Source: Faecalibacterium sp. I4-3-84 (GTDB lineage Bacteria > Bacillota > Clostridia > Oscillospirales > Ruminococcaceae). Taken from it: a DNA stretch of 64,000 nucleotides. Positions within the stretch are counted from its first letter, which is position 1. Every line of letters begins with the position of its first letter. Shown piece after piece: positions 1-64,000 of this stretch. A program made the position numbers and the translations under genes. The stretch covers positions 2,542,001-2,606,000 of the forward strand of contig NZ_CP094466.1 in NCBI RefSeq assembly GCF_023347255.1, given 5' to 3'. The notes beneath the pieces were generated by a model. That model had not been told where the DNA came from. It searched no databases and saw only the letters and a list, made by a program, of their open reading frames with translations.

Positions 1-1
1 C

Positions 2-487
2 AACCACACCCGTGCCAATGAGGTCATGGAAGGCCGCGAGAAGCGCATCTTTGATGCTGTGGCAGATTATCGTGCCGGTAAGGACGTAGACCTGACCAAG
101 TTCTTCGGCGGTGTGCACGGCGAGTTCATCGTGGACGTTGCCATGAGCCTTGCCTTCGACCTGCGCAAGCGCTATCTGGTCATGGTGGAAAACAACGGTG
201 CTGTGGAGAACCTGCCCTCCGACGCCATGGTGGAGGTTCCCGCTTACATCACCGACCGCGGCCCGGAACCCGTGCGTGTGGGCGAGATTCCCACCTTCTA
301 CAAGGGTCTGATCGAGCAGCAGGAGGCTGTGGAGAAGCTGATCGTGGATGCTGCTGTGGAGCACTCCTACGAGAAGGCACTGATGGCCTTTACTCTGTCC
401 AAGACCGTGCCCAGCCTGCTGGTCGCCAAGAAGATCTTGGACGATATGATCGTTGCCAACAAGGCTTACTGGCCGGAGCTGCACTGA
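2..487 (+). CDS. 6-phospho-alpha-glucosidase-like GH4 enzyme, C-terminal part
   Basis: The window opens inside this gene; the reading frame is open from base 2 and ends at a stop at 485-487. The visible 161 residues resemble the C-terminal part of family 4 glycoside hydrolases (MalH/GlvA type), which cleave 6-phospho-alpha-glucosides after PTS uptake using NAD and a divalent metal. Supporting signs are the FFGGVHGEF stretch, the EVPAYITDRGPEPVRVG segment and the ANKAYWPELH ending. The catalytic N-terminal Rossmann part lies outside the window, so substrate choice cannot be judged. A strong terminator follows. Assignment is by family resemblance read by eye. Confidence 0.8.
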   Translation, partial: NHTRANEVMEGREKRIFDAVADYRAGKDVDLTKFFGGVHGEFIVDVAMSLAFDLRKRYLVMVENNGAVENLPSDAMVEVPAYITDRGPEPVRVGEIPTFYKGLIEQQEAVEKLIVDAAVEHSYEKALMAFTLSKTVPSLLVAKKILDDMIVANKAYWPELH

Positions 488-543
488 TAAGTACTTCGTC
501 AGCGGCTGATACCGGACAACTGAGCCCATAAAACATTGAACGT

Positions 544-585
544 CTCCCCGGCATTCCTTCCAAGAAGGATGCCGGGGAGTTTTTT
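544..585 (+). terminator. Rho-independent terminator of the GH4 gene
   Basis: A long GC-rich stem (CTCCCCGGCAT pairing with ATGCCGGGGAG, with a further CCTT/AAGG pairing toward the loop) is followed by a run of six T. It sits 57 bases after the GH4 stop codon. Confidence 0.9.
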
Positions 586-595
586 GCTGTCATAT

Positions 596-713
596 TTACA
601 GGTATCTGCAGTCATCATATACGAATATCCCGATATCTCCGCATTCAAGTTCTTCGCAGCGCTTTACCCATACGATCTGTCCGCTATGATAACGTGGCTC
701 TATACCATCCATA
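596..713 (-). pseudogene. Remnant of an S24/LexA-type repressor C-terminal domain
   Basis: Read on the minus strand, this stretch encodes a fragment with the pattern IEPRYHSGQIVWVKR followed by ECGDIGIFVYDD, which matches the self-cleavage domain of S24-family repressors (normally ..DSMEP..GDIVWV.. and ..GDIGIF..). It stops at 598-596 without the rest of the domain. Upstream, at about 713, it runs directly into the superoxide reductase coding sequence on the other strand. There is no start codon or HTH domain. It looks like debris from an older repressor or mobile element. Resemblance is by eye. Confidence 0.5.
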
Positions 714-1033
714 ACGCAGGCGTTCCGCTGGTCTGCTGCGGGGAGAAGATGAAAGAGCTGGTTCCCAATACGGTGGAAGCCAGCGGCGAGAAGCATCTGC
801 CGGTGGCAGAGCTTTCCGGCAGTCGTCTCACGGTCACAGTGGGCGCGGTGGAGCACCCCATGGCGGATGTTCACTATATTCAGTGGATTTTTGTGGAGAC
901 TGAGAACGGCGGGCAGATCCGCTATCTGAATCCGGGGCAGGCTCCCAACGTGGGGTTTGAACTGGGAAGTGAAAAGCCGGTGGCTGTTTACGCATACTGC
1001 AACCTGCATGGCCTTTGGATGACGAAACTCTGA
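686..1033 (+). CDS. Superoxide reductase (desulfoferrodoxin/neelaredoxin family), altered N-terminus
   Basis: From about residue 9 the protein follows the catalytic domain of superoxide reductases, which reduce superoxide to peroxide in anaerobes without releasing oxygen. The five iron ligands are visible: His in GEKHLP, His in VEHPM, His in VHYIQ, and Cys plus His in CNLHG. The usual N-terminal segment (MK.Y.C..CGN) is missing. Bases upstream of about 711 instead encode a repressor fragment on the opposite strand. The start at 686 is therefore only the best ATG available, and no good ribosome site precedes it. The gene may be a 5'-truncated remnant, although the catalytic core is intact. Confidence 0.7.
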   Translation: MITWLYTIHNAGVPLVCCGEKMKELVPNTVEASGEKHLPVAELSGSRLTVTVGAVEHPMADVHYIQWIFVETENGGQIRYLNPGQAPNVGFELGSEKPVAVYAYCNLHGLWMTKL

Positions 1034-1046
1034 TACAATCAATGCA

Positions 1047-1081
1047 AACAGGGAGTGATTTGATGTCACTCCCTGTTTTTT
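1047..1081 (+). terminator. Terminator after the superoxide reductase gene
   Basis: A perfect 11-bp stem (ACAGGGAGTGA / TCACTCCCTGT, 1048-1058 and 1066-1076) is followed by five T. Confidence 0.9.
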
Positions 1082-1364
1082 GATGAGAACTTTATGCGGT
1101 TCTTTTGGTTCGGAACTGTGTATAAATGGGATGGATACAGTGATGAAAACACTTGCTATAATATCGCCATGGCGCAAGTTTCAGTTGCGCAAGAGGGAAA
1201 ATTGCCTGAAATGCATTAAAGGCTGATAATACTCCGTGAGCTGCTCACAAGAGCAGCTCCATCGAGTCGCGGTCATTGTGCATTTTCAAGCTGAAAACAG
1301 GCCAGGACTTGGAAAAGGAGTCTCGGCCTGTTTGTGTTTTCGGCGCAAAGGAAAGGATTGAACA
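1082..1364 (+). promoter_or_regulatory. Upstream region of the small XRE gene: extended -10 promoter and hairpins
   Basis: This 283-base gap has no convincing gene. It contains an extended -10 box TTGCTATAAT at 1153-1162, a perfect 9-bp hairpin GAGCTGCTC-acaa-GAGCAGCTC at 1238-1259, and a larger inverted repeat (AACAGGCC ... GGCCTGTT) at about 1296-1335, just before the ribosome site of the next gene. The long leader with two hairpins suggests transcript-level control, but no known riboswitch class was recognised. Confidence 0.45.
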
Positions 1365-1664
1365 ATGCGATTTGATGCAAAAGAATTCGGCGGACGTATC
1401 CGCAATTTGCGGAAAAAGAAGGGGATTACACAGGAACAGTTGAGTATAATGCTGAACGTTAGTGCGAATCATCTTGCAAAAGTTGAAACGGGAAGCCGCT
1501 GCTGCTCGATTGAGTTGCTGCAGGATCTTTCGTCCTGCCTGAATGTCAGAACGGACTATCTGCTGAACGGAGATGCACCGCATAACAACCATCTGAGGGA
1601 AAGACTGACGTTTCTTGCACAGGAATTAGAAAAGATTACGGCGGACCTCCCGGTATGGGGATAG
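1365..1664 (+). CDS. Small XRE-family DNA-binding protein
   Basis: A 99-residue protein with a helix-turn-helix of the Cro/CI type at about residues 9-66 (KKKGITQEQLS..NVSANHLAKVETG). A ribosome site AAAGGA lies just upstream of the ATG. The short C-terminal helix shows no peptidase or ligand domain, so it is a simple transcription regulator. No operon partner is close: the next gene starts 85 bases later with its own possible -10 (TAGAAT at 1704-1709). Confidence 0.8.
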   Translation: MRFDAKEFGGRIRNLRKKKGITQEQLSIMLNVSANHLAKVETGSRCCSIELLQDLSSCLNVRTDYLLNGDAPHNNHLRERLTFLAQELEKITADLPVWG

Positions 1665-1749
1665 GAAAAGCAAAATCCTCTTTTTCAATGTCCAAAAGCG
1701 TGGTAGAATAGGTAAAAGATTCAGTATCTGAAAAACGGAGCGCGCAACA

Positions 1750-2211
1750 ATGAAGATTCTGGTCAGCGCCTGCCTGCTGGGCGAAAACTGCAAATACAGC
1801 GGCGGAAACAATTACAATCAGGCGGTCTGTGATTTTGCGCGGGGGCATCAGGTGGTTCCGGTCTGCCCGGAGGTGCTGGGCGGCCTGCCCACACCGCGGT
1901 GCCCGGCGGAAATCGTGCAGGGCGTTGTCACGAACAAAGAGGGCATCAATGTGGACCGGGAGTTCCGAGCGGGCGCAGCCAAGGCCCTTGCCATCGCAAA
2001 AGAAAATGGGGTGGAGCTTGCCATCCTGCAATCCCGCAGCCCCAGCTGCGGCGTGAAGGAAATTTACGATGGAACGTTTTCCGGGACAAAGATTCCCGGA
2101 CAGGGCGTTTTTGCCATGATGCTGATGGACGAAGGCGTCCGTGTTCTGGATGCCGGGGAATTGCCTAAAATTATCTTGAAAAATGAGGACGGAAAATGTC
2201 AATCAAACTGA
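1750..2211 (+). CDS. DUF523 family protein
   Basis: The 153-residue protein has the DUF523 hallmarks: the start KILVSACLLGENCKYSGG, the PVCPEVLGGLPTPR stretch and the ILQSRSPSCG motif, with conserved cysteines. The family is widespread in bacteria and its biochemical role is not established. Its 3' end overlaps the start of the next gene by 16 bases, which suggests co-translation with the HAD phosphatase. Confidence 0.85.
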   Translation: MKILVSACLLGENCKYSGGNNYNQAVCDFARGHQVVPVCPEVLGGLPTPRCPAEIVQGVVTNKEGINVDREFRAGAAKALAIAKENGVELAILQSRSPSCGVKEIYDGTFSGTKIPGQGVFAMMLMDEGVRVLDAGELPKIILKNEDGKCQSN

Positions 2212-2972
2212 TTTGCAGCGACATTGACGGTACGCTGCTGCAATACGGCAAAAAGGAACTGGAAGACGAGATCTTTGAGCAGATACGGGAGCTGCATCGG
2301 CGCGGCATTCTGTTTTGCCCGGCATCCGGCCGGCAGTATACCAGCCTGCGCAAGCTCTTTGCACCGGTGGCGGACTGCTGTGTGTTTCTCTGCGAAAACG
2401 GCGGCGTGATCTATAAGGACGAACAGTGCATCGCCAAGAATCCGATGCCGCGTGCATTGGCCGAAGAAATCGCCAACGACCTGTGGACCCGCAGCGACGG
2501 GCAGGGCGAAGTGATGCTCTCCGGTCAGAATACCGCCTACCTGATGGAGCGGGGTCTGGGAATGCTCAAGCGTATTCAGTTCATCGGGAACAACTATCAG
2601 ATCATTCATGCCCCGTCTGAGGTGCCGGAGGAGATCACAAAAGTATCGGTGTATCTGCACGAAGGCGTAGAATCTTACACGGAACGGTTTGTCCCACGAT
2701 GGAAAGAGGCGAACTGCGCTGTGGCAGGGCCGTACTGGATCGACACCACCTTTGCCAACAAGGGCATCGGTGTGCGCAGCATCTGCAAGACGCTGGACAT
2801 CGACCTTGCCGATGTGATGGCTTTTGGCGACAATTATAACGATGTGTCGATGCTGGACATTGTGGGTGTGCCCTACATTATGGATGGTGCCGCCGCACCG
2901 CTGCGGGAAAAGTACCCGAACCATACACCCCGCCCAGAGGATGTGCTGCGGGAGTTCTTGAAGCAAGCGTAA
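2196..2972 (+). CDS. HAD-superfamily Cof-type phosphatase
   Basis: A 258-residue cytoplasmic hydrolase of the Cof/IIB HAD group. The nucleophile motif DIDGT has Asp9 and Asp11, motif III Lys is near residue 189 (NKG), and motif IV GDNYND has Asp212 and Asp216. The large cap domain fits sugar-phosphate or small phosphometabolite hydrolysis, but the substrate cannot be told. Overlap with the DUF523 gene indicates one transcript. Confidence 0.9.
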   Translation: MSIKLICSDIDGTLLQYGKKELEDEIFEQIRELHRRGILFCPASGRQYTSLRKLFAPVADCCVFLCENGGVIYKDEQCIAKNPMPRALAEEIANDLWTRSDGQGEVMLSGQNTAYLMERGLGMLKRIQFIGNNYQIIHAPSEVPEEITKVSVYLHEGVESYTERFVPRWKEANCAVAGPYWIDTTFANKGIGVRSICKTLDIDLADVMAFGDNYNDVSMLDIVGVPYIMDGAAAPLREKYPNHTPRPEDVLREFLKQA

Positions 2973-2998
2973 ATTTGGAACGCGCACGTTCCAAATTT
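2971..2998 (+). repeat. Perfect 12-bp inverted repeat at the HAD gene stop codon
   Basis: AAATTTGGAACG, loop CGCA, CGTTCCAAATTT. The first arm includes the last two bases of the TAA stop codon. No T-run follows, so it is not a standard terminator; it could be an RNA 3'-end stabiliser or a protein site. Confidence 0.6.
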
Positions 2999-3059
2999 GA
3001 AATGATACGATACAAGCTGCACGGCTTTGCTGGAAGAACTGCGCTGACAGGAGAATTTT

Positions 3060-3647
3060 ATGACAGAGCGTTATTGTGAGGGTGAACGGTTTGCTGACCT
3101 GTCGTTCACCGAGGAGACTTTTGAGGACTGCGACTTTACCGATTGCGTATTTGCGGATTGCTCTTTTACCAAGTGCGAACTGGATCATACCACGCTGAAC
3201 GAGTGCAAATTCGTGCGGTGTGAGATCACAGGTCTGCGCAGTACCCATTCCTCGGTGCAGTCGCTGGATTTTGAGGACTGCCGCCTGAATGAAATCGAGT
3301 GGGCACCGCTGATGTCCAATGGTGCCTTCCCAGACCCCATTCACACGCTGAAAGAGTGCAGTCTGAAATATAACACCTTCACCGAAATGAACTTCAACCG
3401 CTTCGACTTTTCGGATGGCAACGAAATTGTCGGCTCAATGTTTGCCAAATGCGAGATGCAGCTGGCGAATTTCAAGGGCGCGGAACTTCACGAAACGGAA
3501 TTCTACCAGTGTGACCTGCGCAAGGCGGATTTCCGGGATGCCGCCGGTTATAGGGTGGACATTCTGGGCAGCCGCCTGAAGGATGCGAAATTTTCCCTGC
3601 CGGAAGCAGTGAATCTGCTGGCAGATTTGAAGATCAAGCTGTCATAA
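3060..3647 (+). CDS. Pentapeptide-repeat protein
   Basis: The 195-residue protein is built of pentapeptide repeats of the A(D/N)LXX type (for example CDFTDCVFADCSFTKCEL near the N-terminus and ANFKGAELHETEFYQCDLRKADF near the C-terminus), which fold as a right-handed quadrilateral beta-helix. Related proteins such as Qnr and MfpA mimic DNA and protect gyrase, but most family members have unknown roles, so resistance should not be assumed. The next gene follows after 12 bases, so the two are probably co-transcribed. Confidence 0.85.
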   Translation: MTERYCEGERFADLSFTEETFEDCDFTDCVFADCSFTKCELDHTTLNECKFVRCEITGLRSTHSSVQSLDFEDCRLNEIEWAPLMSNGAFPDPIHTLKECSLKYNTFTEMNFNRFDFSDGNEIVGSMFAKCEMQLANFKGAELHETEFYQCDLRKADFRDAAGYRVDILGSRLKDAKFSLPEAVNLLADLKIKLS

Positions 3648-3659
3648 GAAGGAGAGAAA

Positions 3660-4112
3660 ATGCGTCAACTCATCATTGCCCGAAAGGACCTGCAGATGTC
3701 TCCCGGTAAGCTGGCGGCGCAGTGCTGCCATGCTTCGCTGGCATTCCTCACCGACCCCATCGGCATGGGACAGGGCGTGGAACCCATTGAGAAAGACGGA
3801 GAAATTACCGGCTATCGGGCAGAAATCATGTTGGAGAAAGCAACCTATGAAGAATGGTTCGATGGCTCTTTTACCAAAACTATCTGCGGGGCAAAGAACC
3901 GCAATCAACTGCTGAAAGCAAAGACAATTGCCGAGGAATTGGGCCTTGTGGAAAACAAAGACTTCTTCCTTATCCGGGATGCCTGCCACACCGAGCTGGA
4001 ACCGGAAGAATTTGATGAAAACGGAGAGGGCATGACCCTGACCTGCATCGGTTTCCGCCCGCTGCCGGATGAAATTGCACATCAGATCAGCCATAAATTT
4101 CATTTGTATTGA
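3660..4112 (+). CDS. PTH2-type peptidyl-tRNA hydrolase-like protein
   Basis: The 150-residue protein begins RQLIIARKDLQMSPGKLAAQ and continues QCCHASLAFL, the conserved start of PTH2-fold peptidyl-tRNA hydrolases, which release peptides from tRNAs. It is longer than typical archaeal PTH2 (about 115-120 residues), with an insertion in the middle. The ribosome site GAAGGAG lies 5 bases before the ATG. It converges on the minus-strand DUF5131 gene with a 19-base gap. Confidence 0.8.
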   Translation: MRQLIIARKDLQMSPGKLAAQCCHASLAFLTDPIGMGQGVEPIEKDGEITGYRAEIMLEKATYEEWFDGSFTKTICGAKNRNQLLKAKTIAEELGLVENKDFFLIRDACHTELEPEEFDENGEGMTLTCIGFRPLPDEIAHQISHKFHLY

Positions 4113-4131
4113 TTCCTGGAACTCCTTTATT

Positions 4132-5013
4132 TTATAAGCATTTTCCGCAATCGCTGCAGCCGTTGCAGATCAACTTGCTGCCGCAGGTCTCGCAGTTTGC
4201 GCGGAAATGGGGCACATAGAGATCTTCCTGCGGGATGGGGTAGCCCCAGTCGTCCACGAGGTCAAAATGAATGGGCCTGCCCTGAAAATTCATGCCGGAT
4301 TTACAGGCCATTCGGCTTTGCAGCTGCTTGTTTGGCAGGTGGTAGCGCCTGCCGTCCTTGATGAACACGGTGCCGGTCTCGATAAAGCAGAAGGTCACGT
4401 TGGCATCCACGCATTCCTGCCGGAGAGACTTGACCCAATCAAAATTGCAGGGGCGGGCACCATCGTAGTTTTCGCCGCCGCAGATGACCTGCTCGATTTG
4501 CCCGGCGGTAAGGTACTGCCGGATGCTTACTGGCCCGATGAAGGGTGCGCACATGATGCCCTTGTGCTTGAAGGGCAGGTCAAACAGAATGGGAATGCGC
4601 TCATCGGCGCGGCGCTGATTTTCACAGGTGACGTTGAAAAAGATGTTGTCCCAACCGCTGCCCCAGTCCGGCGGCAGGCACTCCCGTACCCGCTGCGGCC
4701 GTTTGGTGAGCAGAAAAAACACCACATCGCTGCGTTGGCGCATGATGTCCCACGCCTCAACCCGCCACGGGTCGGCTTCTTCCAAGAAGAAATCCGAGGT
4801 CATGCAGACCCGGATCTGCTCACCACTCTGGATTTTGTAGTGTCCGGTGCGGTCTTTCTGGAGCGGATAGGAAAAGCCGCTTTTCGTTTTGTAAATCTCG
4901 GCTCCGTTCTGGTCCCGCATCCGGTCGAGAAAATACATGTAGCAGTTCTGGCAGCCCTCGCTGCACTTGACGCAGCCGTGCCATGGATTCCAGATGTCGT
5001 GCAGGAAGCTCAC
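4132..5013 (-). CDS. DUF5131 (phage Gp37/Gp68-like) family protein
   Basis: About 293 residues. The N-terminus carries IWNPWHGC and a CX3CX2C cluster (CSEGCQNC, residues 17-24), the pattern seen in DUF5131 and reminiscent of radical-SAM iron-sulfur sites. Later conserved segments include LTKRPQRV and FIGPVSI. The C-terminus is a cysteine cluster of zinc-ribbon type. The frame is open to 5400, but a promoter at 5032-5060 places transcription start near 5025, which favours the GTG at 5013 (RBS AAGAAG). The family's activity is not established. Confidence 0.8.
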   Translation of the reverse strand: MSFLHDIWNPWHGCVKCSEGCQNCYMYFLDRMRDQNGAEIYKTKSGFSYPLQKDRTGHYKIQSGEQIRVCMTSDFFLEEADPWRVEAWDIMRQRSDVVFFLLTKRPQRVRECLPPDWGSGWDNIFFNVTCENQRRADERIPILFDLPFKHKGIMCAPFIGPVSIRQYLTAGQIEQVICGGENYDGARPCNFDWVKSLRQECVDANVTFCFIETGTVFIKDGRRYHLPNKQLQSRMACKSGMNFQGRPIHFDLVDDWGYPIPQEDLYVPHFRANCETCGSKLICNGCSDCGKCL

Positions 5014-5031
5014 CTTCTTTCGATACCTATT

Positions 5032-5060
5032 ATTATAATAGCTGCGCGGACAGGAAACAA
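5032..5060 (-). promoter_or_regulatory. Promoter of the DUF5131 gene
   Basis: On the minus strand there is TTGTTT (5060-5055), a 17-base spacer and a perfect TATAAT (5037-5032). It decides the start of the DUF5131 gene, because transcripts would begin near 5025, downstream of the longer open frame. Confidence 0.6.
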
Positions 5061-5127
5061 GAGCACCCCTTGCACCGCCCCGCCGGATGTGATAGGATGA
5101 AGAAAACCATGTGAGGGAGGAACCACC

Positions 5128-6159
5128 ATGCCGTTTCTGATGATCCGCAATGACATCACCAAAGTGGCGGCGGATGCCATTGTCAACCCGGCCAACCGGA
5201 ACCTTTTGCAGGGCAGCGGCACCAGCCGTGCCATTTATCAGGCGGCAGGGGAGCAGGAGCTGACCGCCGCCTGCGAAGCCATCGGCCGTTGCGATTTGGG
5301 CAGAGCCGTGTGTACTCCGGCATTCGGTCTGCCCGCAAAATATATTTTCCATGCAGTCTGCCCAGCGTGGCACGGCGGCGGGTTCGGCGAAGCTGAACAA
5401 TTAGCCGGTGCATACCACTCCGCATTGGAATTAGCCGCAGAGTACCACTGCGAGAGCGTGGCCTTTCCGCTGCTGTCCAGCGGGAACTATGGCTACCCCA
5501 AAGAACAGGCCTTCCGCATTGCGGTGGACACCATCACGCAATACGTCATGGAGCACGACCTGACCGTGTATCTGGTGCTCTACGACCGGGACTCGCTGGC
5601 CGTGAGCCGGAAGCTGTTCGCCTCGGTGGAGGAGTACATTGACGACCACTATGTAGCACAGAACGATGAAAGCTACGGATTTGGCCGTCGGCGCAGGGAA
5701 TTGTCAGAGCGGCGGAGGCTTCTGGAAGAAGATGCCGCCGTGCCGATGCTAGGTGCAGTTCCGACACCCGCCGCGGCACCCAGGACAGCCCGCAGTCTGG
5801 AAAGCCTGATGGACAACCTTGGCGAGAGCTTCACCACCCGGCTGCTGCGGCTCATTGACGAGCGGGGGCTGAAAGACTCCACCGTGTACAAGCAGTCCAA
5901 CATTTCCCGGCAGCATTTCTCCAAAATTCAGTGCAATCGCGACTACAACCCCAAAAAGAAAACGGTGCTGGCCTTTGCGGTGGGGCTGCACCTGTCCGAA
6001 GATGAAACCATCGACCTGCTCAAGAGCGCGGGCTATGCCTTTTCGGATGGCTCCAAGCGGGACTGGATCGTGCGGTATTGCCTGGAACACAAAATCTATA
6101 ACATCAATCAGGTCAATACGCTATTGTTTGAATACGATCAGGAACAGCTGGGTGCGTGA
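5128..6159 (+). CDS. Macrodomain protein with C-terminal helical (HTH-like) domain
   Basis: Residues 1-170 form a macrodomain, which binds or hydrolyses ADP-ribose derivatives: DAIVNPAN at 16-23, the GSG loop at 29-31, and FPLLSSGNYGYP in the second ligand loop. Residues about 230-343 are a separate all-helical region containing STVYKQSNISRQHFSKI, which looks like a helix-turn-helix. The RBS GGGAGG precedes the ATG. A vWA protein and an ADP-ribosylglycohydrolase start follow on the same strand, so the group probably handles ADP-ribosylation or ADP-ribose signals. The C-terminal assignment is by pattern only. Confidence 0.85.
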   Translation: MPFLMIRNDITKVAADAIVNPANRNLLQGSGTSRAIYQAAGEQELTAACEAIGRCDLGRAVCTPAFGLPAKYIFHAVCPAWHGGGFGEAEQLAGAYHSALELAAEYHCESVAFPLLSSGNYGYPKEQAFRIAVDTITQYVMEHDLTVYLVLYDRDSLAVSRKLFASVEEYIDDHYVAQNDESYGFGRRRRELSERRRLLEEDAAVPMLGAVPTPAAAPRTARSLESLMDNLGESFTTRLLRLIDERGLKDSTVYKQSNISRQHFSKIQCNRDYNPKKKTVLAFAVGLHLSEDETIDLLKSAGYAFSDGSKRDWIVRYCLEHKIYNINQVNTLLFEYDQEQLGA

Positions 6160-6185
6160 TTTGTCGCCTGCCCGTTGACCTTTTG

Positions 6186-6242
6186 CCCTCCGGTTTGTGG
6201 TATCCTTTTGCCAACGAAAGCGATACACCACAAAACGGAGGG
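6186..6242 (+). repeat. Long imperfect inverted repeat upstream of the vWA gene
   Basis: CCCTCCGGTTTGTGGTATC at 6186-6204 is mirrored by GATACACCACAAAACGGAGG ending at 6242-6243. The match allows one substitution and a 2-base bulge, with a loop of about 20 bases. The 3' arm supplies the GGAGGG ribosome site of the vWA gene, so folding would hide that site. Confidence 0.65.
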
Positions 6243-6250
6243 CATTTATT

Positions 6251-6910
6251 ATGAAGAAAAATCTTACCGAGCTTGTTTTCATTCTGGACCGCAGCGGTTC
6301 CATGGGCGGGCTGGAGCAGGACACCATCGGCGGGTTCAATGCTATGCTGACCCGGCAGAAGGAGCAGGAGGGCGAGGCCAATGTGACCACGATCCTGTTC
6401 GACCATGAGGTGCAGCTGCTGCACGACCGTTTCCCGCTGAAGGCTGTTGCACCGCTGACGGAAAAGAACTACTACGTCCGGGGCTGCACGGCGCTGCTGG
6501 ATGCCATTGGTTATGGCATGGAAAAGATGGTGAATATTCAGCGCCATCTGCCGGAGGACGAGCGTGCCGAAAAGGTCATCTTTGTCATCACCACCGACGG
6601 ACTGGAAAACGCCAGCAAACGGTTTAGCTATGAGAAGATCCGCCGGATGATCGAGAGGGAAAAAGAGCAGTACGGCTGGGAGTTCCTGTTCCTCGGTGCC
6701 AACATGGACGCCGTGAAGGAAGCTGCCCGCTTCGGCATCTCGTCCGACCGGGCTGTGCGGTTCGAGAATGACGCACAGGGCGTGGCGGTCAACTACCACG
6801 TTGTCAGCGAGACGGTTTCCCGGATGCGGGAGGCACCCTGCTGCGCGGCCATCGGCGCAGAGTGGAAAGAACAAATCGAAGCTGATTTCCAGAAGCGGCA
6901 TCATAGATAA
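6251..6910 (+). CDS. von Willebrand factor A (vWA) domain protein
   Basis: A 219-residue single-domain vWA protein. The metal-ion-dependent adhesion site is complete: DRSGS at 13-17, Thr80 (RGCT) and Asp116 (TTDG). There is no signal peptide or membrane helix, so it is cytoplasmic. The ATG at 6251 follows the GGAGGG site with normal spacing. It sits between the macrodomain gene and the start of an ADP-ribosylglycohydrolase gene, which implies a shared role. Confidence 0.85.
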   Translation: MKKNLTELVFILDRSGSMGGLEQDTIGGFNAMLTRQKEQEGEANVTTILFDHEVQLLHDRFPLKAVAPLTEKNYYVRGCTALLDAIGYGMEKMVNIQRHLPEDERAEKVIFVITTDGLENASKRFSYEKIRRMIEREKEQYGWEFLFLGANMDAVKEAARFGISSDRAVRFENDAQGVAVNYHVVSETVSRMREAPCCAAIGAEWKEQIEADFQKRHHR

Positions 6911-6924
6911 GGGAGGAAACAGCC

Positions 6925-6978
6925 ATGTTAGGAGCAATCTTGGGTGACATCGTGGGCAGTCCCTATGAGTATGGCTAA
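6925..6978 (+). pseudogene. 5' stub of an ADP-ribosylglycohydrolase gene cut by prophage insertion
   Basis: After a strong GGGAGGAAA site, 17 codons read MLGAILGDIVGSPYEYG and then stop. This matches the N-terminus typical of ADP-ribosylglycohydrolase (DraG/ARH-type) proteins, which begin M.GAI.GDI.GS.YE and continue for about 260 residues. The stop lies 46 bases before the prophage integrase, which shows that integration split the gene. The remainder should lie beyond the right end of the prophage, outside this window. Confidence 0.75.
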
Positions 6979-6994
6979 ACAGGATAACTATAAG
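6950..6994. other. Probable left attachment site (attL) region
   Basis: Host coding sequence (GDIVGSPYEY) ends here and prophage sequence begins before the terminator at 6995. Serine integrases use short core sites of roughly 40-50 bp next to the integrase gene, which fits. The exact crossover dinucleotide cannot be set because attR is not in the window. Confidence 0.5.
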
Positions 6995-7024
6995 AAAGAG
7001 AGGACCGAAACGGCCCTCTCTTTT
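6995..7024 (-). terminator. Terminator between host operon and integrase
   Basis: AAAGAGAGG (6995-7003) pairs with CCTCTCTTT (7015-7023), with an inner CCG-aaa-CGG. The hairpin adjoins the integrase stop codon on the minus strand, and the plus strand also has T-rich sequence after it, so it may work in both directions. Confidence 0.75.
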
Positions 7025-8616
7025 CATTTTTCGGATTTTGGGATGCGCGGGTATATCTCAATGGTGAAACCATCAGGGCTCTTTTTGCGCTTCTCGTTTA
7101 GCTTCTGGTAGACGACCTTTTCGAGCACCTCTTTTAGGAGAGCATTTTTCTCCTCGGCCGTTTCGAGCAGCGGGTACACGTCGAGCAAATTCTTAACCTT
7201 AGGGATGATGTCACGGCGGCTGGTCTCCCGGAGCTTCTCCTCGGTCAACTCACGGGAGCAGCGGGCGACACTATCCTTTGCGGCAGCGATTTTGTCGGAG
7301 AGCATTCGGGAGCGGGACAGAAAGGTGTCTGTGTCGTAGATGCCCTGCTCGAGGAAGTCGTGAGTACGTTCGAGCTGCTGCTGTAATTTGCGGAGCTCGG
7401 CCTCCGCGCTGGCGAGAGCTTTTTCCCGGACGCCGACCGACGACACGGAGGACGACGCGGCAGCGGAGCTCCACTCGAGCTCATAACCTTTCATCCACTC
7501 GGAGAGACCCTGTATGACGCGCTCCTCGACGATAGGAAGATAGCTCGAACAATTCGGGCAGCCGCGACGAGGACAGCGCACGACCGGCATATCTGGACGG
7601 ACAGGGTTTATCATTCGCATCATCTGCCTGCCGCACTCGGAGCAGACGAGCAGACCGGCCAGAGGATTCCGGACAACCTTTTCTTTGTGCGTGGAAGTAT
7701 TCTCACTCCGGGTGAGCTTATCGTTTGCGAGCTCAAATGTTTCTTTCGGAATGAGCGGAGGGTGAATGCCTTTGAATATGCACTCTTTCTCTGGGTCGGC
7801 AGGACCGCGTACAGAAACGACCTTGCCGTCAACTACTTTCTTCTTCGTCTCACGGCTGCCCCAGCGCACCATGCCGATGTACGTCGGATTCTTGATGATT
7901 CCGCGAATGGTGATTCTTGCCCATTGCGAACCGGACGGAGACGGGATGTGCATATCGTTGAGCCTCGTGGCGATTGAACCCAGAGACAGCGGGCGAGCGG
8001 AACCATCCTCGTCCTGCAAACCGACCGTGTACAGGTCGAAAATCATACGGACTATTGCGGCCTGCTCCTCGATGGGCTCGAGTGAGCAGCCCTTTTCGTT
8101 TTTGAGCTTTACCCGACGATAACCAAAGGGAGCCAAACCGGACGGCCATTTGCCCTCTTTGGCGGAGGCGAGGCGACCACGCTGCAACCGGCGGTTGATG
8201 ATTTTGTACTCGCGGCGGCTCATAAACAAGCCGAACTCAAAATACTCCTCGTCGAACTCGTTGTCGGGGTCATACGTTTTTATAGGAGTTATTATTTTTG
8301 TCCCAGAGAACTTGAATGTCTGCGCGATGATGCCTTGGTCGATGGTGTCGCCGCGCGCCAGACGCTCGACCTCCATGACGAGGACGCCGGACCAGACGCC
8401 CTGCTCAACCTCGGAGAGAACCCGTTGCATCATTGGGCGGGCAGCGATGGTGTCACCAGAGACGACCTCACGGTAAATATCGGTTACGTTGAGATGCTGC
8501 CTTTTCGCCAGCTCGAGCAGAGTGTGCTCGTGCCGGGAGAGCGTTTCGCCCTCGCCGTGCGCTTCGGCCTCGAGGTCGGAACGAGACTTGCGCAGGTATA
8601 TGAGATACTGCTCCAT
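7024..8616 (-). CDS. Large serine recombinase (prophage integrase)
   Basis: 530 residues. The N-terminal resolvase domain has the catalytic serine at position 11 (IYLRKSRSD). A recombinase domain follows at about 150-290 (FGYRRVKL..., IIKNPTYIGMVRWG). Next come a zinc ribbon (CSECG ... CPRRGCPNC, near 330-370) and a coiled coil at about 400-480, the architecture of phage integrases that join attP and attB without host factors. The ATG at 8616 is chosen because GGAGGT lies 4 bases upstream. The gene sits at the prophage end, pointing toward the host junction. Confidence 0.95.
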   Translation of the reverse strand: MEQYLIYLRKSRSDLEAEAHGEGETLSRHEHTLLELAKRQHLNVTDIYREVVSGDTIAARPMMQRVLSEVEQGVWSGVLVMEVERLARGDTIDQGIIAQTFKFSGTKIITPIKTYDPDNEFDEEYFEFGLFMSRREYKIINRRLQRGRLASAKEGKWPSGLAPFGYRRVKLKNEKGCSLEPIEEQAAIVRMIFDLYTVGLQDEDGSARPLSLGSIATRLNDMHIPSPSGSQWARITIRGIIKNPTYIGMVRWGSRETKKKVVDGKVVSVRGPADPEKECIFKGIHPPLIPKETFELANDKLTRSENTSTHKEKVVRNPLAGLLVCSECGRQMMRMINPVRPDMPVVRCPRRGCPNCSSYLPIVEERVIQGLSEWMKGYELEWSSAAASSSVSSVGVREKALASAEAELRKLQQQLERTHDFLEQGIYDTDTFLSRSRMLSDKIAAAKDSVARCSRELTEEKLRETSRRDIIPKVKNLLDVYPLLETAEEKNALLKEVLEKVVYQKLNEKRKKSPDGFTIEIYPRIPKSEK

Positions 8617-8631
8617 GATGACCTCCAAACA

Positions 8632-8655
8632 AAAAGACCCGCGCCGGAGCGCAGG
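8632..8655 (-). terminator. Terminator of the prophage repressor gene
   Basis: On the minus strand a 7-bp stem (CCTGCGC / GCGCGGG with one G-T pair) and loop TCCG are followed by TCTTTTTG. It separates the repressor transcript from the integrase. Confidence 0.6.
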
Positions 8656-8663
8656 CCAATAGG

Positions 8664-9227
8664 TTACTTGTTGCTGTCTTTTAAGGCCGCAACGTCAGCC
8701 TGCAAGAGGCTATCCAGAATAGAGGCGGTTTTGGCCTTGAGCGTGTTCTGCTTCTCCATAATCTGCGGGAAAGCATCTGCCAGGTCTCCCCCGCAATCAG
8801 CGAGGATGCTCTTTATCTCGCCGCGACCGGTTTGCAGCTCAGAGAACAGCTCGCGGTACAGGGCCAGCTCTGCTGCGTTCTGCGCGTTCATACACCGGGA
8901 GAGCAGCACATAGACCGAATCGAACGTCGAGGAGACGACGGCGCGGAGCTCTTTCGAGAGGGCGTCATATCTGCGCTTGAAGTTTGCATTGTCCTGACGG
9001 AACGCCTCGTTACCGTGGGCGCGCTCATCCTCGCGGCCCAGCAGATAGTCAGTGGTTACCCCGAAATAGTCCGCCATCTGGCAGAGCAGGGCGAAATCTG
9101 GCTCTTTGCCCTCGGTCTCGTAGCCGGAGACCGTAGTGCGCTGCTTACCGCAGAGGCGGGCAAACTCGGCCTGCGTCAAATCTTTCTCCTTGCGGAGCGC
9201 GACCAACCGTTCAGAAAACTTATCCAT
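8664..9227 (-). CDS. XRE-family prophage repressor
   Basis: 187 residues with a CI-type HTH at about 7-65 (KDLTQAEFARLCGKQRTTVSGYE). The C-terminal half is helical and lacks the S24 Ser-Lys peptidase motifs, so induction probably does not use RecA-driven self-cleavage. The ATG at 9227 has GGGAGGT upstream. It is divergent from the Cro-like gene, with operator-like repeats between them, which marks it as the likely lysogeny repressor. Confidence 0.85.
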   Translation of the reverse strand: MDKFSERLVALRKEKDLTQAEFARLCGKQRTTVSGYETEGKEPDFALLCQMADYFGVTTDYLLGREDERAHGNEAFRQDNANFKRRYDALSKELRAVVSSTFDSVYVLLSRCMNAQNAAELALYRELFSELQTGRGEIKSILADCGGDLADAFPQIMEKQNTLKAKTASILDSLLQADVAALKDSNK

Positions 9228-9239
9228 ACAGACGTACCT

Positions 9240-9360
9240 CCCTAAGACTTATATATTGTATCACAAAAATCCCCTCACGGGGACAAATGACGCTAATTGC
9301 GTCATAAATAGCAAAAATTTTTGAAAAAAACTTGACCTTGACCCAATTAGGGACTATAAT
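9240..9360. promoter_or_regulatory. Divergent lysogeny-switch promoters and operator
   Basis: Rightward promoter: TTGACC (9332-9337), 17-base spacer, TATAAT (9355-9360). Leftward promoter for the repressor: extended -10 TGATACAAT, with its box at 9260-9255 on the minus strand. Between them lies a perfect operator-like palindrome ATGACGC-taatt-GCGTCAT (9287-9305). Confidence 0.75.
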
Positions 9361-9412
9361 AAACCGCAGAAAGACCCCAAAAGGGTCACACAGAAAGGAG
9401 GAGACAGGCGGA

Positions 9413-9625
9413 ATGCGGAAAAAGCTGCAAACGCTCCGAGAGGGCGCAGGCTATACCCAGCAGACTTTCAGCGAGCGACTGGGCGTGAGCCGGAGCCACT
9501 ACGCACAGATTGAGAGCGGAGACAAGAATCCGTCCCTCAAGCTGAGCCTGAAAATCAAGCAGGCCATCGGCTATCCCTACGACGACCTTTTTTTTAACCC
9601 GAAGCGACCCGTTTCGCGTCATTGA
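9413..9625 (+). CDS. Cro-like XRE regulator
   Basis: 70 residues and almost entirely a helix-turn-helix (GYTQQTFSERLGVSRSHYAQIESG). The frame is open upstream, but the ATG at 9413 follows AAAGGAGGA at a good distance. The TATAAT promoter lies 53 bases before it. Its position opposite the repressor suggests the Cro role: switching from lysogeny to early gene expression. Confidence 0.8.
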   Translation: MRKKLQTLREGAGYTQQTFSERLGVSRSHYAQIESGDKNPSLKLSLKIKQAIGYPYDDLFFNPKRPVSRH

Positions 9626-9661
9626 TGCGAAATGATGACGCCAAAAGCAAACATTTGGCGT
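9616..9661 (+). promoter_or_regulatory. Second operator-like element and weak hairpin after the Cro-like gene
   Basis: The half-sites of the 9287 palindrome recur as GCGTCAT (9616-9622) and ATGACGC (9635-9641), 12 bases apart and in the opposite order. A hairpin ACGCCAAA / TTTGGCGT (9638-9645, 9654-9661) overlaps them; it may attenuate early transcription. Confidence 0.5.
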
Positions 9662-9701
9662 TTCCTTGTAAATATTTTAACCGAAAGGAGGCACGGGATA
9701 A

Positions 9702-10193
9702 ATGCCTAAAATGGCAACGAAAGCCGCAGATAACGTGTTCTACAAGGCACGAATCGCAGCGGCATCGTGGAACGACCGGTTAGGCAGCAGAGAGGGTGCG
9801 TCAGAGGTGACCGGCATCGACCGGACACGGCTCGCCAACATCGAGCTCGGAACCATCAACCCGCACCCGGAGGAGGTCCTGATGCTGTCGGACACCTACA
9901 ACGCGCCGGAGCTGCAAAACCATTTCTGCTCGCACCTCTGCCCGCTCGGCATCGGGACGATTTCACCGATTGAGCTGGAAGAGCTCGAGCGGGTCACATT
10001 GCAGCTCATTTCGGCAATGAAGTCGTTACCGGAGGTCAAGGACGAAATCATCGACATCGCGGCCGACGGCGTCATCGACGCGAAAGAAAAGCCGCGCATG
10101 GAGCAGTACCTCGAGGTACTCGACGAGATAACGAACAAGGCTCAGACCTTGAAGCTCATTTACAGAAAGCAATTCGGAAAACAGGAGGTGTAA
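9702..10193 (+). CDS. Phage XRE-like early protein
   Basis: 163 residues. Residues about 20-75 resemble a divergent helix-turn-helix (SREGASEVTGIDRTRLANIELGT), and the rest is helical. AAAGGAGG precedes the ATG. It is the third regulator-like protein of the switch region and probably acts in early gene control; its target is unknown. Confidence 0.6.
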   Translation: MPKMATKAADNVFYKARIAAASWNDRLGSREGASEVTGIDRTRLANIELGTINPHPEEVLMLSDTYNAPELQNHFCSHLCPLGIGTISPIELEELERVTLQLISAMKSLPEVKDEIIDIAADGVIDAKEKPRMEQYLEVLDEITNKAQTLKLIYRKQFGKQEV

Positions 10194-10196
10194 AAA

Positions 10197-10385
10197 GTGT
10201 TGGAGGCGAAGCAGAGCGGGAACGTCGTGGAGGACTTCACCATCGGGAACACCCGAATCAAGATTTGCGACGACTTCTGCCGGACCCGGACGAGCGGAGA
10301 GGTCAAAGAAATCCTCAACCGCGTCGCACGGAGGACGGTCGGCTCGCTCACGGCAACCGCCACACCTGATTATGGATGCGCTTAA
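10197..10385 (+). CDS. Small phage protein of unknown function
   Basis: 62 residues starting at GTG, with AGGAGG placed 8 bases upstream. The sequence ..GNTRIKICDDFCRTRTSGEVKEILNRVA.. recurs in style in many small early phage proteins. No enzyme motif is seen. Its end overlaps the next gene by 14 bases. Confidence 0.65.
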   Translation: MLEAKQSGNVVEDFTIGNTRIKICDDFCRTRTSGEVKEILNRVARRTVGSLTATATPDYGCA

Positions 10386-10986
10386 AAGAAAGATGGAGAT
10401 TGCGGCCGTTGCGTTTTTCTGCACAGTCACCGCACTCATTGCGGCTTACTCCTGCGCGACGACGGCCGCAGCAAACCTCGCACAGCAGACAGCGGCAGCA
10501 CCGGCAACGGAATATGTGACGCTCGCCTACATGGAGGTGCAGCCAGAGGCCGAACAGGAGCCGGAGCTCCTCTACGACGTGCCCATGAGCGACGAGCTGC
10601 AACGGTACATCCGGGAGCAGGCGGAGCGGCAGGGTGTCCCGTTTGAAATCGCCCTCGCCGTCATCGAGCGGGAGAGCAGCTACCAGCCGGATGCGGTCAG
10701 CGACACCGGAGACTTCGGCCTTATGCAGATTAACATCTGCAATCACCGCTGGCTCTACGAAGAGCTCGGAATTACGGATGTGATGGACCCGGAGCAGAAC
10801 ATCGAGGCTGGCTTATACATCCTCGGGCGGGCGTTCCAAAAGTACGACGACCCGGACAAGGCTCTCATGGCCTACAACATGGGCGACAGCGGCATGAAAT
10901 CAGCGTGGAGCAAGGGCCAGCACAGCAGCAAATACAGCCGCGCAGTCATTGAGACGGCGCAGGCCCTCAAGAGAAAGGAGCACTAA
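10372..10986 (+). CDS. Membrane-anchored lytic transglycosylase (SLT domain)
   Basis: 204 residues with one N-terminal hydrophobic helix (about 8-27) and then a transglycosylase fold. The catalytic glutamate is Glu101 in RESSYQP, followed by GDFGLMQIN and AYNMG, all standard SLT motifs. Such enzymes cleave the glycan strands of peptidoglycan. It lies in the early region rather than in the tail or lysis cassette, so its job may be linked to lysogeny or envelope remodelling. Confidence 0.85.
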   Translation: MDALKRKMEIAAVAFFCTVTALIAAYSCATTAAANLAQQTAAAPATEYVTLAYMEVQPEAEQEPELLYDVPMSDELQRYIREQAERQGVPFEIALAVIERESSYQPDAVSDTGDFGLMQINICNHRWLYEELGITDVMDPEQNIEAGLYILGRAFQKYDDPDKALMAYNMGDSGMKSAWSKGQHSSKYSRAVIETAQALKRKEH

Positions 10987-11214
10987 ATGGACTGGAAGAT
11001 TCACAGAGCGATTCTCATTGCGGCCATCTGGATTGCAGAGGTCCTCTCGGCCGGTATCTGCGGATTCATCGCCGCGCTGGCACTCATTCCGGCCAGCTAC
11101 GCAGCGCGCGGCTACTTCGCCTTTGGTGGCGAGTGGCTTATCGTGCTCGGCGTCACGCTGCTTGCGTTCCACGTCATCAACAACGCATTTTTCGGAATGC
11201 TCAAGCACCACTGA
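10987..11214 (+). CDS. Small integral membrane protein
   Basis: 75 residues with two predicted membrane helices (about 8-30 and 45-70). It begins immediately after the transglycosylase stop codon, so the two are translated together and may work at the membrane. No family was recognised. Confidence 0.65.
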   Translation: MDWKIHRAILIAAIWIAEVLSAGICGFIAALALIPASYAARGYFAFGGEWLIVLGVTLLAFHVINNAFFGMLKHH

Positions 11215-11229
11215 AAGGAGGTGAACCAC

Positions 11230-11427
11230 ATGGCTGAACAGAACCTTTTCTGCCTCTGCGGCAGATGCTCGCGCAAGCTGCGCAGTGCGGCTGCCCGTCG
11301 CGTCGGTATGGGCTCGACCTGCTGCCGCAAGGAGACAGGCAAGACCATCACCCAGTTGCTCAAGGAGCTGGACGAGCAGGAGGCCGCAGCAGCGGCAGAG
11401 CAGCAGGAGCCGGATACACAGGCATAA
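11230..11427 (+). CDS. Small cysteine-rich zinc-binding protein
   Basis: 65 residues. The pattern CLCGRCSRKLRS...RRVGMGSTCC resembles the short treble-clef or zinc-ribbon proteins common in phages of Firmicutes. AAAGGAGGTG lies 8 bases before the ATG at 11230; the earlier GTG at 11221 overlaps that site and is rejected. Confidence 0.6.
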   Translation: MAEQNLFCLCGRCSRKLRSAAARRVGMGSTCCRKETGKTITQLLKELDEQEAAAAAEQQEPDTQA

Positions 11428-11516
11428 AAAAAGAGCCGCGCTCGAAAGCACGACCCTCTTGTCGGACAAGCCTATTGTATCTCGCTCCACATCAAAAGTC
11501 AACAGGAGCGTGAATT

Positions 11517-12548
11517 ATGAACGAACAGAACAATCACGCTGCGCTCACCATTGCGCAGCAGTACCCGCCAGCTCAGTACAACCTCCTCGTCCCGATGCAG
11601 ACCGTGACGGAGATTGCCGACATCAAAAAGCCGGTGATGAACTCCGTGAGCATCAGCACCAACCTCAACGACGGCGAAATCTATGAGATGGAGAAAGCCA
11701 AGGACGAGTGGCGCGACAGCAAGGGGTACGTCCACAAAGCGACCCCGGCCAAGTACGCCCTCACCAAAAAGGGCCTCACCAAGCTCATGCGAGCCGCAGG
11801 CATCAAGATTCTTTCCAGCCGCCCGGTCGTCCCGTCCACCTGCCAGAAGTGCGCTGAGGTCAACCGCAGCATCGGAAAGCCGATTCGCTGCGGAGGCTGC
11901 CCCAACAAGGACGTCAAGCACGAGGTCCGAATCAGCGTCCCGCAGCTCACCGGCGAGAATGTCACCATCGTCGCCCATAAGGAAATTGCGGTGGATGATG
12001 TGACAGCCGGGATGACAGAGAAGCAGCGGGCAGAATTTATGAAGTTCCGCAGCGAGATGTGCGAGAGCAAGGCCCTCAACCGCGCACTCCGCACCGCGAT
12101 GCAGATTAAGTCCAGTTACCTTATCGAGGAGTTCAAAAAGCCCTTTGTCGTGGCATACCTTGTCCCGAACCTTGACAACCCGGCCGTCCGCGAGGAGGCG
12201 GTAAAGTCCATGTTTGGCGCGGCGAATGACCTGTACGGCAGCCGCCCGAAAACCAGCCATACGGTCTATGTGGACGATGACGACGAGGGGTATGCGCAGC
12301 CGGAGCCGGATTTTGAGGTCGTACCGGAGCAGCCCCAGCAGGAGCAGCAGCCCGAGAGACCGGCGCAGCGGCCTCGCCAGCAGCAGCCCGCGCCGAGCAA
12401 CCGACAGCAGGGCCGGAACGGCGACAGCGAGTTCTGCGCGGACTGCGGTAAGCAGGTCGGCCTCGACGTAGCAGAGTACAGCCGCAAGCATTTCGGCGGA
12501 GTGGCTTATTGCCGCGACTGCCAGAGAAACCATACATGGAGGAAATGA
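11517..12548 (+). CDS. Early phage protein, possible recombination function
   Basis: 343 residues. The middle has a cysteine cluster (CQKCAEVN...CGGCPNK, about 105-125). A helical stretch with MCESKALNRALRTAM recalls single-strand annealing proteins. A Q/P-rich linker (about 265-305) and a C-terminal zinc ribbon (CADCGKQ ... CRDCQ) follow. Its place just before an SbcC-like nuclease supports a DNA recombination role, but this is inference from context and weak resemblance. Confidence 0.45.
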   Translation: MNEQNNHAALTIAQQYPPAQYNLLVPMQTVTEIADIKKPVMNSVSISTNLNDGEIYEMEKAKDEWRDSKGYVHKATPAKYALTKKGLTKLMRAAGIKILSSRPVVPSTCQKCAEVNRSIGKPIRCGGCPNKDVKHEVRISVPQLTGENVTIVAHKEIAVDDVTAGMTEKQRAEFMKFRSEMCESKALNRALRTAMQIKSSYLIEEFKKPFVVAYLVPNLDNPAVREEAVKSMFGAANDLYGSRPKTSHTVYVDDDDEGYAQPEPDFEVVPEQPQQEQQPERPAQRPRQQQPAPSNRQQGRNGDSEFCADCGKQVGLDVAEYSRKHFGGVAYCRDCQRNHTWRK

Positions 12549-12550
12549 TT

Positions 12551-12928
12551 ATGATGATTCTTTCGCAGGACGGCATGGTAGCCGTCAATTCGGACAACGT
12601 GGCAATGTTTGAGGTCAAGGAGACTGAAACAATCCCTCACGAGGCACAGCTCATGGCGACCATCTTTATTTCCGGCGGCGGACGTTACACCAACGCCGAG
12701 CGCATCTGCTACCCTATTGGGACGTTCCGCAGCCCTGACCGCACCGAGCTCGCAAAGATCGCGCTGGACTACATTTCGTTCAGCATCAGCTCTGGCCACA
12801 AGGTCTACGCGCAGGTTCCGACCGAAAATGAAATGAGGAATATTCAGGGCGCGAAGTCTCGTGCGGATGCAGCGCGGCGCGGCAAGCTCGACGACATCAT
12901 CAAAGAGCTGCTCAAGGAGGATATGTGA
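12551..12928 (+). CDS. Phage protein of unknown function
   Basis: 125 residues. The ATG at 12551 is preferred because GGAGGA lies 6 bases upstream. No known motif was recognised. The stop codon overlaps the ATG of the nuclease gene (TGATG), so translation is coupled. Confidence 0.6.
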   Translation: MMILSQDGMVAVNSDNVAMFEVKETETIPHEAQLMATIFISGGGRYTNAERICYPIGTFRSPDRTELAKIALDYISFSISSGHKVYAQVPTENEMRNIQGAKSRADAARRGKLDDIIKELLKEDM

Positions 12929-15900
12929 TGCTGAAAGTATTGCACACCGGAGACTGGCACATCGGCAGTTTCCCCGGGCCAGAGGTCGGCGGACAGAATG
13001 CCCGCTTTCAGGACATCTGCCGCTGCCTTGATTTTCAGGAGATGTACGCGGAGGAGCACCGGCCGGACCTTATCGTCGTATCTGGCGACATTTTCCATCA
13101 GGCCCGCGTATGGTCGGACAGAGGTCTCCGCGAGAGCCGGACGGCTATAGACCACATCCGGCGGCTTTCCAACGTGGCCCCGACCGTCGTGCTGCGCGGC
13201 ACTCCGAACCACGACAGCGAGGAGCAGTTCGAGATGCTGACGACGGCTTTTTACGGCGATGATTCGGTCAGCGTCGTAACGGAGCCGGAGGTGCTCCACA
13301 TCCACACCTACCACGGGCAGCGCGTAGATGTGGCCTGTATTCCGGGCTTTGACCGTGGTGTACACCGGGCAGCGCACCCGGGCCTCTCTCGAGAGGAGGA
13401 AACGCAGGTATTCACGGACGAGCTGGCAAAGGTTGTCCTCGGCCTCAAGGCCCAGTGCGAGCCCGGTGTGACGAGCATCCTGTCTACGCACTTCACTGTC
13501 CCGGGATGCAACATGGAGAGCGGCCAGACCGCGCTATTTGCACAGTTTGAGCCCGTCATCTACCCCGACACCCTGAAAGCCGCAGACTTCGACCTCGTGG
13601 CACTTGGCCACATCCACCGGCCGCAGCAGCTCCCGGAGGCAGGCCGTGCGGTGTTCTACTGCGGCAGCATTACAGGCCTCAACTTCAACGACGAGGGCCA
13701 GCCGCGAGGCTTTTACATCCACGACATCGACGACGACGGGGAGACATGGAGCGAGTACGTCGAAACGCCCTACCGGGAGTTCGAGACCATCCGCCTCGGA
13801 GAGGACGACGTCCGCGCAATGCTGAGTGCAGAGCGAGTTGTTGTACCTGACCGACTCAAGGGGAAAATCGTCCGCGTTCTCTATACCTGTTCAGACGAGA
13901 CAAACAAGGCTTTCAACAAAGCCGTCCTCGAAAAAAGGCTCTATGACGGCGGCGTGTTCTACGTCTCCGAAATCACGCCGGAGGAAATCACGACAAGTGT
14001 GAACCGCGACGAGCTCCACGGCGACAACAGCCCGGAGCAGAACCTCGCGGAGTACCTCGCCGAAAAGGAAAAGAGCCCGGAGGACGCCCAGCGCATCATT
14101 GAGTTAGCCCGTCCGATTATCTCGGAGGCGATGGAAAAAGGCCGCCTTGAGACCCCGACCGGCGTGTTTATGCCGGTGGAGATTGAGGTCAAGAACTACC
14201 GCAACTACCGCGACGAGCTGTTCAGCTACGACGGCATTTCCTTTGCCACCATCAACGGCGAGAACGGCGCAGGTAAGTCCAGCCTGTTTATGGACGCTAT
14301 GCTGGACGCCCTTTTCGAGGAGCCCCGGGAGGGCGACCTCACGGGCTGGATTTGCAACGACCCGGATGCCCGCAGCGGCTCCATCAAGTTTACATTCTAC
14401 CTCGGAGACAAGCTGTACCGCGTGACCCGTACCCGCACAAAGAGCGGCAAGGCGACGCTGAATCTCTCCGAGTATGTGGACGAGAGCTGGCAGAACCGCA
14501 GCGCGGAGAAATACCGCGATACGCAGGCCATCATCGAGAACACCATCGGCATGGACAGCCTGACGCTCAAGGCGACTGGGCTTATCATGCAGGACCAGTA
14601 CGGCCTCTTTTTGCAGGCCGACAAGGCGGACCGCATGGCAATTCTCGGAAACATCCTCGGCCTCGGCATTTATGACCGCATGGAGAGCATGGCGGCCAAC
14701 AGGGCAGCAGACGCCAACCGGGAGCTCCGGCGCATCGCGGATTTGCAGGAGGAGACCGGGCGGACGATGCCGGACAAGGCAACGGTCGAGGCGGCCATGA
14801 ACAAGACGGCCGTCGAAAAGGCCGGCGCGGTAGCAGACAGGGCCATCCACACAAAGGCCATGAGCGAGGCGCAGACAAAGCTCGACATTGCCAAGCAGGC
14901 GCAGAAGCGGTCGGAAAAGCTCGCCAGCGAGCTCGGCTCTTGGATTGCGGAGAAGAACGCGAACGCCAGCGCGCAGGCGGTTAGCAGAGCGCAGATTTCT
15001 GATGCACAGGCTCTCCTCGATAAGCGCGAGGAGGTCGAGGCGGGCAGCCAGAGTTACGAAAAACTTTCCGCGCGGCGGGAGGAACTGCTGGGAACGGCGG
15101 CCCTGATTCAGCCCAAGGAAGAAAAGCTGCGGGACGTTATGGCCGCGCTCTCTGCCCAGCGGAAAAAGAAAGGCAGTCTCGAGGCCGAAAAACTTTCTGC
15201 ACAGGCAACGTGTTGGAGCTATGAGCAGGCCCTCGCGGACTATGACGAGCTCGAGCGGAAAGCGGCAGACCTCGCAGGAGCGAGCGAACGGCTCACCGCG
15301 CTGGAAGAACAGGACGAGCAGTATCTCGCAGCAGACCAAGAGGCCATGAAGCTGCTCCAAACCAAGAACGCAGAAACCGCGCGGATACAGTCTTGGCTCG
15401 ACATAAAAGAGAACGAGGTCACACATATCCGCTCCCGGGCCATCATGCTCGAGACCTGCGGCTGCCCGGTCGAGAACCCGGAATGCCGTTTCCTGCAGGA
15501 TGCAGTGGAGGCGAAAAAGAAACTGCCTGCGGCCGAGACGGAACTGGAAACCTACCGGCAGCAGGCTGAGGAGCGCGCCGAGCAGCTCGACGCTGAGTAT
15601 CAGGCCGCAAAGAAAAAGGCAACGGGCCTCAACTGCCGCAAGGATTTGCAGGCCCAGCGTTTCCTCGTTGCAGACCTGCGGAAAGCCTCGGAGCGGTTCG
15701 CAAAGCTGGCGGCGCAGAAAGAACGCCTCGCGGAAGTTAAAGAGCGCATCAAGGCCATCGACGAGGAGCTTGAAACCATTCCGGCCAATATCGAGAGCCT
15801 CGAGGCAGACCGTTTCGTCGTTGAGGACGAGCTGAAAAAGCTCCGGCAGAACGCAGCGGAGCTCGCCAGCATTGAGGCGCAGCTTTCGGACGTTAAGAAA

Positions 15901-16764
15901 TACATCGAGCTGGAAAAGCTGCTCCCGGCAGCGGAGGCTAAAAAGAGCGCAGCGCAGACCCGCCTCACGGAGCTCCTGACCTACGCAGAAAAGACCCGGA
16001 CGGCGATTGATGGCATCAATGCGGAGATTCTGACCCTCGCAAAGGCGCAGGCTGATGTTGACGAACTCAAGGAGCAGTACGCGGAGGCGGATGCAGCCCT
16101 CACGGTGGACAATATCCGCATTGAAGAGCTGGACCAGCAGGCCGGACACAGCCGCAGGCAGATGGAAGAAATCGAGACGGCAGAGGCAAAGCTCGAAGTC
16201 CTTCGCCGTCAGGCGACGGAACAGGGCCAGCTTGCAGCGGGCTATGAGGAGCTCAAGCGGGCTTTCTCTCAGGACGGTATTCCGCATAACATCGTCCGCA
16301 GCATCGTCCCGCTGTTCGAGGCGACCGCGACGAGCATCATCAGCCAGATGTCAGGCGGCCACATGAGCATTGAGATGCGCATGGAAAAGACCCTCAAGAG
16401 CAACAGCAAGAAAGAGGTCACCGCGCTGGACATCATCGTAAACGACGCGGCGACCGGAGCTCTGCCCTATATGAGCCGTTCCGGCGGCGAGCGCGTTAAG
16501 GCGGCCCTCTCGGTCATCCTTGCGCTGGCAGAGCTCAAGAGCAGCACCGCAGGAGTGCAGCTCGGATTCCTGTTTATCGACGAGCCGCCGTTCCTCGACG
16601 ACAAGGGTGTACAGGCCTACTGCGACGCCCTCGAGGCCATCCAGAAACGGTATTCCTCGCTCAAGATTATGGCTATCACTCACGACCCGGAGATGAAAGC
16701 CCGTTTCCCGCAGGCCGTTGACGTTGTAAAGACGGCGGAGGGCAGCAAGGTCATCTACTCTTGA
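12928..16764 (+). CDS. One-chain SbcD-SbcC (Mre11-Rad50-like) nuclease/ATPase fusion
   Basis: 1278 residues. Residues 1 to about 400 are a calcineurin-like phosphoesterase of the SbcD/Mre11 type: GDWHIG (8-13), SGDIFH (52-57), PNHD (93-96), STHF and LGHIHRP. Residues about 415-1278 are an SbcC/Rad50 ATPase with Walker A GENGAGKSS (about 444-452), long coiled coils and a cysteine turn in place of the zinc hook (ETCGCPVENPEC, near 842). The ABC signature SRSGGER (near 1184) and Walker B FLFIDE (near 1214) follow. Normally these are two proteins that process DNA ends; here they are fused. Confidence 0.9.
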   Translation: MLKVLHTGDWHIGSFPGPEVGGQNARFQDICRCLDFQEMYAEEHRPDLIVVSGDIFHQARVWSDRGLRESRTAIDHIRRLSNVAPTVVLRGTPNHDSEEQFEMLTTAFYGDDSVSVVTEPEVLHIHTYHGQRVDVACIPGFDRGVHRAAHPGLSREEETQVFTDELAKVVLGLKAQCEPGVTSILSTHFTVPGCNMESGQTALFAQFEPVIYPDTLKAADFDLVALGHIHRPQQLPEAGRAVFYCGSITGLNFNDEGQPRGFYIHDIDDDGETWSEYVETPYREFETIRLGEDDVRAMLSAERVVVPDRLKGKIVRVLYTCSDETNKAFNKAVLEKRLYDGGVFYVSEITPEEITTSVNRDELHGDNSPEQNLAEYLAEKEKSPEDAQRIIELARPIISEAMEKGRLETPTGVFMPVEIEVKNYRNYRDELFSYDGISFATINGENGAGKSSLFMDAMLDALFEEPREGDLTGWICNDPDARSGSIKFTFYLGDKLYRVTRTRTKSGKATLNLSEYVDESWQNRSAEKYRDTQAIIENTIGMDSLTLKATGLIMQDQYGLFLQADKADRMAILGNILGLGIYDRMESMAANRAADANRELRRIADLQEETGRTMPDKATVEAAMNKTAVEKAGAVADRAIHTKAMSEAQTKLDIAKQAQKRSEKLASELGSWIAEKNANASAQAVSRAQISDAQALLDKREEVEAGSQSYEKLSARREELLGTAALIQPKEEKLRDVMAALSAQRKKKGSLEAEKLSAQATCWSYEQALADYDELERKAADLAGASERLTALEEQDEQYLAADQEAMKLLQTKNAETARIQSWLDIKENEVTHIRSRAIMLETCGCPVENPECRFLQDAVEAKKKLPAAETELETYRQQAEERAEQLDAEYQAAKKKATGLNCRKDLQAQRFLVADLRKASERFAKLAAQKERLAEVKERIKAIDEELETIPANIESLEADRFVVEDELKKLRQNAAELASIEAQLSDVKKYIELEKLLPAAEAKKSAAQTRLTELLTYAEKTRTAIDGINAEILTLAKAQADVDELKEQYAEADAALTVDNIRIEELDQQAGHSRRQMEEIETAEAKLEVLRRQATEQGQLAAGYEELKRAFSQDGIPHNIVRSIVPLFEATATSIISQMSGGHMSIEMRMEKTLKSNSKKEVTALDIIVNDAATGALPYMSRSGGERVKAALSVILALAELKSSTAGVQLGFLFIDEPPFLDDKGVQAYCDALEAIQKRYSSLKIMAITHDPEMKARFPQAVDVVKTAEGSKVIYS

Positions 16765-16792
16765 AATCACCAGCAGAAAGGAGGTGCGAGAC

Positions 16793-17626
16793 TTGGGAAG
16801 AAGCAACAGGCAGACCGCCGACTACTTCCCCCATTACGTCGGGGAAAAGAGCCGGACAAAGTTCATCCTTGAAAAGAACTGGGGAAACGACGGGTATGCC
16901 TTTTGGTTTAAGCTGCTCGAACTTCTTTGCGCGGCAGACGGCCAGTATTACGACTGCTGGGACAAGATGGGATGGGAGTACCTACTCGCCGTCACCGGAG
17001 TTACAGCCGAAACGGCGGAGGCCATCCTGAACACGCTCGCCTCCATGGGAAAGGTGGACAAAGAGCTGTGGGAGAGCTGCCGCGTCATTTGGGTGCAGTC
17101 TCTCCTTGAGAACCTCCGCCAGCTTTACTCAAAGCGCACCGCAGCACCGACGAAACCGTCGGTCGATAACTTTCCCGGCCGCAGGGCGGAAAGCCCTGCA
17201 CAGGAGCCTGCAGCGGCCACAGAGGCGGAGGAAACGCCACCGGCCGTACCGGAGCCCACGCCGGAGGAGCACGACAAACCGAAAGCTCCCCGGCGTAAAG
17301 CCGGGAGCCTCTCGGCAGAGCAGGCCGAACGGTTTGACCGCTTCTACGCGGCCTACCCGAAAAAGGTGGACCGGGCCACGGCAGAGCGGGCGTGGGCCAA
17401 AATCAACCCGGAGCCGGACGACGCGGCGACCGACAGAATCATCGCGGCGGTTGAGGCCGCAAAGAAATATGACAGCCGGTTCCGGGAGCGGCAATTCACG
17501 CCAAACCCGGCAAGCTGGCTTAATGCAAAAGGCTACATGAACGACTACACAGGAGGTGAGCAGCGTGGAAACGATGACGGCTATGCTGGATTCACTCCGT
17601 CCGGCGGATTCGGCTCGTTCGGCTGA
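16793..17626 (+). CDS. Phage replication initiator, DnaD-like/DUF4373 type
   Basis: 277 residues. The N-terminal domain (about 1-110) starts with DYFPHYVGEKSRTKFILEK and GNDGYAFWFKLLELL, typical of Lin1244/DUF4373 winged-helix domains in phage replication organisers. A P/E-rich linker (about 115-175) is followed by a C-terminal domain with RFYAAYPKKVDRATAERAW. TTG at 16793 is chosen as start, 6 bases after AAAGGAGGTG. It precedes the DnaC-like loader, the normal initiator-loader pairing. Confidence 0.75.
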   Translation: MGRSNRQTADYFPHYVGEKSRTKFILEKNWGNDGYAFWFKLLELLCAADGQYYDCWDKMGWEYLLAVTGVTAETAEAILNTLASMGKVDKELWESCRVIWVQSLLENLRQLYSKRTAAPTKPSVDNFPGRRAESPAQEPAAATEAEETPPAVPEPTPEEHDKPKAPRRKAGSLSAEQAERFDRFYAAYPKKVDRATAERAWAKINPEPDDAATDRIIAAVEAAKKYDSRFRERQFTPNPASWLNAKGYMNDYTGGEQRGNDDGYAGFTPSGGFGSFG

Positions 17627-18512
17627 GACCACACAGCACCGACGGCCGACAAGCAAGGATATTCTGGCTGGTGGTTACAACTGCCAGCGCGAAATCCCGG
17701 AGCCGGTCGAGTGCGAGTTCTGCGGCCGGAAACTGTACCACGAGGCCCTCGTGATGGGCCGAACGGTCCTCATGTTTGCCCCGTTCCCGCAGAGATGCAC
17801 CTGTGAACAGGCAAAAGCCAAATGGGCGGAGGCGGACGCAGAGGAGGCCAGACAAAAGGCGGAGGCCGAGAAAGAGGCGGCGCAGGCCAAACGGCGCGCC
17901 AAAATCGAGAGGCTGCTCGGCAGGAGCGGCATCAAGAAACGCTTCCAGCAGCGGACGTTCGCCAACTTCATCCGGGACACCCCGGAGCGGCGGCGGTGCT
18001 ACGACACGGCCAAAACCTATGCAGACAGCTTTCCACAGCGCGCAGAGCGTGGCGAGGGCCTCTACATAGAGGGAACATACGGAACCGGCAAAACGCACCT
18101 CGCGGCCGCCATCGCCTTGCAGCTCATAGGATGCGGCGTCCCGGTCGTCTGCAAGACGTCCGGCGACCTGCTGGCCGACATCAAGGAGGCTTTCGACAAC
18201 AGCGACGCCACCGAGTACGAGATACTCAAAGCGTACAAAACGGTCGATTTGCTCATTGTGGACGACCTCGGGAAAGAGCAATGTACCGATTGGAGCGTGA
18301 GCACCCTCTACTCCATCCTGAACGACCGGTACGAGGATATGAAGCCGACCATCATCACGACGAACTACAACGCCGACGAGCTGGTGCGAGCACTGACCCC
18401 GAAAGGCGGAGACGGCACAAAAGCCCGGGCCATCATAAGCCGCCTGCGGGAGGTCTCAACGGTCATCACGATGGCGTGGCCCGATTATAGAACAGGAGGC
18501 AGCAGACGTTGA
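17565..18512 (+). CDS. DnaC-like helicase loader (AAA+ ATPase)
   Basis: 315 residues. A cysteine-rich N-terminal part (CEFCGRK ... CTCEQ, about 45-85) and a charged coiled coil precede an AAA+ domain with Walker A GTYGTGKTH (about 170-178), Walker B LLIVDDLGKE (about 228) and sensor I TIITTNY. This fits DnaC/DnaI proteins that load the replicative helicase. GTG at 17565 is placed 8 bases after AGGAGG and overlaps the initiator gene by 62 bases. Confidence 0.88.
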   Translation: METMTAMLDSLRPADSARSAETTQHRRPTSKDILAGGYNCQREIPEPVECEFCGRKLYHEALVMGRTVLMFAPFPQRCTCEQAKAKWAEADAEEARQKAEAEKEAAQAKRRAKIERLLGRSGIKKRFQQRTFANFIRDTPERRRCYDTAKTYADSFPQRAERGEGLYIEGTYGTGKTHLAAAIALQLIGCGVPVVCKTSGDLLADIKEAFDNSDATEYEILKAYKTVDLLIVDDLGKEQCTDWSVSTLYSILNDRYEDMKPTIITTNYNADELVRALTPKGGDGTKARAIISRLREVSTVITMAWPDYRTGGSRR

Positions 18513-19066
18513 AGTACATGAAATTAACTGACGAGCAAAAAGAACGGCATCCATCAATCCATTATACCGGCAGCGTCCGAGGCATGAAAAAGCTCGGATA
18601 TTGGGGCAAACATGATGTATGCGTTCGGTGCGGTCAGTACATCTACAACATCTCTATTTGGCTGGACCCGAACCGCTCGAATAAGACCGAAAGGCCAAAA
18701 GAGGAGCTGCCGCAGGCGTATTTGGATATTCTCGAGAAACGTGAATGGAGCGTTTGCGATTATACGGACGACGGCCGCGTTGAGCTCGAGTGGTATTCAC
18801 CGGCCGGAGAGGACTTCATTGTCTGCGTGAAAGTCGAGAACTTCCCGGACGAGATTCTGGACTACTCCGACAGCTTTGACCCGGACGAGCATATTGCGAT
18901 GTGGATTGAGGCAAAGCAGAACGGTACGAAGGGCGTTCCGGGCGCGCGGCAGATTGTCCACGACGCGGAGGAAATCGAGAAAGAGCTTGACGAGCTCGCA
19001 TTTGAATTGCAGGAGGCAGAGAGAAAATTATGGCTTACAGATATTACAGCACACGCCGCCCGCTGA
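18509..19066 (+). CDS. Phage protein of unknown function
   Basis: 185 residues from TTG at 18509 (AGGAGG 9 bases upstream; an in-frame ATG at 18518 is the alternative). It has a CVRCG pair near residue 35 and a highly acidic C-terminal half. It overlaps both neighbours by a few bases. No family was recognised. Confidence 0.6.
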   Translation: MKYMKLTDEQKERHPSIHYTGSVRGMKKLGYWGKHDVCVRCGQYIYNISIWLDPNRSNKTERPKEELPQAYLDILEKREWSVCDYTDDGRVELEWYSPAGEDFIVCVKVENFPDEILDYSDSFDPDEHIAMWIEAKQNGTKGVPGARQIVHDAEEIEKELDELAFELQEAERKLWLTDITAHAAR

Positions 19067-19287
19067 TGGTGGGCGGAATCCCCTCTACGGAGAGCGTTAC
19101 CGAAATCGTAAACTTCGAGAGCGGTCGGACCTATTGCGAGGAAATCGACAATAAAGCATGGGGCTACATTGAGTACGCCACACCGCTCGACCCGCAACAG
19201 GCATCCGATTACGAGCTGGTTTTGGCCCCGCAGAAGCCCTCTATCCCTAAACCGCCGCTGAACCGGCAGGAGGTCTACCATGAGTGA
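19030..19287 (+). CDS. Small phage protein of unknown function
   Basis: 85 residues starting MAYRYYSTRRPLMVGGIP; GGAGGCAGAG lies upstream of the ATG. It overlaps the previous gene by 37 bases and the next by 8. No recognisable domain. Confidence 0.6.
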   Translation: MAYRYYSTRRPLMVGGIPSTESVTEIVNFESGRTYCEEIDNKAWGYIEYATPLDPQQASDYELVLAPQKPSIPKPPLNRQEVYHE

Positions 19288-20077
19288 GGTGAAAATCAAG
19301 GAATTGGACAAGAGCCTCATTCATCAGGCGAACAGCAACAGCATGAGCGGCCAGCGCGGCGACATTTCGGCCCACGAGTACGAGGTCTACTGCCAGAAAG
19401 TTATGAGCTGGAACATCCCGGACAGCCGCAAGCAGAAAATCGTGGACCAGATTTATGCCAAGTGGAGCGAGCAGCTCCGGCACGAGGCAGCCCATGTGAG
19501 CGTCGCCGTCGCAGGACCGGCGCGGTACAACGCAAAGAAGCTGGACCACAGCGACACCATTCTCCGCCTTTCCTCTGAGTTCGTGGAGTGGTTCAACGGC
19601 CTGCAGGAGCAAGTCTGGCAGGGCCGTATCGAGGACAAGGACGCAAAGGAGATTGCGCGGCTGGTCGATGACATCAAATTCTGCATCGAGCGGCCGACGC
19701 TTAATCCTACCGCGAGCCTATGCGAGCTCGCCAACAAGGACCCGGAGCTCTTCATGGAGTATTACGAGAAGCTCCATGAAAAGTACCGCTGGCGCAAGAA
19801 CAGCGTCATCGCCAAGCTCTACGCGGCCGGGAAAGAGGGCAAACTCGCAAACCTGAACCGGCAGAAGTTTTTCGAGGACGAGAACCTCGTCGCCTACACG
19901 ATGGGCGACCGGGCGTACATCAAGTTCGTTATGAAGCCTCGGCAGCAGCTTATTGTTGCCCTCAAGAGCCGGAAATGGTGGTGGAACAGTTACGAGGAGG
20001 CGTGGAGCACATACCTCAACAAGCTGGACGAAGAGTGGGTGCAGAGCATCAGCACCCGGTACGCCGATTACGTTTGA
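19280..20077 (+). CDS. Phage protein of unknown function
   Basis: 265 residues, mostly helical, with a basic aromatic C-terminal stretch (SRKWWWNSYEEAWSTY). The gene sits in the dense early operon with overlaps on the 5' side. No catalytic motif was recognised. Confidence 0.55.
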   Translation: MSEVKIKELDKSLIHQANSNSMSGQRGDISAHEYEVYCQKVMSWNIPDSRKQKIVDQIYAKWSEQLRHEAAHVSVAVAGPARYNAKKLDHSDTILRLSSEFVEWFNGLQEQVWQGRIEDKDAKEIARLVDDIKFCIERPTLNPTASLCELANKDPELFMEYYEKLHEKYRWRKNSVIAKLYAAGKEGKLANLNRQKFFEDENLVAYTMGDRAYIKFVMKPRQQLIVALKSRKWWWNSYEEAWSTYLNKLDEEWVQSISTRYADYV

Positions 20078-20087
20078 GGAGGACAGC

Positions 20088-20765
20088 ATGAAGCGACTTA
20101 TGATTATCGGCCTGTGGCCGGACGACGCGGTCAATTATTGCACCGAGAAATGCGACTGCCGCAGGTACGCATTCGACAGGATACTTTACCACAGGGGCGG
20201 ACGAGCCGCCCGCGAGCGCATCTGCATCCCGGTAGTTGACAGGAGCGGAGCGACAACGACATACCTCGACCTCCCTGTAACACTCCTCGAGGCGGGCGTC
20301 GTTTATCTCCGCCTCGACGACGGCAGCGACATTTTTTTGAGCAACACGCAGATGGCGTTAATTGCCAACGAAGTCGAGAGGCAACGCGCAGAGTGCGCAG
20401 GAACCGGCCTCAAGACGCTCGGGAAATGGTTTGAGAGCGGCCTCCCGACCGCAGAGGACTATCTCGAACCGGGCGACGAGGTAGACGAGGACCTGATTGG
20501 CTACTTTCTTGACGTCTTACCGCCACGCACAAACCGCGCAGGCCTGTTGCAGGTGGGCGGAGAAATCAGCACCGCAAAGGATGTCAACGGACGCTGGCAG
20601 CCGACCTACCTTACGTTCAAGCGACAGGGCGGCACATGGCGGTACGCAGGACGGTGTTTTGAGGGCTCTGCGGAGCCAGTTCAGAAGTACCAGTCCTCGC
20701 TAGAGAGGATGATGCTTACACGCTGTAAGCTACTGGGAGTTGTAGCGCAGGAGGTTGAAGCCTAA
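20088..20765 (+). CDS. Phage protein of unknown function
   Basis: 225 residues; GAGGAGGA precedes the ATG at 20088. A cysteine trio CTEKCDC sits near residue 18, followed by a beta-rich middle. The last base of its stop codon is the first base of the next ATG (TAATG), which shows coupled translation. Confidence 0.55.
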   Translation: MKRLMIIGLWPDDAVNYCTEKCDCRRYAFDRILYHRGGRAARERICIPVVDRSGATTTYLDLPVTLLEAGVVYLRLDDGSDIFLSNTQMALIANEVERQRAECAGTGLKTLGKWFESGLPTAEDYLEPGDEVDEDLIGYFLDVLPPRTNRAGLLQVGGEISTAKDVNGRWQPTYLTFKRQGGTWRYAGRCFEGSAEPVQKYQSSLERMMLTRCKLLGVVAQEVEA

Positions 20766-21454
20766 TGGACTACAAGGACAAAATCCGAAAGCTCCTCGCT
20801 CTTGCAAAGAGCCCGGAGCCGGAGGAGGCAAAGCTCGCCCTGCTCAAGGCCCGCAAGCTTATGGCGGAGCACAAGCTCAGCGAGCGGGACCTCGAGGAAC
20901 GGAACACTACGGTCATAAAACGGGCCATCGGCGAGAAGTTTTCCAAGAAAGCAAACTCGTGGATGGACCCGCTCTCAATCGTTATTGGAGAAAACTACTG
21001 CTGCTCGGCGTTTCGATGCAAAATTAGCGCAAAAACAACCGTTTGGCACGTCGGATTTATCGGCTTGGAGGGCGATATTGAAATCTGCGTAAAGATATTC
21101 CGGTATGCGGTCCGGTGCATTAAATCGGAGCAGAAGAAGCTCCGCAAACAGCACCGGGACTATTACACACCGCAGGAGATTGCAAAAATCTGCGATTCCT
21201 ACGGCTATGGGTTCGCCAGAGGTGTATACGAGGCGTTCACAAGACAGAATGAGGAAAATCAAGAATACGGCCTTGTGCTGAAAGTCCCGGAGGAGGTCAA
21301 AGACGAGCTCGAAAAGATTGGACCGCCGAAAGAGTTCAAAAAGACGCCCCAGCCAAAGACGGTTGGAGAGCTCGACGCAGCATGGCGCGGCGTCGAGGAC
21401 GGCAGGAAATTCGACCCGTCAAACAAGCTGGAAGAAAAGAAACAGGAGGCATAA
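20765..21454 (+). CDS. DUF2786 domain protein
   Basis: 229 residues. The N-terminus IRKLLALAKSPEPEEAKLAL followed by KARKLMAEHKLSERD is the DUF2786 signature, seen in phage and phage-derived proteins of unknown role. The middle has a cysteine/aromatic region and the C-terminus is acidic. Confidence 0.7.
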   Translation: MDYKDKIRKLLALAKSPEPEEAKLALLKARKLMAEHKLSERDLEERNTTVIKRAIGEKFSKKANSWMDPLSIVIGENYCCSAFRCKISAKTTVWHVGFIGLEGDIEICVKIFRYAVRCIKSEQKKLRKQHRDYYTPQEIAKICDSYGYGFARGVYEAFTRQNEENQEYGLVLKVPEEVKDELEKIGPPKEFKKTPQPKTVGELDAAWRGVEDGRKFDPSNKLEEKKQEA

Positions 21455-21459
21455 CCGAC

Positions 21460-22021
21460 ATGGCAAGTACGAAGTTTGAAGTCTCGATGGAAATTTTCAA
21501 GTTTCAGGGAGAACCGGATGTGAGCGTCACGCTGACCGGCAAGAGCCCCGCAGAGCTCGACACCGCGCTCAAAACACTCGAGACCATCGCCAAGACCACG
21601 ACGCTGTACAACGGCGACAGCGCGCCGGAGGCGGAAAAGAGCGTCACCAGCGAGCCGAAGCAGGCCGCCTCGGTAGTTTCCACGGCGGACAAGAAAGCCC
21701 CCCCCCAAGAAGCCGGTAAGCTGGCTTACGCCCGTCGGCGCAAAGGGGCTCATGCTCCTGCGCTGCCCGAAATGCAAGAGCGAGTTTGTACAGTTCTTGC
21801 GCGAACCGCAAACGACCAACGAGTGCCGGAAGTGCGGCGCGAAAATCCCGCTGGACGCGCTGGCACGGTTCGAGTTCACCTGCCCGGTCTGCAAGAAGGA
21901 GAGCTACGGTCGGACGAACGTCGAGGACGCCGAAATCGTAAACGAGAAGTTCTCCTGCGTTTGCGGCCGGAGCATCCCGAAGCTCACGTGGAACCCGGCC
22001 AAGCGTTGCTATACGACGTAA
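21460..22021 (+). pseudogene. Zinc-ribbon phage gene split by a +1 shift in a 9-C tract
   Basis: The first frame starts at 21460 (MASTKFEVSMEIFKFQG...) and is sensible up to KKAPP at a run of nine C (21698-21706). Beyond it, that frame turns into an arginine-rich shadow. The +1 frame then gives a clear protein with three cysteine pairs (LRCPKCKSEF, CRKCGAK, CPVCKKE, FSCVCGRS) ending at 22021. With eight C the two parts would form one protein of about 186 residues. The cause may be sequencing error, natural slippage or real inactivation. Confidence 0.7.
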
Positions 22022-22031
22022 GGAGGGCTGG

Positions 22032-22757
22032 ATGATGAAAGCACTGACCCACAACATCCAGCAGGAGCGCGAGGACCAGCGCGACCGCTCCGCGCAGCTC
22101 TTTATGTGGTGCATCGTCGTTTCTATGCACCAAGACGACGGCATTGGCGCGTCCCGCCTCCTGCGGGCGTGTAACGAGATGGACGCTTTTGAGAAAAAAT
22201 ACCAGACGGCCATCCTATACGGCAGCAGCAAGAACGCAACGGACGCCATGAGGGAGAACCTCAAAGGCATCTGTGATTTTGAGGTCCGGCTGCCGGTTGA
22301 CCGAGCTCCGAGAGGACGCCGGGAGGAGCAGCTCCGCATGGCAAGCAATCAGGGCGCAGAAATCGCGTGGCTTGTTATGGCGGCCACCTGTCACGAGACG
22401 TTCGGCTACGGGAGAGACCGGCTGGCGCGCCTCAAGCAGAACTCCATGAACAACTACAAGCAGTACCTCGAGTGGGAAAAAGAGGATAAGGACCTCGCCC
22501 TCGACCGTCTGCGCAGATGCGTACAGGACGCCCTCAAAGAGGACCTCCGCGTCACTGACACCGACGACCGCAAGGGGATGCTTTCGACCCCGGGCAGAGG
22601 CCCCAGCGTATACGAGACGGCCGCTGTCTACTCGGAGATATTCAGGAGGGCCAGAGCAGCCCGGGCAGTGGCTCCGCTCGCGGTATACAGCGCAGCGAAG
22701 TACGACGAAACCATGACGGCCGCCCGGAAACGGGCCAGCGTTATGCTCGGCTTATGA
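22032..22757 (+). CDS. Phage protein of unknown function
   Basis: 241 residues, helical and rich in charged residues, with AAGGAGGG just upstream of the ATG. A conserved-looking stretch AAVYSEIFRRARAARAVAPL lies near the C-terminus. No function can be assigned. Confidence 0.55.
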   Translation: MMKALTHNIQQEREDQRDRSAQLFMWCIVVSMHQDDGIGASRLLRACNEMDAFEKKYQTAILYGSSKNATDAMRENLKGICDFEVRLPVDRAPRGRREEQLRMASNQGAEIAWLVMAATCHETFGYGRDRLARLKQNSMNNYKQYLEWEKEDKDLALDRLRRCVQDALKEDLRVTDTDDRKGMLSTPGRGPSVYETAAVYSEIFRRARAARAVAPLAVYSAAKYDETMTAARKRASVMLGL

Positions 22758-22942
22758 CTATCTGCCCGAAAGAGTGCCCGGACAGACACCCGGGATGCCA
22801 CGACCATTGCGAACGGTATGCGGAGAACAAGGCGGCATACCAGAAGATGAAGCAGGAGTACGACGGGAGCGTCCGAAACCCCTACTGCCGTAGGTGGACG
22901 CACCGAGCCATCGTGCGCAGTTTCAAGAAGAAATTCAGGTAA
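22754..22942 (+). CDS. Small cysteine-rich phage protein
   Basis: 62 residues beginning MTICPKECPDRHPGCHDHCERYAE, a pattern common in Firmicutes phage genomes and probably metal-binding. The ATG overlaps the previous stop codon by 4 bases. Confidence 0.7.
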   Translation: MTICPKECPDRHPGCHDHCERYAENKAAYQKMKQEYDGSVRNPYCRRWTHRAIVRSFKKKFR

Positions 22943-22955
22943 AGGAGTGGTGACT

Positions 22956-23129
22956 ATGTACGAGGTTCTTTTAGAGCTTGACGACCTGCTGGAAACCTTA
23001 ACTTACTGGCTTTCCTTTGCGGCCGTCGCCTTGTCAGTAATAGTTGTTGTGGCCTATGTATGGTGCAAGGCCGCCGAGCAGAAAGCAACCCGGGCGGAGC
23101 CCCGGAAAAGAAAGGATGGGATGACATGA
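22956..23129 (+). CDS. Small single-pass membrane protein
   Basis: 57 residues with one hydrophobic helix (about 15-40). AAAGGAGTGG precedes the ATG at 22956. Its stop overlaps the next ATG (ATGA). Confidence 0.55.
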   Translation: MYEVLLELDDLLETLTYWLSFAAVALSVIVVVAYVWCKAAEQKATRAEPRKRKDGMT

Positions 23130-23479
23130 AACAGAGCGAAAAGCTCACGCAGCTCCTTGAGCTCATGCAGGCAAACCCGGAGCTCCCGGTCATTCCCTGT
23201 GTAGATGGGGATGTTGTCAGCGGCGACGAGTATTACTGCTGGCTTGGCTCATGGGGAGAGAGCGCGGTTCAGGAGTTCGTCATCGGCAGAGAGAGAACCT
23301 ACTACCGGGAGGACGATATTTCAGAGATGAACGACGTCCTCTGTGAACACTATGACCCGGAGCTCGTGGACAACATGACGGAGGAGGAGACGCGGGCGGC
23401 GTACAACGCGCTCCCGTGGAAGAAAGCCATCTTCGTCGATGTTCACCAATACGAGGAGGAACCGGATGCCGAGGTATGA
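23126..23479 (+). CDS. Acidic phage protein of unknown function
   Basis: 117 residues, strongly acidic (C-terminal HQYEEEPDAEV). It overlaps the genes on either side by 4 and 14 bases. No known motif. Confidence 0.55.
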   Translation: MKQSEKLTQLLELMQANPELPVIPCVDGDVVSGDEYYCWLGSWGESAVQEFVIGRERTYYREDDISEMNDVLCEHYDPELVDNMTEEETRAAYNALPWKKAIFVDVHQYEEEPDAEV

Positions 23480-23750
23480 TGTGTTCCTTGAGGGCAGGGC
23501 AGAGAGCTCCACCTGCTACTTCGGCGTCGCAGTCATGGCAGACGACCAAAAAGAGGCGGAGTACCTCGGACACGAAGCAGGGCGGAAGAAACACCGCGAG
23601 TGTGACGAAATCGAGGTCGTCGGCGTTATGCCGGTGATTTCAGCCCGGAACGCCGGAAAAGGGAGGCTCTGCCAGCGCATTCCGCTCAAAGAACGCGCTT
23701 TGAAGTTTGTAAAGGAGGCTATCAAAAATGGAAGAAGTAAGATTGATTGA
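23466..23750 (+). CDS. Small phage protein of unknown function
   Basis: 94 residues, ATG at 23466 after GAGGA. The ending, LKFVKEAIKNGRSKID, is basic. It overlaps the next gene by 23 bases. Confidence 0.5.
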   Translation: MPRYDVFLEGRAESSTCYFGVAVMADDQKEAEYLGHEAGRKKHRECDEIEVVGVMPVISARNAGKGRLCQRIPLKERALKFVKEAIKNGRSKID

Positions 23751-24090
23751 CGCGAACGCTTTGCACAAGCGCATCGAAATGAATCTCCATGCCAGTAACC
23801 CGTTCACTATTGAAGAATGCTGCTATAAGGACGCCCTGAACAGCGTGGATGAGGCTCCCACCATCGACCCAGAGAGCCTGCGCGGTCATGCCAAGTGGGT
23901 GAAGGACAAGGAATTGAAGTTTATCATCGTCGATGATGAAAACAACAGTCACGAGGAACCGGCAATTCGCTGCACCCATTGCAATGCCAAAATTTCGCAA
24001 AGCGATTTCGACAGCTGGGTCTGGAACTTCTGCCCGGTCTGCGGGTTCAAGATGGAGGATGAAACGGAGGAGCAACATGAAACCGATTAA
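23728..24090 (+). CDS. Zinc-ribbon phage protein
   Basis: 120 residues. It begins EEVRLIDANALHKRI, the common start of a large family of phage zinc-ribbon proteins, with the APTID motif in the middle and two cysteine pairs (CTHCNAK, CPVCGFK) near the C-terminus. The cellular role of the family is not established. Confidence 0.75.
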   Translation: MEEVRLIDANALHKRIEMNLHASNPFTIEECCYKDALNSVDEAPTIDPESLRGHAKWVKDKELKFIIVDDENNSHEEPAIRCTHCNAKISQSDFDSWVWNFCPVCGFKMEDETEEQHETD

Positions 24091-24607
24091 CGCAGAGGAA
24101 ATCGTCCGTGTATTCAACGGCTGGCTCGAGGAGGCGGACAGCCTCGCAGAGCGGGAGGCCATCGAGTGCTGCATTGACCACATTCGGGACGCCCCAGCAG
24201 TCAGTCAGCAGGAGCTCCGCAGCTATATGCTGCCGTGGTTCAGCCCATTCGCGGCTCCGTGGTGCGGGAAGATTCAGCGCGCTTTCCCGAAAGCCTACGT
24301 CACCATGAACTTCGAGCTGATTCTCGTCCCGAGGACGAACACATACATCAACCTCAACCACTGCAGCACCCCGGACGAGTTCAAGGCGGAGGTCATCGAG
24401 GGTGTATCGCGGTTTGCGTTCAAGGCGTTCACAAAGCCGCTGCGCAAGGAGCATCTCGACGGCATCAACAAGCTGCTCGACACCAAATTCACGCCGGAGG
24501 ACATGGAGTACATCTACACCAACCTCGGCAACGGCATCAACCACGAGCTGTGCATGAAGTTTGTCAAGAGCGGGTATGACCTCGAAGTAATCGAGGAAAG
24601 CGTATGA
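24077..24607 (+). CDS. Phage protein of unknown function
   Basis: 176 residues from ATG 24077 (GGAGGAG upstream). A possible N-terminal helix bundle is followed by a mixed region. It overlaps both neighbours by 14 and 4 bases. No family recognised. Confidence 0.55.
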   Translation: MKPINAEEIVRVFNGWLEEADSLAEREAIECCIDHIRDAPAVSQQELRSYMLPWFSPFAAPWCGKIQRAFPKAYVTMNFELILVPRTNTYINLNHCSTPDEFKAEVIEGVSRFAFKAFTKPLRKEHLDGINKLLDTKFTPEDMEYIYTNLGNGINHELCMKFVKSGYDLEVIEESV

Positions 24608-24822
24608 ACTGCCAATTTTGCGAAGATTACGAGTGGAGCAAGAAGCACAGGCCAAAGACCGGCAGAGAGTTATACACAAAGTATTACGTCTGCCTTTATG
24701 AGAGAACCCTCAGAAAGGGCTGCGGGCTTGCCTCAACCTACACTCACAAAAGACGGCCGCTGAACTTCTGCCCGGAGTGCGGCCGCCAGTTGAAGAAAAC
24801 AAAAAAGGAGGATGAAACGTGA
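24604..24822 (+). CDS. Small zinc-ribbon protein
   Basis: 72 residues with cysteine pairs CQFCEDY at the start and FCPECGRQ at the end, the layout of short phage zinc ribbons. It overlaps both neighbouring genes by 4 bases. Confidence 0.65.
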   Translation: MNCQFCEDYEWSKKHRPKTGRELYTKYYVCLYERTLRKGCGLASTYTHKRRPLNFCPECGRQLKKTKKEDET

Positions 24823-25079
24823 ACGGAGTCATTCGGGGCCGATGCCCGAGGTGTGGCGGGAAAATTATTTATTCGGAATTTTACCAGAACGCACGGGACT
24901 ACACAATCCGAAAAGACGGAAAAGTTCCGAAACGCTATGTATCCAGAAGCGGAGAACTAAGCGAGAGCGTAGCGGCCTGTGAAAACGGTTGCGGCGCATA
25001 CTGGGAAGATGAAGATTTTTCCATCGGGCAAGACGGGATGTTCTACGACAATAAATACACGGAGGATGGGCAGGAATGA
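24819..25079 (+). CDS. Small zinc-ribbon protein
   Basis: 86 residues from GTG at 24819, overlapping the previous stop. Cysteine pairs CPRCGGK and CENGCGAYW suggest a zinc ribbon. AAAGGAGGATG lies upstream. Confidence 0.6.
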   Translation: MNGVIRGRCPRCGGKIIYSEFYQNARDYTIRKDGKVPKRYVSRSGELSESVAACENGCGAYWEDEDFSIGQDGMFYDNKYTEDGQE

Positions 25080-25330
25080 AAGAAAGACAAGTAGAGATCC
25101 TGCCCTGCCCGTTTTGCGGAGCGAATCCGTGCCGCATTGCAGAAAAAAGGGAGGTCGTCAATACCGAAACCGGTGAAGCGATAAGTAGTAATATCGGCAT
25201 TACGTATTGGAAGCATCCCGAAACGCCTGATTGCGTTTTGGGATTCGGGATGTTTTTTCTCGACACGCCAGACGACATCCAAAGGTGGAACAGCAGAACC
25301 GATAAAGCAAAATCTAACCCCGAAACTTGA
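25076..25330 (+). CDS. Lar-like restriction-alleviation zinc-ribbon protein
   Basis: 84 residues. ILPCPFCGANP near the N-terminus and the IQRWNSR ending match the pattern of Lar-like proteins (Lar of Rac prophage moderates type I restriction). Only the zinc-ribbon family is clear; anti-restriction activity is inferred from the family name. Confidence 0.6.
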   Translation: MKERQVEILPCPFCGANPCRIAEKREVVNTETGEAISSNIGITYWKHPETPDCVLGFGMFFLDTPDDIQRWNSRTDKAKSNPET

Positions 25331-25391
25331 AAATGATTCAAGCGCATTTCAATCTTTAACCATCAAATTTGAAAATTGGAGGATAAAATTT

Positions 25392-26075
25392 ATGTTTCCG
25401 CAGAGAAGAATGACGACCGACACCCCGGATGGGAATTATGAGCAGGCTCTCAACCTGTTCGTGCGCGGCGAGGACGGCTGGGTGCAGATGCCCAGCCGGA
25501 GCATCAGCCTCAACGACTACATGAAGCAGCTTATCAAGGCGCACAACGCAGATATTGACACCGAGGGAACTCCGGAGGAGTTCGACATGACCCTGTGCGA
25601 GCATCTGTTCGACGGCCCGGAGACCATCGAGGGCCTGCTTGCAGAGCACTACACCCTCTCGTGGGCTCTCGCCTCGTTGCGCGACAAGCTCAAGCACTAC
25701 GAGGACGCGCTCATTCCGGAGATTATGCCGGAGGGCTTGCAGACCATCGACCGCGCCATCGGCACTTACGGCAAAGACGCCCAGCTCACCAAGGCTGTGG
25801 AGGAAATGTCGGAGCTCACCAAAGCCCTCTGCAAACTCAAAGAGTGCAAGCGCAAGTATGATACCCCGTTTAACAGGGAGACGCAGGAAGTACACTCGAA
25901 CATCGAGGAGGAAATTGCTGATGTTTTCATCATGCTGGTGCAGCTCTTTGCAATTTTTAACCCTCACGAGCTGGTAAACATCACGAAAGTCGTATGGGAC
26001 AAGCTCGACCGGCTCAATGACAATCTGGACAAAGAGGCAGCAAAGCAGGAGGCCAGCGATGCCGGAAAAGAGTGA
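25392..26075 (+). CDS. Protein with MazG-like nucleotide pyrophosphohydrolase domain
   Basis: 227 residues. Residues about 125-215 hold an all-alpha MazG-like domain with the metal-binding pattern EEMSEL and, 45 residues later, EEIADV. Family members cleave (d)NTPs to monophosphates; phage versions may clean nucleotide pools or alter (p)ppGpp. The N-terminal 110 residues are unassigned. AATTGGAGGA lies before the ATG. Confidence 0.75.
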   Translation: MFPQRRMTTDTPDGNYEQALNLFVRGEDGWVQMPSRSISLNDYMKQLIKAHNADIDTEGTPEEFDMTLCEHLFDGPETIEGLLAEHYTLSWALASLRDKLKHYEDALIPEIMPEGLQTIDRAIGTYGKDAQLTKAVEEMSELTKALCKLKECKRKYDTPFNRETQEVHSNIEEEIADVFIMLVQLFAIFNPHELVNITKVVWDKLDRLNDNLDKEAAKQEASDAGKE

Positions 26076-26304
26076 GTTCGACAAGGCACTCGGCGAGCTG
26101 TACGACCTGACCGAGTGGGAGGACGCGGAGGCGGCCATCCGGGAGCTCCACGCGCGGGGGCCGGAAATTGAGAAGCTCTATCTCGACAGCAAGATTCTCC
26201 CCGGAGAGCTGCGAGCCCTCGTTATGGTGAGTAACTGCCTCGAGCGTGAGTTTATCCATCGGCAGCTTGCCACCGGGCAGCCGCTTCACATGAATGTTTT
26301 ATAG
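26059..26304 (+). CDS. Small acidic phage protein
   Basis: 81 residues, helical and acidic, from ATG 26059 (AGGAGG 5 bases upstream). It overlaps the MazG-like gene by 17 bases. No known domain. Confidence 0.55.
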   Translation: MPEKSEFDKALGELYDLTEWEDAEAAIRELHARGPEIEKLYLDSKILPGELRALVMVSNCLEREFIHRQLATGQPLHMNVL

Positions 26305-26315
26305 GAGACAGCACA

Positions 26316-26492
26316 ATGAGAGATGATGGTATGTTTTGCCCGTACAAGAAAAGCACGAAACGGGAAGTGAGCTACTCGTGGATTAGCCGGACCGAGATTA
26401 CAACGGAGCGTTTCGGCTGGTGCTCGGAAAAGAAGTGCATGGCCTATGAGGATGGCCGCTGCAAGCGGCTGGAAAGAGAGGGAGCCCAGTGA
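26316..26492 (+). CDS. Small cysteine-containing phage protein
   Basis: 58 residues, MRDDGMFCPYKKSTKRE with later CSEKKC and C residues, likely a zinc-binding mini-protein. AGGAGA precedes the ATG and its stop overlaps the next GTG start by 4 bases. It closes an otherwise empty gap. Confidence 0.6.
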   Translation: MRDDGMFCPYKKSTKREVSYSWISRTEITTERFGWCSEKKCMAYEDGRCKRLEREGAQ

Positions 26493-26782
26493 AGAAAAGG
26501 AACTGCCGGATGACCGGCGAGGAGAAGAATGTACATGAGCGCGCCGTGAAGCTGCGCAAGATGACCGACGACAAGCTCGTGGAGCACATCGACCACATCC
26601 GGGAAGAGGCTTACAACACCGGCTACTCCGAAGCCGAGGCCCAGCGCGCATCGACCCCGGCCCCGGGCAAGACCCTGCCACAGCTCCTCGAGCAGCTCAA
26701 CGCCGGAGAGTGCAAGGGCATCAAGAGCGCGACCGCCTACAAAATCGAAGAGTTCGCCCGCCAGCAGGGCTACCTCGAATGA
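26489..26782 (+). CDS. Small phage protein of unknown function
   Basis: 97 residues from GTG 26489. Helical N-terminal half, proline linker (STPAPGKTLPQ), then a short helical C-terminal domain. It overlaps the RecU gene by 4 bases. Confidence 0.55.
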   Translation: MKKRNCRMTGEEKNVHERAVKLRKMTDDKLVEHIDHIREEAYNTGYSEAEAQRASTPAPGKTLPQLLEQLNAGECKGIKSATAYKIEEFARQQGYLE

Positions 26783-27687
26783 GCGGCGCGGTAAAGGACC
26801 CGCTCCGGGCATTGCAGGGAGCCCGGAGCCGCGCGCAGGGCGGGCAGCTCGAGGAGAGAATCGAGGCATCCTGCACCCGGCTGGCGGAGGCAGGCCGCGC
26901 GGACATCAGCAAGACACCGGAGCCCATGCGGCCGGTAAGCCAGCCGAACAAAACGGGCCAGTTCCGCGCAGTCTACACCAAAAAGGCGGAACCAGACTTC
27001 AAGGGCGTCATGCTCGGCGGCCGCGCGGTGATGTTCGAGGCAAAGAGCACCGGGACCGGCAGGCTGAACAAAGACCGCGTTCTCCCGGAGCAGGCCAAAA
27101 AGCTCGATTCCTACGAAGCCCTCGGCGCGCACTGCTTCATCGTCGCCACATTCGACGGGCTACGGATGTACAGAATCCCGTGGACAGTCTGGCGCAGCAT
27201 GAAGCAGCGGTACGGCCGGAGCTATGTCACGGAGCCGGACCTCAAGGAATACGCGGTACGGTTTGGCCCGGGCTTTACCCCGGACCTACTGCGTGGCATC
27301 CCGACGATGTACGACATCAACCCGCTTTCCAATGTGAGCGATGTACTCACGGCGTTTTGTGGGATGCCCTACGGGACGCAGCCCGAGACGGCAGAGTGGC
27401 GCGCGGCCGTGTACAGATTTAACCGCTTTATGAACTGGACGACGCCGGAACGCTTTGTGCCGGTGAACGAAATACGGAGGGAGCAACCGAACATGGGAAA
27501 CCCGATATTCTCATTTATGGGCGTTCCCATCACGGAGGACAGCGCAGGCAAGCTCAAAGAGGCAATGAAGAAATGCGGCGTCTCCGCACTCGAAGTGGCG
27601 GGAGTTTGCGAACGCTTTGCAAAAATCGCCCGGGCCACACTCGACGAACTGCCGGACGGAATCAAAGAGGAGGAGCACGATGACTGA
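26779..27687 (+). CDS. RecU-like Holliday junction resolvase
   Basis: 302 residues. The first 190 follow the RecU fold: Asp73 (EPDFKG) and the Glu87-x-Lys89 pair (FEAKS) form the nuclease site, with GRADISKTPEP upstream. RecU resolves Holliday junctions in Firmicutes. The extra C-terminal 110 residues are unassigned. It lies at the end of the early operon, just before the late regulator. Confidence 0.8.
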   Translation: MSGAVKDPLRALQGARSRAQGGQLEERIEASCTRLAEAGRADISKTPEPMRPVSQPNKTGQFRAVYTKKAEPDFKGVMLGGRAVMFEAKSTGTGRLNKDRVLPEQAKKLDSYEALGAHCFIVATFDGLRMYRIPWTVWRSMKQRYGRSYVTEPDLKEYAVRFGPGFTPDLLRGIPTMYDINPLSNVSDVLTAFCGMPYGTQPETAEWRAAVYRFNRFMNWTTPERFVPVNEIRREQPNMGNPIFSFMGVPITEDSAGKLKEAMKKCGVSALEVAGVCERFAKIARATLDELPDGIKEEEHDD

Positions 27688-28321
27688 GCAGGAAATTGTG
27701 ATGATGGCCGCAGAGGTAGCGGCAAAGGCGGCTGTCGCTGCCGTTCGGGCCATCTTAGGGAAAGAGATACAGGAGAGCGTCGAGGCCGCTGTGACGGACG
27801 CTGCCCGCCTCGGAGCGGAGGCCAGCATCAAGGCCGTGGAGCAGGAGCGCAAGAAGTTCCGGGACGGCCGGAGCGACAGGAGATTCCGCAATACCAAGCT
27901 CCTGCTGCGGAACTATACCGTGCTCAATGCCAACTGCTCCCACGCAGTATACGACGCGGCCAGCGCGGCCACCGGAGAGGAGAGCGTCGAGGAAATCGTG
28001 GAGGCACTGGACGAGCTGCTCGAGGAGAACCTCAAGGTCGAGAGCATTATGAAGTCGGCAGCCCGGACGCAGCTTATTATGCGCCATGTGAACAGGATGC
28101 TCGGAATCTACAAGGTCGTCTGCGAAAACAGCGTAGACGAGGGCGAGCAGAGGCACTACCGCGTCATCGAAGCCCTCTACCTGAGAGACCGGCCGCTCTC
28201 ACCGACGGCCGTAGCGGAGCGGGAAAAAATCGACAAGCGGACGGTCTACAAGGATGTGGACGCGGCTTGCGCTACACTCTCCGCCCTGATTTTCGGCATT
28301 GACGGCATCAAGAAAGCCTGA
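27680..28321 (+). CDS. ArpU-like late transcription regulator
   Basis: 213 residues. The N-terminus is alanine-rich and helical. The C-terminal third (ALYLRDRPLSPTAVAEREKI and DKRTVYKDVDAA) is a sigma-70 region 4-like HTH as in ArpU/RinA-type phage activators. It is the last gene before a promoter with operator-like repeats (28364-28403) and the packaging genes, which fits control of late transcription. The ATG at 27680 overlaps recU by 8 bases. Confidence 0.7.
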   Translation: MTEQEIVMMAAEVAAKAAVAAVRAILGKEIQESVEAAVTDAARLGAEASIKAVEQERKKFRDGRSDRRFRNTKLLLRNYTVLNANCSHAVYDAASAATGEESVEEIVEALDELLEENLKVESIMKSAARTQLIMRHVNRMLGIYKVVCENSVDEGEQRHYRVIEALYLRDRPLSPTAVAEREKIDKRTVYKDVDAACATLSALIFGIDGIKKA

Positions 28322-28363
28322 CGGCACGAGACGGACGACCCGTTTCGGGGCAAAAACACGGCA

Positions 28364-28403
28364 TTGACAAGGCACTATACGAGTGCTAAACTACAAAATG
28401 TAG
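28364..28403 (+). promoter_or_regulatory. Candidate late promoter with operator-like repeats
   Basis: A perfect TTGACA (28364-28369), a 17-base spacer and TAAACT (28387-28392). The spacer carries GCACT-atacg-AGTGC, and CTACA-aaa-TGTAG (28391-28403) overlaps the expected start site. The weak -10 suggests that it needs an activator. Confidence 0.55.
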
Positions 28404-28458
28404 AATACCAACAGCAAAAAGAAATCCCCTAAACCCATAATTTTTCTCCTATTTGACG

Positions 28459-28492
28459 GGAGCCGCCTTGCGCAGGGCGGCTCCTCTTTTTT
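28459..28492 (+). terminator. Strong terminator between early and late regions
   Basis: GGAGCCGCC (28459-28467) pairs with GGCGGCTCC (28476-28484), followed by TCTTTTTT. Because it lies downstream of the candidate late promoter, it would act as a barrier unless transcription is antiterminated. Confidence 0.85.
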
Positions 28493-28534
28493 ATGCGCAG
28501 GAGCGACCCGAAACGGGTCAAGGAGGAACGGCAG

Positions 28535-29122
28535 ATGAAAATTATCACTCTGCCGGTGAGCGACCTCCATCCGGCGGACTACAACCCGAGGAAGGACCTC
28601 GCACCGGGCGACAAGCAGTACGAAAAGCTGGCCCGGAGCATCGAGACCTTCGGCTACGTTGAGCCCATCGTATGGAACCGGACCACCGGCAACATCGTAG
28701 GCGGCCACCAGAGGCTCAAGGTGCTGGTGCAGAAAGGCTACACCGAGGTACAGGTGGTAGAGGTCGGGCTCAACGAGCAGGAGGAGCGCATCCTCAATGT
28801 TTCACTCAACAAAATCTCCGGCCGGTGGGACAACGAGAAGCTCACCGCGATTCTGGACGAGCTGAAAGAGCAGGGCGAAATGGCCCTCACCGGCTTTGAT
28901 GACTGGGAGCTCGATGCTCTCAAGGTGACATACGACCATATCGAGGACCTGCTGAACGAGGACTTTTCCGACACCGGCAAGAGCGAGCCGACAAGCTACA
29001 CCATGACGTTCACCCTGCCCGAGGAGGTGCATGAGGCAATGGATAAGTACATTGACGAGAACCCCGCAGGCAAGGTCGAACTGGCGCAGTTGCTCGTGAA
29101 CAAGGCAAAGGGGCTTATCTGA
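28535..29122 (+). CDS. ParB/Srx-domain phage protein (first of a tandem pair)
   Basis: 195 residues. The N-terminal 90 residues are a ParB/Srx fold: DLHPADYNPRKD, then FGYVEPIVWN and the GGHQRLKVL catalytic loop. Phage proteins of this type act as nucleases, nucleotide-binding adaptors or parts of DNA-modification systems rather than as classical partition proteins. AAGGAGG lies upstream of ATG 28535. The stop overlaps the ATG of a paralogue (TGATG). Confidence 0.8.
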   Translation: MKIITLPVSDLHPADYNPRKDLAPGDKQYEKLARSIETFGYVEPIVWNRTTGNIVGGHQRLKVLVQKGYTEVQVVEVGLNEQEERILNVSLNKISGRWDNEKLTAILDELKEQGEMALTGFDDWELDALKVTYDHIEDLLNEDFSDTGKSEPTSYTMTFTLPEEVHEAMDKYIDENPAGKVELAQLLVNKAKGLI

Positions 29123-29691
29123 TGGAAATTATCAAAAAGAGAATCGCGGACATGGAGCGCGCGGAGTATAACCCTCGCGTGGAGCTCATGCCCGGCGATG
29201 ACGAGTATGAGAAGCTCAAGAGGAACATTGACAGGTTCGGCGTGGTAGTCCCAGTAATCTGGAACAAGCGCACGAACCGTGTCGTGTCCGGCCACCAGCG
29301 TCTCACCGTGCTTATGAACGAGGGCGTCACCGAGACGGATGTCTCTGTTGTTGACCTCGACGAGACCGCAGAGAAGCAGCTCAACATCGCCATGAACAAA
29401 GTGACGGGCGAGTGGGACGAGGTAAAGCTCAAGGAGCTGCTGGACGGCCTCGGCGACGCGGCCCCGGAGACGGGATTCGACCTGTACGAAATCGAGGCCC
29501 TCGAAAACAACGTGGACGCTCTCGTAGACGGCGACTTTCTCGACAGCGAGCTCAAGAGCATCGAGGAGACGTTCAACATCTCGCTCAAGTTCAGCGCGGA
29601 GGACCGCGACGTCCTGAAAGAGTACATAAAGGACAACGGAAAAGAGGACCTTGTTGCCGTAATCGTCCAGAAGATTAGAGGTGAGATTTAA
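29122..29691 (+). CDS. ParB/Srx-domain phage protein (second of a tandem pair)
   Basis: 189 residues, clearly paralogous to the preceding protein (AEYNPRVELMPGDDEYEKL, VSGHQRLTVL, NKVTGEWDE). Tandem ParB-like genes ahead of terminase genes recur in Firmicutes phages. It is translationally coupled to both neighbours (overlaps of 1 base each), so the pair and the radical SAM gene form one unit. Confidence 0.8.
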   Translation: MEIIKKRIADMERAEYNPRVELMPGDDEYEKLKRNIDRFGVVVPVIWNKRTNRVVSGHQRLTVLMNEGVTETDVSVVDLDETAEKQLNIAMNKVTGEWDEVKLKELLDGLGDAAPETGFDLYEIEALENNVDALVDGDFLDSELKSIEETFNISLKFSAEDRDVLKEYIKDNGKEDLVAVIVQKIRGEI

Positions 29692-30710
29692 TGGGCTGCA
29701 AATGCGGGAGCCAGATTATTCTCTGTAACCTGCCTGTGCGTTTCGACACCTATCGCGGCTGCTCACACGGCTGCCGGTACTGCTTCGCACAGAAGAAAAA
29801 CGACATCAGCCACATCGAGCGCGACGAAAGCGTAGACGGCCTGCGCTCCTTTATCGAGGGCAAGCGCGGCAACGAAACGGAGTGGTGCGACTGGAACATC
29901 CCCATCCACTGGGGCGGCATGAGTGACCCGTTCCAGCCGGTCGAAAAGCAGATTCACGCCAGCTACGAGTGCCTCAAGCTGCTGGCGGAGACGAAATACC
30001 CGTTTGTGGTGAGCACAAAGGGCCGCCTCATTGCGGACCCGGAATACCTCGACCTGCTGGCACAGTGCAACTGTGTGCTGCAAATCAGCATGGTGTGCAG
30101 CAAGTACGACCGCCTCGAACGCGGGACGCCCAGCTACGAGGAGCGGCTCACCATTCTCAAGACGGTATCGGCCAGAGTGCAGCGCACCATCGTCCGCATC
30201 CAGCCGTATATGCCCGAGGTGTTCCATGACGTTATGAAGAACATCCCTCGCATCGCGGAGGCAGGAGCCTACGGCGTCATCGTGGAGGGCATGAAGTTCT
30301 TTAAGGCCAAACCCGGCATGACGAAAATCGGCGGCGACTTCTGCTATCCGCTGCCCCGCCTCCGGCACGATTTTGAAGCCATCAAGGCGGAGTGCCATCG
30401 GTACGGCCTGAAATTCTACAGCGGCGAGAACCGGCTCCGCGCGATGGGCGACAGCATGACTTGCTGCGGCATCGACGGCCTGCCCGGATTCCGGCCGAAC
30501 GAGTATAACCTCTGTATGCTGATGAACGGCAAGAACCCGGAGCCGACGGAAAAGATGAAAGAAGTCGGAACAGGCGGACCGTTCAAGACGCTGAACCAGA
30601 GCGCGGGCAGCGGGCGCAAAATTGCAAAGCAGAGCTTTTACGGCCTGATGCAGGAGGAGCTTGCCAAAAAGACCGCCTACCACAGAAAGGTGTTTGGACT
30701 GGATGAATGA
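29691..30710 (+). CDS. Radical SAM protein, spore photoproduct lyase-like
   Basis: 339 residues. The CX3CX2C cluster motif is Cys24, Cys28 and Cys31 (GCSHGCRYC), followed by FAQ and later VSTKGRLIADP, consistent with the splB-like radical SAM subgroup that acts on nucleic acids. A second cysteine group (MTCCGI) lies near the C-terminus. Neighbouring ParB-like and PLP genes suggest DNA or nucleotide modification; the substrate is unknown. Confidence 0.8.
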   Translation: MGCKCGSQIILCNLPVRFDTYRGCSHGCRYCFAQKKNDISHIERDESVDGLRSFIEGKRGNETEWCDWNIPIHWGGMSDPFQPVEKQIHASYECLKLLAETKYPFVVSTKGRLIADPEYLDLLAQCNCVLQISMVCSKYDRLERGTPSYEERLTILKTVSARVQRTIVRIQPYMPEVFHDVMKNIPRIAEAGAYGVIVEGMKFFKAKPGMTKIGGDFCYPLPRLRHDFEAIKAECHRYGLKFYSGENRLRAMGDSMTCCGIDGLPGFRPNEYNLCMLMNGKNPEPTEKMKEVGTGGPFKTLNQSAGSGRKIAKQSFYGLMQEELAKKTAYHRKVFGLDE

Positions 30711-31548
30711 GTACAGCCTGACGCCGGTTCAGGAGGTAGACGGGCTGCGCATCAAGCGGGACGACCTTTATGCCCCGTTTGGCCCCGGAGAGGTGAACGG
30801 AGGAAAGCTCCGGCAATGCGTGATGCTGGTGAACAGCGTCAAGAAGGACTACAAGAGCCTGCTGACGTATTGCAGCATCCACTCCCCGCAAGCACCCATC
30901 ACCGCAGCAGTGGCCCGGGCGAACGGGATGCCGTGCAGAATCGTGTACGGCGGAACCACCCGGGAGAGCGTTGCGGCTCTGCCTATGCCCCGGCTGGCGA
31001 TGAAATATGGGGCGTCCATAGTGCTCGCAGCACGTTCCGGCCGCCACAGCATTTTACACGCCCGCGCAAAAGAGCTGGCGGCGCAGGAAAACAGCTTTAT
31101 TGTCCAGTACGGCATCAATATCATCGGGTACGGCGACACGCTGCTAACCGCAGTTGCGGCGCAGACAGAGAACCTCCCGGACGATATAGAAAACCTCGTG
31201 ATGACCTGCGGCAGCGGCATCACCGCCACAGGCGTGATGATAGGACTGCACAGGTACGGGAAACGGGTCAAGAGGATGCACCTCGTAGCCACGGCCCCGG
31301 ACCGGCGCGGATTCATCCATGAGACCCTCAAAAAGTACGGCGCAGACCGAGAGTTTGAGTACCACGACCTTTTCCACAGCCCCGGATTCGTTTATGAGAA
31401 GCCCGCAGCGGCTACATGGGGGGGCATTCGCCTGCATCCTCATTACGAGGCAAAGACGATGCAGTGGTTTAGAAGCTCCGGCATCGCACCGGAAAGCACC
31501 CTATTCTGGATTACGGGCGCGGAGCCTCGCAGCCCGGGACAGAGCTGA
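30703..31548 (+). CDS. PLP-dependent enzyme, cysteine synthase/ACC deaminase-like fold
   Basis: 281 residues. The likely PLP lysine is Lys35 in NGGKLRQ; TYCSIHSPQA holds the substrate loop, and the glycine-rich phosphate loop is TCGSGITATG. The fold is that of fold-type II enzymes (D-cysteine desulfhydrase, ACC deaminase, threonine synthase-like). The ATG at 30703 overlaps the radical SAM gene by 8 bases. Such an enzyme between radical SAM and terminase genes is unusual for ordinary phage metabolism and hints at amino-acid-derived base modification. Confidence 0.75.
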   Translation: MNEYSLTPVQEVDGLRIKRDDLYAPFGPGEVNGGKLRQCVMLVNSVKKDYKSLLTYCSIHSPQAPITAAVARANGMPCRIVYGGTTRESVAALPMPRLAMKYGASIVLAARSGRHSILHARAKELAAQENSFIVQYGINIIGYGDTLLTAVAAQTENLPDDIENLVMTCGSGITATGVMIGLHRYGKRVKRMHLVATAPDRRGFIHETLKKYGADREFEYHDLFHSPGFVYEKPAAATWGGIRLHPHYEAKTMQWFRSSGIAPESTLFWITGAEPRSPGQS

Positions 31549-31567
31549 AAGTGAGGAGAGGAGGACA

Positions 31568-32086
31568 ATGCCGAATAGGACCAAAGACGACCTTTGGGAG
31601 CGTCAACCGGGCGAAAGCGCGCAGGCCTACGAGGCATTTGCCATCTACCGAGACATGGGCTCAAACAGGAGCCTACGGGTCGTTGCCGAACAGTTATCCA
31701 AGAGTGACACGCTTATCAAGCGTTGGAGCCGCGAGAAAAAGTGGGGAGAACGCTGCCGAGCGTATGACAACCATTTGGATGACGTAGCCCGACAAGAGGC
31801 ACTCCGAAAGTACAAAAAAATGAGGACCCGCCACATCGGCATCGCCTTGCAGCTCCAAGAGAAAGCCCTCGCGGAGCTCAAGAATCTGCCGGACGGGTCG
31901 ATGACACCAAAGGACATTATCCAGTTCCTCGACAAGGCCACAGAGCTTGAGCGGGATAACCGGATGGAGGAGGCAGGCGTCACGGCCGGAGGCAAGACGG
32001 CGGAGGAGCAGGAGGAAACCACGCTTTCCCTCGCCGATGAAATCGCGGCCGCATACGAGAACCGGAAACGAGGAGAACAGACATGA
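31568..32086 (+). CDS. Terminase small subunit
   Basis: 172 residues. Residues about 15-70 form an HTH (SNRSLRVVAEQLSKSDTLIKRWS), followed by a coiled coil and acidic tail, as in small terminases that recognise the packaging site. AGGAGAGGA lies upstream of ATG 31568, and the terminase large subunit gene overlaps by 4 bases. Confidence 0.8.
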   Translation: MPNRTKDDLWERQPGESAQAYEAFAIYRDMGSNRSLRVVAEQLSKSDTLIKRWSREKKWGERCRAYDNHLDDVARQEALRKYKKMRTRHIGIALQLQEKALAELKNLPDGSMTPKDIIQFLDKATELERDNRMEEAGVTAGGKTAEEQEETTLSLADEIAAAYENRKRGEQT

Positions 32087-33480
32087 TGACCCAAGAGGCT
32101 ATCCTGTACTACGCAGACCACCCGGCTGATTTTGTCGAGGACCTGCTCCACGTTACGCCGGACAAGAACCAGCGCGCCATATTGGATTCTGTGGCAAAGA
32201 ACCAGATGACGAGCGTCCGCAGCGGCCACGGCATCGGCAAGAGCGCGGTCGAGGCGTGGACCGTTATTTGGTTTATGTCAACCCGGCCATTCCCCAAAAT
32301 CCCTTGCACAGCCCCGACGCAGCATCAGCTATTCGATATTCTGTGGGCGGAAATAAGCAAGTGGCTGCGCAACAATAAAGCCCTCGAGCGGGAGCTGATG
32401 TGGACAAAGGAAAAGGTCTACATGAAGCAGTACCCCGAGGAGTGGTTCGCTGTGGCCCGAACGGCCAGCAAGCCGGACGCCCTGCAGGGATTCCACGCTG
32501 ACGACATCCTCTACATCATCGACGAGGCCAGCGGCGTGGACGACAAGGTGTTCGAGCCGGTGCTGGGCGCACTTTCGACGCCCGGAGCGCGGCTGCTCAT
32601 GTGCGGAAACCCGACACAGTTGTCGGGCTTTTTTTATGACAGCCACCATAAGAACAGAGGCAGCTACACCACATTCCATGTTGACGGCCGGAACAGCAGC
32701 CGCGTCTCGGACGACTTCGTCAAAACCATCATCCAGATGTACGGCGAGGATTCGGACGTTTTCCGTGTTCGTGTCGCCGGAGAGTTCCCCCGGCAGGAGA
32801 ACGATGTTTTCATCCCTCTGCCGCTCGTCGAAAAATCCATTATGACCGAATGGACGGAACCGACAAAGCCCGCCCACATCGACATCGGCTGCGACGTTGC
32901 CCGCTACGGCGACGACCGCACCGTCATCGGTTACAAGGTGGACGAAAAGGCCATGTTCTACAAGCGAAAGAGTGGGCAGGACCTTATGCAGACGGCCGAC
33001 GACATCATGGAGCTCGGCCTAAAGCTCATGGAAAAGTACCGGTTCGACAAGGCTATCCCCATCAAGATAGACGACAGCGGCCTCGGCGGCGGCGTCACGG
33101 ACCGTCTGCGGCGCGTAAAGCGCGAGCAGCCGGAGCGGTTCTGGTGGATGGATATTATCCCCGTTTACTTCGGCCAGCGCATACACCATGACTTTTACTA
33201 CGATAGCACCACCTACATGATGAGCGTCGTAAAGAATCTACTTGCACCGCAGACGCCGGAGGGCGCACAGAAGCCCGTCCAGCTCATTCTCCCGAACGAT
33301 AACGACCTCGTCGGCCAGCTTTCCACACGAAAGTATTCCATGACCGACGACGCCAAAATCCGCGTGGAGAGCAAGGACGCCATGAAAAAGCGCGGGATGC
33401 ACTCGCCCGACGAGGCCGACTGCATCCTCCTGTTGTGCCTGCCGGTCAAACCCAAGAGGAGAGGAGACGTTAAGAAGTGA
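32083..33480 (+). CDS. Terminase large subunit
   Basis: 465 residues, the DNA-packaging motor. Walker A SGHGIGKS (47-54) and Walker B LYIIDE (143-148) make up the ATPase. The C-terminal nuclease domain has the acidic residues in DIGCDVARYGDD (Asp271 region), KIDDSGLGGG and SPDEADC. Length and motifs fit a complete protein. Confidence 0.93.
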   Translation: MMTQEAILYYADHPADFVEDLLHVTPDKNQRAILDSVAKNQMTSVRSGHGIGKSAVEAWTVIWFMSTRPFPKIPCTAPTQHQLFDILWAEISKWLRNNKALERELMWTKEKVYMKQYPEEWFAVARTASKPDALQGFHADDILYIIDEASGVDDKVFEPVLGALSTPGARLLMCGNPTQLSGFFYDSHHKNRGSYTTFHVDGRNSSRVSDDFVKTIIQMYGEDSDVFRVRVAGEFPRQENDVFIPLPLVEKSIMTEWTEPTKPAHIDIGCDVARYGDDRTVIGYKVDEKAMFYKRKSGQDLMQTADDIMELGLKLMEKYRFDKAIPIKIDDSGLGGGVTDRLRRVKREQPERFWWMDIIPVYFGQRIHHDFYYDSTTYMMSVVKNLLAPQTPEGAQKPVQLILPNDNDLVGQLSTRKYSMTDDAKIRVESKDAMKKRGMHSPDEADCILLLCLPVKPKRRGDVKK

Positions 33481-35180
33481 GCGACAAGAAGCAGCCCGCC
33501 CAGCAGCGGGTAAACGTCCGCATCGTTAAAGCGGACGACCCGGAGCAGCGCGGCGGGATGAAGCCCATCGCCAAAGCAGACGGCTCCCTGCAAATCTCGC
33601 CGGAGGAGGCGTGCACGGCAGGTATTTGGACAAAGCCGCCGTTCGACCTCCGAGGGCTTTCCAAGATGGTGGACGAAAGCACCATACTCCCGCAGTGCAT
33701 CCGGGCCTACAAGTCAAACATCGCCGGATTTGGCATCGACATCCGGTACAAAGACGACTTTGCGGACGCGGACGAAACCCCGGAGATGAAAGCGGAATGG
33801 GACCGGGCGGCGGAGGTCGTCGAGATGCTCAACATGGAGCAGGAGAGCAATGAGCTCTTTGAGGACATCGTGGAGGCCCGGGAAACCTACGGCTGCGCAT
33901 ACGCAGAGGTCATCCGGGATATGGACGGGAACGTCATACAGCTCGAGTTCATCGAGGACACCCCCAGCGTGGAAAAGAGCCGGAGGCTGGACCCGCGCGT
34001 CGAGGTGACGTATTTCCACCGGGACCACACCGAGAACCGCATGAGGAAGTTCCGCAAGTATAAGCAGACCGTCAACGGCAAGACGGTCTACTACAAGGAG
34101 TTCGGAGACCCGCGAATCATGGACCCGACGAGCGGAGAGTACGTCACCGAACTCGAGTTCAAGAGCCGCGCCAACGAAATAATCGAGTTCGCCATCGGGA
34201 CCGCAACATACGGCAAGGTCCGGTGGGTTGGTTCCATCCTTACCGTAGATGGGGCCCGGAGAGCGGAGAGCCTCAACAATAACTATTTCCTGAACGGCCG
34301 ACACACCCCGTTGCTGATTATGGTGAAAGGCGGCAGCCTGACGGACGATAGTTTCGCCAAGCTCAAGGAGTACATGAACGGAATCCGAGGCGAGGCGGGC
34401 CAGCACAGTTTTATGGTTCTGGAAACGGAGGCGGCAGACAACCGCACCGGATTCAACGCCGAGAACCGGCCGGAGGTCGAGGTCAAGGACCTTGCAGCTA
34501 TCCTGCAAAAGGACGAGCTTTTCCAAGACTACCTCGAAAACAACCGGCGGAAGGTGCAGAGCGCGTTCCAGCTCCCGGACCTGTACACCGGATACACGAC
34601 GGACTTCAACCGCGCCACCGCGCAGACCGCCATGGAAGTGACCGAGAAACAGGTATTCCAGCCGGAGCGGCGGCGTCTGGCGTGGGCCATCAACAACAGG
34701 CTGCTCAACTGCTATCAGTTCAAGTACGTCGAGGTGTTCTTCCGCGCGCCGGACGTTTCCAACCCGGACGACCTGTACAAGCTGCTGACCGTCTGCAACA
34801 ACGCTGGCGGCCTCACCCCGAACAAGGCAAAGAGCGTCCTGTACAAGGCCCTCGGCGAGACCTCGGAGGACTTCCCCGAGGAGTGGGGCGACATTCCGCT
34901 GGCGTTTACCAACGCACAGCAGCGGGCCGCAGCCATCACCGTGGCTGGAAACGGCCCCAGCGTGGCGCAGAATGTCGGTTCTGACGCTGGCAAGAAAAAC
35001 ACACAACCGGAGACAAAGCCCGCACAGAACGCCCAGCAGGGCGGGCCTAGCGTAGAGGAACAGCTCGACGGCCAGATTCAGAAAGCGGCAGCCGCTAATG
35101 AGACGGAGCTCGTCGCCGTGATGAAAGAGGTCCGCCGCCTGCTGGCTGACATGAAACAGGAGGAGGGCGACGCGGAGTGA
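33477..35180 (+). CDS. Portal protein (PBSX-type)
   Basis: 567 residues. The N-terminal region (AGIWTKPPFDLRGLSKMVDE, SNIAGFGIDI) and the later PDLYTGYTTDFNRATAQTAM match PBSX/SPP1-type portals, the 12-fold ring through which DNA enters the head. A Q-rich C-terminal extension is present. It overlaps the terminase and minor head genes by 4 bases. Confidence 0.9.
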   Translation: MSDKKQPAQQRVNVRIVKADDPEQRGGMKPIAKADGSLQISPEEACTAGIWTKPPFDLRGLSKMVDESTILPQCIRAYKSNIAGFGIDIRYKDDFADADETPEMKAEWDRAAEVVEMLNMEQESNELFEDIVEARETYGCAYAEVIRDMDGNVIQLEFIEDTPSVEKSRRLDPRVEVTYFHRDHTENRMRKFRKYKQTVNGKTVYYKEFGDPRIMDPTSGEYVTELEFKSRANEIIEFAIGTATYGKVRWVGSILTVDGARRAESLNNNYFLNGRHTPLLIMVKGGSLTDDSFAKLKEYMNGIRGEAGQHSFMVLETEAADNRTGFNAENRPEVEVKDLAAILQKDELFQDYLENNRRKVQSAFQLPDLYTGYTTDFNRATAQTAMEVTEKQVFQPERRRLAWAINNRLLNCYQFKYVEVFFRAPDVSNPDDLYKLLTVCNNAGGLTPNKAKSVLYKALGETSEDFPEEWGDIPLAFTNAQQRAAAITVAGNGPSVAQNVGSDAGKKNTQPETKPAQNAQQGGPSVEEQLDGQIQKAAAANETELVAVMKEVRRLLADMKQEEGDAE

Positions 35181-36157
35181 AGTGCTTACGCTGCGGACCC
35201 CTAATCAAGGCCATCGACGCATACCTCGCCAAAGCAGAAAACGACCTGTACGAGCAGCTCACGATGGAGGGATACCTCAAGGCAAAAGAGAGCCTGAACA
35301 CCGTGGACGAAATCGAGGAGGTCGTGACGAAGCTCCTCGAGGACAACGCCGACGACCTGCTCAAGGAGCTGGCGGACGCCATCGACCTTGAAACTTTCTT
35401 CAAGGACAACTGGCCGAAGTTCAAGAACAAGAGCAAGCTGTCGCAGGACCTTTTCGATGTTTTCCATACTCAGTTTTCCACAATCATGCCGACGTATGTT
35501 GAGGCTTACGTCCAGAAAACGGATGCAGAGCTCACCGTTACGAAGCTCACCAAGCGGACAACCGATTGGATAAGCTCGTGGAGCAGCGACCTCGCCGACA
35601 TTATGAAGCTGGACACCGAGACCGAAATCGAGGCAGTCCTGAAAAAGGGCCTGAACGACGGCAAGGGCATCAACGACGTCGCAAACATCATTGCAGACAG
35701 CGGCATCCGCTCCCCGGGCTACCGCGCGCGGCGCGTGGCCCTGACGGAGGTGCTCCGGGCGCACGGCTATGCGCAGCTCGAAAGCTACATCCAGAGCCCG
35801 GCCGTCGAGGAGAAGATGTGGAAACACACCGGAGCATACCGGAACGACCCGAGACAGAACCATGTGGATATGGACGGCGTTCGCGTCCCAAAAGGGCAGC
35901 CGTTCACCCTGATTGGAGCTGACGGAAATACCTACTACCCCATGACCCCGCGAGACGTCTGTTTGCCGCCGAGAGAGAGCGTCAACTGCCATTGCCTTTT
36001 GCAGCCGGTAGTTAGTGAGGAGGTGCTCGGTCTCTCCCTTGAGGAGCGGCAGGCCCTCCAAGCGCAGGCCATCGCGGAGGACGACGGCGAGTGGGAGAAA
36101 GAACTCGACGCGCAGAACAAGGCGCGCGCAGGCATCAACGAGGAGGACTACACATGA
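35177..36157 (+). CDS. Minor head protein, Mu gpF-like
   Basis: 326 residues. The C-terminal half has the gpF-like core: RVALTEVLRAHGYAQLESY, MWKHTGAYRNDPRQNHVDMD and the closing CHCLLQP. An N-terminal CLRCG pair is present. The tail DDGEWEKELDAQNKARAGIN is nearly repeated in the protein encoded at 59203. It starts at GTG 35177. Confidence 0.85.
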   Translation: MKCLRCGPLIKAIDAYLAKAENDLYEQLTMEGYLKAKESLNTVDEIEEVVTKLLEDNADDLLKELADAIDLETFFKDNWPKFKNKSKLSQDLFDVFHTQFSTIMPTYVEAYVQKTDAELTVTKLTKRTTDWISSWSSDLADIMKLDTETEIEAVLKKGLNDGKGINDVANIIADSGIRSPGYRARRVALTEVLRAHGYAQLESYIQSPAVEEKMWKHTGAYRNDPRQNHVDMDGVRVPKGQPFTLIGADGNTYYPMTPRDVCLPPRESVNCHCLLQPVVSEEVLGLSLEERQALQAQAIAEDDGEWEKELDAQNKARAGINEEDYT

Positions 36158-36390
36158 AAGTTACCATCGACGAAGCCCGAGTTGGAAAGTGGCCTAGTCT
36201 CAAAATCGACGGCATCGAGCTGGCGAGCATCGTAAACGGGTACACCCTGCACCATGACGCAGGACAGCCCGCAACGCTTGAATTACGGATTGCATTCGGA
36301 GCCGATTTATCCGAGATTGAGGCTCTGCTTGAGAACCCCAACATCAAAATCATTATGCCGGAGGAGGAGCCCCATGTGGAAAGCACTTGA
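36154..36390 (+). CDS. Small head-region protein of unknown function
   Basis: 78 residues; the ATG overlaps the stop codon of the minor head gene. Beta-rich, ending IKIIMPEEEPHVEST. No family recognised. Confidence 0.6.
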   Translation: MKVTIDEARVGKWPSLKIDGIELASIVNGYTLHHDAGQPATLELRIAFGADLSEIEALLENPNIKIIMPEEEPHVEST

Positions 36391-36685
36391 CCGCATCGTT
36401 TCGGCGATTATTCGCCGCCTTTTCAAGCCTAAGTACCATGTGGAGCGGGTCGAGAGATACCAGCTCCCCGGGAGGCTGCGCATCGTCAAGTGGTGCGCAG
36501 CACCGGCAGACGCGCCGGAGGACGAGCTCCGGCGCATCTTCTCCATCGTAGACGAGCCCCAGTGCGATGATATGGTCGTTTGGTTCTATTCATCGCTTGA
36601 GGATATAGGCCGTAAGCCCTTTGACGTTGCACTCCTTGAGCGCAGCGGCAAGGACACATGGCCGACCATTAGACGCCCTACCTAG
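36374..36685 (+). CDS. Small head-region protein of unknown function
   Basis: 103 residues; GGAGGAG precedes ATG 36374. Basic N-terminal helix, then a mixed domain. It overlaps the previous gene by 17 bases. Role unknown. Confidence 0.55.
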   Translation: MWKALDRIVSAIIRRLFKPKYHVERVERYQLPGRLRIVKWCAAPADAPEDELRRIFSIVDEPQCDDMVVWFYSSLEDIGRKPFDVALLERSGKDTWPTIRRPT

Positions 36686-36711
36686 TGGCGTAGAGAGGAG
36701 GTGAGAAAACC

Positions 36712-38034
36712 ATGAGCAAAATCGAGAAAGCATACGCCATCACAGATGCAAAGATTTCTTTTGTCAGCCTCGTAGACAAGGCGGCCAACAAGAAACAGTT
36801 TCTTATCACCAAGGCGGAGCACGGCTCCGCCTCTTTTGCTTCTTACGGCCGAATCGTCAACGCGGATGCTGATAGCCACTACATCACCGGCATTGTCTAT
36901 GAGCCCCTCACAGAGGACGCCCACGGCAATTACATGACGGAGCAGGAAATCACCAAGGCCGCGTACTGGTTCGCCAAGAACGGCAATCAGGTGGATGTGC
37001 AGCACTCGTTCGAGCCGCTCGAAAAGGCAGCCGTCGTCGAGAGCTATGTTGCGCCTTGCGATATGAGCGTCGGAGAGCAGGCCATCAAGAAAGGCACATG
37101 GATGATGACCGTCGAGGTGGACGACCCGGATATTTTCGAGAAAGTCCAGAAAGGCGAAATCACCGGCTTTTCCATGGGCGGCGTCGGCAAGTACAGCGAC
37201 GAGGACGACCCGCTGCCCGATGACGGAGTGGCAAAGGCGGAGGAGCAGCCCGAAAAGGGTATGCGCGGCATCTTCAAGAAGATGGCCGCTGCCCTCGGCT
37301 TTGATGTTGTCGAGAAAGGCGAAGTTGCCGACAACTACACCAAGCGCATCCAGAGCGACAACTTCTGGACCGCGTTCTACGCACTCAACGACGTTCTGTA
37401 CCGGTACAACTGGGTGAATGACCGTTGGGAGTTCGCGTCGGACGAGGAGACCATCCGCAACGCCCTGAACGACTTCAACAACATCGTCACCGAGCTGCTC
37501 ACCAAAGGACAGCCCGTTGCGAAATCGCTCGAAAGCTGCGCCGTCATCAAGGCTGGCAAGGCCATGAGCAAAGCCAACCGCAGCACGTTGCAGTCCATCT
37601 ACACAAACCTCGGGGAGTTCCTCGATAAATTCCCCGAAGAAGAACAGGAGGAAACCGAAGTGACCAAGAAAGAAATCGAAGATACCGTGGCGGCAGCCGT
37701 CGCCAAGGCACTGGAAACCCAGCAGAAGCCCGCGACTGACCCCGTCCAGAAAGCCGCAGAACCGGCAGCAGAGCCCGCAGGCCTGACCGTCGAGGCCGTC
37801 GGCAAGATGGTCGAGGAAGCCGTCGCAAAGGCTCTCGGCCAGCAGGAGGAGCCCGAAAAGACCCCGGAGCTGCTGACCGCCGAGAATGTTGCGGACGTCG
37901 TCGCAAAGGCCGTCGCAAAGGCTGTCGCACCCGTCCGCAAGGCCGCAGGCCTGCCGACCAACCTGAACGACGATGGCGACCCGGAGGACCCTGTCGAGAA
38001 GTCCGAGCCGCACTATCTCGCCGGTATCCTGTAA
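36712..38034 (+). CDS. XkdF-like prohead protease with scaffold-type tail
   Basis: 440 residues. Residues 1-170 match XkdF-type phage proteases (FVSLVDKAANKKQFLI, VDVQHSFE, GTWMMTVEV and GEITGFSMGG). The C-terminal 150 residues are helical, alanine- and glutamate-rich with repeats of the type VAAAVAKALE, as expected for an internal scaffold that is cleaved during head maturation. GAGGAGGTG lies upstream. Confidence 0.8.
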   Translation: MSKIEKAYAITDAKISFVSLVDKAANKKQFLITKAEHGSASFASYGRIVNADADSHYITGIVYEPLTEDAHGNYMTEQEITKAAYWFAKNGNQVDVQHSFEPLEKAAVVESYVAPCDMSVGEQAIKKGTWMMTVEVDDPDIFEKVQKGEITGFSMGGVGKYSDEDDPLPDDGVAKAEEQPEKGMRGIFKKMAAALGFDVVEKGEVADNYTKRIQSDNFWTAFYALNDVLYRYNWVNDRWEFASDEETIRNALNDFNNIVTELLTKGQPVAKSLESCAVIKAGKAMSKANRSTLQSIYTNLGEFLDKFPEEEQEETEVTKKEIEDTVAAAVAKALETQQKPATDPVQKAAEPAAEPAGLTVEAVGKMVEEAVAKALGQQEEPEKTPELLTAENVADVVAKAVAKAVAPVRKAAGLPTNLNDDGDPEDPVEKSEPHYLAGIL

Positions 38035-38049
38035 GGAGGAACAAGCACT

Positions 38050-39126
38050 ATGACCATGAGAAGCAATAAGGCAATCGTGAACGCAGCAGGCCAGACCATC
38101 ACCACCGCCGGTCTGGCCGCTGGCGGCGCACTGAACCCGGAGCAGGCGAAGAAGTTCATTCAGCAGACCTTTGAGGCCACTCCGCTGAGCGGCCTCGTCC
38201 GTCACGAGCTGCGCTCCGCAAAGACCGGCGAAATCGACAAGATTGGCGTCGGCCGCCGTCTGCTGCGCAAAAAGACCGAGAACACCGACGACGGCTACCG
38301 CTCCGGCGTGAAGCATGGCAAGCTGGAATACGCTTGCACCCCTGTCCGTCTGCCGTGGGAAATCACTGAGGAGACCCTGCGCGAAAACATCGAGGGCTCC
38401 AACTACGAGACCATCGTCACCAACCTGATGACCCGTCAGATTGGCTGCGACCGCGAGGACCTGTGCCTGAACGGCGACGAACGGTATGCCAAGGTCAAGG
38501 AGTTCAGCTCCTCTGAGACCTACGCTATTGGCGACCTCGTCGCATACAACAAGAAGGTCTACCAGTACACCGCATCCCACGCTGCAGGCGCATTCGACGC
38601 AGGCGAGGCCACAGAGCTGGGTACTGTCGATGACGCCGACTTCCTCAAGGTGAACGACGGCTGGGTCAAGCAGTTCAAGGAGGGCGGCCACGTTGTCGAT
38701 GTGTCCGGCATCAACTCCGGTGCAATGGTTCTGGATGTGTTCTACAAGGGCCTGCGCGCAGTTCCCGACAAGTTCAACAACGGCTCTCTCCGCTGGCTGA
38801 TGTCCCCCCACCGCCGTCAGGAGTGGGAGCGTTACATCCTGAATCAGGCAGTCACCGCAGGCGGCATCATTACCGACAAGCGCGTCGAGAATCCCGCAAG
38901 CGTTCCCGTCATCGAGGTCCCGGCCCTGCCCGACGACGTTATTATGCTGACCGACCCGAAGAATCTGGTCGTCGTCAACTCCTACGGCGTCGTCATCCGC
39001 AAGACCACCGAGGGCCCGGAGGCCATCTATCAGGACAAGCGTTTCTATGTCGTGCATTTCGACTTCGATACGCTGGTTGAGGAGCTGGACGCAACGGCCA
39101 TTGTGACCGGTCTGGCATCTATCTAA
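38050..39126 (+). CDS. Major capsid protein
   Basis: 358 residues directly after the protease/scaffold gene, with HK97-like capsid features: an N-terminal arm (NPEQAKKFIQQTFEATPL), a helical spine and the C-terminal segment YQDKRFYVVHFDFDTLVEEL. Codon use is the strongest biased of the window (few rare codons), as expected for a highly expressed protein. TAAGGAGG precedes the start. Confidence 0.85.
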   Translation: MTMRSNKAIVNAAGQTITTAGLAAGGALNPEQAKKFIQQTFEATPLSGLVRHELRSAKTGEIDKIGVGRRLLRKKTENTDDGYRSGVKHGKLEYACTPVRLPWEITEETLRENIEGSNYETIVTNLMTRQIGCDREDLCLNGDERYAKVKEFSSSETYAIGDLVAYNKKVYQYTASHAAGAFDAGEATELGTVDDADFLKVNDGWVKQFKEGGHVVDVSGINSGAMVLDVFYKGLRAVPDKFNNGSLRWLMSPHRRQEWERYILNQAVTAGGIITDKRVENPASVPVIEVPALPDDVIMLTDPKNLVVVNSYGVVIRKTTEGPEAIYQDKRFYVVHFDFDTLVEELDATAIVTGLASI

Positions 39127-39142
39127 CAGGAGGCAGGACGCT

Positions 39143-39595
39143 ATGCACCTCAGACTGATTAAAGGTCTGTCCTATGATGGCGTTGTGCGCGCCTCTGCGG
39201 CGCATCCTGACGTCTTTGTGGACGACCCCGAGAAATATACCGCGCTGCTGGAAAGCGGCTATTTCGAGGCTCTCCCTGACGCTTACACCGTCACCGGCCA
39301 TCTGGACACCGGCTTTCTCGGCGAGATGGACGAGGAGCAGCTCGACAAGCTGGCTGACGATATGGGCGTCGATACCACCGGCAAGGACAAGGCGGAGGTC
39401 GTCGCGGCCGTCGCCGAGGAGCCTGTGGAAGTCCCTGACATTTCCAAGATGAAGCTCGACGAGCTCAAGGAATTTGCCGAGGACAACGGCATCGACCTGA
39501 CCGGCTGCACCACTAAGGCCAGCATTTTGCAGAAGATTCGTGAGTATGAGGCGGATGCAGCCGCAGCGGCCGCCATCATCGCCCCGGAGGGCTGA
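39143..39595 (+). CDS. Head-region protein with HeH/SAP-like domains
   Basis: 150 residues. Two short helix-extended-helix motifs are visible (MDEEQLDKLADDMGVDTTGK and MKLDELKEFAEDNGIDLTGC), a fold found in small phage head-decoration or completion proteins. The stop overlaps the next ATG. Confidence 0.65.
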   Translation: MHLRLIKGLSYDGVVRASAAHPDVFVDDPEKYTALLESGYFEALPDAYTVTGHLDTGFLGEMDEEQLDKLADDMGVDTTGKDKAEVVAAVAEEPVEVPDISKMKLDELKEFAEDNGIDLTGCTTKASILQKIREYEADAAAAAAIIAPEG

Positions 39596-39990
39596 TGGCC
39601 GAACGGCCGTGGGTCACGCCGGAGGAACTCAAAGAGTACACAGAATTTGAGGAAGTAAAGAACCGCGCCGACAGCAAGCTCAAAATTGACATCTCCCGGG
39701 CGGAGAGCTGGGTCATCGACTACTGCAACAACAGATTCGACGACCCGGAGAAATACCCCGATATCCCGGAGAACGTCAAGACGGCGGTCCTCCTTATCGC
39801 GGAGGCATACGCCCACAATGCCGTTGAGCAGACCAAAGTCCGCCTCAAAAGCGAGACCTTTGACGACTACTCCTACACGGCAGAGAGCAGCATCATAGAC
39901 GTCGGAAAACTGGGCGTGGAGAGCCTGCTGGACGATTACGTCGTCGTGCAGCCGCTCAACGGCGTCACGATGCGGTTAAGGAGCCTCTGA
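39595..39990 (+). CDS. Head-tail connector, YqbG/DUF3199-like
   Basis: 131 residues with the typical RAESWVIDYCNNRF and VKTAVLLIAEAYAHN helices of connector (gp6-like) proteins. Position after the capsid gene agrees with PBSX gene order. Confidence 0.8.
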   Translation: MAERPWVTPEELKEYTEFEEVKNRADSKLKIDISRAESWVIDYCNNRFDDPEKYPDIPENVKTAVLLIAEAYAHNAVEQTKVRLKSETFDDYSYTAESSIIDVGKLGVESLLDDYVVVQPLNGVTMRLRSL

Positions 39991-39994
39991 GCCA

Positions 39995-40360
39995 ATGGCT
40001 ATTGAGAACTTCTTTGACCATCGTTGCAGTATCTACCACACCCAGCAGGAGAGCACGAGCCCCGGCTACGGGCTCCCCGGCTCCCCCAAGTTCAAGTACC
40101 CCAAACAGCCGGACCTCGAGGAAGTCCCGTGCCATTTCGGAGTGCGTAGCGCGTCCATCCAAATCGCTCAGCAGCAACCGCAGAACGATATGGACAGCGA
40201 CATAAAGCTCACGCTCCCGGCAGGAACGGACATCAGGCTCAACGACAAAATCGTCAGCAGCGAAACAGGGCTCGAATACACCGCAGGTCAACCGCGAAAC
40301 ATCCGAGGGCATCACATGACGGTAAAGATATACCGCACAGCCCAACAGAGGCCATTGTAA
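39995..40360 (+). CDS. Head-tail joining protein, YqbH/DUF3599-like
   Basis: 121 residues, starting MAIENFFDHRCSIYHTQ and ending in a beta-rich part (GLEYTAGQPRNIRGHHM), as in YqbH-type joining proteins. The last base of the gene is the first base of the next ATG. Confidence 0.75.
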   Translation: MAIENFFDHRCSIYHTQQESTSPGYGLPGSPKFKYPKQPDLEEVPCHFGVRSASIQIAQQQPQNDMDSDIKLTLPAGTDIRLNDKIVSSETGLEYTAGQPRNIRGHHMTVKIYRTAQQRPL

Positions 40361-40893
40361 TGGCGCAGGTGACATTCGACACAGTAGAGCTCGAAAACTT
40401 CGTGAAGCGGCTCGGAACGGCCGCGCAGGGCGATTTTAAGCGGGCACTGAACAAGTTTCTTGAAGGGCTCGGCATTGAGTTCCTACGCATTCTGCAAGAT
40501 GAAATCGTTCGCCGGAACGTGCTGGACTATCGGCTGCTGCTCCACAGTTTCCAAAAAGGCGACGGGGAGAACGTCTGGACACTCGACGAGAACGGCCTGA
40601 CCCTTGAGGTCGGCACGAACGTCGAGTACGCCAAGTTCGTAAATGACGGCCACTGGACCAACCCGAAAGGGATAGAGAGGCGATTCGTTCCCGGACACTG
40701 GGAAAAGGCGAACGGAAAGGACCACTTCACCTACACCCCGGGAGAAAAGACCGGGATGGTCCTAAAAATGAAATGGGTGGAGGGCTCCCACTACTGGGAA
40801 AGCTCCGTCAGAATCCTAGAAAAGCTCTACCCGGAGCTGCTCGAAAAGAAGCTGCAGAGCTGGCTGGACGAGTATTTCAAGGATTTTTTGTGA
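40360..40893 (+). CDS. HK97 gp10-like tail completion protein (YqbI-like)
   Basis: 177 residues. VTFDTVELENFVKRL at the start and VEYAKFVNDGHW in the middle are typical of the gp10-like family. It is part of the neck, between connector and terminator genes. Confidence 0.8.
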   Translation: MAQVTFDTVELENFVKRLGTAAQGDFKRALNKFLEGLGIEFLRILQDEIVRRNVLDYRLLLHSFQKGDGENVWTLDENGLTLEVGTNVEYAKFVNDGHWTNPKGIERRFVPGHWEKANGKDHFTYTPGEKTGMVLKMKWVEGSHYWESSVRILEKLYPELLEKKLQSWLDEYFKDFL

Positions 40894-40903
40894 GGTGAAA
40901 CCT

Positions 40904-41374
40904 ATGGCTGCCCTAGAGCAGGAAATCGCAAGCGTTATCCGCTTTATCCTCGATTCCGTACCCGGGATTACGCCCTATTACTGGGACATCCCGGAGGGAT
41001 TCGTCGTACCCTCTGTTTTCTTTCCGCAGCCGGAGCTCACACCTCTCGGCGACACGTTCGCGTCCTATGCGGTGGAATATGACTGGTACATCAAGTTTTT
41101 CGCCAGCACGGACGAGGACGCCTACGCAAGCGCGGCAGCGGCCTTGAACGCCATTTGCGCAGCCCGCCTGCTTGTCCCGCTCATTGACGAGGCGGGAGCA
41201 GCGGTAGGAGGCGGAGTACGGCTCAAAGACCCCGGAGGCGTGAAACGGCTGGACACAGGCACAGCCCAGCTCACACTCCACTGGGACAGCCGCCGTCCGT
41301 ACAACAGGGTGGATTGCCAGAAGGTGATGCACTACAACCTCGACCTCAAAGCGGCCGAGGAAAAAACTGAATAG
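40904..41374 (+). CDS. Tail terminator-like protein (YqbJ position)
   Basis: 156 residues from ATG 40904; GAGGTG lies 7 bases before it. Sequence and location (after gp10-like, before sheath) fit tail terminators such as DUF6838-type proteins, with DWYIKFFASTDEDAY in the core. Assignment rests partly on position. Confidence 0.7.
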   Translation: MAALEQEIASVIRFILDSVPGITPYYWDIPEGFVVPSVFFPQPELTPLGDTFASYAVEYDWYIKFFASTDEDAYASAAAALNAICAARLLVPLIDEAGAAVGGGVRLKDPGGVKRLDTGTAQLTLHWDSRRPYNRVDCQKVMHYNLDLKAAEEKTE

Positions 41375-41385
41375 GAGGTATCTGC

Positions 41386-41583
41386 ATGGCAGAGAAGAAC
41401 GCGAGCGCGGCACAGACCGCGCAGAAGTTCCCTATTGAGCGTCTGGCAAAGGCTTGCCGGACGCTTTTTCATGTTTCGGCCAGCACGTTCGCCGGTGCCA
41501 CGGCGGGCATGACTGGTGAATACACCGTCGAGGAGATGCGGAAGCACATCGACGAGTGGCTCGGAAAGGAGGCCGTTGTTTAA
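41386..41583 (+). CDS. Small protein preceding the tail sheath gene
   Basis: 65 residues. AKACRTLFHVSASTFAGAT and YTVEEMRKHIDEWL occur in the short gene that commonly precedes the sheath gene in PBSX-like phages; its role is not known. The stop overlaps the sheath ATG. Confidence 0.7.
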   Translation: MAEKNASAAQTAQKFPIERLAKACRTLFHVSASTFAGATAGMTGEYTVEEMRKHIDEWLGKEAVV

Positions 41584-42923
41584 TGGCAGGCGGTAAATAC
41601 GATAAGCTGGCGGGAAAGACCCGCCCGGGCACTTACATCAACTTCGAGAGCGACCGCAACGACACCGTCGGCAACTCTGAGCGCGGCATCGTGCTGCTGC
41701 CCCTGATTGGCTACGACTTTGGCCCCGCCAAGACGCCCATCACCCTGACGGCAGCGGCCCCGGATGCTTACAGTGTGGAGCTCGGCCGCAGCGTCTACGA
41801 CGCGACCAACGATAAGATGCGCCTGATTCGTGAGGCATTCAAAAAGGCTTCCAAGGTCATCGTCTACATCACGGAGAGCGGCACAGCCGCAACCGGAACC
41901 GCTGCTCCGCTGACCGTAACGGCCAAGTACGGCGGCACTCGCGGCAACGATATTCACGTCTCTGTCGTCACAAACCCCGTCGGCGGCTTTGACGTCACCG
42001 TGTATTTGGATGCTGACGCCACCGCTGTGTACGAGGGCGTCAAGACCGTCGAGGAGCTTATTACAGCCGCAGCAGACGACAAGCTGGTGAAGTTCACCGG
42101 TACAGGCGACCTGAAAGCGGCATCCGGCGTGAAGCTGGCAGGCGGCACGAACGTCACCAGCGCAAACGGTGACGTCACCGCGTTTGTGGACAAGATGGAG
42201 GGCATCAAGTTCAATACTCTGTGCTTCCCCGTTACCGATGCTACGTTGCAGACCGCAGCCATCACCAAAATCAAGTATATACGCGAGAGCATGGGCAAGG
42301 GCGTGAATGTGGTTCTGCCGGACGCAAAGAGCCCCGACCACGAGGGCGTCATCAATGTCACAAACTCTGTTGTTGTTGACGGCGTTGAGCTGACCCACGC
42401 GGAGGCCTGCGCATTCGTTGCGGGCATCACCGCATCCGCAAGCTGCATCAAGTCTAACACCTACGAGGTCTACAACGGCGCGACCGGCATCGTGGACCCC
42501 AAGGACAACGAAGCAGCCATTGCGGCCATCAAGAACGGCGAGATGTTCTTCTCCTACTCCGAGGCGGGCAACGTCATCATCGAGTACGACATCAATTCTC
42601 TGGTCTCTTTCAAGAAGCCCAAGGACAAGACGTACAGCAAGAACCGCGTTATCCGCACTCTGGACGCTATTCAGGAGGCCATCCAGAATAACTTCCCGCC
42701 CAACAAGTACGACAACAGCCCGACCGGCTACGCCGCTATGAAGGGCATCGGCCAAGCCATCCTCAAGCAGTACGAGGACATGGGGGCCATCAAGAACGTG
42801 GACTATGACGCGGACTTCAAAATCGACGAATCTTTGAGCAGCGGCGACGAGGTTTATTTCATCGTCGCAATCCAGCCTGTGGATTCTGCCGAGAAGCTGT
42901 TCTTCACCGTCAAGACCCGCTAA
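41583..42923 (+). CDS. Contractile tail sheath protein (XkdK-like)
   Basis: 446 residues. The N-terminus PGTYINFES and SERGIVLLPL, the embedded beta-domain and the C-terminal YDADFKIDESLSSGDEVYF match sheath proteins of PBSX-type phages. The sheath shows that the virion has a contractile (myovirus-type) tail. Confidence 0.9.
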   Translation: MAGGKYDKLAGKTRPGTYINFESDRNDTVGNSERGIVLLPLIGYDFGPAKTPITLTAAAPDAYSVELGRSVYDATNDKMRLIREAFKKASKVIVYITESGTAATGTAAPLTVTAKYGGTRGNDIHVSVVTNPVGGFDVTVYLDADATAVYEGVKTVEELITAAADDKLVKFTGTGDLKAASGVKLAGGTNVTSANGDVTAFVDKMEGIKFNTLCFPVTDATLQTAAITKIKYIRESMGKGVNVVLPDAKSPDHEGVINVTNSVVVDGVELTHAEACAFVAGITASASCIKSNTYEVYNGATGIVDPKDNEAAIAAIKNGEMFFSYSEAGNVIIEYDINSLVSFKKPKDKTYSKNRVIRTLDAIQEAIQNNFPPNKYDNSPTGYAAMKGIGQAILKQYEDMGAIKNVDYDADFKIDESLSSGDEVYFIVAIQPVDSAEKLFFTVKTR

Positions 42924-42941
42924 AGCAGCAGGAGGTAAGTT

Positions 42942-43373
42942 ATGCAGTACAACAAAAACCCTATTAGCCTCCGCGAGGGCCATGCGCTTATCGACGGCGT
43001 CGAGGTCATGGACGGCGTGAAGATGACTATCAACTTCACCCCGGAGACGTGGACCGGCCGCCAGTTGAACGAAACCACTCCGTCTACCCGCTGGGTTGGC
43101 GCGACCATCACCGGCAGCATGACCCGTCGCCGGACCAACAACTGGCTCAAGACCAAAATCAAGGAGTATCAGGCAACCAAGGCGACGCCCGAGTTCGTGA
43201 TTCAGGGCATCATGGACGACGCTAATTCTGACTACTATGCAGCCCACGGCTCCGATGTCGTGACCTGCGTCGGTTGCGTCCTGACTGGTGACCTTCCCCT
43301 GACCGCACTGGATGCAGAGAGCGGCAGCGTGGTCGATGACGTCATCAACTTCAACATCAAGAACATCATCTAA
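42942..43373 (+). CDS. Tail tube protein (XkdM-like)
   Basis: 143 residues; AGGAGG precedes the ATG. Tube signatures include EGHALIDGVEVMDG, WVGATITGSMTRRRTN and the C-terminal DVINFNIKNI. It directly follows the sheath gene as expected. Confidence 0.9.
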   Translation: MQYNKNPISLREGHALIDGVEVMDGVKMTINFTPETWTGRQLNETTPSTRWVGATITGSMTRRRTNNWLKTKIKEYQATKATPEFVIQGIMDDANSDYYAAHGSDVVTCVGCVLTGDLPLTALDAESGSVVDDVINFNIKNII

Positions 43374-43374
43374 C

Positions 43375-43440
43375 CTCCCGACATTTTTGTCGGGAGCATA
43401 CAGGCGAAGCCTCTCCTAGGTGGAGGGGCTCCGATTTTTA
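43375..43440 (+). terminator. Two hairpins after the tail tube gene
   Basis: CTCCCGACA-tttt-TGTCGGGAG is followed by GCCTCTCC-taggt-GGAGGGGC and then ATTTTTATTTT. They may partly terminate transcription so that sheath and tube are made in excess over the tape measure. Confidence 0.7.
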
Positions 43441-43457
43441 TTTTGGAGGAGACAGCT

Positions 43458-44128
43458 ATGAGCAAGAACCTGAAATATTTTATGCGCGAGGCAGCAGAGG
43501 TGGAGAAGGTAGTCACCGTACCGGCCCCGGAGAGCTTTAAGGACGAGAACGGCAAGGTCATCCAGCTCGAGGTCAAGGTGCTTTCCTCTGAGCGTATCCG
43601 CGCCATCAATGAGGGGTACCACACCCACACTGTCGCGCTGGACAAGAAGGGCAATCCCTACATCAACGGCGGCAACGTGGTTTTCCGCGACGAGCGCGAC
43701 AATGCAAAGGCCACCCGTCACATCCTCGTTGAGGCCCTGCAGTACCCCAAGCTGGACGACCCGGAGCTGATGAAGTACTACAACTGCGTGGACATCACCC
43801 AGATGCCGGAAAAGGTTTTCTCCCGCGCCGACGAGTTTGCTCATGTCACCCGCGTCGTCATGGCTCTGCTTGGCATCGGCGGTCAGCTCTCCGAGGAGGA
43901 GCAGAAGCAGGCCGATGAAAAGGAAATCGACGACGCAAAAAACTGATTCGCAGCGCGGGCAGCGAGACGTACTGGGCCCATGTTCTTTGGCAGCGGCACG
44001 GCCTCCGACCGGAGGAGTTCGACCGAATGAGCCGGAGACAGAAGCTCTTTTACATCGCCTCCGAGGAGGAGGAAAGCGCGCGCCCGTGCAGAAGAGATAC
44101 CATGAAGCTCGTCCCTATAAGGCGATAG
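43458..44128 (+). CDS. Tail assembly chaperone with programmed -1 frameshift (XkdN-like)
   Basis: The zero-frame product (43458-43946, 162 residues) resembles XkdN. Its last sense codons are GCA AAA AAC before TGA, which is a canonical A AAA AAC slippery heptamer in phase (43937-43943). After a -1 shift, reading continues LIRSAGSETYWAHVLWQRHG, a sequence typical of the second half of tail chaperones, to a stop at 44128 (223 residues in total). The two forms guide tape measure and tube assembly. The ATG follows GGAGGA. Confidence 0.85.
43937..43943 (+). other. -1 ribosomal frameshift slippery site
   Basis: A AAA AAC in the zero frame, one codon before the TGA stop. The -1 frame downstream is open for 61 codons and encodes a recognisable chaperone extension. 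Confidence 0.85.
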
Positions 44129-44138
44129 GAGGACCGAC

Positions 44139-47100
44139 ATGGCAACACTGAAAGTCGTATTCAAGGCCATCGACGAAATCTCCTCCAAGTTCAACGAGAT
44201 GACGCAGAGCGGCGAACGGGCTCTTGAGGCGTTCGAGAACACCGGCACGGCGGCAGACGGAGCATTGAGCAAGGTCTCCCGCACGGCCGCGCAGACCGCA
44301 AAGAGTACCGACGCTGCTGCTGATTCCGTCGATGACCTGTCCTCGGCCATCGGGGACTACGAAAAAGCCACCGGGCAGGCGGCAAATTCTACCGGCGTCC
44401 TGTCCGAGAAAACGACCGAGACCGAGAAGAACCTCGACGAGGCAGCGGAGGCAGCCCGTAAAGCCTCGGATGAGGTCGAGAAGTTCGGCGATAAGTCCGA
44501 GGAAACTGGCAAGCAGAGCGAGGAATCGAGCAAAAAGAGCCGCGACGGCATCAAGGAGCTGCAGGGCGTCCTTGCGTCGGCCGGAATAGCCGCCACTCTG
44601 AACGAGATTAAGAACGGCTTTTTTGACTGCTCCGAAGCGGCCGCACAGTTCGAGACCTCCACTGCAATGGTTGCTACCATCGCGGATACGAGCCAGAAAT
44701 CCTTGAGCAGCATCTCGAAAGAGGTTCGCAGTTACTCCAACGAGACCGGCGAGGCGGCCAGCGACATGGCGGAGGCGACCTATCAGGCCATTTCAGCCAG
44801 CATCAACACGGCGGACGCTGCGGCCTTTGCGGGAACCGCGACCAAGCTGGCCGTCGGCGGCTTTACGTCGGCGACCACGGCTGTTGACGTTCTGACAACG
44901 GCCATCAATGCCTACGGCCTCGCGGCGTCGGATGCAACGCAGCTTTCCGACTACCTTATCACCACCCAGAACCTCGGCAAAACGAGCGTGGACCAACTGG
45001 CGCAGAGCGTCGGCAAGGTCATTCCTCTGGCGTCTGCGTACAACGTCCAGATGGACAATCTTAGCTCGGCTTACGCTGTCCTAACCGCCAACGGTATCGC
45101 TACCGCAGAATCCGGCACCTATCTCAAGTCGATGCTGAATGAGCTCGGCGACACCGGCAGCGGCGTTTCTGAGGTCCTGCTGAACTCCACCGGCAAGACC
45201 TTTGCGCAGCTCATGGAGCAGGGCTACTCGCTCGGCGATGTTATGGCTATGCTGGGTAACGCGGTAGATGGAGACAGCACAGCGTTCAACGCCCTGTGGA
45301 ACTCCACGGAGGCCGGTATCGGCGCACTGTCCCTGTTCAACGCAGGAGCAGACAAGTACAACAGTGTGCTCGAATCCATGCGTACCAGCGCAGGAGCAAC
45401 CGAAAAGGCATACTCCACGATGGCGGACACGACCGACAAGAGCAAGCAGCGGATGGAGAATGCGTTCAACAACCTGAAAATCTCTGTCGGCGATGTGCTC
45501 AACCCCGCGCTCACGCAGGTATACGAGGGATTCACCAACGTATTTGCGGGCATGAGTGATTTTGTGGACGAGCACCCGGCCGTCGTGGCGGCCATTTCGG
45601 CCATTGCGGTCGGCGTGGGCGGATTCACGGGCGCGCTGGCTGCCTACAACCTCGCAACCACGGCTGCGAAGTTCGTGACGGAGGCATTCACTGCGACGCT
45701 GGCGGCTAACCCTTACGTCCTCGCGGCAGCAGGCATTGTTGCTGTTACAGCAGCGGCCGTTACCCTGACCGGAGTGCTGATTACGCAGAGCGACGAGTAC
45801 GAGGGCATGACGGCCACCTGCCGTGACCAGTACGACGAGCTGCAGAGGCTGAACGACCAGTACAATGCAGCCTGTGAGCAGTACGGCGAGAACTCCGACG
45901 CGGCCAACAGCCTGCGTTACCAGCTCGACCAGCTCAACGACGAGTTTGAAACCAACCGGCAGACCGTCAAGGAGTTTGTGGCGGAGTGCGACGGCCTCGT
46001 CGAGAGCCACAACAAGGTCATGGACGCCTACAACAGCTCCACCTCGAGCATCAAGGACCAAGAGCTCGGCACACTGGCTCTGACCCAGCGGCTCGGGGAG
46101 TTGGCCTCGCAGAACACGCAGACCACCGCGAGCTACACGGAGATGAAAGCCATCATCGACCAGCTCAACGCCGACGTCCCGGGTCTCGGCCTGACCTACG
46201 ACGGCGTGACCGAAAGCGTAGACGCGACCGTCGAGGCCATCAAGAAAGCCGCAAAGGCGCAGGCTGATTCGGAGTACAAGGCCGAGCAGCAGCAGACCTA
46301 TGTTGACCTGCTGAAAGAGCAGAGCAGCCTCGAGCAGCAAATCTCGGAGGCGGAGGCCAACCTCGACGCGGAGCGTCAGCGGCGCGGCATGAGGCAGGAC
46401 GACGTCACCGGCGACTGGGTCAGCGGCAGCGGCTTTTGGATGGAGGACAGTCCGTGGGTGGCGTGGACTTCCGACATCGACGATTACAAGAAATCCCTCG
46501 AGGAGCTGCAAGCTGCCTACGACGAGAACCAGCAGACCCTCTCCGACATCGAGGGCGAGTGGCGCGGCGTCGCGCAGGCGGTCGAGGATTCGCAGAACCA
46601 GACCGTCAGCTATGAGGAGGCAGTAAGCGCGACCGTCAGCACGGCACAGACAGAGCTCGATAACCTCACGGCGGCCTATGACAAGGCGTATGAATCGGCC
46701 CGGACGAGCATCGAGGGGCAAATCGGTCTGTTTGACACGATGAAAACCTCGTCTGAGCTGTCCATCAGCGACATGGAAAAGGCCATGCAGAGCCAGACGG
46801 ACTACCTCAACCTCTACTCTGAAAACCTCAAAAAGGCCGCAGAATACGGCCTCGATGACGGCCTGATTAAGTCGTTGAGTGACGGCAGCGAGGAAAGCGC
46901 GGGCTACATCAACGCCATCATCCAGAACATCGAGAAACTGGGAGGCAGCACCGAGGGTATGCCCGCAGCGGCCTCCAAGTTCGTCACCGAGTTTAACTCC
47001 AAGTTTGAGGAGACCGAAAAGGCAAAGGACACCTTCGCGGACAACGTCGCCAAGATGGAAACCGACTTCGACGAGAAGATGGGCGAAATCGAGACCCGGA

Positions 47101-47963
47101 TGTCCAAGACGGTTCAAAACATGGAGATGACCGACGAGGCCCGGAAAGCGGCACAGGATACCATCAAGGCCTACTGTGATGCAATCCGCTCCATGACCGG
47201 CGAGGCTGGGAGCGCAGCGGAGGCCGTTGCGAGCGCAGCCGCCTCCCACCTGAAAACTGCGCCGACAACGACGCCAACCACCACGACAGTCTCCGGTCAC
47301 GCGAACGGCACTCTGTCCGCACAGGAGGACGTCTACATCGCCGGTGAGGAGGGCCCCGAGCTTATCATCGGCGCGCGTGGGTCCGAGGTGTTCCCCACGC
47401 AGGAGACCGAAAGAATCCTCGCAGCCGTGAACAGCGCGGAAAACGCCACGAACGCCCCGGACGACACCGCGCCGGAGCCGGAGCTGCCCACGGACGTTCC
47501 TGCAACGCCGTTCGCGGCTGCTACACTCCCGGAGCCCACGGCAAGCCCGCTCCCGGAGAACGACCTGCCGGAGGGTATGGAGGCCGTCAAGGAGTATTCC
47601 TATCTCACGGCTGACGGGCAGGGCTCTGATGCGCAGCCCACCGGCATTGAGTACATCGAACCGGAGGTGCAGGCGCAGACTACGGAGGAGGCCGCACCCG
47701 CAGAGGAGGCCCCGGTCAACACGACTGCCCCGGCCGCCAGCGACACGCAGCAGGAGGTCCCGGCCTCCTCCTCGGACGCGCCCAGCATTGGCGAGACCGT
47801 CAAGCGCATTATCATCGAAATCAACGGCAGCGGCTCCATCGACGTCGGCGGCATGAATGAGGAATCCGTCCTCGACATTCTGACGCGCCATGCAAAGCCG
47901 GTCCTTATGAGCATCATCAAGGGCGAAATCTTCGAGGAAGGAGACCTTGCCTATGATTTTTGA
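44139..47963 (+). CDS. Tape measure protein
   Basis: 1274 residues. An N-terminal coiled coil is followed by a TP901-type core (about 170-420, AAAQFETSTAMVATIADTSQ) and two hydrophobic stretches (about 480-560). Long coiled coils (about 590-1020) follow, then a Pro/Glu-rich C-terminus with AGEEGPELIIGARGSEVF. It sets tail length and may help DNA pass the membrane. AGGAGG precedes the ATG. Confidence 0.93.
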   Translation: MATLKVVFKAIDEISSKFNEMTQSGERALEAFENTGTAADGALSKVSRTAAQTAKSTDAAADSVDDLSSAIGDYEKATGQAANSTGVLSEKTTETEKNLDEAAEAARKASDEVEKFGDKSEETGKQSEESSKKSRDGIKELQGVLASAGIAATLNEIKNGFFDCSEAAAQFETSTAMVATIADTSQKSLSSISKEVRSYSNETGEAASDMAEATYQAISASINTADAAAFAGTATKLAVGGFTSATTAVDVLTTAINAYGLAASDATQLSDYLITTQNLGKTSVDQLAQSVGKVIPLASAYNVQMDNLSSAYAVLTANGIATAESGTYLKSMLNELGDTGSGVSEVLLNSTGKTFAQLMEQGYSLGDVMAMLGNAVDGDSTAFNALWNSTEAGIGALSLFNAGADKYNSVLESMRTSAGATEKAYSTMADTTDKSKQRMENAFNNLKISVGDVLNPALTQVYEGFTNVFAGMSDFVDEHPAVVAAISAIAVGVGGFTGALAAYNLATTAAKFVTEAFTATLAANPYVLAAAGIVAVTAAAVTLTGVLITQSDEYEGMTATCRDQYDELQRLNDQYNAACEQYGENSDAANSLRYQLDQLNDEFETNRQTVKEFVAECDGLVESHNKVMDAYNSSTSSIKDQELGTLALTQRLGELASQNTQTTASYTEMKAIIDQLNADVPGLGLTYDGVTESVDATVEAIKKAAKAQADSEYKAEQQQTYVDLLKEQSSLEQQISEAEANLDAERQRRGMRQDDVTGDWVSGSGFWMEDSPWVAWTSDIDDYKKSLEELQAAYDENQQTLSDIEGEWRGVAQAVEDSQNQTVSYEEAVSATVSTAQTELDNLTAAYDKAYESARTSIEGQIGLFDTMKTSSELSISDMEKAMQSQTDYLNLYSENLKKAAEYGLDDGLIKSLSDGSEESAGYINAIIQNIEKLGGSTEGMPAAASKFVTEFNSKFEETEKAKDTFADNVAKMETDFDEKMGEIETRMSKTVQNMEMTDEARKAAQDTIKAYCDAIRSMTGEAGSAAEAVASAAASHLKTAPTTTPTTTTVSGHANGTLSAQEDVYIAGEEGPELIIGARGSEVFPTQETERILAAVNSAENATNAPDDTAPEPELPTDVPATPFAAATLPEPTASPLPENDLPEGMEAVKEYSYLTADGQGSDAQPTGIEYIEPEVQAQTTEEAAPAEEAPVNTTAPAASDTQQEVPASSSDAPSIGETVKRIIIEINGSGSIDVGGMNEESVLDILTRHAKPVLMSIIKGEIFEEGDLAYDF

Positions 47964-48615
47964 GAGCAGTATGCAGCTCTGGATTACGCACAACGGAGAG
48001 CGCGAGAAACTGCGCTTTCCCGTTCTGCCGACGAAGTTCGACGTCACTCACGGGACGAAGAACACGAGTGTCACCATCAGTGGCCTCGGCGAAATCCTCG
48101 TTTTGCAGGACCGGGCGGCCGTGGAGGTATCGTGGGACAGCTTTTTTCCGGCCGCGTATTTTCCGGGCATCCAGACGCCATTTATGCTGTCGTCGCCGGA
48201 TGCGATGATACAGCGGCTTTTCGAGTGGAAAATCAGCGCGAAGCCGGTGCACCTCATTCTGACCGGAACGCGCGTAAACTTCTACGCGGCTATCCAGAGC
48301 TTGCAGCCTTACAGAAAAGGCGGCGACCCCGGGAGCATCTACTACAAAATCAAGCTCAAGGAGTACAGAGAGGTCAGAATCCGGCAGGTCAAAGTCAGCT
48401 CGACCGGAACCGCGACCGTCTCCGGCGGCTCCACCCGGACAGACAACCGAGTGCAGGCGAAAACCTACACGGTCAAGCCCGGAGACTGCCTCTACAACAT
48501 CTCGAAATCGACCCTCGGCGACGGAGGCCGGTACAACGAAATCTATTCCCTGAATAAGGATAAGCTCAAAAACCCGAATTTGATTTATCCCGGACAGGTG
48601 TTGCAGCTCCCGTGA
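47953..48615 (+). CDS. Baseplate hub/tail protein with LysM domain (XkdP-like)
   Basis: 220 residues from ATG 47953. The N-terminal half is a tail hub-like domain (RFPVLPTKFDVTHGTKN). Residues about 170-220 are a LysM domain (KTYTVKPGDCLYNISKSTL ... LIYPGQVLQLP), which binds peptidoglycan. It overlaps the tape measure gene by 11 bases. Confidence 0.85.
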   Translation: MIFESSMQLWITHNGEREKLRFPVLPTKFDVTHGTKNTSVTISGLGEILVLQDRAAVEVSWDSFFPAAYFPGIQTPFMLSSPDAMIQRLFEWKISAKPVHLILTGTRVNFYAAIQSLQPYRKGGDPGSIYYKIKLKEYREVRIRQVKVSSTGTATVSGGSTRTDNRVQAKTYTVKPGDCLYNISKSTLGDGGRYNEIYSLNKDKLKNPNLIYPGQVLQLP

Positions 48616-48624
48616 GGTGAGGCA

Positions 48625-49845
48625 ATGGGCAAGATTACATTCCTCGTCACAAAAGGCGAGACCACCTACGACATGAGCGAGCTGGTGGAGAGCGCGACAT
48701 GGAGCGGCCGAAAGGGCTCCCCGGCGCGCACTCTTTCCGTATCGCTTATCGACGATGACGGCTGGAAACACGCCCGTTCCGGCATTGATGTCACCAAGGG
48801 AAACCACTGTGTTTTTTATTGGGAGGGCGCAGAGCTGTTTCGCGGCATCATCATGCAGCAGAAGCAGAGTACGAAAAAGACCATGACCATCAAGGCCTAC
48901 GACGTGGGTATCTACCTGTCGAACAACAAAGACAGCTTTTGCTACAAGCAGAAAAAGGCGTCCGAAATCTTCAAGGACTGCTGCGACCGATTCCAGATTC
49001 CGTACAAGGATGTGGCTGACACCGGCTACGTCATCTCGGAGCTGCCAAAGGCCAAAACGACAGCCTACGATGTCATTCTGGACGCCTTGAGCCTCACGTT
49101 TAAGGCCACCGGCATCAGGCATTATGTGACGTCAGCCGACGGGAAACTGAGCTTGATAAAGCGGAAAGACAGCATTCTGCAATGGGTGGTGGAAACCGGC
49201 CGGAACCTTATAAGCTACGACTACACTTGCAGCATCGAGAAAGTGAAAACCCGCATAAAGCTGCTGTCTAAGGAGGACAAAGTGCTCGCCGAAAAGGCGG
49301 ACACGGAGCTCGAAAAGACCATTGGCATCATGCAGGACATTTCCACGCCCGACAGCAACACCGAGGAGGCGAACCTCACGGACATGGCTGAATCCATGCT
49401 CGCAGAGCAGAAGCTCCCCAGCAAAACGCTGACAATCGAGGGCCTCGGGCAGGCAAACGTCATTTCCGGCGTCGGCCTGTGCATCATCATCAGGCCGCTC
49501 GGCATCTCGAACAGCTACTATGTAGACGAGGATACCCACACATTCAAGGGCAACTACCATTCGATGCGCCTTACCTTGAACATGGCAACAGACACCGAGC
49601 GGAGCGCAAAGGCGAGCGATGAAAAGAGCTCGACCTCGCACTCCGTCGGCGATAAGGTCCAATTTTCGGGCGGCCCTCAGTACGTGGCGTCCACCGCGAC
49701 GTCTCCGACCAACAGCCCGAAAGCGGGACCGGCGAAAATCACCGCCATCGCCAAGAGCAAGAACGCAAAACACCCGTACCACATCATCCACACGGACAAG
49801 CAGAGCACCGTCTATGGATGGGTGGACGCCAGTCAAATTGGATAG
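48625..49845 (+). CDS. Baseplate hub protein (XkdQ-like)
   Basis: 406 residues. The gp27/gpD-like hub fold spans most of the length (GRKGSPARTLSVSLIDDDGW, AYDVGIYLSNNKDSFCY). The C-terminal 60 residues look like an SH3-type module (YHIIHTDKQSTVYGWVDA). It follows the LysM protein as in PBSX. Confidence 0.85.
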   Translation: MGKITFLVTKGETTYDMSELVESATWSGRKGSPARTLSVSLIDDDGWKHARSGIDVTKGNHCVFYWEGAELFRGIIMQQKQSTKKTMTIKAYDVGIYLSNNKDSFCYKQKKASEIFKDCCDRFQIPYKDVADTGYVISELPKAKTTAYDVILDALSLTFKATGIRHYVTSADGKLSLIKRKDSILQWVVETGRNLISYDYTCSIEKVKTRIKLLSKEDKVLAEKADTELEKTIGIMQDISTPDSNTEEANLTDMAESMLAEQKLPSKTLTIEGLGQANVISGVGLCIIIRPLGISNSYYVDEDTHTFKGNYHSMRLTLNMATDTERSAKASDEKSSTSHSVGDKVQFSGGPQYVASTATSPTNSPKAGPAKITAIAKSKNAKHPYHIIHTDKQSTVYGWVDASQIG

Positions 49846-49857
49846 GAGGAGCTGCAC

Positions 49858-50376
49858 ATGAACCCGGATGAAGCGACGAGCCTAAAGCAACTCTTCCTCT
49901 CCATGCTGCCGAAAGACGGCGGCATCGTTGTCGGCACGGTCACGAAAGAGAGCCCGCTCACCATCCAGATAGAGAACGACGAAAAGCTTGAAATCTCTGG
50001 CAGCGCGCTCCTCGTCCCCCGGAACCTGACCGACTATCAAGTGAAAGTAGACATCGCCCTCGCGGACGGCAAAATCGACAGCAACACCCATGTGGGAGGC
50101 GCGCACGGCCACAAGTTTCAGTTGTTCGATTCCAGAGGCGGAGGAGTGACCGGCATCGTCGGCTGCCCTTTCGAGGGTGCAAAAGACGAGCCCAATGGAG
50201 ACTATCACAAGGTCGAGAGCAGCAAGGAGAGCTCACACATCCACTCGCTGAAAACCTTTTCCATCGAGAGCGGTCTGCTGACCGTTTACAATGCGCTCAA
50301 GACGGGCGAATCTGTCTACCTTCTCCGCTTCAACGACGGTAAGAGCTACTACGCTCTTGAGAGGGCTATCGTATGA
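49858..50376 (+). CDS. Baseplate protein, DUF2577-like (XkdR)
   Basis: 172 residues. An OB-like N-terminal part (VGTVTKESPLTIQIEND) and the GGAHGHKFQLFDSRGGG segment fit the DUF2577 spike/hub group. AGGAGG precedes the ATG, and its end overlaps the next gene by 4 bases. Confidence 0.75.
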   Translation: MNPDEATSLKQLFLSMLPKDGGIVVGTVTKESPLTIQIENDEKLEISGSALLVPRNLTDYQVKVDIALADGKIDSNTHVGGAHGHKFQLFDSRGGGVTGIVGCPFEGAKDEPNGDYHKVESSKESSHIHSLKTFSIESGLLTVYNALKTGESVYLLRFNDGKSYYALERAIV

Positions 50377-50780
50377 GCAGAGTATTTGTTCCCATTCCCA
50401 TTTCCGGCATCGAGGAGGAGAAAGAGCAGCCGTCGCTCACCTACAAGCTCGACCTCGATACCGGGCGCATCGTCGGAAAGGTTGACGGCCTCGAAGCCGT
50501 CAACCAGTTTATTTTGAAAGCACTCATCACTCCGCGTTTCCACTGCCTCGTCTACGACAACCAGTACGGCAGCGAAATCAAGGACACTGTCACGGACGAG
50601 AGCGCGACAGAGGAGCTTATCAGGGCGGAAATCCCGAGACTTGTGGAGGATGCACTCCTCTGCGACGGCCGGATTCTTAAAGTCTATGACTTTGAGTTTG
50701 AGTTCAACGAGGATTCCTGCAACGTCCACTTCACGGCGGACACTATTTACGGGACCACAGAGGTCGAGGAGGTGATATAG
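50373..50780 (+). CDS. Baseplate wedge protein, DUF2634-like (XkdS; gp25-type)
   Basis: 135 residues. LDTGRIVGKVDGLEAVNQFI and FHCLVYDNQYGSEI are typical of XkdS, related to the gp25 lysozyme-like wedge component. It is placed right before the J protein gene. Confidence 0.85.
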   Translation: MSRVFVPIPISGIEEEKEQPSLTYKLDLDTGRIVGKVDGLEAVNQFILKALITPRFHCLVYDNQYGSEIKDTVTDESATEELIRAEIPRLVEDALLCDGRILKVYDFEFEFNEDSCNVHFTADTIYGTTEVEEVI

Positions 50781-50781
50781 A

Positions 50782-51861
50782 GTGTTTGAAGCCCAGACCT
50801 ACGACAAGGTTTTGGAGGAGATTTTGAGCCGCGCGCCGGACGGAATCGACCTCCGGCAGGGCAGCATCTTCTACGATGCTGTCGCAGGCATCGCTTTCAA
50901 AATCGCCAAATACTATGCAGACCTCGAACAGGTGTTCGAGATGGTGTTTCTGGTGACGGCGACCGGCGATTACCTGACGCTCAAGGCAGAGGAATACGCC
51001 GTTTACCGGCAGGCGGCCGCGACGGCAAAGTACCGCATCAAGTACGACGGGGAGCTCCCGGAGCTCGGGACGCGCTTCTTCTGCAGCGGCCAGTATTTTG
51101 TGCTGGCGCAGGATGACGCCCTCGGCATCTACATCGAGGCAGAGAAAGCCGGAACAGAGGCGAACGACATTCCGGCCGGAACCTCTGTTGTGCCGACCGA
51201 CACGCAGCGGAGCCTCACAGCCTGTTCCATCGTCGAGGAACTCGAACCGGGCGCAGACGACGAGGACGACGAGAGCCTCCGAAAGCGTGTACAGGAGAAA
51301 ATCGCCGGACCGGCAGAAAACGGAAACCAGCAGCATTACAAAACGTGGTGCGAGAGCATCTCCGGCGTCGGCCGTGCGCGCATTGTTCCCCTTTGGGCGG
51401 GAGAGAACACGGTCAAAGGCGTTCTCATTGACACGGAGGGCGGCCCGGCATCTGATGCTGTTGTGCAGCGCGTACAGGAGTACATCGACCCGGGCGGGAC
51501 CGGCCTTGGCGAGGGACAGGCCAACATCGGCGCGCACTTCACCGCGACATCCGCCACGGCGAAAAGGGTCAACATCTCTTTCTCCGTGACGCTTGCAAAG
51601 GGAGGAGACCTCGCCAGCGTCAGGAGCGCAGCGCAGACGGCCCTCAAAGCTCAAATCAAGAGCATCAACCTCACCACGGACGACAGCGAAACGCCCACCC
51701 TGCGCATCAGCACGGTCGGCAACACGATTTACAGCCTCTTGGGAGTGCTGGACTACGCAAACCTCCGCTTCAACGGCCAGACGGCAAACGTCGAGGCCGG
51801 AAAAGAGGAGGTATTTGTTTTGGGGGAGGTGACAGTAAGTGAAACCAACCCTGTATCCTAA
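50782..51861 (+). CDS. Baseplate J-like protein (XkdT)
   Basis: 359 residues from GTG 50782. The pattern KYRIKYDGELPELGTRFF and the RIVPLWAGENTVKGVLID region match baseplate J/gp47 family proteins, which connect the hub to the fibres. Confidence 0.88.
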   Translation: MFEAQTYDKVLEEILSRAPDGIDLRQGSIFYDAVAGIAFKIAKYYADLEQVFEMVFLVTATGDYLTLKAEEYAVYRQAAATAKYRIKYDGELPELGTRFFCSGQYFVLAQDDALGIYIEAEKAGTEANDIPAGTSVVPTDTQRSLTACSIVEELEPGADDEDDESLRKRVQEKIAGPAENGNQQHYKTWCESISGVGRARIVPLWAGENTVKGVLIDTEGGPASDAVVQRVQEYIDPGGTGLGEGQANIGAHFTATSATAKRVNISFSVTLAKGGDLASVRSAAQTALKAQIKSINLTTDDSETPTLRISTVGNTIYSLLGVLDYANLRFNGQTANVEAGKEEVFVLGEVTVSETNPVS

Positions 51862-52843
51862 CGGATTCCCCAGCGCATACGAGGAGCTGAAAACATTCTA
51901 CCCGGTGTTCTACCGGGACGTTTTCGAGATGGACGCTATCTGGCGCGCAGCCGGAGGCGGGCTGGACGAAATCGAGGACGGCGTGGACGCTGTTGTCAAC
52001 AACAACTTCGTATCCCTGATGGACACGGATGCGCTGGCGCAGATGGAAACCTTCCTCGGCATCCCTTTGAACCAGAAGCGCACCCTCGAGGCGCGGCGCA
52101 AGCTCGTCGCCTCGTACTTCATCGGCGGCAACCACATCGGCGCGCGAGAAATCAAGGACATCACCCGGGCCTTTACAGAGGGCACTTGTGAGGTCTCTTT
52201 TGTAGGCGGAACGGTCTATATCCATGTGAAGTCCGACATCAAGGACACGCCACCGGAGGATGACTATTACTACATCCTGCGAAAGAAGATACCCGCGCAC
52301 CTCGGCGTATACACCAACATCGAAATCGAGTTCTCGGAGCGGCTCTATGTTGGCTCGAACGCACTCGAGGGCAACCGGTACGACATCGTACCCCCGCCAC
52401 CTGTCGGCCAAAGCGCAGCCGGAGAGCTGCACACCGGCAGCTATATCATGCAGAGCGGCAGGACTGGCATCGACCTGCATCCGCAGCCCGGCCTCTCGTT
52501 TGAGACCGGGCTCCACGCAGCGGCCGTCGTCCTCGAATCGAGCAAAACGGCCGTTGACCTGCCTGCACCGGAGCGGCGCAGCGCGCAGAACGCGCTCCAC
52601 GCCCGCACAGGCATGGTTGAGAGTAGCCGAACGGCCGCAGACATGATTCTGTATAGCGGCTGGGAGGACAGCGCAGAGAGCACCGTAAGGACCGGCGCGG
52701 CCTATGCGCAGACCACGCTCGTCACTATCGCCCCGGCATTTCAGCAGGAGTGCGCGGCCGCAGCATACACGGCCCGGACCGGCTGCGGCGTCATCGAGAA
52801 CACACACTACATTGTGCAGACAGCACAGAAAGGGAGTATCTAA
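51839..52843 (+). CDS. Tail protein XkdU/DUF2313-like
   Basis: 334 residues from GTG 51839 (GGGAGGTG upstream). Residues 1-190 match YmfQ/XkdU tail proteins (METFLGIPLNQKRTLEARRK). The C-terminal 140 residues consist of five or so repeats around LHAxxxxxESSxTAxDL, probably a short adaptor for the fibre encoded next. Confidence 0.8.
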   Translation: MKPTLYPNGFPSAYEELKTFYPVFYRDVFEMDAIWRAAGGGLDEIEDGVDAVVNNNFVSLMDTDALAQMETFLGIPLNQKRTLEARRKLVASYFIGGNHIGAREIKDITRAFTEGTCEVSFVGGTVYIHVKSDIKDTPPEDDYYYILRKKIPAHLGVYTNIEIEFSERLYVGSNALEGNRYDIVPPPPVGQSAAGELHTGSYIMQSGRTGIDLHPQPGLSFETGLHAAAVVLESSKTAVDLPAPERRSAQNALHARTGMVESSRTAADMILYSGWEDSAESTVRTGAAYAQTTLVTIAPAFQQECAAAAYTARTGCGVIENTHYIVQTAQKGSI

Positions 52844-54694
52844 ATGGACGGTTCTATCACCACCAACAAAGGCATTGCCCTTATCGGCAAACTGCTGGCG
52901 CAGAAAGGCGCATTGCAGATTACCCGCGTAGCAGTCGGCGACGGCACTCCTCCTGCATCCCCAGCAACGCTCAACGCCCTCGTGCATGAGCTGAAAAACG
53001 CCACCATCGAGAGCGTGGACAACCCGAAGAACGGCGAGGCGAAAATCGTCGTCACCGTTTCCAGCATCGGCGTGACGCAGGGCTTTTTCGTCAAGGAAAT
53101 CGGCGTCTTTGCAAAGGACACCGACGGCAAAGAGATTCTGTACGCCTACGCGGGATTCTCCGACAATCCGCAGTGGATTCGCCCCGAGGGCACGGCCATC
53201 ACCAACGTGGCGACCTACGACATCAACACCATCATCGACCGCGTTTCCGAGGTCAAGGTCACTATCGACCCGTCGAGCCTCGCCACTAAGGCAGACCTCA
53301 CCAAGCTGGACGACCGTATTTCCGCACTGGAACGCAAAGAGCACGTCAAAATCTACGGCGTCCGCTGGCCCAAGGGCGCGAGCGCAAGCAAGGGCGAGCG
53401 CATCTACGACAGCGTAGGCATGACGGCGGAGGCTGGTGTTGGCAGCCAGACCGTCACCAACGACTTCGACAAGGCTTACCCGTTCGCAGGCCGTCGCCGC
53501 TGCAACGGCTACCGCGACGCAGACCGCACGTTCCATGTCACTGCATACGAGGGTGAGCCGGGCTACACCACAAACGACCCGGCAAAGCTGGTGTATGTCG
53601 AGACGCCGGAGTTTTATTACTTCGACGGCATTGACGGCGACTATGAGGTCATGGCCGTTTCTACCTACCCGGTCCCGGGCTTTGAGTTTATGCCCCGCAC
53701 CTACTCCGCCGCCTACCTCGTCGCTATGGAGGGCGAGACCGACAGCAAGAAGCCCACGAGCCGGAGCGGCGTATTCAGCGACTACAACAGCCTGAACGGA
53801 TGGGCGACCGACATCAAGAAGCTGGGCTCCCAGTACACCGGTATGCTGGCGGTCGATAACTACATCGACGGTCTGCTGATGATGGTTGAGTTTGGCACGA
53901 AAGACGTGCAGACTGTCATCATGGGCGCAAGCACCCTGCCGTATTCTGATTCTCATGTTGCGCTGGCAGCAGAGGACAGCGCGAACCGCATCCTCATTAC
54001 GAAAGCGCAGGCAGCAGACTACGTCGTCGGCCAGACTATCAGCCTGTCCAAGAGCAACATTTGGAGCGATGAAGTTGCCAAGAACCGCATCGTTACCAAA
54101 ATCGAGGACAAGAGCACGGACCAGACCTACCTCTACTTCGACGGCGCAGCAGTCAGCGTTGCTGAGGGTTGCCATGTGAGCTCCCGTCCGTGGGTGAACG
54201 GCGCAGCCGATGTTGTGGCGGCCAGCTCCGGCTCCACTGTGGACAACACGAGCGGCAAATACCCCTTTATCTACCGTGGCAAGGAGAACCCCTATGCAAA
54301 CGCATGGGTCAATGTGGCGGACCTGTTACATGTCAGAGAGGGAACAGAGGGCAATTACAAGTACCACATGGCCTATCTGCCCGACCCCACCAAATACGCA
54401 GGAGGCACGGTATCGTCCGATTATGTGCAGCTCGACTTCGAGATGCCCGGGCAGGACGGCTATGTCAAGGAGCTTGGCAAAGACCCGCGCTATCCTTTTA
54501 TCCGCGTAACCAAGACAATCGGCGGCAGCTCCTCCACCTATTACGCTGACTATTACTGGTACGGACGCAACGCGGTCAACGCGGTGCTTGCTGGCGGCAA
54601 CCTCAATGCTGGCCGGTACTACGGCCCCCGTTGCTTCAACTGCTACAATGCCCCGTCGTACTCGGACTGGTACCGCCGCGCGCGTCTTTCTTAA
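52844..54694 (+). CDS. Tail-collar fibre protein, DGR target with variable C-terminus
   Basis: 616 residues. Residues 1-150 are a phage tail-collar fibre domain (NKGIALIGKLLAQKGALQIT, GFFVKEIGVFAKD) that attaches to the baseplate. A linker (about 150-170) and a large C-terminal domain follow. The last 38 residues lie within the variable repeat and end RRARLS, in the C-type-lectin-like style of DGR targets. Eight codons there differ from the template repeat. The protein should bind the cell-surface receptor, and its tip is the part that is diversified. Confidence 0.9.
   Translation: MDGSITTNKGIALIGKLLAQKGALQITRVAVGDGTPPASPATLNALVHELKNATIESVDNPKNGEAKIVVTVSSIGVTQGFFVKEIGVFAKDTDGKEILYAYAGFSDNPQWIRPEGTAITNVATYDINTIIDRVSEVKVTIDPSSLATKADLTKLDDRISALERKEHVKIYGVRWPKGASASKGERIYDSVGMTAEAGVGSQTVTNDFDKAYPFAGRRRCNGYRDADRTFHVTAYEGEPGYTTNDPAKLVYVETPEFYYFDGIDGDYEVMAVSTYPVPGFEFMPRTYSAAYLVAMEGETDSKKPTSRSGVFSDYNSLNGWATDIKKLGSQYTGMLAVDNYIDGLLMMVEFGTKDVQTVIMGASTLPYSDSHVALAAEDSANRILITKAQAADYVVGQTISLSKSNIWSDEVAKNRIVTKIEDKSTDQTYLYFDGAAVSVAEGCHVSSRPWVNGAADVVAASSGSTVDNTSGKYPFIYRGKENPYANAWVNVADLLHVREGTEGNYKYHMAYLPDPTKYAGGTVSSDYVQLDFEMPGQDGYVKELGKDPRYPFIRVTKTIGGSSSTYYADYYWYGRNAVNAVLAGGNLNAGRYYGPRCFNCYNAPSYSDWYRRARLS
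54580..54692 (+). repeat. DGR variable repeat (VR)
   Basis: 113 bp, co-linear with TR at +215. Eight differences, each at a TR adenine: VR 54587 C, 54609 C, 54617 T, 54633 G, 54644 T, 54659 T, 54665 G, 54671 T. It ends in a 12-base all-G/C run (54673-54684) followed by an identical TCTTTCTT, as at DGR initiation sites. The fibre stop codon is just beyond. Confidence 0.95.
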
Positions 54695-54715
54695 AATACC
54701 TGACAGCAGGGGATT

Positions 54716-54732
54716 GGGGGCGGCCAGCCCCC
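54716..54732 (+). other. Hairpin downstream of VR (DGR homing hairpin and possible attenuator)
   Basis: GGGGGC-ggcca-GCCCCC, 24 bases after VR. A hairpin at this place is a known requirement or enhancer for target recognition in studied DGRs (Bordetella phage BPP-1). A pyrimidine-rich tract follows (54727-54770), so it might also act as a weak terminator before TR. Confidence 0.75.
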
Positions 54733-54759
54733 TTTCTTCTTCTGTCTTTTTCTTTCGCT

Positions 54760-55076
54760 TTTTAACTCCAAACAGGGACTTGGTGTGCTCTGCTCGCGGT
54801 GATTGCTGGCGGCAACCTCAATGATGGCCGGAACTACGGCCCCCGTTACTTCAACTGCAACAATGCCCCGTCGAACTCGAACTGGAACCGCCGCGCGCGT
54901 CTTTCTTTATGCGTTCCCATAAATTATTGCACACCATTTCGCCGCCCTATAGGCAGCCGGACCCGGAGAACGGGCCGCCTTGCCACTCGGCAAAAATACG
55001 CCACATCAGGTGGGAGCTAGTAGGACCGGACAGGCCTCGAAAACCCTCAAGGCTAAAAGAAAGAGGTGAATGCCTG
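54760..55076 (+). ncRNA. DGR RNA: TR plus TR-RT spacer
   Basis: The region from before TR to the proposed RT start carries no good gene. In known DGRs the TR transcript plus about 140 nt of downstream spacer is the template and primer for cDNA synthesis. Here the TR-RT spacer is 169 nt (54908-55076). Ends are approximate because no promoter was recognised. Confidence 0.6.
54795..54907 (+). repeat. DGR template repeat (TR)
   Basis: 113 bp copy of the fibre end. It contains 22 adenines, many in nine AAC/AAT asparagine codons when read in the VR frame, the codon type that gives most amino-acid choices when A is randomised. It differs from VR at 54802, 54824, 54832, 54848, 54859, 54874, 54880 and 54886 only, all A in TR. 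Confidence 0.95.
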
Positions 55077-56177
55077 TTGAAAAGGGCAGGATTCCTGTAT
55101 GAAAAGCTCCTCGACAGAGGACTTATCAGGGACGCCATCATAAAGGCATCACGGAAAAAGCGTCGCCGGAGGTCGGTTAGACGCATCCTGAATAATATCG
55201 ACCATTACGTCGATGAACTCTACACCATGATTGCGAACGAGAGCTTTACGCCCTCACCGTACCGGAGATTCCAAATCAAGGACGGCGCAACGCAAAAGGT
55301 GAGAGAAATTTGTTGCCCGAAATTCTACCCCGACCAAATCGTCCACTGGATGATGATACTCGTTCTCGAACCCGTGTTTATGCGCGGGATGTGCGAAACG
55401 AACTGCGGCAGCGTCCCCGGGCGCGGCGCGCACTACGGAAAGAAGCACATTGAGAAGTGGTACAAGCTGGACAGGAAGAACACAAAATATTGCGCAAAGC
55501 TCGACATCCGAAAATTCTACCCATCGACTAAGGCTCCGGCCGTTATGCAGGAACTGCGGCACGTTATCAAGTGCAAGCGGATGCTGCGGCTGTGTGAGAC
55601 GGTGTTGAACAGCTCGGACGGCCTGCCGATTGGCAATTACACCTCACAGTGGTTTGCGAACTTCCTTCTGCAGCGGCTCGACCATTTCATCAAGGAAGTG
55701 CTCCACATACGGTATTTTGTCCGGTACATGGATGATATGTGTCTCTGGGCATCGAGCAAAAAGCTCCTGCACAGAGCGGTAAAAGCAATCGAGAAGTTTC
55801 TGGCGGGTCTCGGCCTTGTGTTAAAGGCCAACTGGCAGATATTCCCGACGGCTGCCCGTGCGGTGGATTTTCTTGGATTCCGATTCTTCCGCGAGAAAAC
55901 GACCTTGCGAAAGAACCTCGCTCTGCGCTTGAGGCGGAGGGTGAAGAAAACCTACAAGCATACCCAGAAAACAGGCAGAGTGCGAGCGCGGGACGCAGCA
56001 GCGGTTATGAGTTACTGCGGATGGCTGAAACACGCACATTGCCACGGCTTTTTCGTGAAGTACGTTAAGCCGTATGTGAACTTCAAAAAGCTAAAGGAGG
56101 CTATCAGACATGAAGCGAGAATACGCGCACGAACCGCCTATTGTGTCGGTAACGCAGCTCAACCCCGAACAGTGTGA
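55077..56177 (+). CDS. DGR reverse transcriptase
   Basis: 366 residues from TTG 55077. Motifs: catalytic Asp144 in KLDIRKFYPS, the DGR-specific GLPIGNYTSQ (183-192) where group II intron and retroviral enzymes have QG, and YMDD (218-221). It reverse-transcribes TR RNA with errors at adenines. The frame is open back to an ATG at 54909, inside the spacer and 1 base after TR, but only TTG 55077 has a proper ribosome site (GAGGTGA, 7 bases before). The 3' end overlaps the next gene by 68 bases. No Avd partner gene lies beside it. Confidence 0.93.
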   Translation: MKRAGFLYEKLLDRGLIRDAIIKASRKKRRRRSVRRILNNIDHYVDELYTMIANESFTPSPYRRFQIKDGATQKVREICCPKFYPDQIVHWMMILVLEPVFMRGMCETNCGSVPGRGAHYGKKHIEKWYKLDRKNTKYCAKLDIRKFYPSTKAPAVMQELRHVIKCKRMLRLCETVLNSSDGLPIGNYTSQWFANFLLQRLDHFIKEVLHIRYFVRYMDDMCLWASSKKLLHRAVKAIEKFLAGLGLVLKANWQIFPTAARAVDFLGFRFFREKTTLRKNLALRLRRRVKKTYKHTQKTGRVRARDAAAVMSYCGWLKHAHCHGFFVKYVKPYVNFKKLKEAIRHEARIRARTAYCVGNAAQPRTV

Positions 56178-56775
56178 GGTGCTGCTGCACGAGAACATCA
56201 ACGCGGAGACCCGCACCACGACCGGCGCAAACGGCGAGGAGCAGACCACCGTATACACGGCACAGGAGTACACCCTCATCATCCCGTGGCGGGAGGGCAT
56301 TGAGGACAGCATCAAGGCCAACGTCGCCGCATGGACCGAAATGGCCCGCAAGCAGGAGCTCGAAGAGCTGCTGCCTGAAAAGCTGACCGAGCTGGATAAT
56401 GCCTGCCGCAAGGCAATCGTCGAGGGCTGCTGGGTCGAGCTGGCGGACGGCTCCACCCAGCACTTTGCGCTGACGGAGGCAGACCAGATTAACCTCAACG
56501 TCGCACTTGAAGCCGTGAAAGCAGGCGCGGAGGGCTATCCCTATCACGCGGATGGTGAGCTGTGCCGTGTGTTCAGCGCGGCCGACATCAACGCTGTCGC
56601 AGCAGCGGCCGTGGCGCACAAGCTCTACCACACCACCTATTTCAACCACGCGAAGCAGTGGGCCACCCGCGCCAAGACGGCAGACGAGCTTGCCGGTATC
56701 CACTACGGCGCACAGCTCCCGGAGGACCTTGCGGCCAACATGGCAAAGGTCATCGCTAGTGTATCGGGCCAGTAA
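56110..56775 (+). CDS. Tail-associated protein of unknown function
   Basis: 221 residues; AAAGGAGG lies 9 bases before ATG 56110. N-terminal beta-type segment (CEVLLHENINAETRTTTG), a helical middle and a C-terminal domain with LYHTTYFNHAKQWATRA. Its site after the fibre suggests fibre assembly or a small tail component. It is not Avd-like: Avd is a basic four-helix bundle of about 120 residues. Confidence 0.6.
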   Translation: MKREYAHEPPIVSVTQLNPEQCEVLLHENINAETRTTTGANGEEQTTVYTAQEYTLIIPWREGIEDSIKANVAAWTEMARKQELEELLPEKLTELDNACRKAIVEGCWVELADGSTQHFALTEADQINLNVALEAVKAGAEGYPYHADGELCRVFSAADINAVAAAAVAHKLYHTTYFNHAKQWATRAKTADELAGIHYGAQLPEDLAANMAKVIASVSGQ

Positions 56776-57196
56776 GGCAGCCGCGCTGTTCCTGACAGGC
56801 GGCACGGCCTACGCGCTGCTCGAGACGGCATGGCGCGGTCACACGCACTGGACGATGTTCGTCCTCGGCGGATTCCTTTTCCTGATTCTAGGCGAGCTGA
56901 ACGAGGGCTTGCTCGAATGGGATACCCCGCTCATTTTGCAGGGTATCATCGGTTCAGCCATCGTGACAGGAGCGGAGCTCGCAACCGGGATGATTCTCAA
57001 CGTCTGGCTCGGCCTCGGCGTTTGGGATTACTCCGGGATGCCGCTCAACTACAAAGGGCAGATTTGCCTCCCGTTTAGCATCCTGTGGATTTTCGTGTCC
57101 ATCGCGGCCGTCGTCCTCGATGACTGGCTGCGATACTGGCTGTTTGGGGAGGAGCGTCCGCACTACACACTGTTCCGGCGCGGCGAGAGCCGCTGA
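56759..57196 (+). CDS. Multi-pass membrane protein, PF06541-type (CmpB-like)
   Basis: 145 residues with four predicted membrane helices. The pattern GELNEGLLEWDTPLILQGII, then VWDYSGMPLNYKGQICLPFS, is that of the family named 'putative ABC transporter type IV', whose function is unknown. GTG 56759 is chosen (AAAGG upstream) and overlaps the previous gene by 17 bases. In this lysis-side location it could have a holin-like or exclusion role. Confidence 0.7.
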   Translation: MYRASKAAALFLTGGTAYALLETAWRGHTHWTMFVLGGFLFLILGELNEGLLEWDTPLILQGIIGSAIVTGAELATGMILNVWLGLGVWDYSGMPLNYKGQICLPFSILWIFVSIAAVVLDDWLRYWLFGEERPHYTLFRRGESR

Positions 57197-57208
57197 AAGG
57201 AGCCGCCA

Positions 57209-57406
57209 ATGAACCGCGAGGAGAGGCTCGAACAGCTTTTGACGGCCACCGTTAAGCTGCTCGACCGGTGGGAGGAATACTCCCTCGAAACGAACTGCGG
57301 GGAGCCGGAGGGCTACGGAGCAGCCCGCGCGGTGGTACACGCAGAATTTTCCGTACTCAAACAGACCGACAAAGGAGACGTCGAGAATGAGCGTAATTAC
57401 CTTTAA
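57209..57406 (+). CDS. Small phage protein of unknown function
   Basis: 65 residues, AAAGGAG before the ATG. Helical N-terminal half (EERLEQLLTATVKLLDRWEE). It overlaps the endolysin gene by 20 bases. Confidence 0.6.
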   Translation: MNREERLEQLLTATVKLLDRWEEYSLETNCGEPEGYGAARAVVHAEFSVLKQTDKGDVENERNYL

Positions 57407-58046
57407 GCCGAACGACCACACGAAAATCACCACAGACTTCGAGCGGTCCGAGTTTGCCTGCCCGTGCGGATGCACGGCGCAGATGATTGACCCGGAGCTC
57501 GTCCAGAAGATGCAGACCGTCCGCACCAAGCTCGGCAAGGCCATCAAGGTTACGTCGGGCTACCGGTGCGTGAAGCACAACGCAGACCCGAAAGTGGGCG
57601 GCAGCCGGACAAGCCGCCACCTCTACGGCATTGCGGCCGACTGGCGCACGAAGGACCGGAGCGTAAACCCCGTTGCCCTCGGTATCATCGCGGCCGCACA
57701 GGGCTTTGGCGCGGTCGGCATCTACTGGCACGACAAGGCCGCCATTGTCCACACCGACACGCGCGGAGGCAAGGCTACATGGCTTTGCGTCCGGCCCGGC
57801 GTGTATCCCAGCACCACCTACAACAAGTTTGTCCTGCCGACCATCGAGCAGGGCTGCGAGGGAGCCGCTAACCGCGCAGCTACGGTTATGCTGCAGCGGC
57901 TCCTCGGCATCCCGCACGACGGCAGTTTTGGCCCGGCTACCACAAAGGCACTGATGGCGGCCCAGCGTAAGCACGGCCTCACCCCTGATGGCATTTGCGG
58001 CCCCAAGAGCTGGACTGTCCTGTCAGGCGCAGACAAATATCTGTGA
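57387..58046 (+). CDS. Endolysin: M15-type peptidase with peptidoglycan-binding domain
   Basis: 219 residues. Residues 20-140 are a peptidase M15_3 domain with zinc ligands in RHLYGIAADW and VHTD, which cuts peptide cross-links of the wall. Residues about 150-215 form a PG_binding_1 repeat (RLLGIPHDGSFGPATTKAL). There is no signal peptide, so release depends on the holins encoded next. Confidence 0.9.
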   Translation: MSVITFKPNDHTKITTDFERSEFACPCGCTAQMIDPELVQKMQTVRTKLGKAIKVTSGYRCVKHNADPKVGGSRTSRHLYGIAADWRTKDRSVNPVALGIIAAAQGFGAVGIYWHDKAAIVHTDTRGGKATWLCVRPGVYPSTTYNKFVLPTIEQGCEGAANRAATVMLQRLLGIPHDGSFGPATTKALMAAQRKHGLTPDGICGPKSWTVLSGADKYL

Positions 58047-58063
58047 GGGAGGAGGTGATACCC

Positions 58064-58351
58064 ATGTGGGAGTTCATTGTCCAGTATTGGGCGGAGTGGG
58101 CTTTCGGACTGCTTGGCACGGCGATTATCGCCGTAGCCATCAAGTACAAAGCCCTCCTCAACGGCGTACTGGCTATTCTGCACGACCGTATTTATCAGGC
58201 CTGCCAGCACTACATTCAGCAGGGCTACATCGACGCGAGCGGCCTGAAAAATTTGGAGTACCTCTATCGCAGCTACCACACGCTTGGGGGGAACGGGACC
58301 GGGACCGAATTGTACAACCGGGCCAAAGCTCTCCCCATCCACGACAACTGA
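58064..58351 (+). CDS. Holin-like small membrane protein
   Basis: 95 residues from ATG 58064, with GGAGGTGAT 5 bases before it. One hydrophobic segment (about 8-28) and an amphipathic C-terminal part. Location between endolysin and holin supports a lysis role; the family was not recognised. Confidence 0.6.
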   Translation: MWEFIVQYWAEWAFGLLGTAIIAVAIKYKALLNGVLAILHDRIYQACQHYIQQGYIDASGLKNLEYLYRSYHTLGGNGTGTELYNRAKALPIHDN

Positions 58352-58374
58352 TTTTCAACAGAAAGGACAACACT

Positions 58375-58626
58375 ATGAACAACAATCACATCTCCGCTGG
58401 CACCATCGCCCGTACCGCAGCTCTGGCTCTGGCACTGACTAACCAGATTTTGAGCGCAGCGGGCAAGCCCGTCATCCCCATCGACAACGCACAGCTCGAG
58501 CAGTTCATCACCACCGGCTTTACCGTCGGCGCGAGCATCGTGAACTGGTGGTATAACCAGTCCTTCACGCAGGCAGCCATCGAGGGCGATAAGACCTACG
58601 AGAGCGTCAAGAATCAGATTCACTAA
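58375..58626 (+). CDS. Holin, SPP1-type
   Basis: 83 residues. ISAGTIARTAALALALTNQI and VGASIVNWWYNQSFTQAA are typical of the SPP1 holin family, with two membrane-compatible stretches. AGAAAGGA lies before ATG 58375. It is the last gene of the late operon. Confidence 0.85.
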   Translation: MNNNHISAGTIARTAALALALTNQILSAAGKPVIPIDNAQLEQFITTGFTVGASIVNWWYNQSFTQAAIEGDKTYESVKNQIH

Positions 58627-58657
58627 GGACGCCCCAGCAGCTACCACATAACAGCAC

Positions 58658-58706
58658 GAGCCTCCCGGTATACCTCGCACAAGAGGGCCGGGAGGCTCTT
58701 TTTTTA
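58658..58706 (+). terminator. Late operon terminator
   Basis: Perfect 11-bp stem GAGCCTCCCGG (58658-58668) / CCGGGAGGCTC (58688-58698), followed by seven T. Confidence 0.95.
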
Positions 58707-59202
58707 TTGCCGTTTTTTGCAATATCTTCCCCGGAAACGCACTTAAAACAGCATTTCCGGCGCGGTTATTCTCGTAAAAAGACATTTTCGGGACAGAAAT
58801 GCACTTTTTGATACATTTTCTATCATTTCCGTGGATAACCGCAGAAAAACGACGCGGAAATACCAGAATGACCCGAAAAGTGGAAAACTGGGTGGAAAAA
58901 GTTGATAAAAGGGTCATACGAGACAACACACGCAGTTGTCCCAAAATACCACGAAAAACAATATAACCGGAGCGGAAATACCGTTTTGAACGCATATCCG
59001 CGCGGATATGCACTGAAAGCAGCATTTCCGGGTATTTCCGGCGAAACAATCGACAAAGAAGAGTAGAGTAAAGAAGAGTAGAGTAGAGAATATATTATAC
59101 TCCGCGATTTTGCAATCGCTGACGCGAAAGCCGTTGCCATTGCCCCTGTTAGGTGCTATCATAAAAGCACGACTACCAACACAGAACAGGAGGACAACAG
59201 TT
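58707..59202. repeat. Repeat-rich non-coding region, possible replication/partition or control locus
   Basis: About 500 bases without a gene and richer in A/T than the flanks. It holds: a perfect 20-bp palindrome GCATATCCGCGCGGATATGC (58992-59011); two copies of GCACT(t/g)AAA(a/g)CAGCATTTCCGG (near 58738 and 59010); scattered ATTTCCG/CGGAAAT motifs on both strands; two GCGGAAATACC copies (near 58854 and 58974); and a tandem 15-mer AAAGAAGAGTAGAGT (59055-59069, 59070-59084). A further A/T stretch with TATATTATAC follows. Confidence 0.6.
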
Positions 59203-60228
59203 ATGGGTAACACAACTGCGTCCCTCACCCACGAACAACTGTTCGGGGGGGTAACAATCGACGGCGCAGCAGAAATCCAGAGTGAATTGCGCGACCGTAG
59301 GGACAAGAAACCGAGCTCCGAACTGAACTTTGCACCGAGCAAGGCGGGCCGCGTGGCTTGCTTTGATGAAAAGCGGTGCTATATTACAGACGGCGAGCTC
59401 AAGCCGCTTGCCTACTTCGACGCGGATGCTTATATTGCCGCGTGTGGAATATCGGACGACGGCAGCGTGGCTCTTTTTATGACGGCATACGGCCCGAGCG
59501 GAGAGAGCACCATGCTTATTGATACGAACGCCTTTTCGACCATCGCGGCCGGAGATGTTCAGGTGAGTGCAAATACCGTTCGCGGGATAAACGTGGATTC
59601 GACACGAAAAAAATTCACTCTGTTCACCGCAAAGAAGCGGGAGACAGAGTGGAGCGAGAAGCACGGCTTTACATTTTCTCTCGAGCCAACAGTCCCGGCA
59701 GACGAGCCGCAGGAGATTCCGGACTATGGAGCCATGAAAGCGGCAGAGCGCATGGGCATCCCATACGAGGAGTATGCGGCTATCCTGAAAAAGGCAAGGG
59801 ACGAGGTCGAGGGCGACGACGGTTGGGAAAAAGAACTCGACGCAAAGAACAGAGCGAAAGCCGGGATTGATGGCCCGGATGCCGAGACACTGGAACAGAA
59901 CGCCGAGAGGCTGAAACGGTATGAAGAAAAAACAGACTTGTCACCCTACGAGCTGCTCGAAAAGGCTCAAGGCTGCATTTGTGAGCTGAAAGAGACCTAC
60001 ACGGAGCAGGCGGAACAAAAAGCGGTAGACTATTTGAGCCTGTCAGCCCTGAATCCCAAGATGTCCACATACCAGCTCTCCAATGCCTACAAGGAGCTCG
60101 GCCAGATATACGACCAAAACGACCTCAAGCAGAAAGCCCTCGACGCATACCGGGAGGGCCTGCGTCTTAACTCCGGATTGTCCGTGAAGAAACGCATCAA
60201 GCAGCTCGAGAAAGAGCTGAACGCATAA
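59203..60228 (+). CDS. Phage protein with C-terminal TPR-like helices, function unknown
   Basis: 341 residues; AGGAGGA lies 9 bases before ATG 59203. Residues about 35-160 are beta-rich, resembling blades of a propeller (GRVACFDEKRCYITDGELKP, GSVALFMTAYG). Residues about 205-222 (DDGWEKELDAKNRAKAGID) repeat a motif of the phage minor head protein. Residues about 250-341 look like tetratricopeptide helices (YKELGQIYDQNDLKQKALDA). Function unknown. Confidence 0.65.
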   Translation: MGNTTASLTHEQLFGGVTIDGAAEIQSELRDRRDKKPSSELNFAPSKAGRVACFDEKRCYITDGELKPLAYFDADAYIAACGISDDGSVALFMTAYGPSGESTMLIDTNAFSTIAAGDVQVSANTVRGINVDSTRKKFTLFTAKKRETEWSEKHGFTFSLEPTVPADEPQEIPDYGAMKAAERMGIPYEEYAAILKKARDEVEGDDGWEKELDAKNRAKAGIDGPDAETLEQNAERLKRYEEKTDLSPYELLEKAQGCICELKETYTEQAEQKAVDYLSLSALNPKMSTYQLSNAYKELGQIYDQNDLKQKALDAYREGLRLNSGLSVKKRIKQLEKELNA

Positions 60229-60229
60229 A

Positions 60230-60404
60230 ATGACCCAGCAAGTGACGAAAGCCTCCTGCGGAGACCCGCAAAGCGTCGTGGTGGCTAGGCGGCAAACTTT
60301 ACGGCCAGACCACAAAAGCCCGAAATCGAGGCCCCGGAGCCGTGCTCGTGACGTTCTACGGCTCAACGCAGGAGAAAGCACTCCGAAAAGCTACAGGCAA
60401 ATAG
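60230..60404 (+). pseudogene. Possible small gene with apparent +1 frameshift
   Basis: ATG 60230 gives MTQQVTKA; a +1 shift near 60251 leads into a natural-looking sequence KASWWLGGKLYGQTTKARN and GPGAVLVTFYGSTQEKAL, ending at TAG 60404. The unshifted frame (to 60451) is arginine-rich and looks like a shadow. The shifted frame has no start codon of its own. It could be a broken gene or an assembly error. Confidence 0.4.
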
Positions 60405-60447
60405 CCAGCAAGTTAAAATCAGCCTGCGGGAGACGGCCCACAGGGAG

Positions 60448-60582
60448 GTGATGGAGAGGGCTGCACGGGGACCACGAACAGCCCTCCCGTCACACTGGCT
60501 GCTCCGAAATACCCGCAGCAGGAAGAACCACGCGGCGCAAATCCTGTATGCGCGGCAGCGGCTCGACCGCTGGCGGGCATAG
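60448..60582 (+). CDS. Possible small basic protein
   Basis: GTG 60448 / ATG 60451 starts a 43-44 residue basic peptide (ALPSHWLLRNTRSRKNHAAQ ...). The same frame is protein-like further upstream (QQVKISLRETAHREV) but has no start there. The proposed start lies almost on top of its GGGAGG site, so the gene may be longer and damaged. Confidence 0.35.
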   Translation: MMERAARGPRTALPSHWLLRNTRSRKNHAAQILYARQRLDRWRA

Positions 60583-60591
60583 GAGGCAAGC

Positions 60592-60801
60592 ATGGAACAG
60601 TCTATTTATGAGCTCTACATGGAGCAGGTCAACCCGCAGGACACCCGCGAAATCATGCAGGCAGAGGACACGCTCACCGCGCTGCTTAAGCTGGTGGAAA
60701 ACCGCGAATTGCGCGACGCCATCGACCGCGCAGCAGGCCGCGTTGCCTACCTCCGAGAAGTAGCGGCATTTGAGGCCGGTTACGGCTTTATGCCCGAATA
60801 A
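60592..60801 (+). CDS. Small acidic phage protein
   Basis: 69 residues, TAGGAGG just upstream. Helical (LTALLKLVENRELRDAIDRA). It is the last plus-strand gene before the divergent right arm. Function unknown. Confidence 0.6.
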   Translation: MEQSIYELYMEQVNPQDTREIMQAEDTLTALLKLVENRELRDAIDRAAGRVAYLREVAAFEAGYGFMPE

Positions 60802-60802
60802 C

Positions 60803-60835
60803 AAAAAGGGAGGCCCGGCACAACGCCGGGCCTCC
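60803..60835 (-). terminator. Terminator of the right-arm XRE gene
   Basis: GGAGGCCCGGC (60809-60819) / GCCGGGCCTCC (60825-60835). The T-run is on the minus strand (60807-60803), so it mainly ends leftward transcripts; it may also stop the plus-strand operon. Confidence 0.85.
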
Positions 60836-60842
60836 TGATTCA

Positions 60843-61049
60843 TTATAGCCCAAGATAATCCTCAATGCTCATGCCGAGCGCAGCGGCGACGGCATGAATC
60901 TGGTAAACATCGCGCGGGACCCGGCGACCGGCCTCCCAGTCCTCAAGCGTCCGCAGCGAGACACCGGAGAGCTGCGCCAACCGGGTGCGGTTCAGTCCAC
61001 GAGACTCTCGCAGGTAGATTATGCGAGCTGTAAGTGGCATAGACACCAT
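60843..61049 (-). CDS. XRE-family regulator of the right arm
   Basis: 68 residues, a single HTH domain (LNRTRLAQLSGVSLRTLEDWEAGRR) with a short C-terminal helix. ATG 61049 is preferred because AAGGGGG lies 9 bases before it; the frame is open 35 codons further upstream, through a hairpin region. It probably controls this minus-strand unit, perhaps through the palindrome at 61393. Confidence 0.8.
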   Translation of the reverse strand: MVSMPLTARIIYLRESRGLNRTRLAQLSGVSLRTLEDWEAGRRVPRDVYQIHAVAAALGMSIEDYLGL

Positions 61050-61050
61050 C

Positions 61051-61078
61051 TTGAAATCCCCCTTGAATCTGCTATAAT
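61051..61078 (+). promoter_or_regulatory. Promoter of a candidate small RNA
   Basis: TTGAAA (61051-61056), 16-base spacer, TATAAT (61073-61078), reading rightward, opposite to the surrounding genes. The expected start is near 61085. Confidence 0.6.
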
Positions 61079-61084
61079 AGAAAT

Positions 61085-61213
61085 GCCGGAGGAGTGAGGC
61101 ATCTGCAAGCTGTTTCTCGCTCCCCCGGCGTTTCAGAACTCTGGCCGCCGTCATCGGCCTTTGTTCTTCATCGGAGAGCCCTGCTTACTTGTTGAGCAGG
61201 GCTTTTACTTTTT
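61085..61213 (+). ncRNA. Candidate 129-nt structured small RNA
   Basis: It begins with a 14-position stem (61085-61098 with 61116-61129; 12 Watson-Crick pairs, one G-T, one mismatch). It ends with a terminator AGCCCTGCT-9-AGCAGGGCT (61177-61203) followed by TTTACTTTTT. A consensus promoter lies directly before it and no open frame of note is inside. Its 3' end is antisense to the last codons of the 46-residue gene on the minus strand. Confidence 0.5.
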
Positions 61214-61325
61214 CCACGGCCTCCTCGAGCGTTTTGCTGTTACGCATAAGCTCAAGAATTTCACGGGTCCGGTTCTCTTTTGCCTCGTCACGAAGCACCT
61301 CGGCGGTATTCATTTCGTCGTCCAT
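61185..61325 (-). CDS. 46-residue protein of unknown function
   Basis: MDDEMNTAEVLRDEAKENR, a highly charged helix, then ILELMRNSKTLEEAVEKV. AAAGGAAA lies 5 bases before the ATG, and a promoter with an operator palindrome lies further upstream. It is the first gene of the unit that includes the XRE regulator. The size and charge resemble small anti-toxin or adaptor proteins, but no match was recognised. Confidence 0.65.
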   Translation of the reverse strand: MDDEMNTAEVLRDEAKENRTREILELMRNSKTLEEAVEKVKALLNK

Positions 61326-61357
61326 TTTGTTTCCTTTCTGGCCTTGCCACCTTACTC

Positions 61358-61379
61358 GTTGAGGGGCAGCCCCCTCAAC
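61358..61379 (-). other. Leader hairpin of the 46-residue gene
   Basis: GTTGAGGGG-cagc-CCCCTCAAC, a perfect 9-bp stem between promoter and start codon. There is no T-run, so it is probably an RNA stability or control element. Confidence 0.5.
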
Positions 61380-61386
61380 TGACTAT

Positions 61387-61415
61387 ATTATACCACGCGA
61401 GCGCGTGGAAAGCAA
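61387..61415 (-). promoter_or_regulatory. Leftward promoter with a palindromic operator in its spacer
   Basis: On the minus strand: TTGCTT (61415-61410), 17-base spacer, TATAAT (61392-61387). CCACGCG-ag-CGCGTGG (61393-61408) fills the spacer, an ideal place for repression, probably by the XRE protein of this unit. Confidence 0.65.
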
Positions 61416-61463
61416 GAGCAAAATGGCAAAAACTTGAAATATTTTTGCGTACCTGTGAAAGAT

Positions 61464-61925
61464 TTACTGCTCGATGTACCGAAAGAGAAAACCGCCCGCA
61501 TGGGGTAACTTTCCCTTGCATACCTTTCCGATTGCGCTGTCATCCAGACCGGTAGCACGGGAGGCAGCGGCGATACTCGGATACTCATGTATGACCTGAT
61601 TTGTCTTGCGGTCAATCTGGCAGACCGGAGCGAGCGTTGAGCCGTGATAGGCGCGGACGCTCCGGCCGTATCCGTCGCCCGGTTCGGGAGCCGTCTTGCC
61701 GTTCCACTTTGCGCCGGATGCGAGACCGCCGAAAAGAAAGCCCTGCATCTCGTAGGCACGGGACAGACGTCCCAGCAGCGTGTCGAGCTGGTCGCGCTGG
61801 TTCCGGTCGAGAGACTTGAGGAACGCGTCAATTTCCTTTTCGGCCTCGACGACCTCCTGAATCCCGACGTGCAAAACGTCGTTTTGCTCATACTTCTCAT
61901 ACAACGTCCGATAGACAGCAGCCAC
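61464..61925 (-). CDS. Two-domain phage protein with NUMOD-like C-terminus
   Basis: 153 residues from GTG 61925 (AAGGAGG upstream). The N-terminal 70 residues are a helical bundle resembling DUF6809. The C-terminal part (QIDRKTNQVIHEYPSIAAAS ... AIGKVCKGKLPHAGGFLFRY) resembles the NUMOD1/IENR1 DNA-binding module of homing endonucleases. No HNH or GIY-YIG nuclease domain is present, so it may simply bind DNA. Confidence 0.6.
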   Translation of the reverse strand: MAAVYRTLYEKYEQNDVLHVGIQEVVEAEKEIDAFLKSLDRNQRDQLDTLLGRLSRAYEMQGFLFGGLASGAKWNGKTAPEPGDGYGRSVRAYHGSTLAPVCQIDRKTNQVIHEYPSIAAASRATGLDDSAIGKVCKGKLPHAGGFLFRYIEQ

Positions 61926-61938
61926 GGTACAGGCCTCC

Positions 61939-62145
61939 TTACATCCCGGCTATAACATCGGCGAGCTCCTCGGGAGAAGCATTCACCCAATCTGCGAGCT
62001 CTTTCTTTGTCTCCTCGTAATCTTCCAGCACGACGGCGGCAGCCTCATTCTGCCCGTCGATTGCCCGCCCGGAGGACAGGTCATCCGCAGCGACAAGGCG
62101 CAGGATGGCGACGGCGCGCCGGAGGCTCATTTTCTTTCTTCCCAT
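61939..62145 (-). CDS. Small helical phage protein
   Basis: 68 residues from ATG 62145; an alternative ATG at 62132 overlaps the neighbour's stop codon (ATGA). LRRAVAILRLVAADDL and acidic DYEETKKELADWV suggest a helical protein. Unknown role. Confidence 0.55.
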   Translation of the reverse strand: MGRKKMSLRRAVAILRLVAADDLSSGRAIDGQNEAAAVVLEDYEETKKELADWVNASPEELADVIAGM

Positions 62146-62549
62146 TCTGCGGACACCTCCCCGTCTTTGTAAAAGAGATTTGCACGACGCAGGCGGAACG
62201 CCTCAAGAATGAGCGTGAAAGCAGTGTCGCAGGTGGCGTAGACCATCTCGAAACCGGGCATCTCCCATAGACCGGCATTATAGAAATTGGCAGCCAGCTC
62301 GACGACGATGCGCTCATTCTGGCTTAAATTGAACGCCTCTTCTGCAGCCGTAAACATCATGTAGTCCTCACCAATGACGGCAATGCGGAGCTCCGGCCAG
62401 CGCGTGAGCGCGGAGAGCAGATACAGGGACGCGCCCCAATACGGATTGATGCGCCCGGATTCGGGATTTACGATGTGAGGAATCCGCTGAAGCTCAGACA
62501 GGAACGCGGCCTCGTGCTCCGGGCTTTTGTATGTGATATTGATTTCCAT
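62127..62549 (-). CDS. DUF6075-like phage protein
   Basis: 140 residues from ATG 62549 (AAGGAGG upstream). YKSPEHEAAFLSELQRI and the RINPYWGASLYLLSAL stretch are typical of a small family of Clostridia phage and element proteins of unknown role. The longer open frame upstream is a serine-rich shadow. Confidence 0.65.
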   Translation of the reverse strand: MEINITYKSPEHEAAFLSELQRIPHIVNPESGRINPYWGASLYLLSALTRWPELRIAVIGEDYMMFTAAEEAFNLSQNERIVVELAANFYNAGLWEMPGFEMVYATCDTAFTLILEAFRLRRANLFYKDGEVSAEWEERK

Positions 62550-62559
62550 GCGAGCCTCC

Positions 62560-62946
62560 TTACATATCGACCGAAACAAAATGATAGGCGTACCAGCGAC
62601 CGCGACGGCGGAAGAGCTTGACGCCGGTGGTGAAGAACTGCCCGCCGCAGCCCAGCTCGTCGAAAAGGCGGTAGGACCGGTACATCTTGAACCACAAGAG
62701 AGCCCGCTCCTCGGAATAGTCGGCGGTGTAGTCGGGCAGCTCAACAAGCTCAACGAAAGAATCGAGCTCGTCGCGGACGATGTGGTAATCAGAATCCCGA
62801 TTGACGTACTCCCGGATGTCGCGCTTGAGCTGAATGACGAACTCCTCGACGCGCTCGCTATGCACCGGACCGGGAAACCGCTCGAACATGAGCAGGTCAC
62901 TGTACGCCTCCTTGAGGCTGTCGTAATCGTGAATATCGCGGGCCAT
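62560..62946 (-). CDS. Phage protein of unknown function
   Basis: 128 residues, acidic N-terminal two thirds and basic aromatic end (RRRGRWYAYHFVSVDM). Its ATG overlaps the stop of the next upstream gene. No family recognised. Confidence 0.55.
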   Translation of the reverse strand: MARDIHDYDSLKEAYSDLLMFERFPGPVHSERVEEFVIQLKRDIREYVNRDSDYHIVRDELDSFVELVELPDYTADYSEERALLWFKMYRSYRLFDELGCGGQFFTTGVKLFRRRGRWYAYHFVSVDM

Positions 62947-63275
62947 TAGGCTCCCTCCTTTGCTTCTCTTGCCTTGCGGAGCTCCTGCAGAAATTCGGGA
63001 AGCGGCAGGTGCTCAAGCTCATACTCCCGGCGCGCAGCCGGAGACAGACTATCGAGCCATGCCTGATGCTTTACTCGCTCCTGCTCGGCGCAGGCCCGGA
63101 TGCTGGCGAGAGCATCCGCAGGCGGATAGTCCTCGCTGACGTACCATGTGATTTTGCCCTCGACGGAGATGTGGGCGACCATCTTAAAATCGCCGTTCTC
63201 CATCACGGCGGAGTTACAGACCGTGACGCCGTTTCCGAGACAGCCGAGAAACAACTTGAAATTCTGGGTGGCCAT
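62946..63275 (-). CDS. Small accessory-region protein
   Basis: 109 residues. FLGCLGNGVTVCNSAVMENG followed by FKMVAHISVEGKITWYV is a recurrent pattern in Clostridia phages and conjugative elements; the function is unknown. The C-terminus is helical. It overlaps both neighbours by 1 base. Confidence 0.65.
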   Translation of the reverse strand: MATQNFKLFLGCLGNGVTVCNSAVMENGDFKMVAHISVEGKITWYVSEDYPPADALASIRACAEQERVKHQAWLDSLSPAARREYELEHLPLPEFLQELRKAREAKEGA

Positions 63276-63814
63276 CAGTAAATCTCCTCCTCAAGCATCT
63301 TTTTGCTGAACCGCTCAATCTCCTCGAGAGAGGTCCACTCCGGCTTCTCGTCGTCGGAAAAGCTGTCCCACAGGATGCGCATTGCCTGAATATGATTCTC
63401 AACGCAGCAGCCCCAGAGGTACTTGCTGAAACGCGAGCCGCAGCCGAGGAAATACTTGCAGTCCTGAATACAGCGGCTCAAGAGCCTGTAACGAAACTCG
63501 GCATCAGAGCCGACAAGGTCGGTGGCGACGTTGCCGAAATAATGAAAGTCCGCGTCGCCAGCGAAGTAGAGCGTGACGCTGGCCTCGAGGCTGCGCGGCC
63601 AGCCGTCCGGGTACGGACGGGTCGAGCCGTCAGAGAAGTGGGTCATCGCGGTTGCGGTCACCCCGATGGCGGCCTCGTTCTCACGGGGACGGCAGAAGAA
63701 CGTGCGAATCTGGATGCGCTCGCACTCCATGGAACCAGCATTCCCGATACTGTCAGGGAACAGGGACACGGCCGGGTCATACCCGGCAGCTTTCAAACGC
63801 TCAAGAACAGTCAT
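63275..63814 (-). CDS. Protein with C-terminal LPD11-like domain
   Basis: 179 residues. The C-terminal 65 residues (DCKYFLGCGSRFSKYLWGCC, then QAMRILWDSF and KPEWTSLEEIERFSKKM) match the style of LPD11, a module of large polyvalent proteins that enter cells with phages or conjugative elements. Here it is on a small protein. The N-terminal 110 residues are unassigned. Confidence 0.65.
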   Translation of the reverse strand: MTVLERLKAAGYDPAVSLFPDSIGNAGSMECERIQIRTFFCRPRENEAAIGVTATAMTHFSDGSTRPYPDGWPRSLEASVTLYFAGDADFHYFGNVATDLVGSDAEFRYRLLSRCIQDCKYFLGCGSRFSKYLWGCCVENHIQAMRILWDSFSDDEKPEWTSLEEIERFSKKMLEEEIY

Positions 63815-63826
63815 CAGAAGAACCTC

Positions 63827-63934
63827 CTATTCAAACGTATACACATAGCCGTTGTACGGAAAGGCAGCGGCAGCGGCGGCCGCCCGGGCGACCTCCTCGG
63901 CCTTGACGAACCCGAAATACCTTACCTGCGTCAT
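63827..63934 (-). CDS. 35-residue small protein
   Basis: MTQVRYFGFVKAEEVARAAA then A-rich helix and FPYNGYVYTFE. AAGGAGGTG lies 7 bases before the ATG. The size and strong ribosome site indicate a real mini-gene; the role is unknown. Confidence 0.6.
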   Translation of the reverse strand: MTQVRYFGFVKAEEVARAAAAAAAFPYNGYVYTFE

Positions 63935-63947
63935 AACGCGCACCTCC

Positions 63948-64000
63948 TTAATCTCTGTTCTCACGCTTCCACATGAGAAAGTTCTGGTAATCATCTTGAC
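63948..64000 (-). CDS. C-terminal end of a gene that runs off the window
   Basis: Minus-strand frame ending QDDYQNFLMWKRENRD with TAA at 63950-63948, followed by the ribosome site of the next small gene. Only 17 codons are visible. Confidence 0.5.
   Translation of the reverse strand, partial: QDDYQNFLMWKRENRD

What the first reader, a model, noticed from the sequence alone, without database searches (positions are those of the whole stretch)
54580..56177. Complete diversity-generating retroelement aimed at the tail-fibre tip
VR and TR are co-linear over 113 bp and differ at 8 positions, all adenines in TR (A to T four times, A to C twice, A to G twice). All change amino acids (I to L, D to A, N to Y four times, Y to C, N to D). 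An RT with the DGR-type SQ motif follows. The pattern shows past mutagenic homing and implies that the phage can change its receptor specificity.
Basis: partly seen in the sequence, partly recalled or inferred. Interest (0 to 1): 0.9.

Follow-up and report, generated by a model that had tools for sequence, protein, structure and literature searches.

The report
Phage tail-fibre diversity-generating retroelement
A dormant virus in a bacterial genome carries a known kind of gene-rewriting machine aimed at the tip of its tail fibre, and comparing relatives suggests how its RNA may start the copying without the usual helper protein.

Summary
VR 54580-54692 and TR 54795-54907 are co-linear over 113 bp with 8 mismatches, all at TR adenines (chance about 6e-7). 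The RT profile matches solved chain 8ub7 (recalled as the Bordetella DGR RT) far better than group II intron or retron RTs. The target's C-terminus matches the DGR variable proteins TaqVP and Mtd. So this is a genuine diversity-generating retroelement (DGR) in a contractile-tailed prophage, a kind already published for Faecalibacterium phages.

Corrections and additions. The RT probably starts at TTG 55077. The spacer before it holds Rfam RNA RT-18, found in the same place in 39 of 60 related viral loci scanned. No Avd match was found in the genome. In 35 of 37 RT-18 loci the TR 3' end is complementary over at least 7 bp to the RT-18 tail; none of 20,000 random re-pairings scores as high. I infer a clamp that sets an internal primer against TR. 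VR variation in this phage could not be tested; in three pairs of relatives with identical TRs, 44 of 46 VR differences lie at TR adenines. Receptor switching is inference.

The parts
52844..54694 (+). Target gene: 616-aa tail-collar fibre protein; the variable region is its last ~38 residues
   Evidence: PF12571 Phage_tail_fib E=1.7e-8; phrog_5302 tail protein 1.4e-47 over residues 14-615; profile matches TaqVP 5vf4 (4.8e-9) and Mtd 1yu4 (0.0018) at their C-termini; model's three best Foldseek PDB matches are TaqVP, E 1.1e-3 to 1.7e-3, TM 0.27/0.41
54580..54692 (+). Variable repeat (VR) at the 3' end of the target gene
   Evidence: 113-bp repeat, 93% identical to TR, all 8 mismatches at TR adenines
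54716..54732 (+). GC-rich hairpin (GGGGGC, loop GGCCA, GCCCCC) 23 nt after VR; likely the DGR target hairpin
   Evidence: a GC-rich stem of at least 5 bp within 90 nt of VR was printed for all 22 relatives listed there, without a chance control; role from PMC3240598 (passages)
54795..54907 (+). Template repeat (TR)
   Evidence: 22 adenines, none at codon position 3
54900..54908 (+). 5' strand of the inferred clamp helix (last 8 nt of TR plus one)
   Evidence: perfectly complementary to 55056-55064
54981..55062 (+). RT-18 RNA (RF03021), structured spacer RNA
   Evidence: 62.5 bits, gathering score 41.3
55056..55064 (+). 3' strand of the clamp: RT-18 tail, unpaired in the Rfam model, next to the likely RT ribosome-binding site
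55077..56177 (+). DGR reverse transcriptase, 366 aa, likely TTG start (open frame reaches up to ATG 54909)
   Evidence: profile match to 8ub7 2.4e-58

Best explanation
It is an Avd-less diversity-generating retroelement of a contractile-tailed prophage. Shown from sequence: a TR/VR pair with A-only differences; an intact RT of the DGR kind; a target whose C-terminus resembles DGR variable proteins; a structured RT-18 RNA between TR and RT; and a complementarity between the TR 3' end and the RT-18 tail that is kept through sequence change in relatives. Inferred: one transcript carries TR, RT-18 and the RT message; RT-18 engages the RT; the TR-tail clamp holds a nucleotide at or just 3' of the tail (about 55064-55069) against the GC-rich end of TR as an internal primer; the RT copies TR with errors at adenines; the cDNA replaces VR, whose 3' end is shared with TR and followed by the hairpin. 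TR stays intact while the tail-fibre tip varies at up to 22 adenines, which would alter receptor binding. The confidence given is for the DGR assignment; for the clamp-primer step see the most novel reading (0.5).
For: A-only mismatches, P 6.2e-7. RT profile of 12 sequences: 8ub7 at 2.4e-58, next a group II intron RT at 2.5e-34. Target: TaqVP and Mtd. A repeat pair just upstream of the RT in 65 of 80 related viral loci. Relatives with identical TRs but different VRs: L143/L156 18 of 18 VR differences at TR adenines, L007/L008 13 of 13, L013/L015 13 of 15. RT-18 in the window, 7 of 11 sources, 39 of 60 viral loci. Clamp: 35 of 37 loci with 7 or more Watson-Crick pairs, sum 296 against a maximum of 251 in 20,000 re-pairings; one locus per distinct tail, 18 of 20, 155 against 133, with no signal in the preceding 85 bp; 34 further loci, 24 with 7 or more, 244 against 218. 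BPP-1: the longest helix, G-U allowed, between the last 20 nt of TR and spacer 21-144 is TR 123-129 with spacer 48-54, two nt before A56, the priming site as I recall it. No PF22296 match at E 0.1 in the whole genome.
Against: No second VR of this phage was available. Only 8 of 22 TR adenines differ. The finder tolerates mismatches only at TR adenines, so it shows that pairs exist, not that they are A-biased. RNAalifold on A2 recovers the RT-18 hairpins but not the clamp, and A2's rows were cut at the clamp, so A2 is no independent test of it. The window RNA alone folds no better than shuffles (z -0.56, 52 of 200 as good), although MFE and centroid contain the clamp. L123 and L106 have only 6 pairs. 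When TR ends were taken from VR homology, 24 of 34 loci reached 7 pairs. The stretch 171-255 bp upstream shows a weak signal too (664 of 20,000 re-pairings as good). In BPP-1 a Watson-Crick-only search for 6 or more pairs found none. Related loci are not independent, which re-pairing only partly removes. In one search, 8 of 20 and, 11 of 20 loci had no RT-18 match. Some VR differences are not at TR adenines: 2 of 15 in L013/L015, 4 of 18 in L068/L070, whose TRs also differ at 8 positions. An undescribed helper protein cannot be excluded.
Confidence: 0.95

Rival explanations
1. A decayed DGR: it worked in the past, but it no longer mutates VR, perhaps for lack of Avd.
For: No Avd match; only 8 of 22 adenines differ; L005, the nearest relative, keeps the TR 3' half, spacer and RT but has no VR.
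Against: The RT frame is full length with its catalytic motifs; spacer nearly unchanged and RT 99% identical in L005; L143 and L156 have no room for avd between VR, TR and RT, yet their VRs differ at 18 TR adenines with identical TRs. Cornuault 2018 (PMC5883640, passages) found Avd in only two of its DGR phages.
Confidence: 0.15
2. The DGR is real and active, but needs an unrecognised small protein in place of Avd, and the TR-tail complementarity serves something else, such as covering the RT ribosome-binding site to balance template RNA against RT translation.
For: The clamp 3' strand lies next to the likely ribosome-binding site; Cornuault 2018 suggested another small protein (passages).
Against: The 5' strand sits at the TR end, where copying has to begin, and the orientation suits a primer; BPP-1 has a comparable helix beside its recalled priming site.
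Confidence: 0.3
3. An ordinary duplicated repeat beside a group II intron-like or retron RT, with chance A-bias.
For: NCBIfam's best RT match is group II intron RT/maturase, 96.9 bits.
Against: That score is far below its cut-off of 300; 8 of 8 mismatches at A, P 6.2e-7; 8ub7 preferred over group II RTs; the same arrangement in many relatives.
Confidence: 0.01

Closest known systems
Bordetella phage BPP-1 DGR (prototype)
   Same: TR/VR pair, VR at the 3' end of a tail receptor-binding gene, spacer of similar length before the RT, a helix between TR end and spacer, hairpin after VR (PMC12875486 and PMC3240598, passages)
   Different: BPP-1 has avd between the target gene and TR; its TR-spacer helix lies mid-spacer (48-54 of 144) and includes a G-U pair, here the helix is at the very end of the spacer; RT-18 is found here
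DGRs of Faecalibacterium phages (Epona, Roos, Pioen, Lelie, Mushu, Lagaffe and others)
   Same: Temperate phages with TR/VR/RT cassettes, several without Avd, some with read evidence of activity (PMC5883640 passages; PMC11792537 abstract and sections 30 and 31)
   Different: No near DNA match of this region in the phage collection; RT 38.5% identical to Epona's, whose RNA before the RT is RT-4, not RT-18
Lactobacillus phage LBR48 RT locus
   Same: Best phage-collection RT match, 44% identity, with RT-18 right before the RT
   Different: TR/VR not examined here; the record starts 821 bp before the RT

Membership tests
Diversity-generating retroelement | TR/VR pair differing at TR adenines | tested here: met
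   8 of 8 mismatches at A
Diversity-generating retroelement | RT of the DGR lineage | tested here: met
   8ub7 2.4e-58 against 2.5e-34 for the best group II RT (that 8ub7 is the Bordetella DGR RT is recalled); no tree was built
Diversity-generating retroelement | VR at the 3' end of a gene with a C-type-lectin-like C-terminus | tested here: met
   VR ends at the stop codon; profile matches TaqVP and Mtd at their C-termini. The model's Foldseek match is modest (TM 0.27/0.41) and the VR part has pLDDT 24-66
Diversity-generating retroelement | Hairpin downstream of VR | tested here: met
   54716-54732, no chance control
Diversity-generating retroelement | Avd accessory protein (present in BPP-1, not in all DGRs) | tested here: not met
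   No PF22296 match in the genome at E 0.1; 0 of 901 ORFs from 37 loci with a three-sequence profile. Not a universal feature (PMC5883640, passages)
Diversity-generating retroelement | VR varies at TR adenines in the population while TR is constant | tested here: inconclusive
   No second VR of this phage; in relatives L143/L156 and L007/L008 met, L013/L015 13 of 15, L068/L070 14 of 18 with TR also differing
Diversity-generating retroelement | Active mutagenic retrohoming | not testable with these tools
   Needs reads or an assay
Rfam RT-18 (RF03021) | Score above the curated gathering threshold over the whole model | tested here: met
   62.5 against 41.3 bits, model positions 1-84

The most novel reading that the evidence does not exclude
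The Rfam RNAs RT-18 and RT-17 (and perhaps RT-3, RT-4 and RT-9) are the spacer half of DGR template RNAs. In the RT-18 class a co-varying clamp between the TR 3' end and the last nucleotides before the RT gene makes the RNA a self-primer, so that mutagenic copying works without Avd. BPP-1's own TR-spacer helix beside its primer adenine would be the same device in another place.
Probability: 0.5. Interest if true: 0.6.

Novelty: new member of a known kind. Interest (0 to 1): 0.4.

Why it matters
The element itself adds one more tail-fibre DGR to phages already known to be rich in them. What may be useful is the comparison: it offers a function for Rfam families named only after their neighbouring RT gene, and a concrete, testable primer position for DGRs without Avd, which could be the simplest ones to reconstitute. 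If right, the TR 3' end can be defined by RNA pairing as well as by VR homology.

Tried and rejected
Near DNA matches of window 50001-59500 in the phage collection: none. Exact and A-masked TR patterns in viral contigs: none, only the L005 contig. Other VRs of this element in the genome: none at E 0.001. Tail-fibre search of viral contigs: one weak locus, L046. RNAalifold does not show the clamp. L137/L144 was dropped as a VR comparison because the two TRs were out of register (89 differences); L016/L017 have identical VRs; L013/L021 gives the same counts as L013/L015. In one search TR ends came from VR homology and 10 of 34 loci gave fewer than 7 pairs; in several the repeat match had stopped early, as shown by the helix then found (for example L097, L086, L096), which searched the 85 bp before RT-18. 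Left out as near copies or repeats: L005 from the clamp tests; L101, L147 and L156. L125 is the same contig as L006, and 8 of those 34 loci were later found to carry RT-18 and 2 RT-17. Twenty of the 80 loci were never scanned against Rfam. Whether Weinberg 2017 (recalled as the source of the RT RNAs; not held) already links them to DGRs is unknown to me; paper searches listed no paper on RT-18 in DGRs, judged from listings of one library only.
Full report
Observation. TR adenines lie only at codon positions 1 and 2 (10 and 12 of 22), so the amino acid changes follow from TR's make-up and are not separate evidence of homing. In the 3,119,411-base genome TR matches only itself and VR at E 0.001.

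Setting. The window is G000:C1:2542001-2606000. It holds, in order, terminase, portal, head protease, another virion protein, tail sheath, tape measure, baseplate J, Mu Gp48-like, tail fibre, DGR and endolysin genes, so it carries a contractile-tailed prophage; its ends were not determined. Faecalibacterium phages are among the matches of the tail fibre (5 of 18 records) and the RT (15 of 142) without being the best, so a Faecalibacterium host is a guess.

Reverse transcriptase. The protein aligns with relatives from TTG 55077 on. The YMDD and GNYTSQ motifs are intact. A profile of 12 sequences (this RT and 11 relatives) finds 8ub7 (recalled as the Bordetella DGR RT complex) at 2.4e-58, then group II intron RTs from 2.5e-34. 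Pfam and PHROGs agree on a reverse transcriptase; PADLOC matches are to RT families in general, and none of the 8 NCBIfam matches reaches its cut-off.

Target. The 616-aa protein has a tail-collar N-terminus. In an AlphaFold2 model (18 sequences, mean pLDDT 73.8, VR part 24-66) the three best PDB matches are chains of TaqVP, a solved DGR variable protein, with E 1.1e-3 to 1.7e-3 (none at or under 0.001) and TM 0.27/0.41. The sequence profile matches only TaqVP (4.8e-9) and Mtd (0.0018) at E 0.01, both at their C-terminal ends. A C-type-lectin-like tip is likely, not proven.

Relatives. A scan with the RT alignment returned the best 80 of 540 related viral stretches. A finder that tolerates mismatches only at TR adenines gave a repeat pair just upstream of the RT in 65 of 80; of the 15 misses, 12 have the RT within 435 bp of a contig end. 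By its rule the finder shows presence, not A-bias. Independent evidence of A-bias comes from relatives with identical TRs: L143/L156 differ at 18 VR positions, all at TR adenines; L007/L008 at 13, all; L013/L015 at 15, of which 13. Two genomes of the host's genus (L068/L070) differ at 18 VR positions, 14 at TR adenines, but their TRs also differ at 8. The nearest relative of this element, L005, lacks window 20280-54846, with the break inside TR, so this phage's own VR variation is untested.

Spacer RNA. Rfam RT-18 matches 54981-55062 with 62.5 bits against a gathering score of 41.3. It lies directly before the RT gene in 7 of 11 sources, 18 of 20, 12 of 20 and 9 of 20. One search gave none in 12 sources but found RT-17, RT-9 and RT-3 once each beside DGR RTs; RT-17 also occurs in L066, L150 and L155. 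LBR48 has RT-18 and Epona RT-4 right before their RTs. An RNAalifold consensus of 35 RT-18 loci has 15 pairs, 13 with changes on both sides.

Clamp. Window 54900-54908 and 55056-55064 are perfectly complementary; in the Rfam model the RT-18 tail is unpaired. In 37 RT-18 loci the longest Watson-Crick helix between the 85 bp before RT-18 and the RT-18 tail has at least 7 pairs in 35; the sum, 296, is above all of 20,000 random re-pairings of strands between loci (maximum 251). With one locus per distinct tail, 18 of 20 pass and 155 exceeds the maximum of 133; the same test on the preceding 85 bp gives 93, reached by 11,448 of 20,000. The stretch 171-255 bp upstream, where the VR end can lie, shows a weaker signal (664 of 20,000). 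In 34 further loci of the clade 24 have 7 or more pairs and the sum is 244 against 218 (caveats under Tried and rejected). Where VR homology defines the TR end, the 5' strand often straddles it. In BPP-1 the longest such helix with G-U allowed is TR 123-129 with spacer 48-54, while a Watson-Crick-only search for 6 or more found none. A56, two nucleotides on, is the priming site as I recall it; PMC12875486 (passages) says only that an internal spacer adenine primes within the TR 3' junction. The orientation suits a primer: a 3' end on the tail strand would be extended into TR. Against this, the window RNA alone is not unusually stable, and RNAalifold misses the helix.

Avd. PF22296 finds nothing in the host genome at E 0.1; among 11 genomes it has matches in two, two each. 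In G003 these are at 1010882 and 1894525, near its RT matches at 1011666-1012724 and 1895483; in G050 (weak, under the cut-off) they are far from its RT-18 DGR at 3617235. A profile of three Avd sequences finds nothing in 901 ORFs of 37 RT-18 loci, for the window only bases 44001-64000. In 34 loci the gaps VR-TR (56-243 nt) and TR-RT-18 (25-81 nt) leave no room for a gene of avd's size (387 bp in BPP-1). Cornuault 2018 (PMC5883640, passages) found Avd only in Mushu and Lagaffe and suggested another small protein elsewhere; an RNA-based solution is an alternative, not shown.

Known or new. DGRs are published as common in Faecalibacterium phages, some with activity in reads (PMC5883640 passages; PMC11792537 abstract and two results sections). 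The element is a new member of that kind. The RT-18 link and the clamp are the part that may be new; four paper searches listed no such paper, but Weinberg 2017 is not held and the papers behind 8ub7 were not read.

Noticed in passing
L072 7842-7963 and 9870-9991 (G000:C1:3090841-3090962 and 3092869-3092990): The host genome carries a second DGR: RT 29% identical, TR/VR run of 122 bp with 16 differences, all at TR adenines by the finder's rule, VR downstream of the RT.
   Followed up: partly
L005 5759-5761: A near-identical viral contig lacks window 20280-54846; the break lies inside TR with a two-base overlap of the BLAST pieces. A defective phage or a mis-assembly.
   Followed up: partly
L080 3609-3725; L057 1309-1478; L056 1343-1458: Rfam RT-4 (Epona), RT-3 and RT-9 lie right before RT genes of DGR-carrying or DGR-like loci, so more of the RT-n families may be DGR spacers.
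   Followed up: no
window 56110-56775: The gene after the RT overlaps its end by 68 bp and matches DUF4376 and a PHROG named tail fiber protein.
   Followed up: no
window 54716-54732: The hairpin after VR recurs in L083, L084, L104 and L115 as GGGGGC, a 5-nt loop ending in CA, GCCCCC, unlike the GRNA loop consensus reported for BPP-1-like phages.
   Followed up: no
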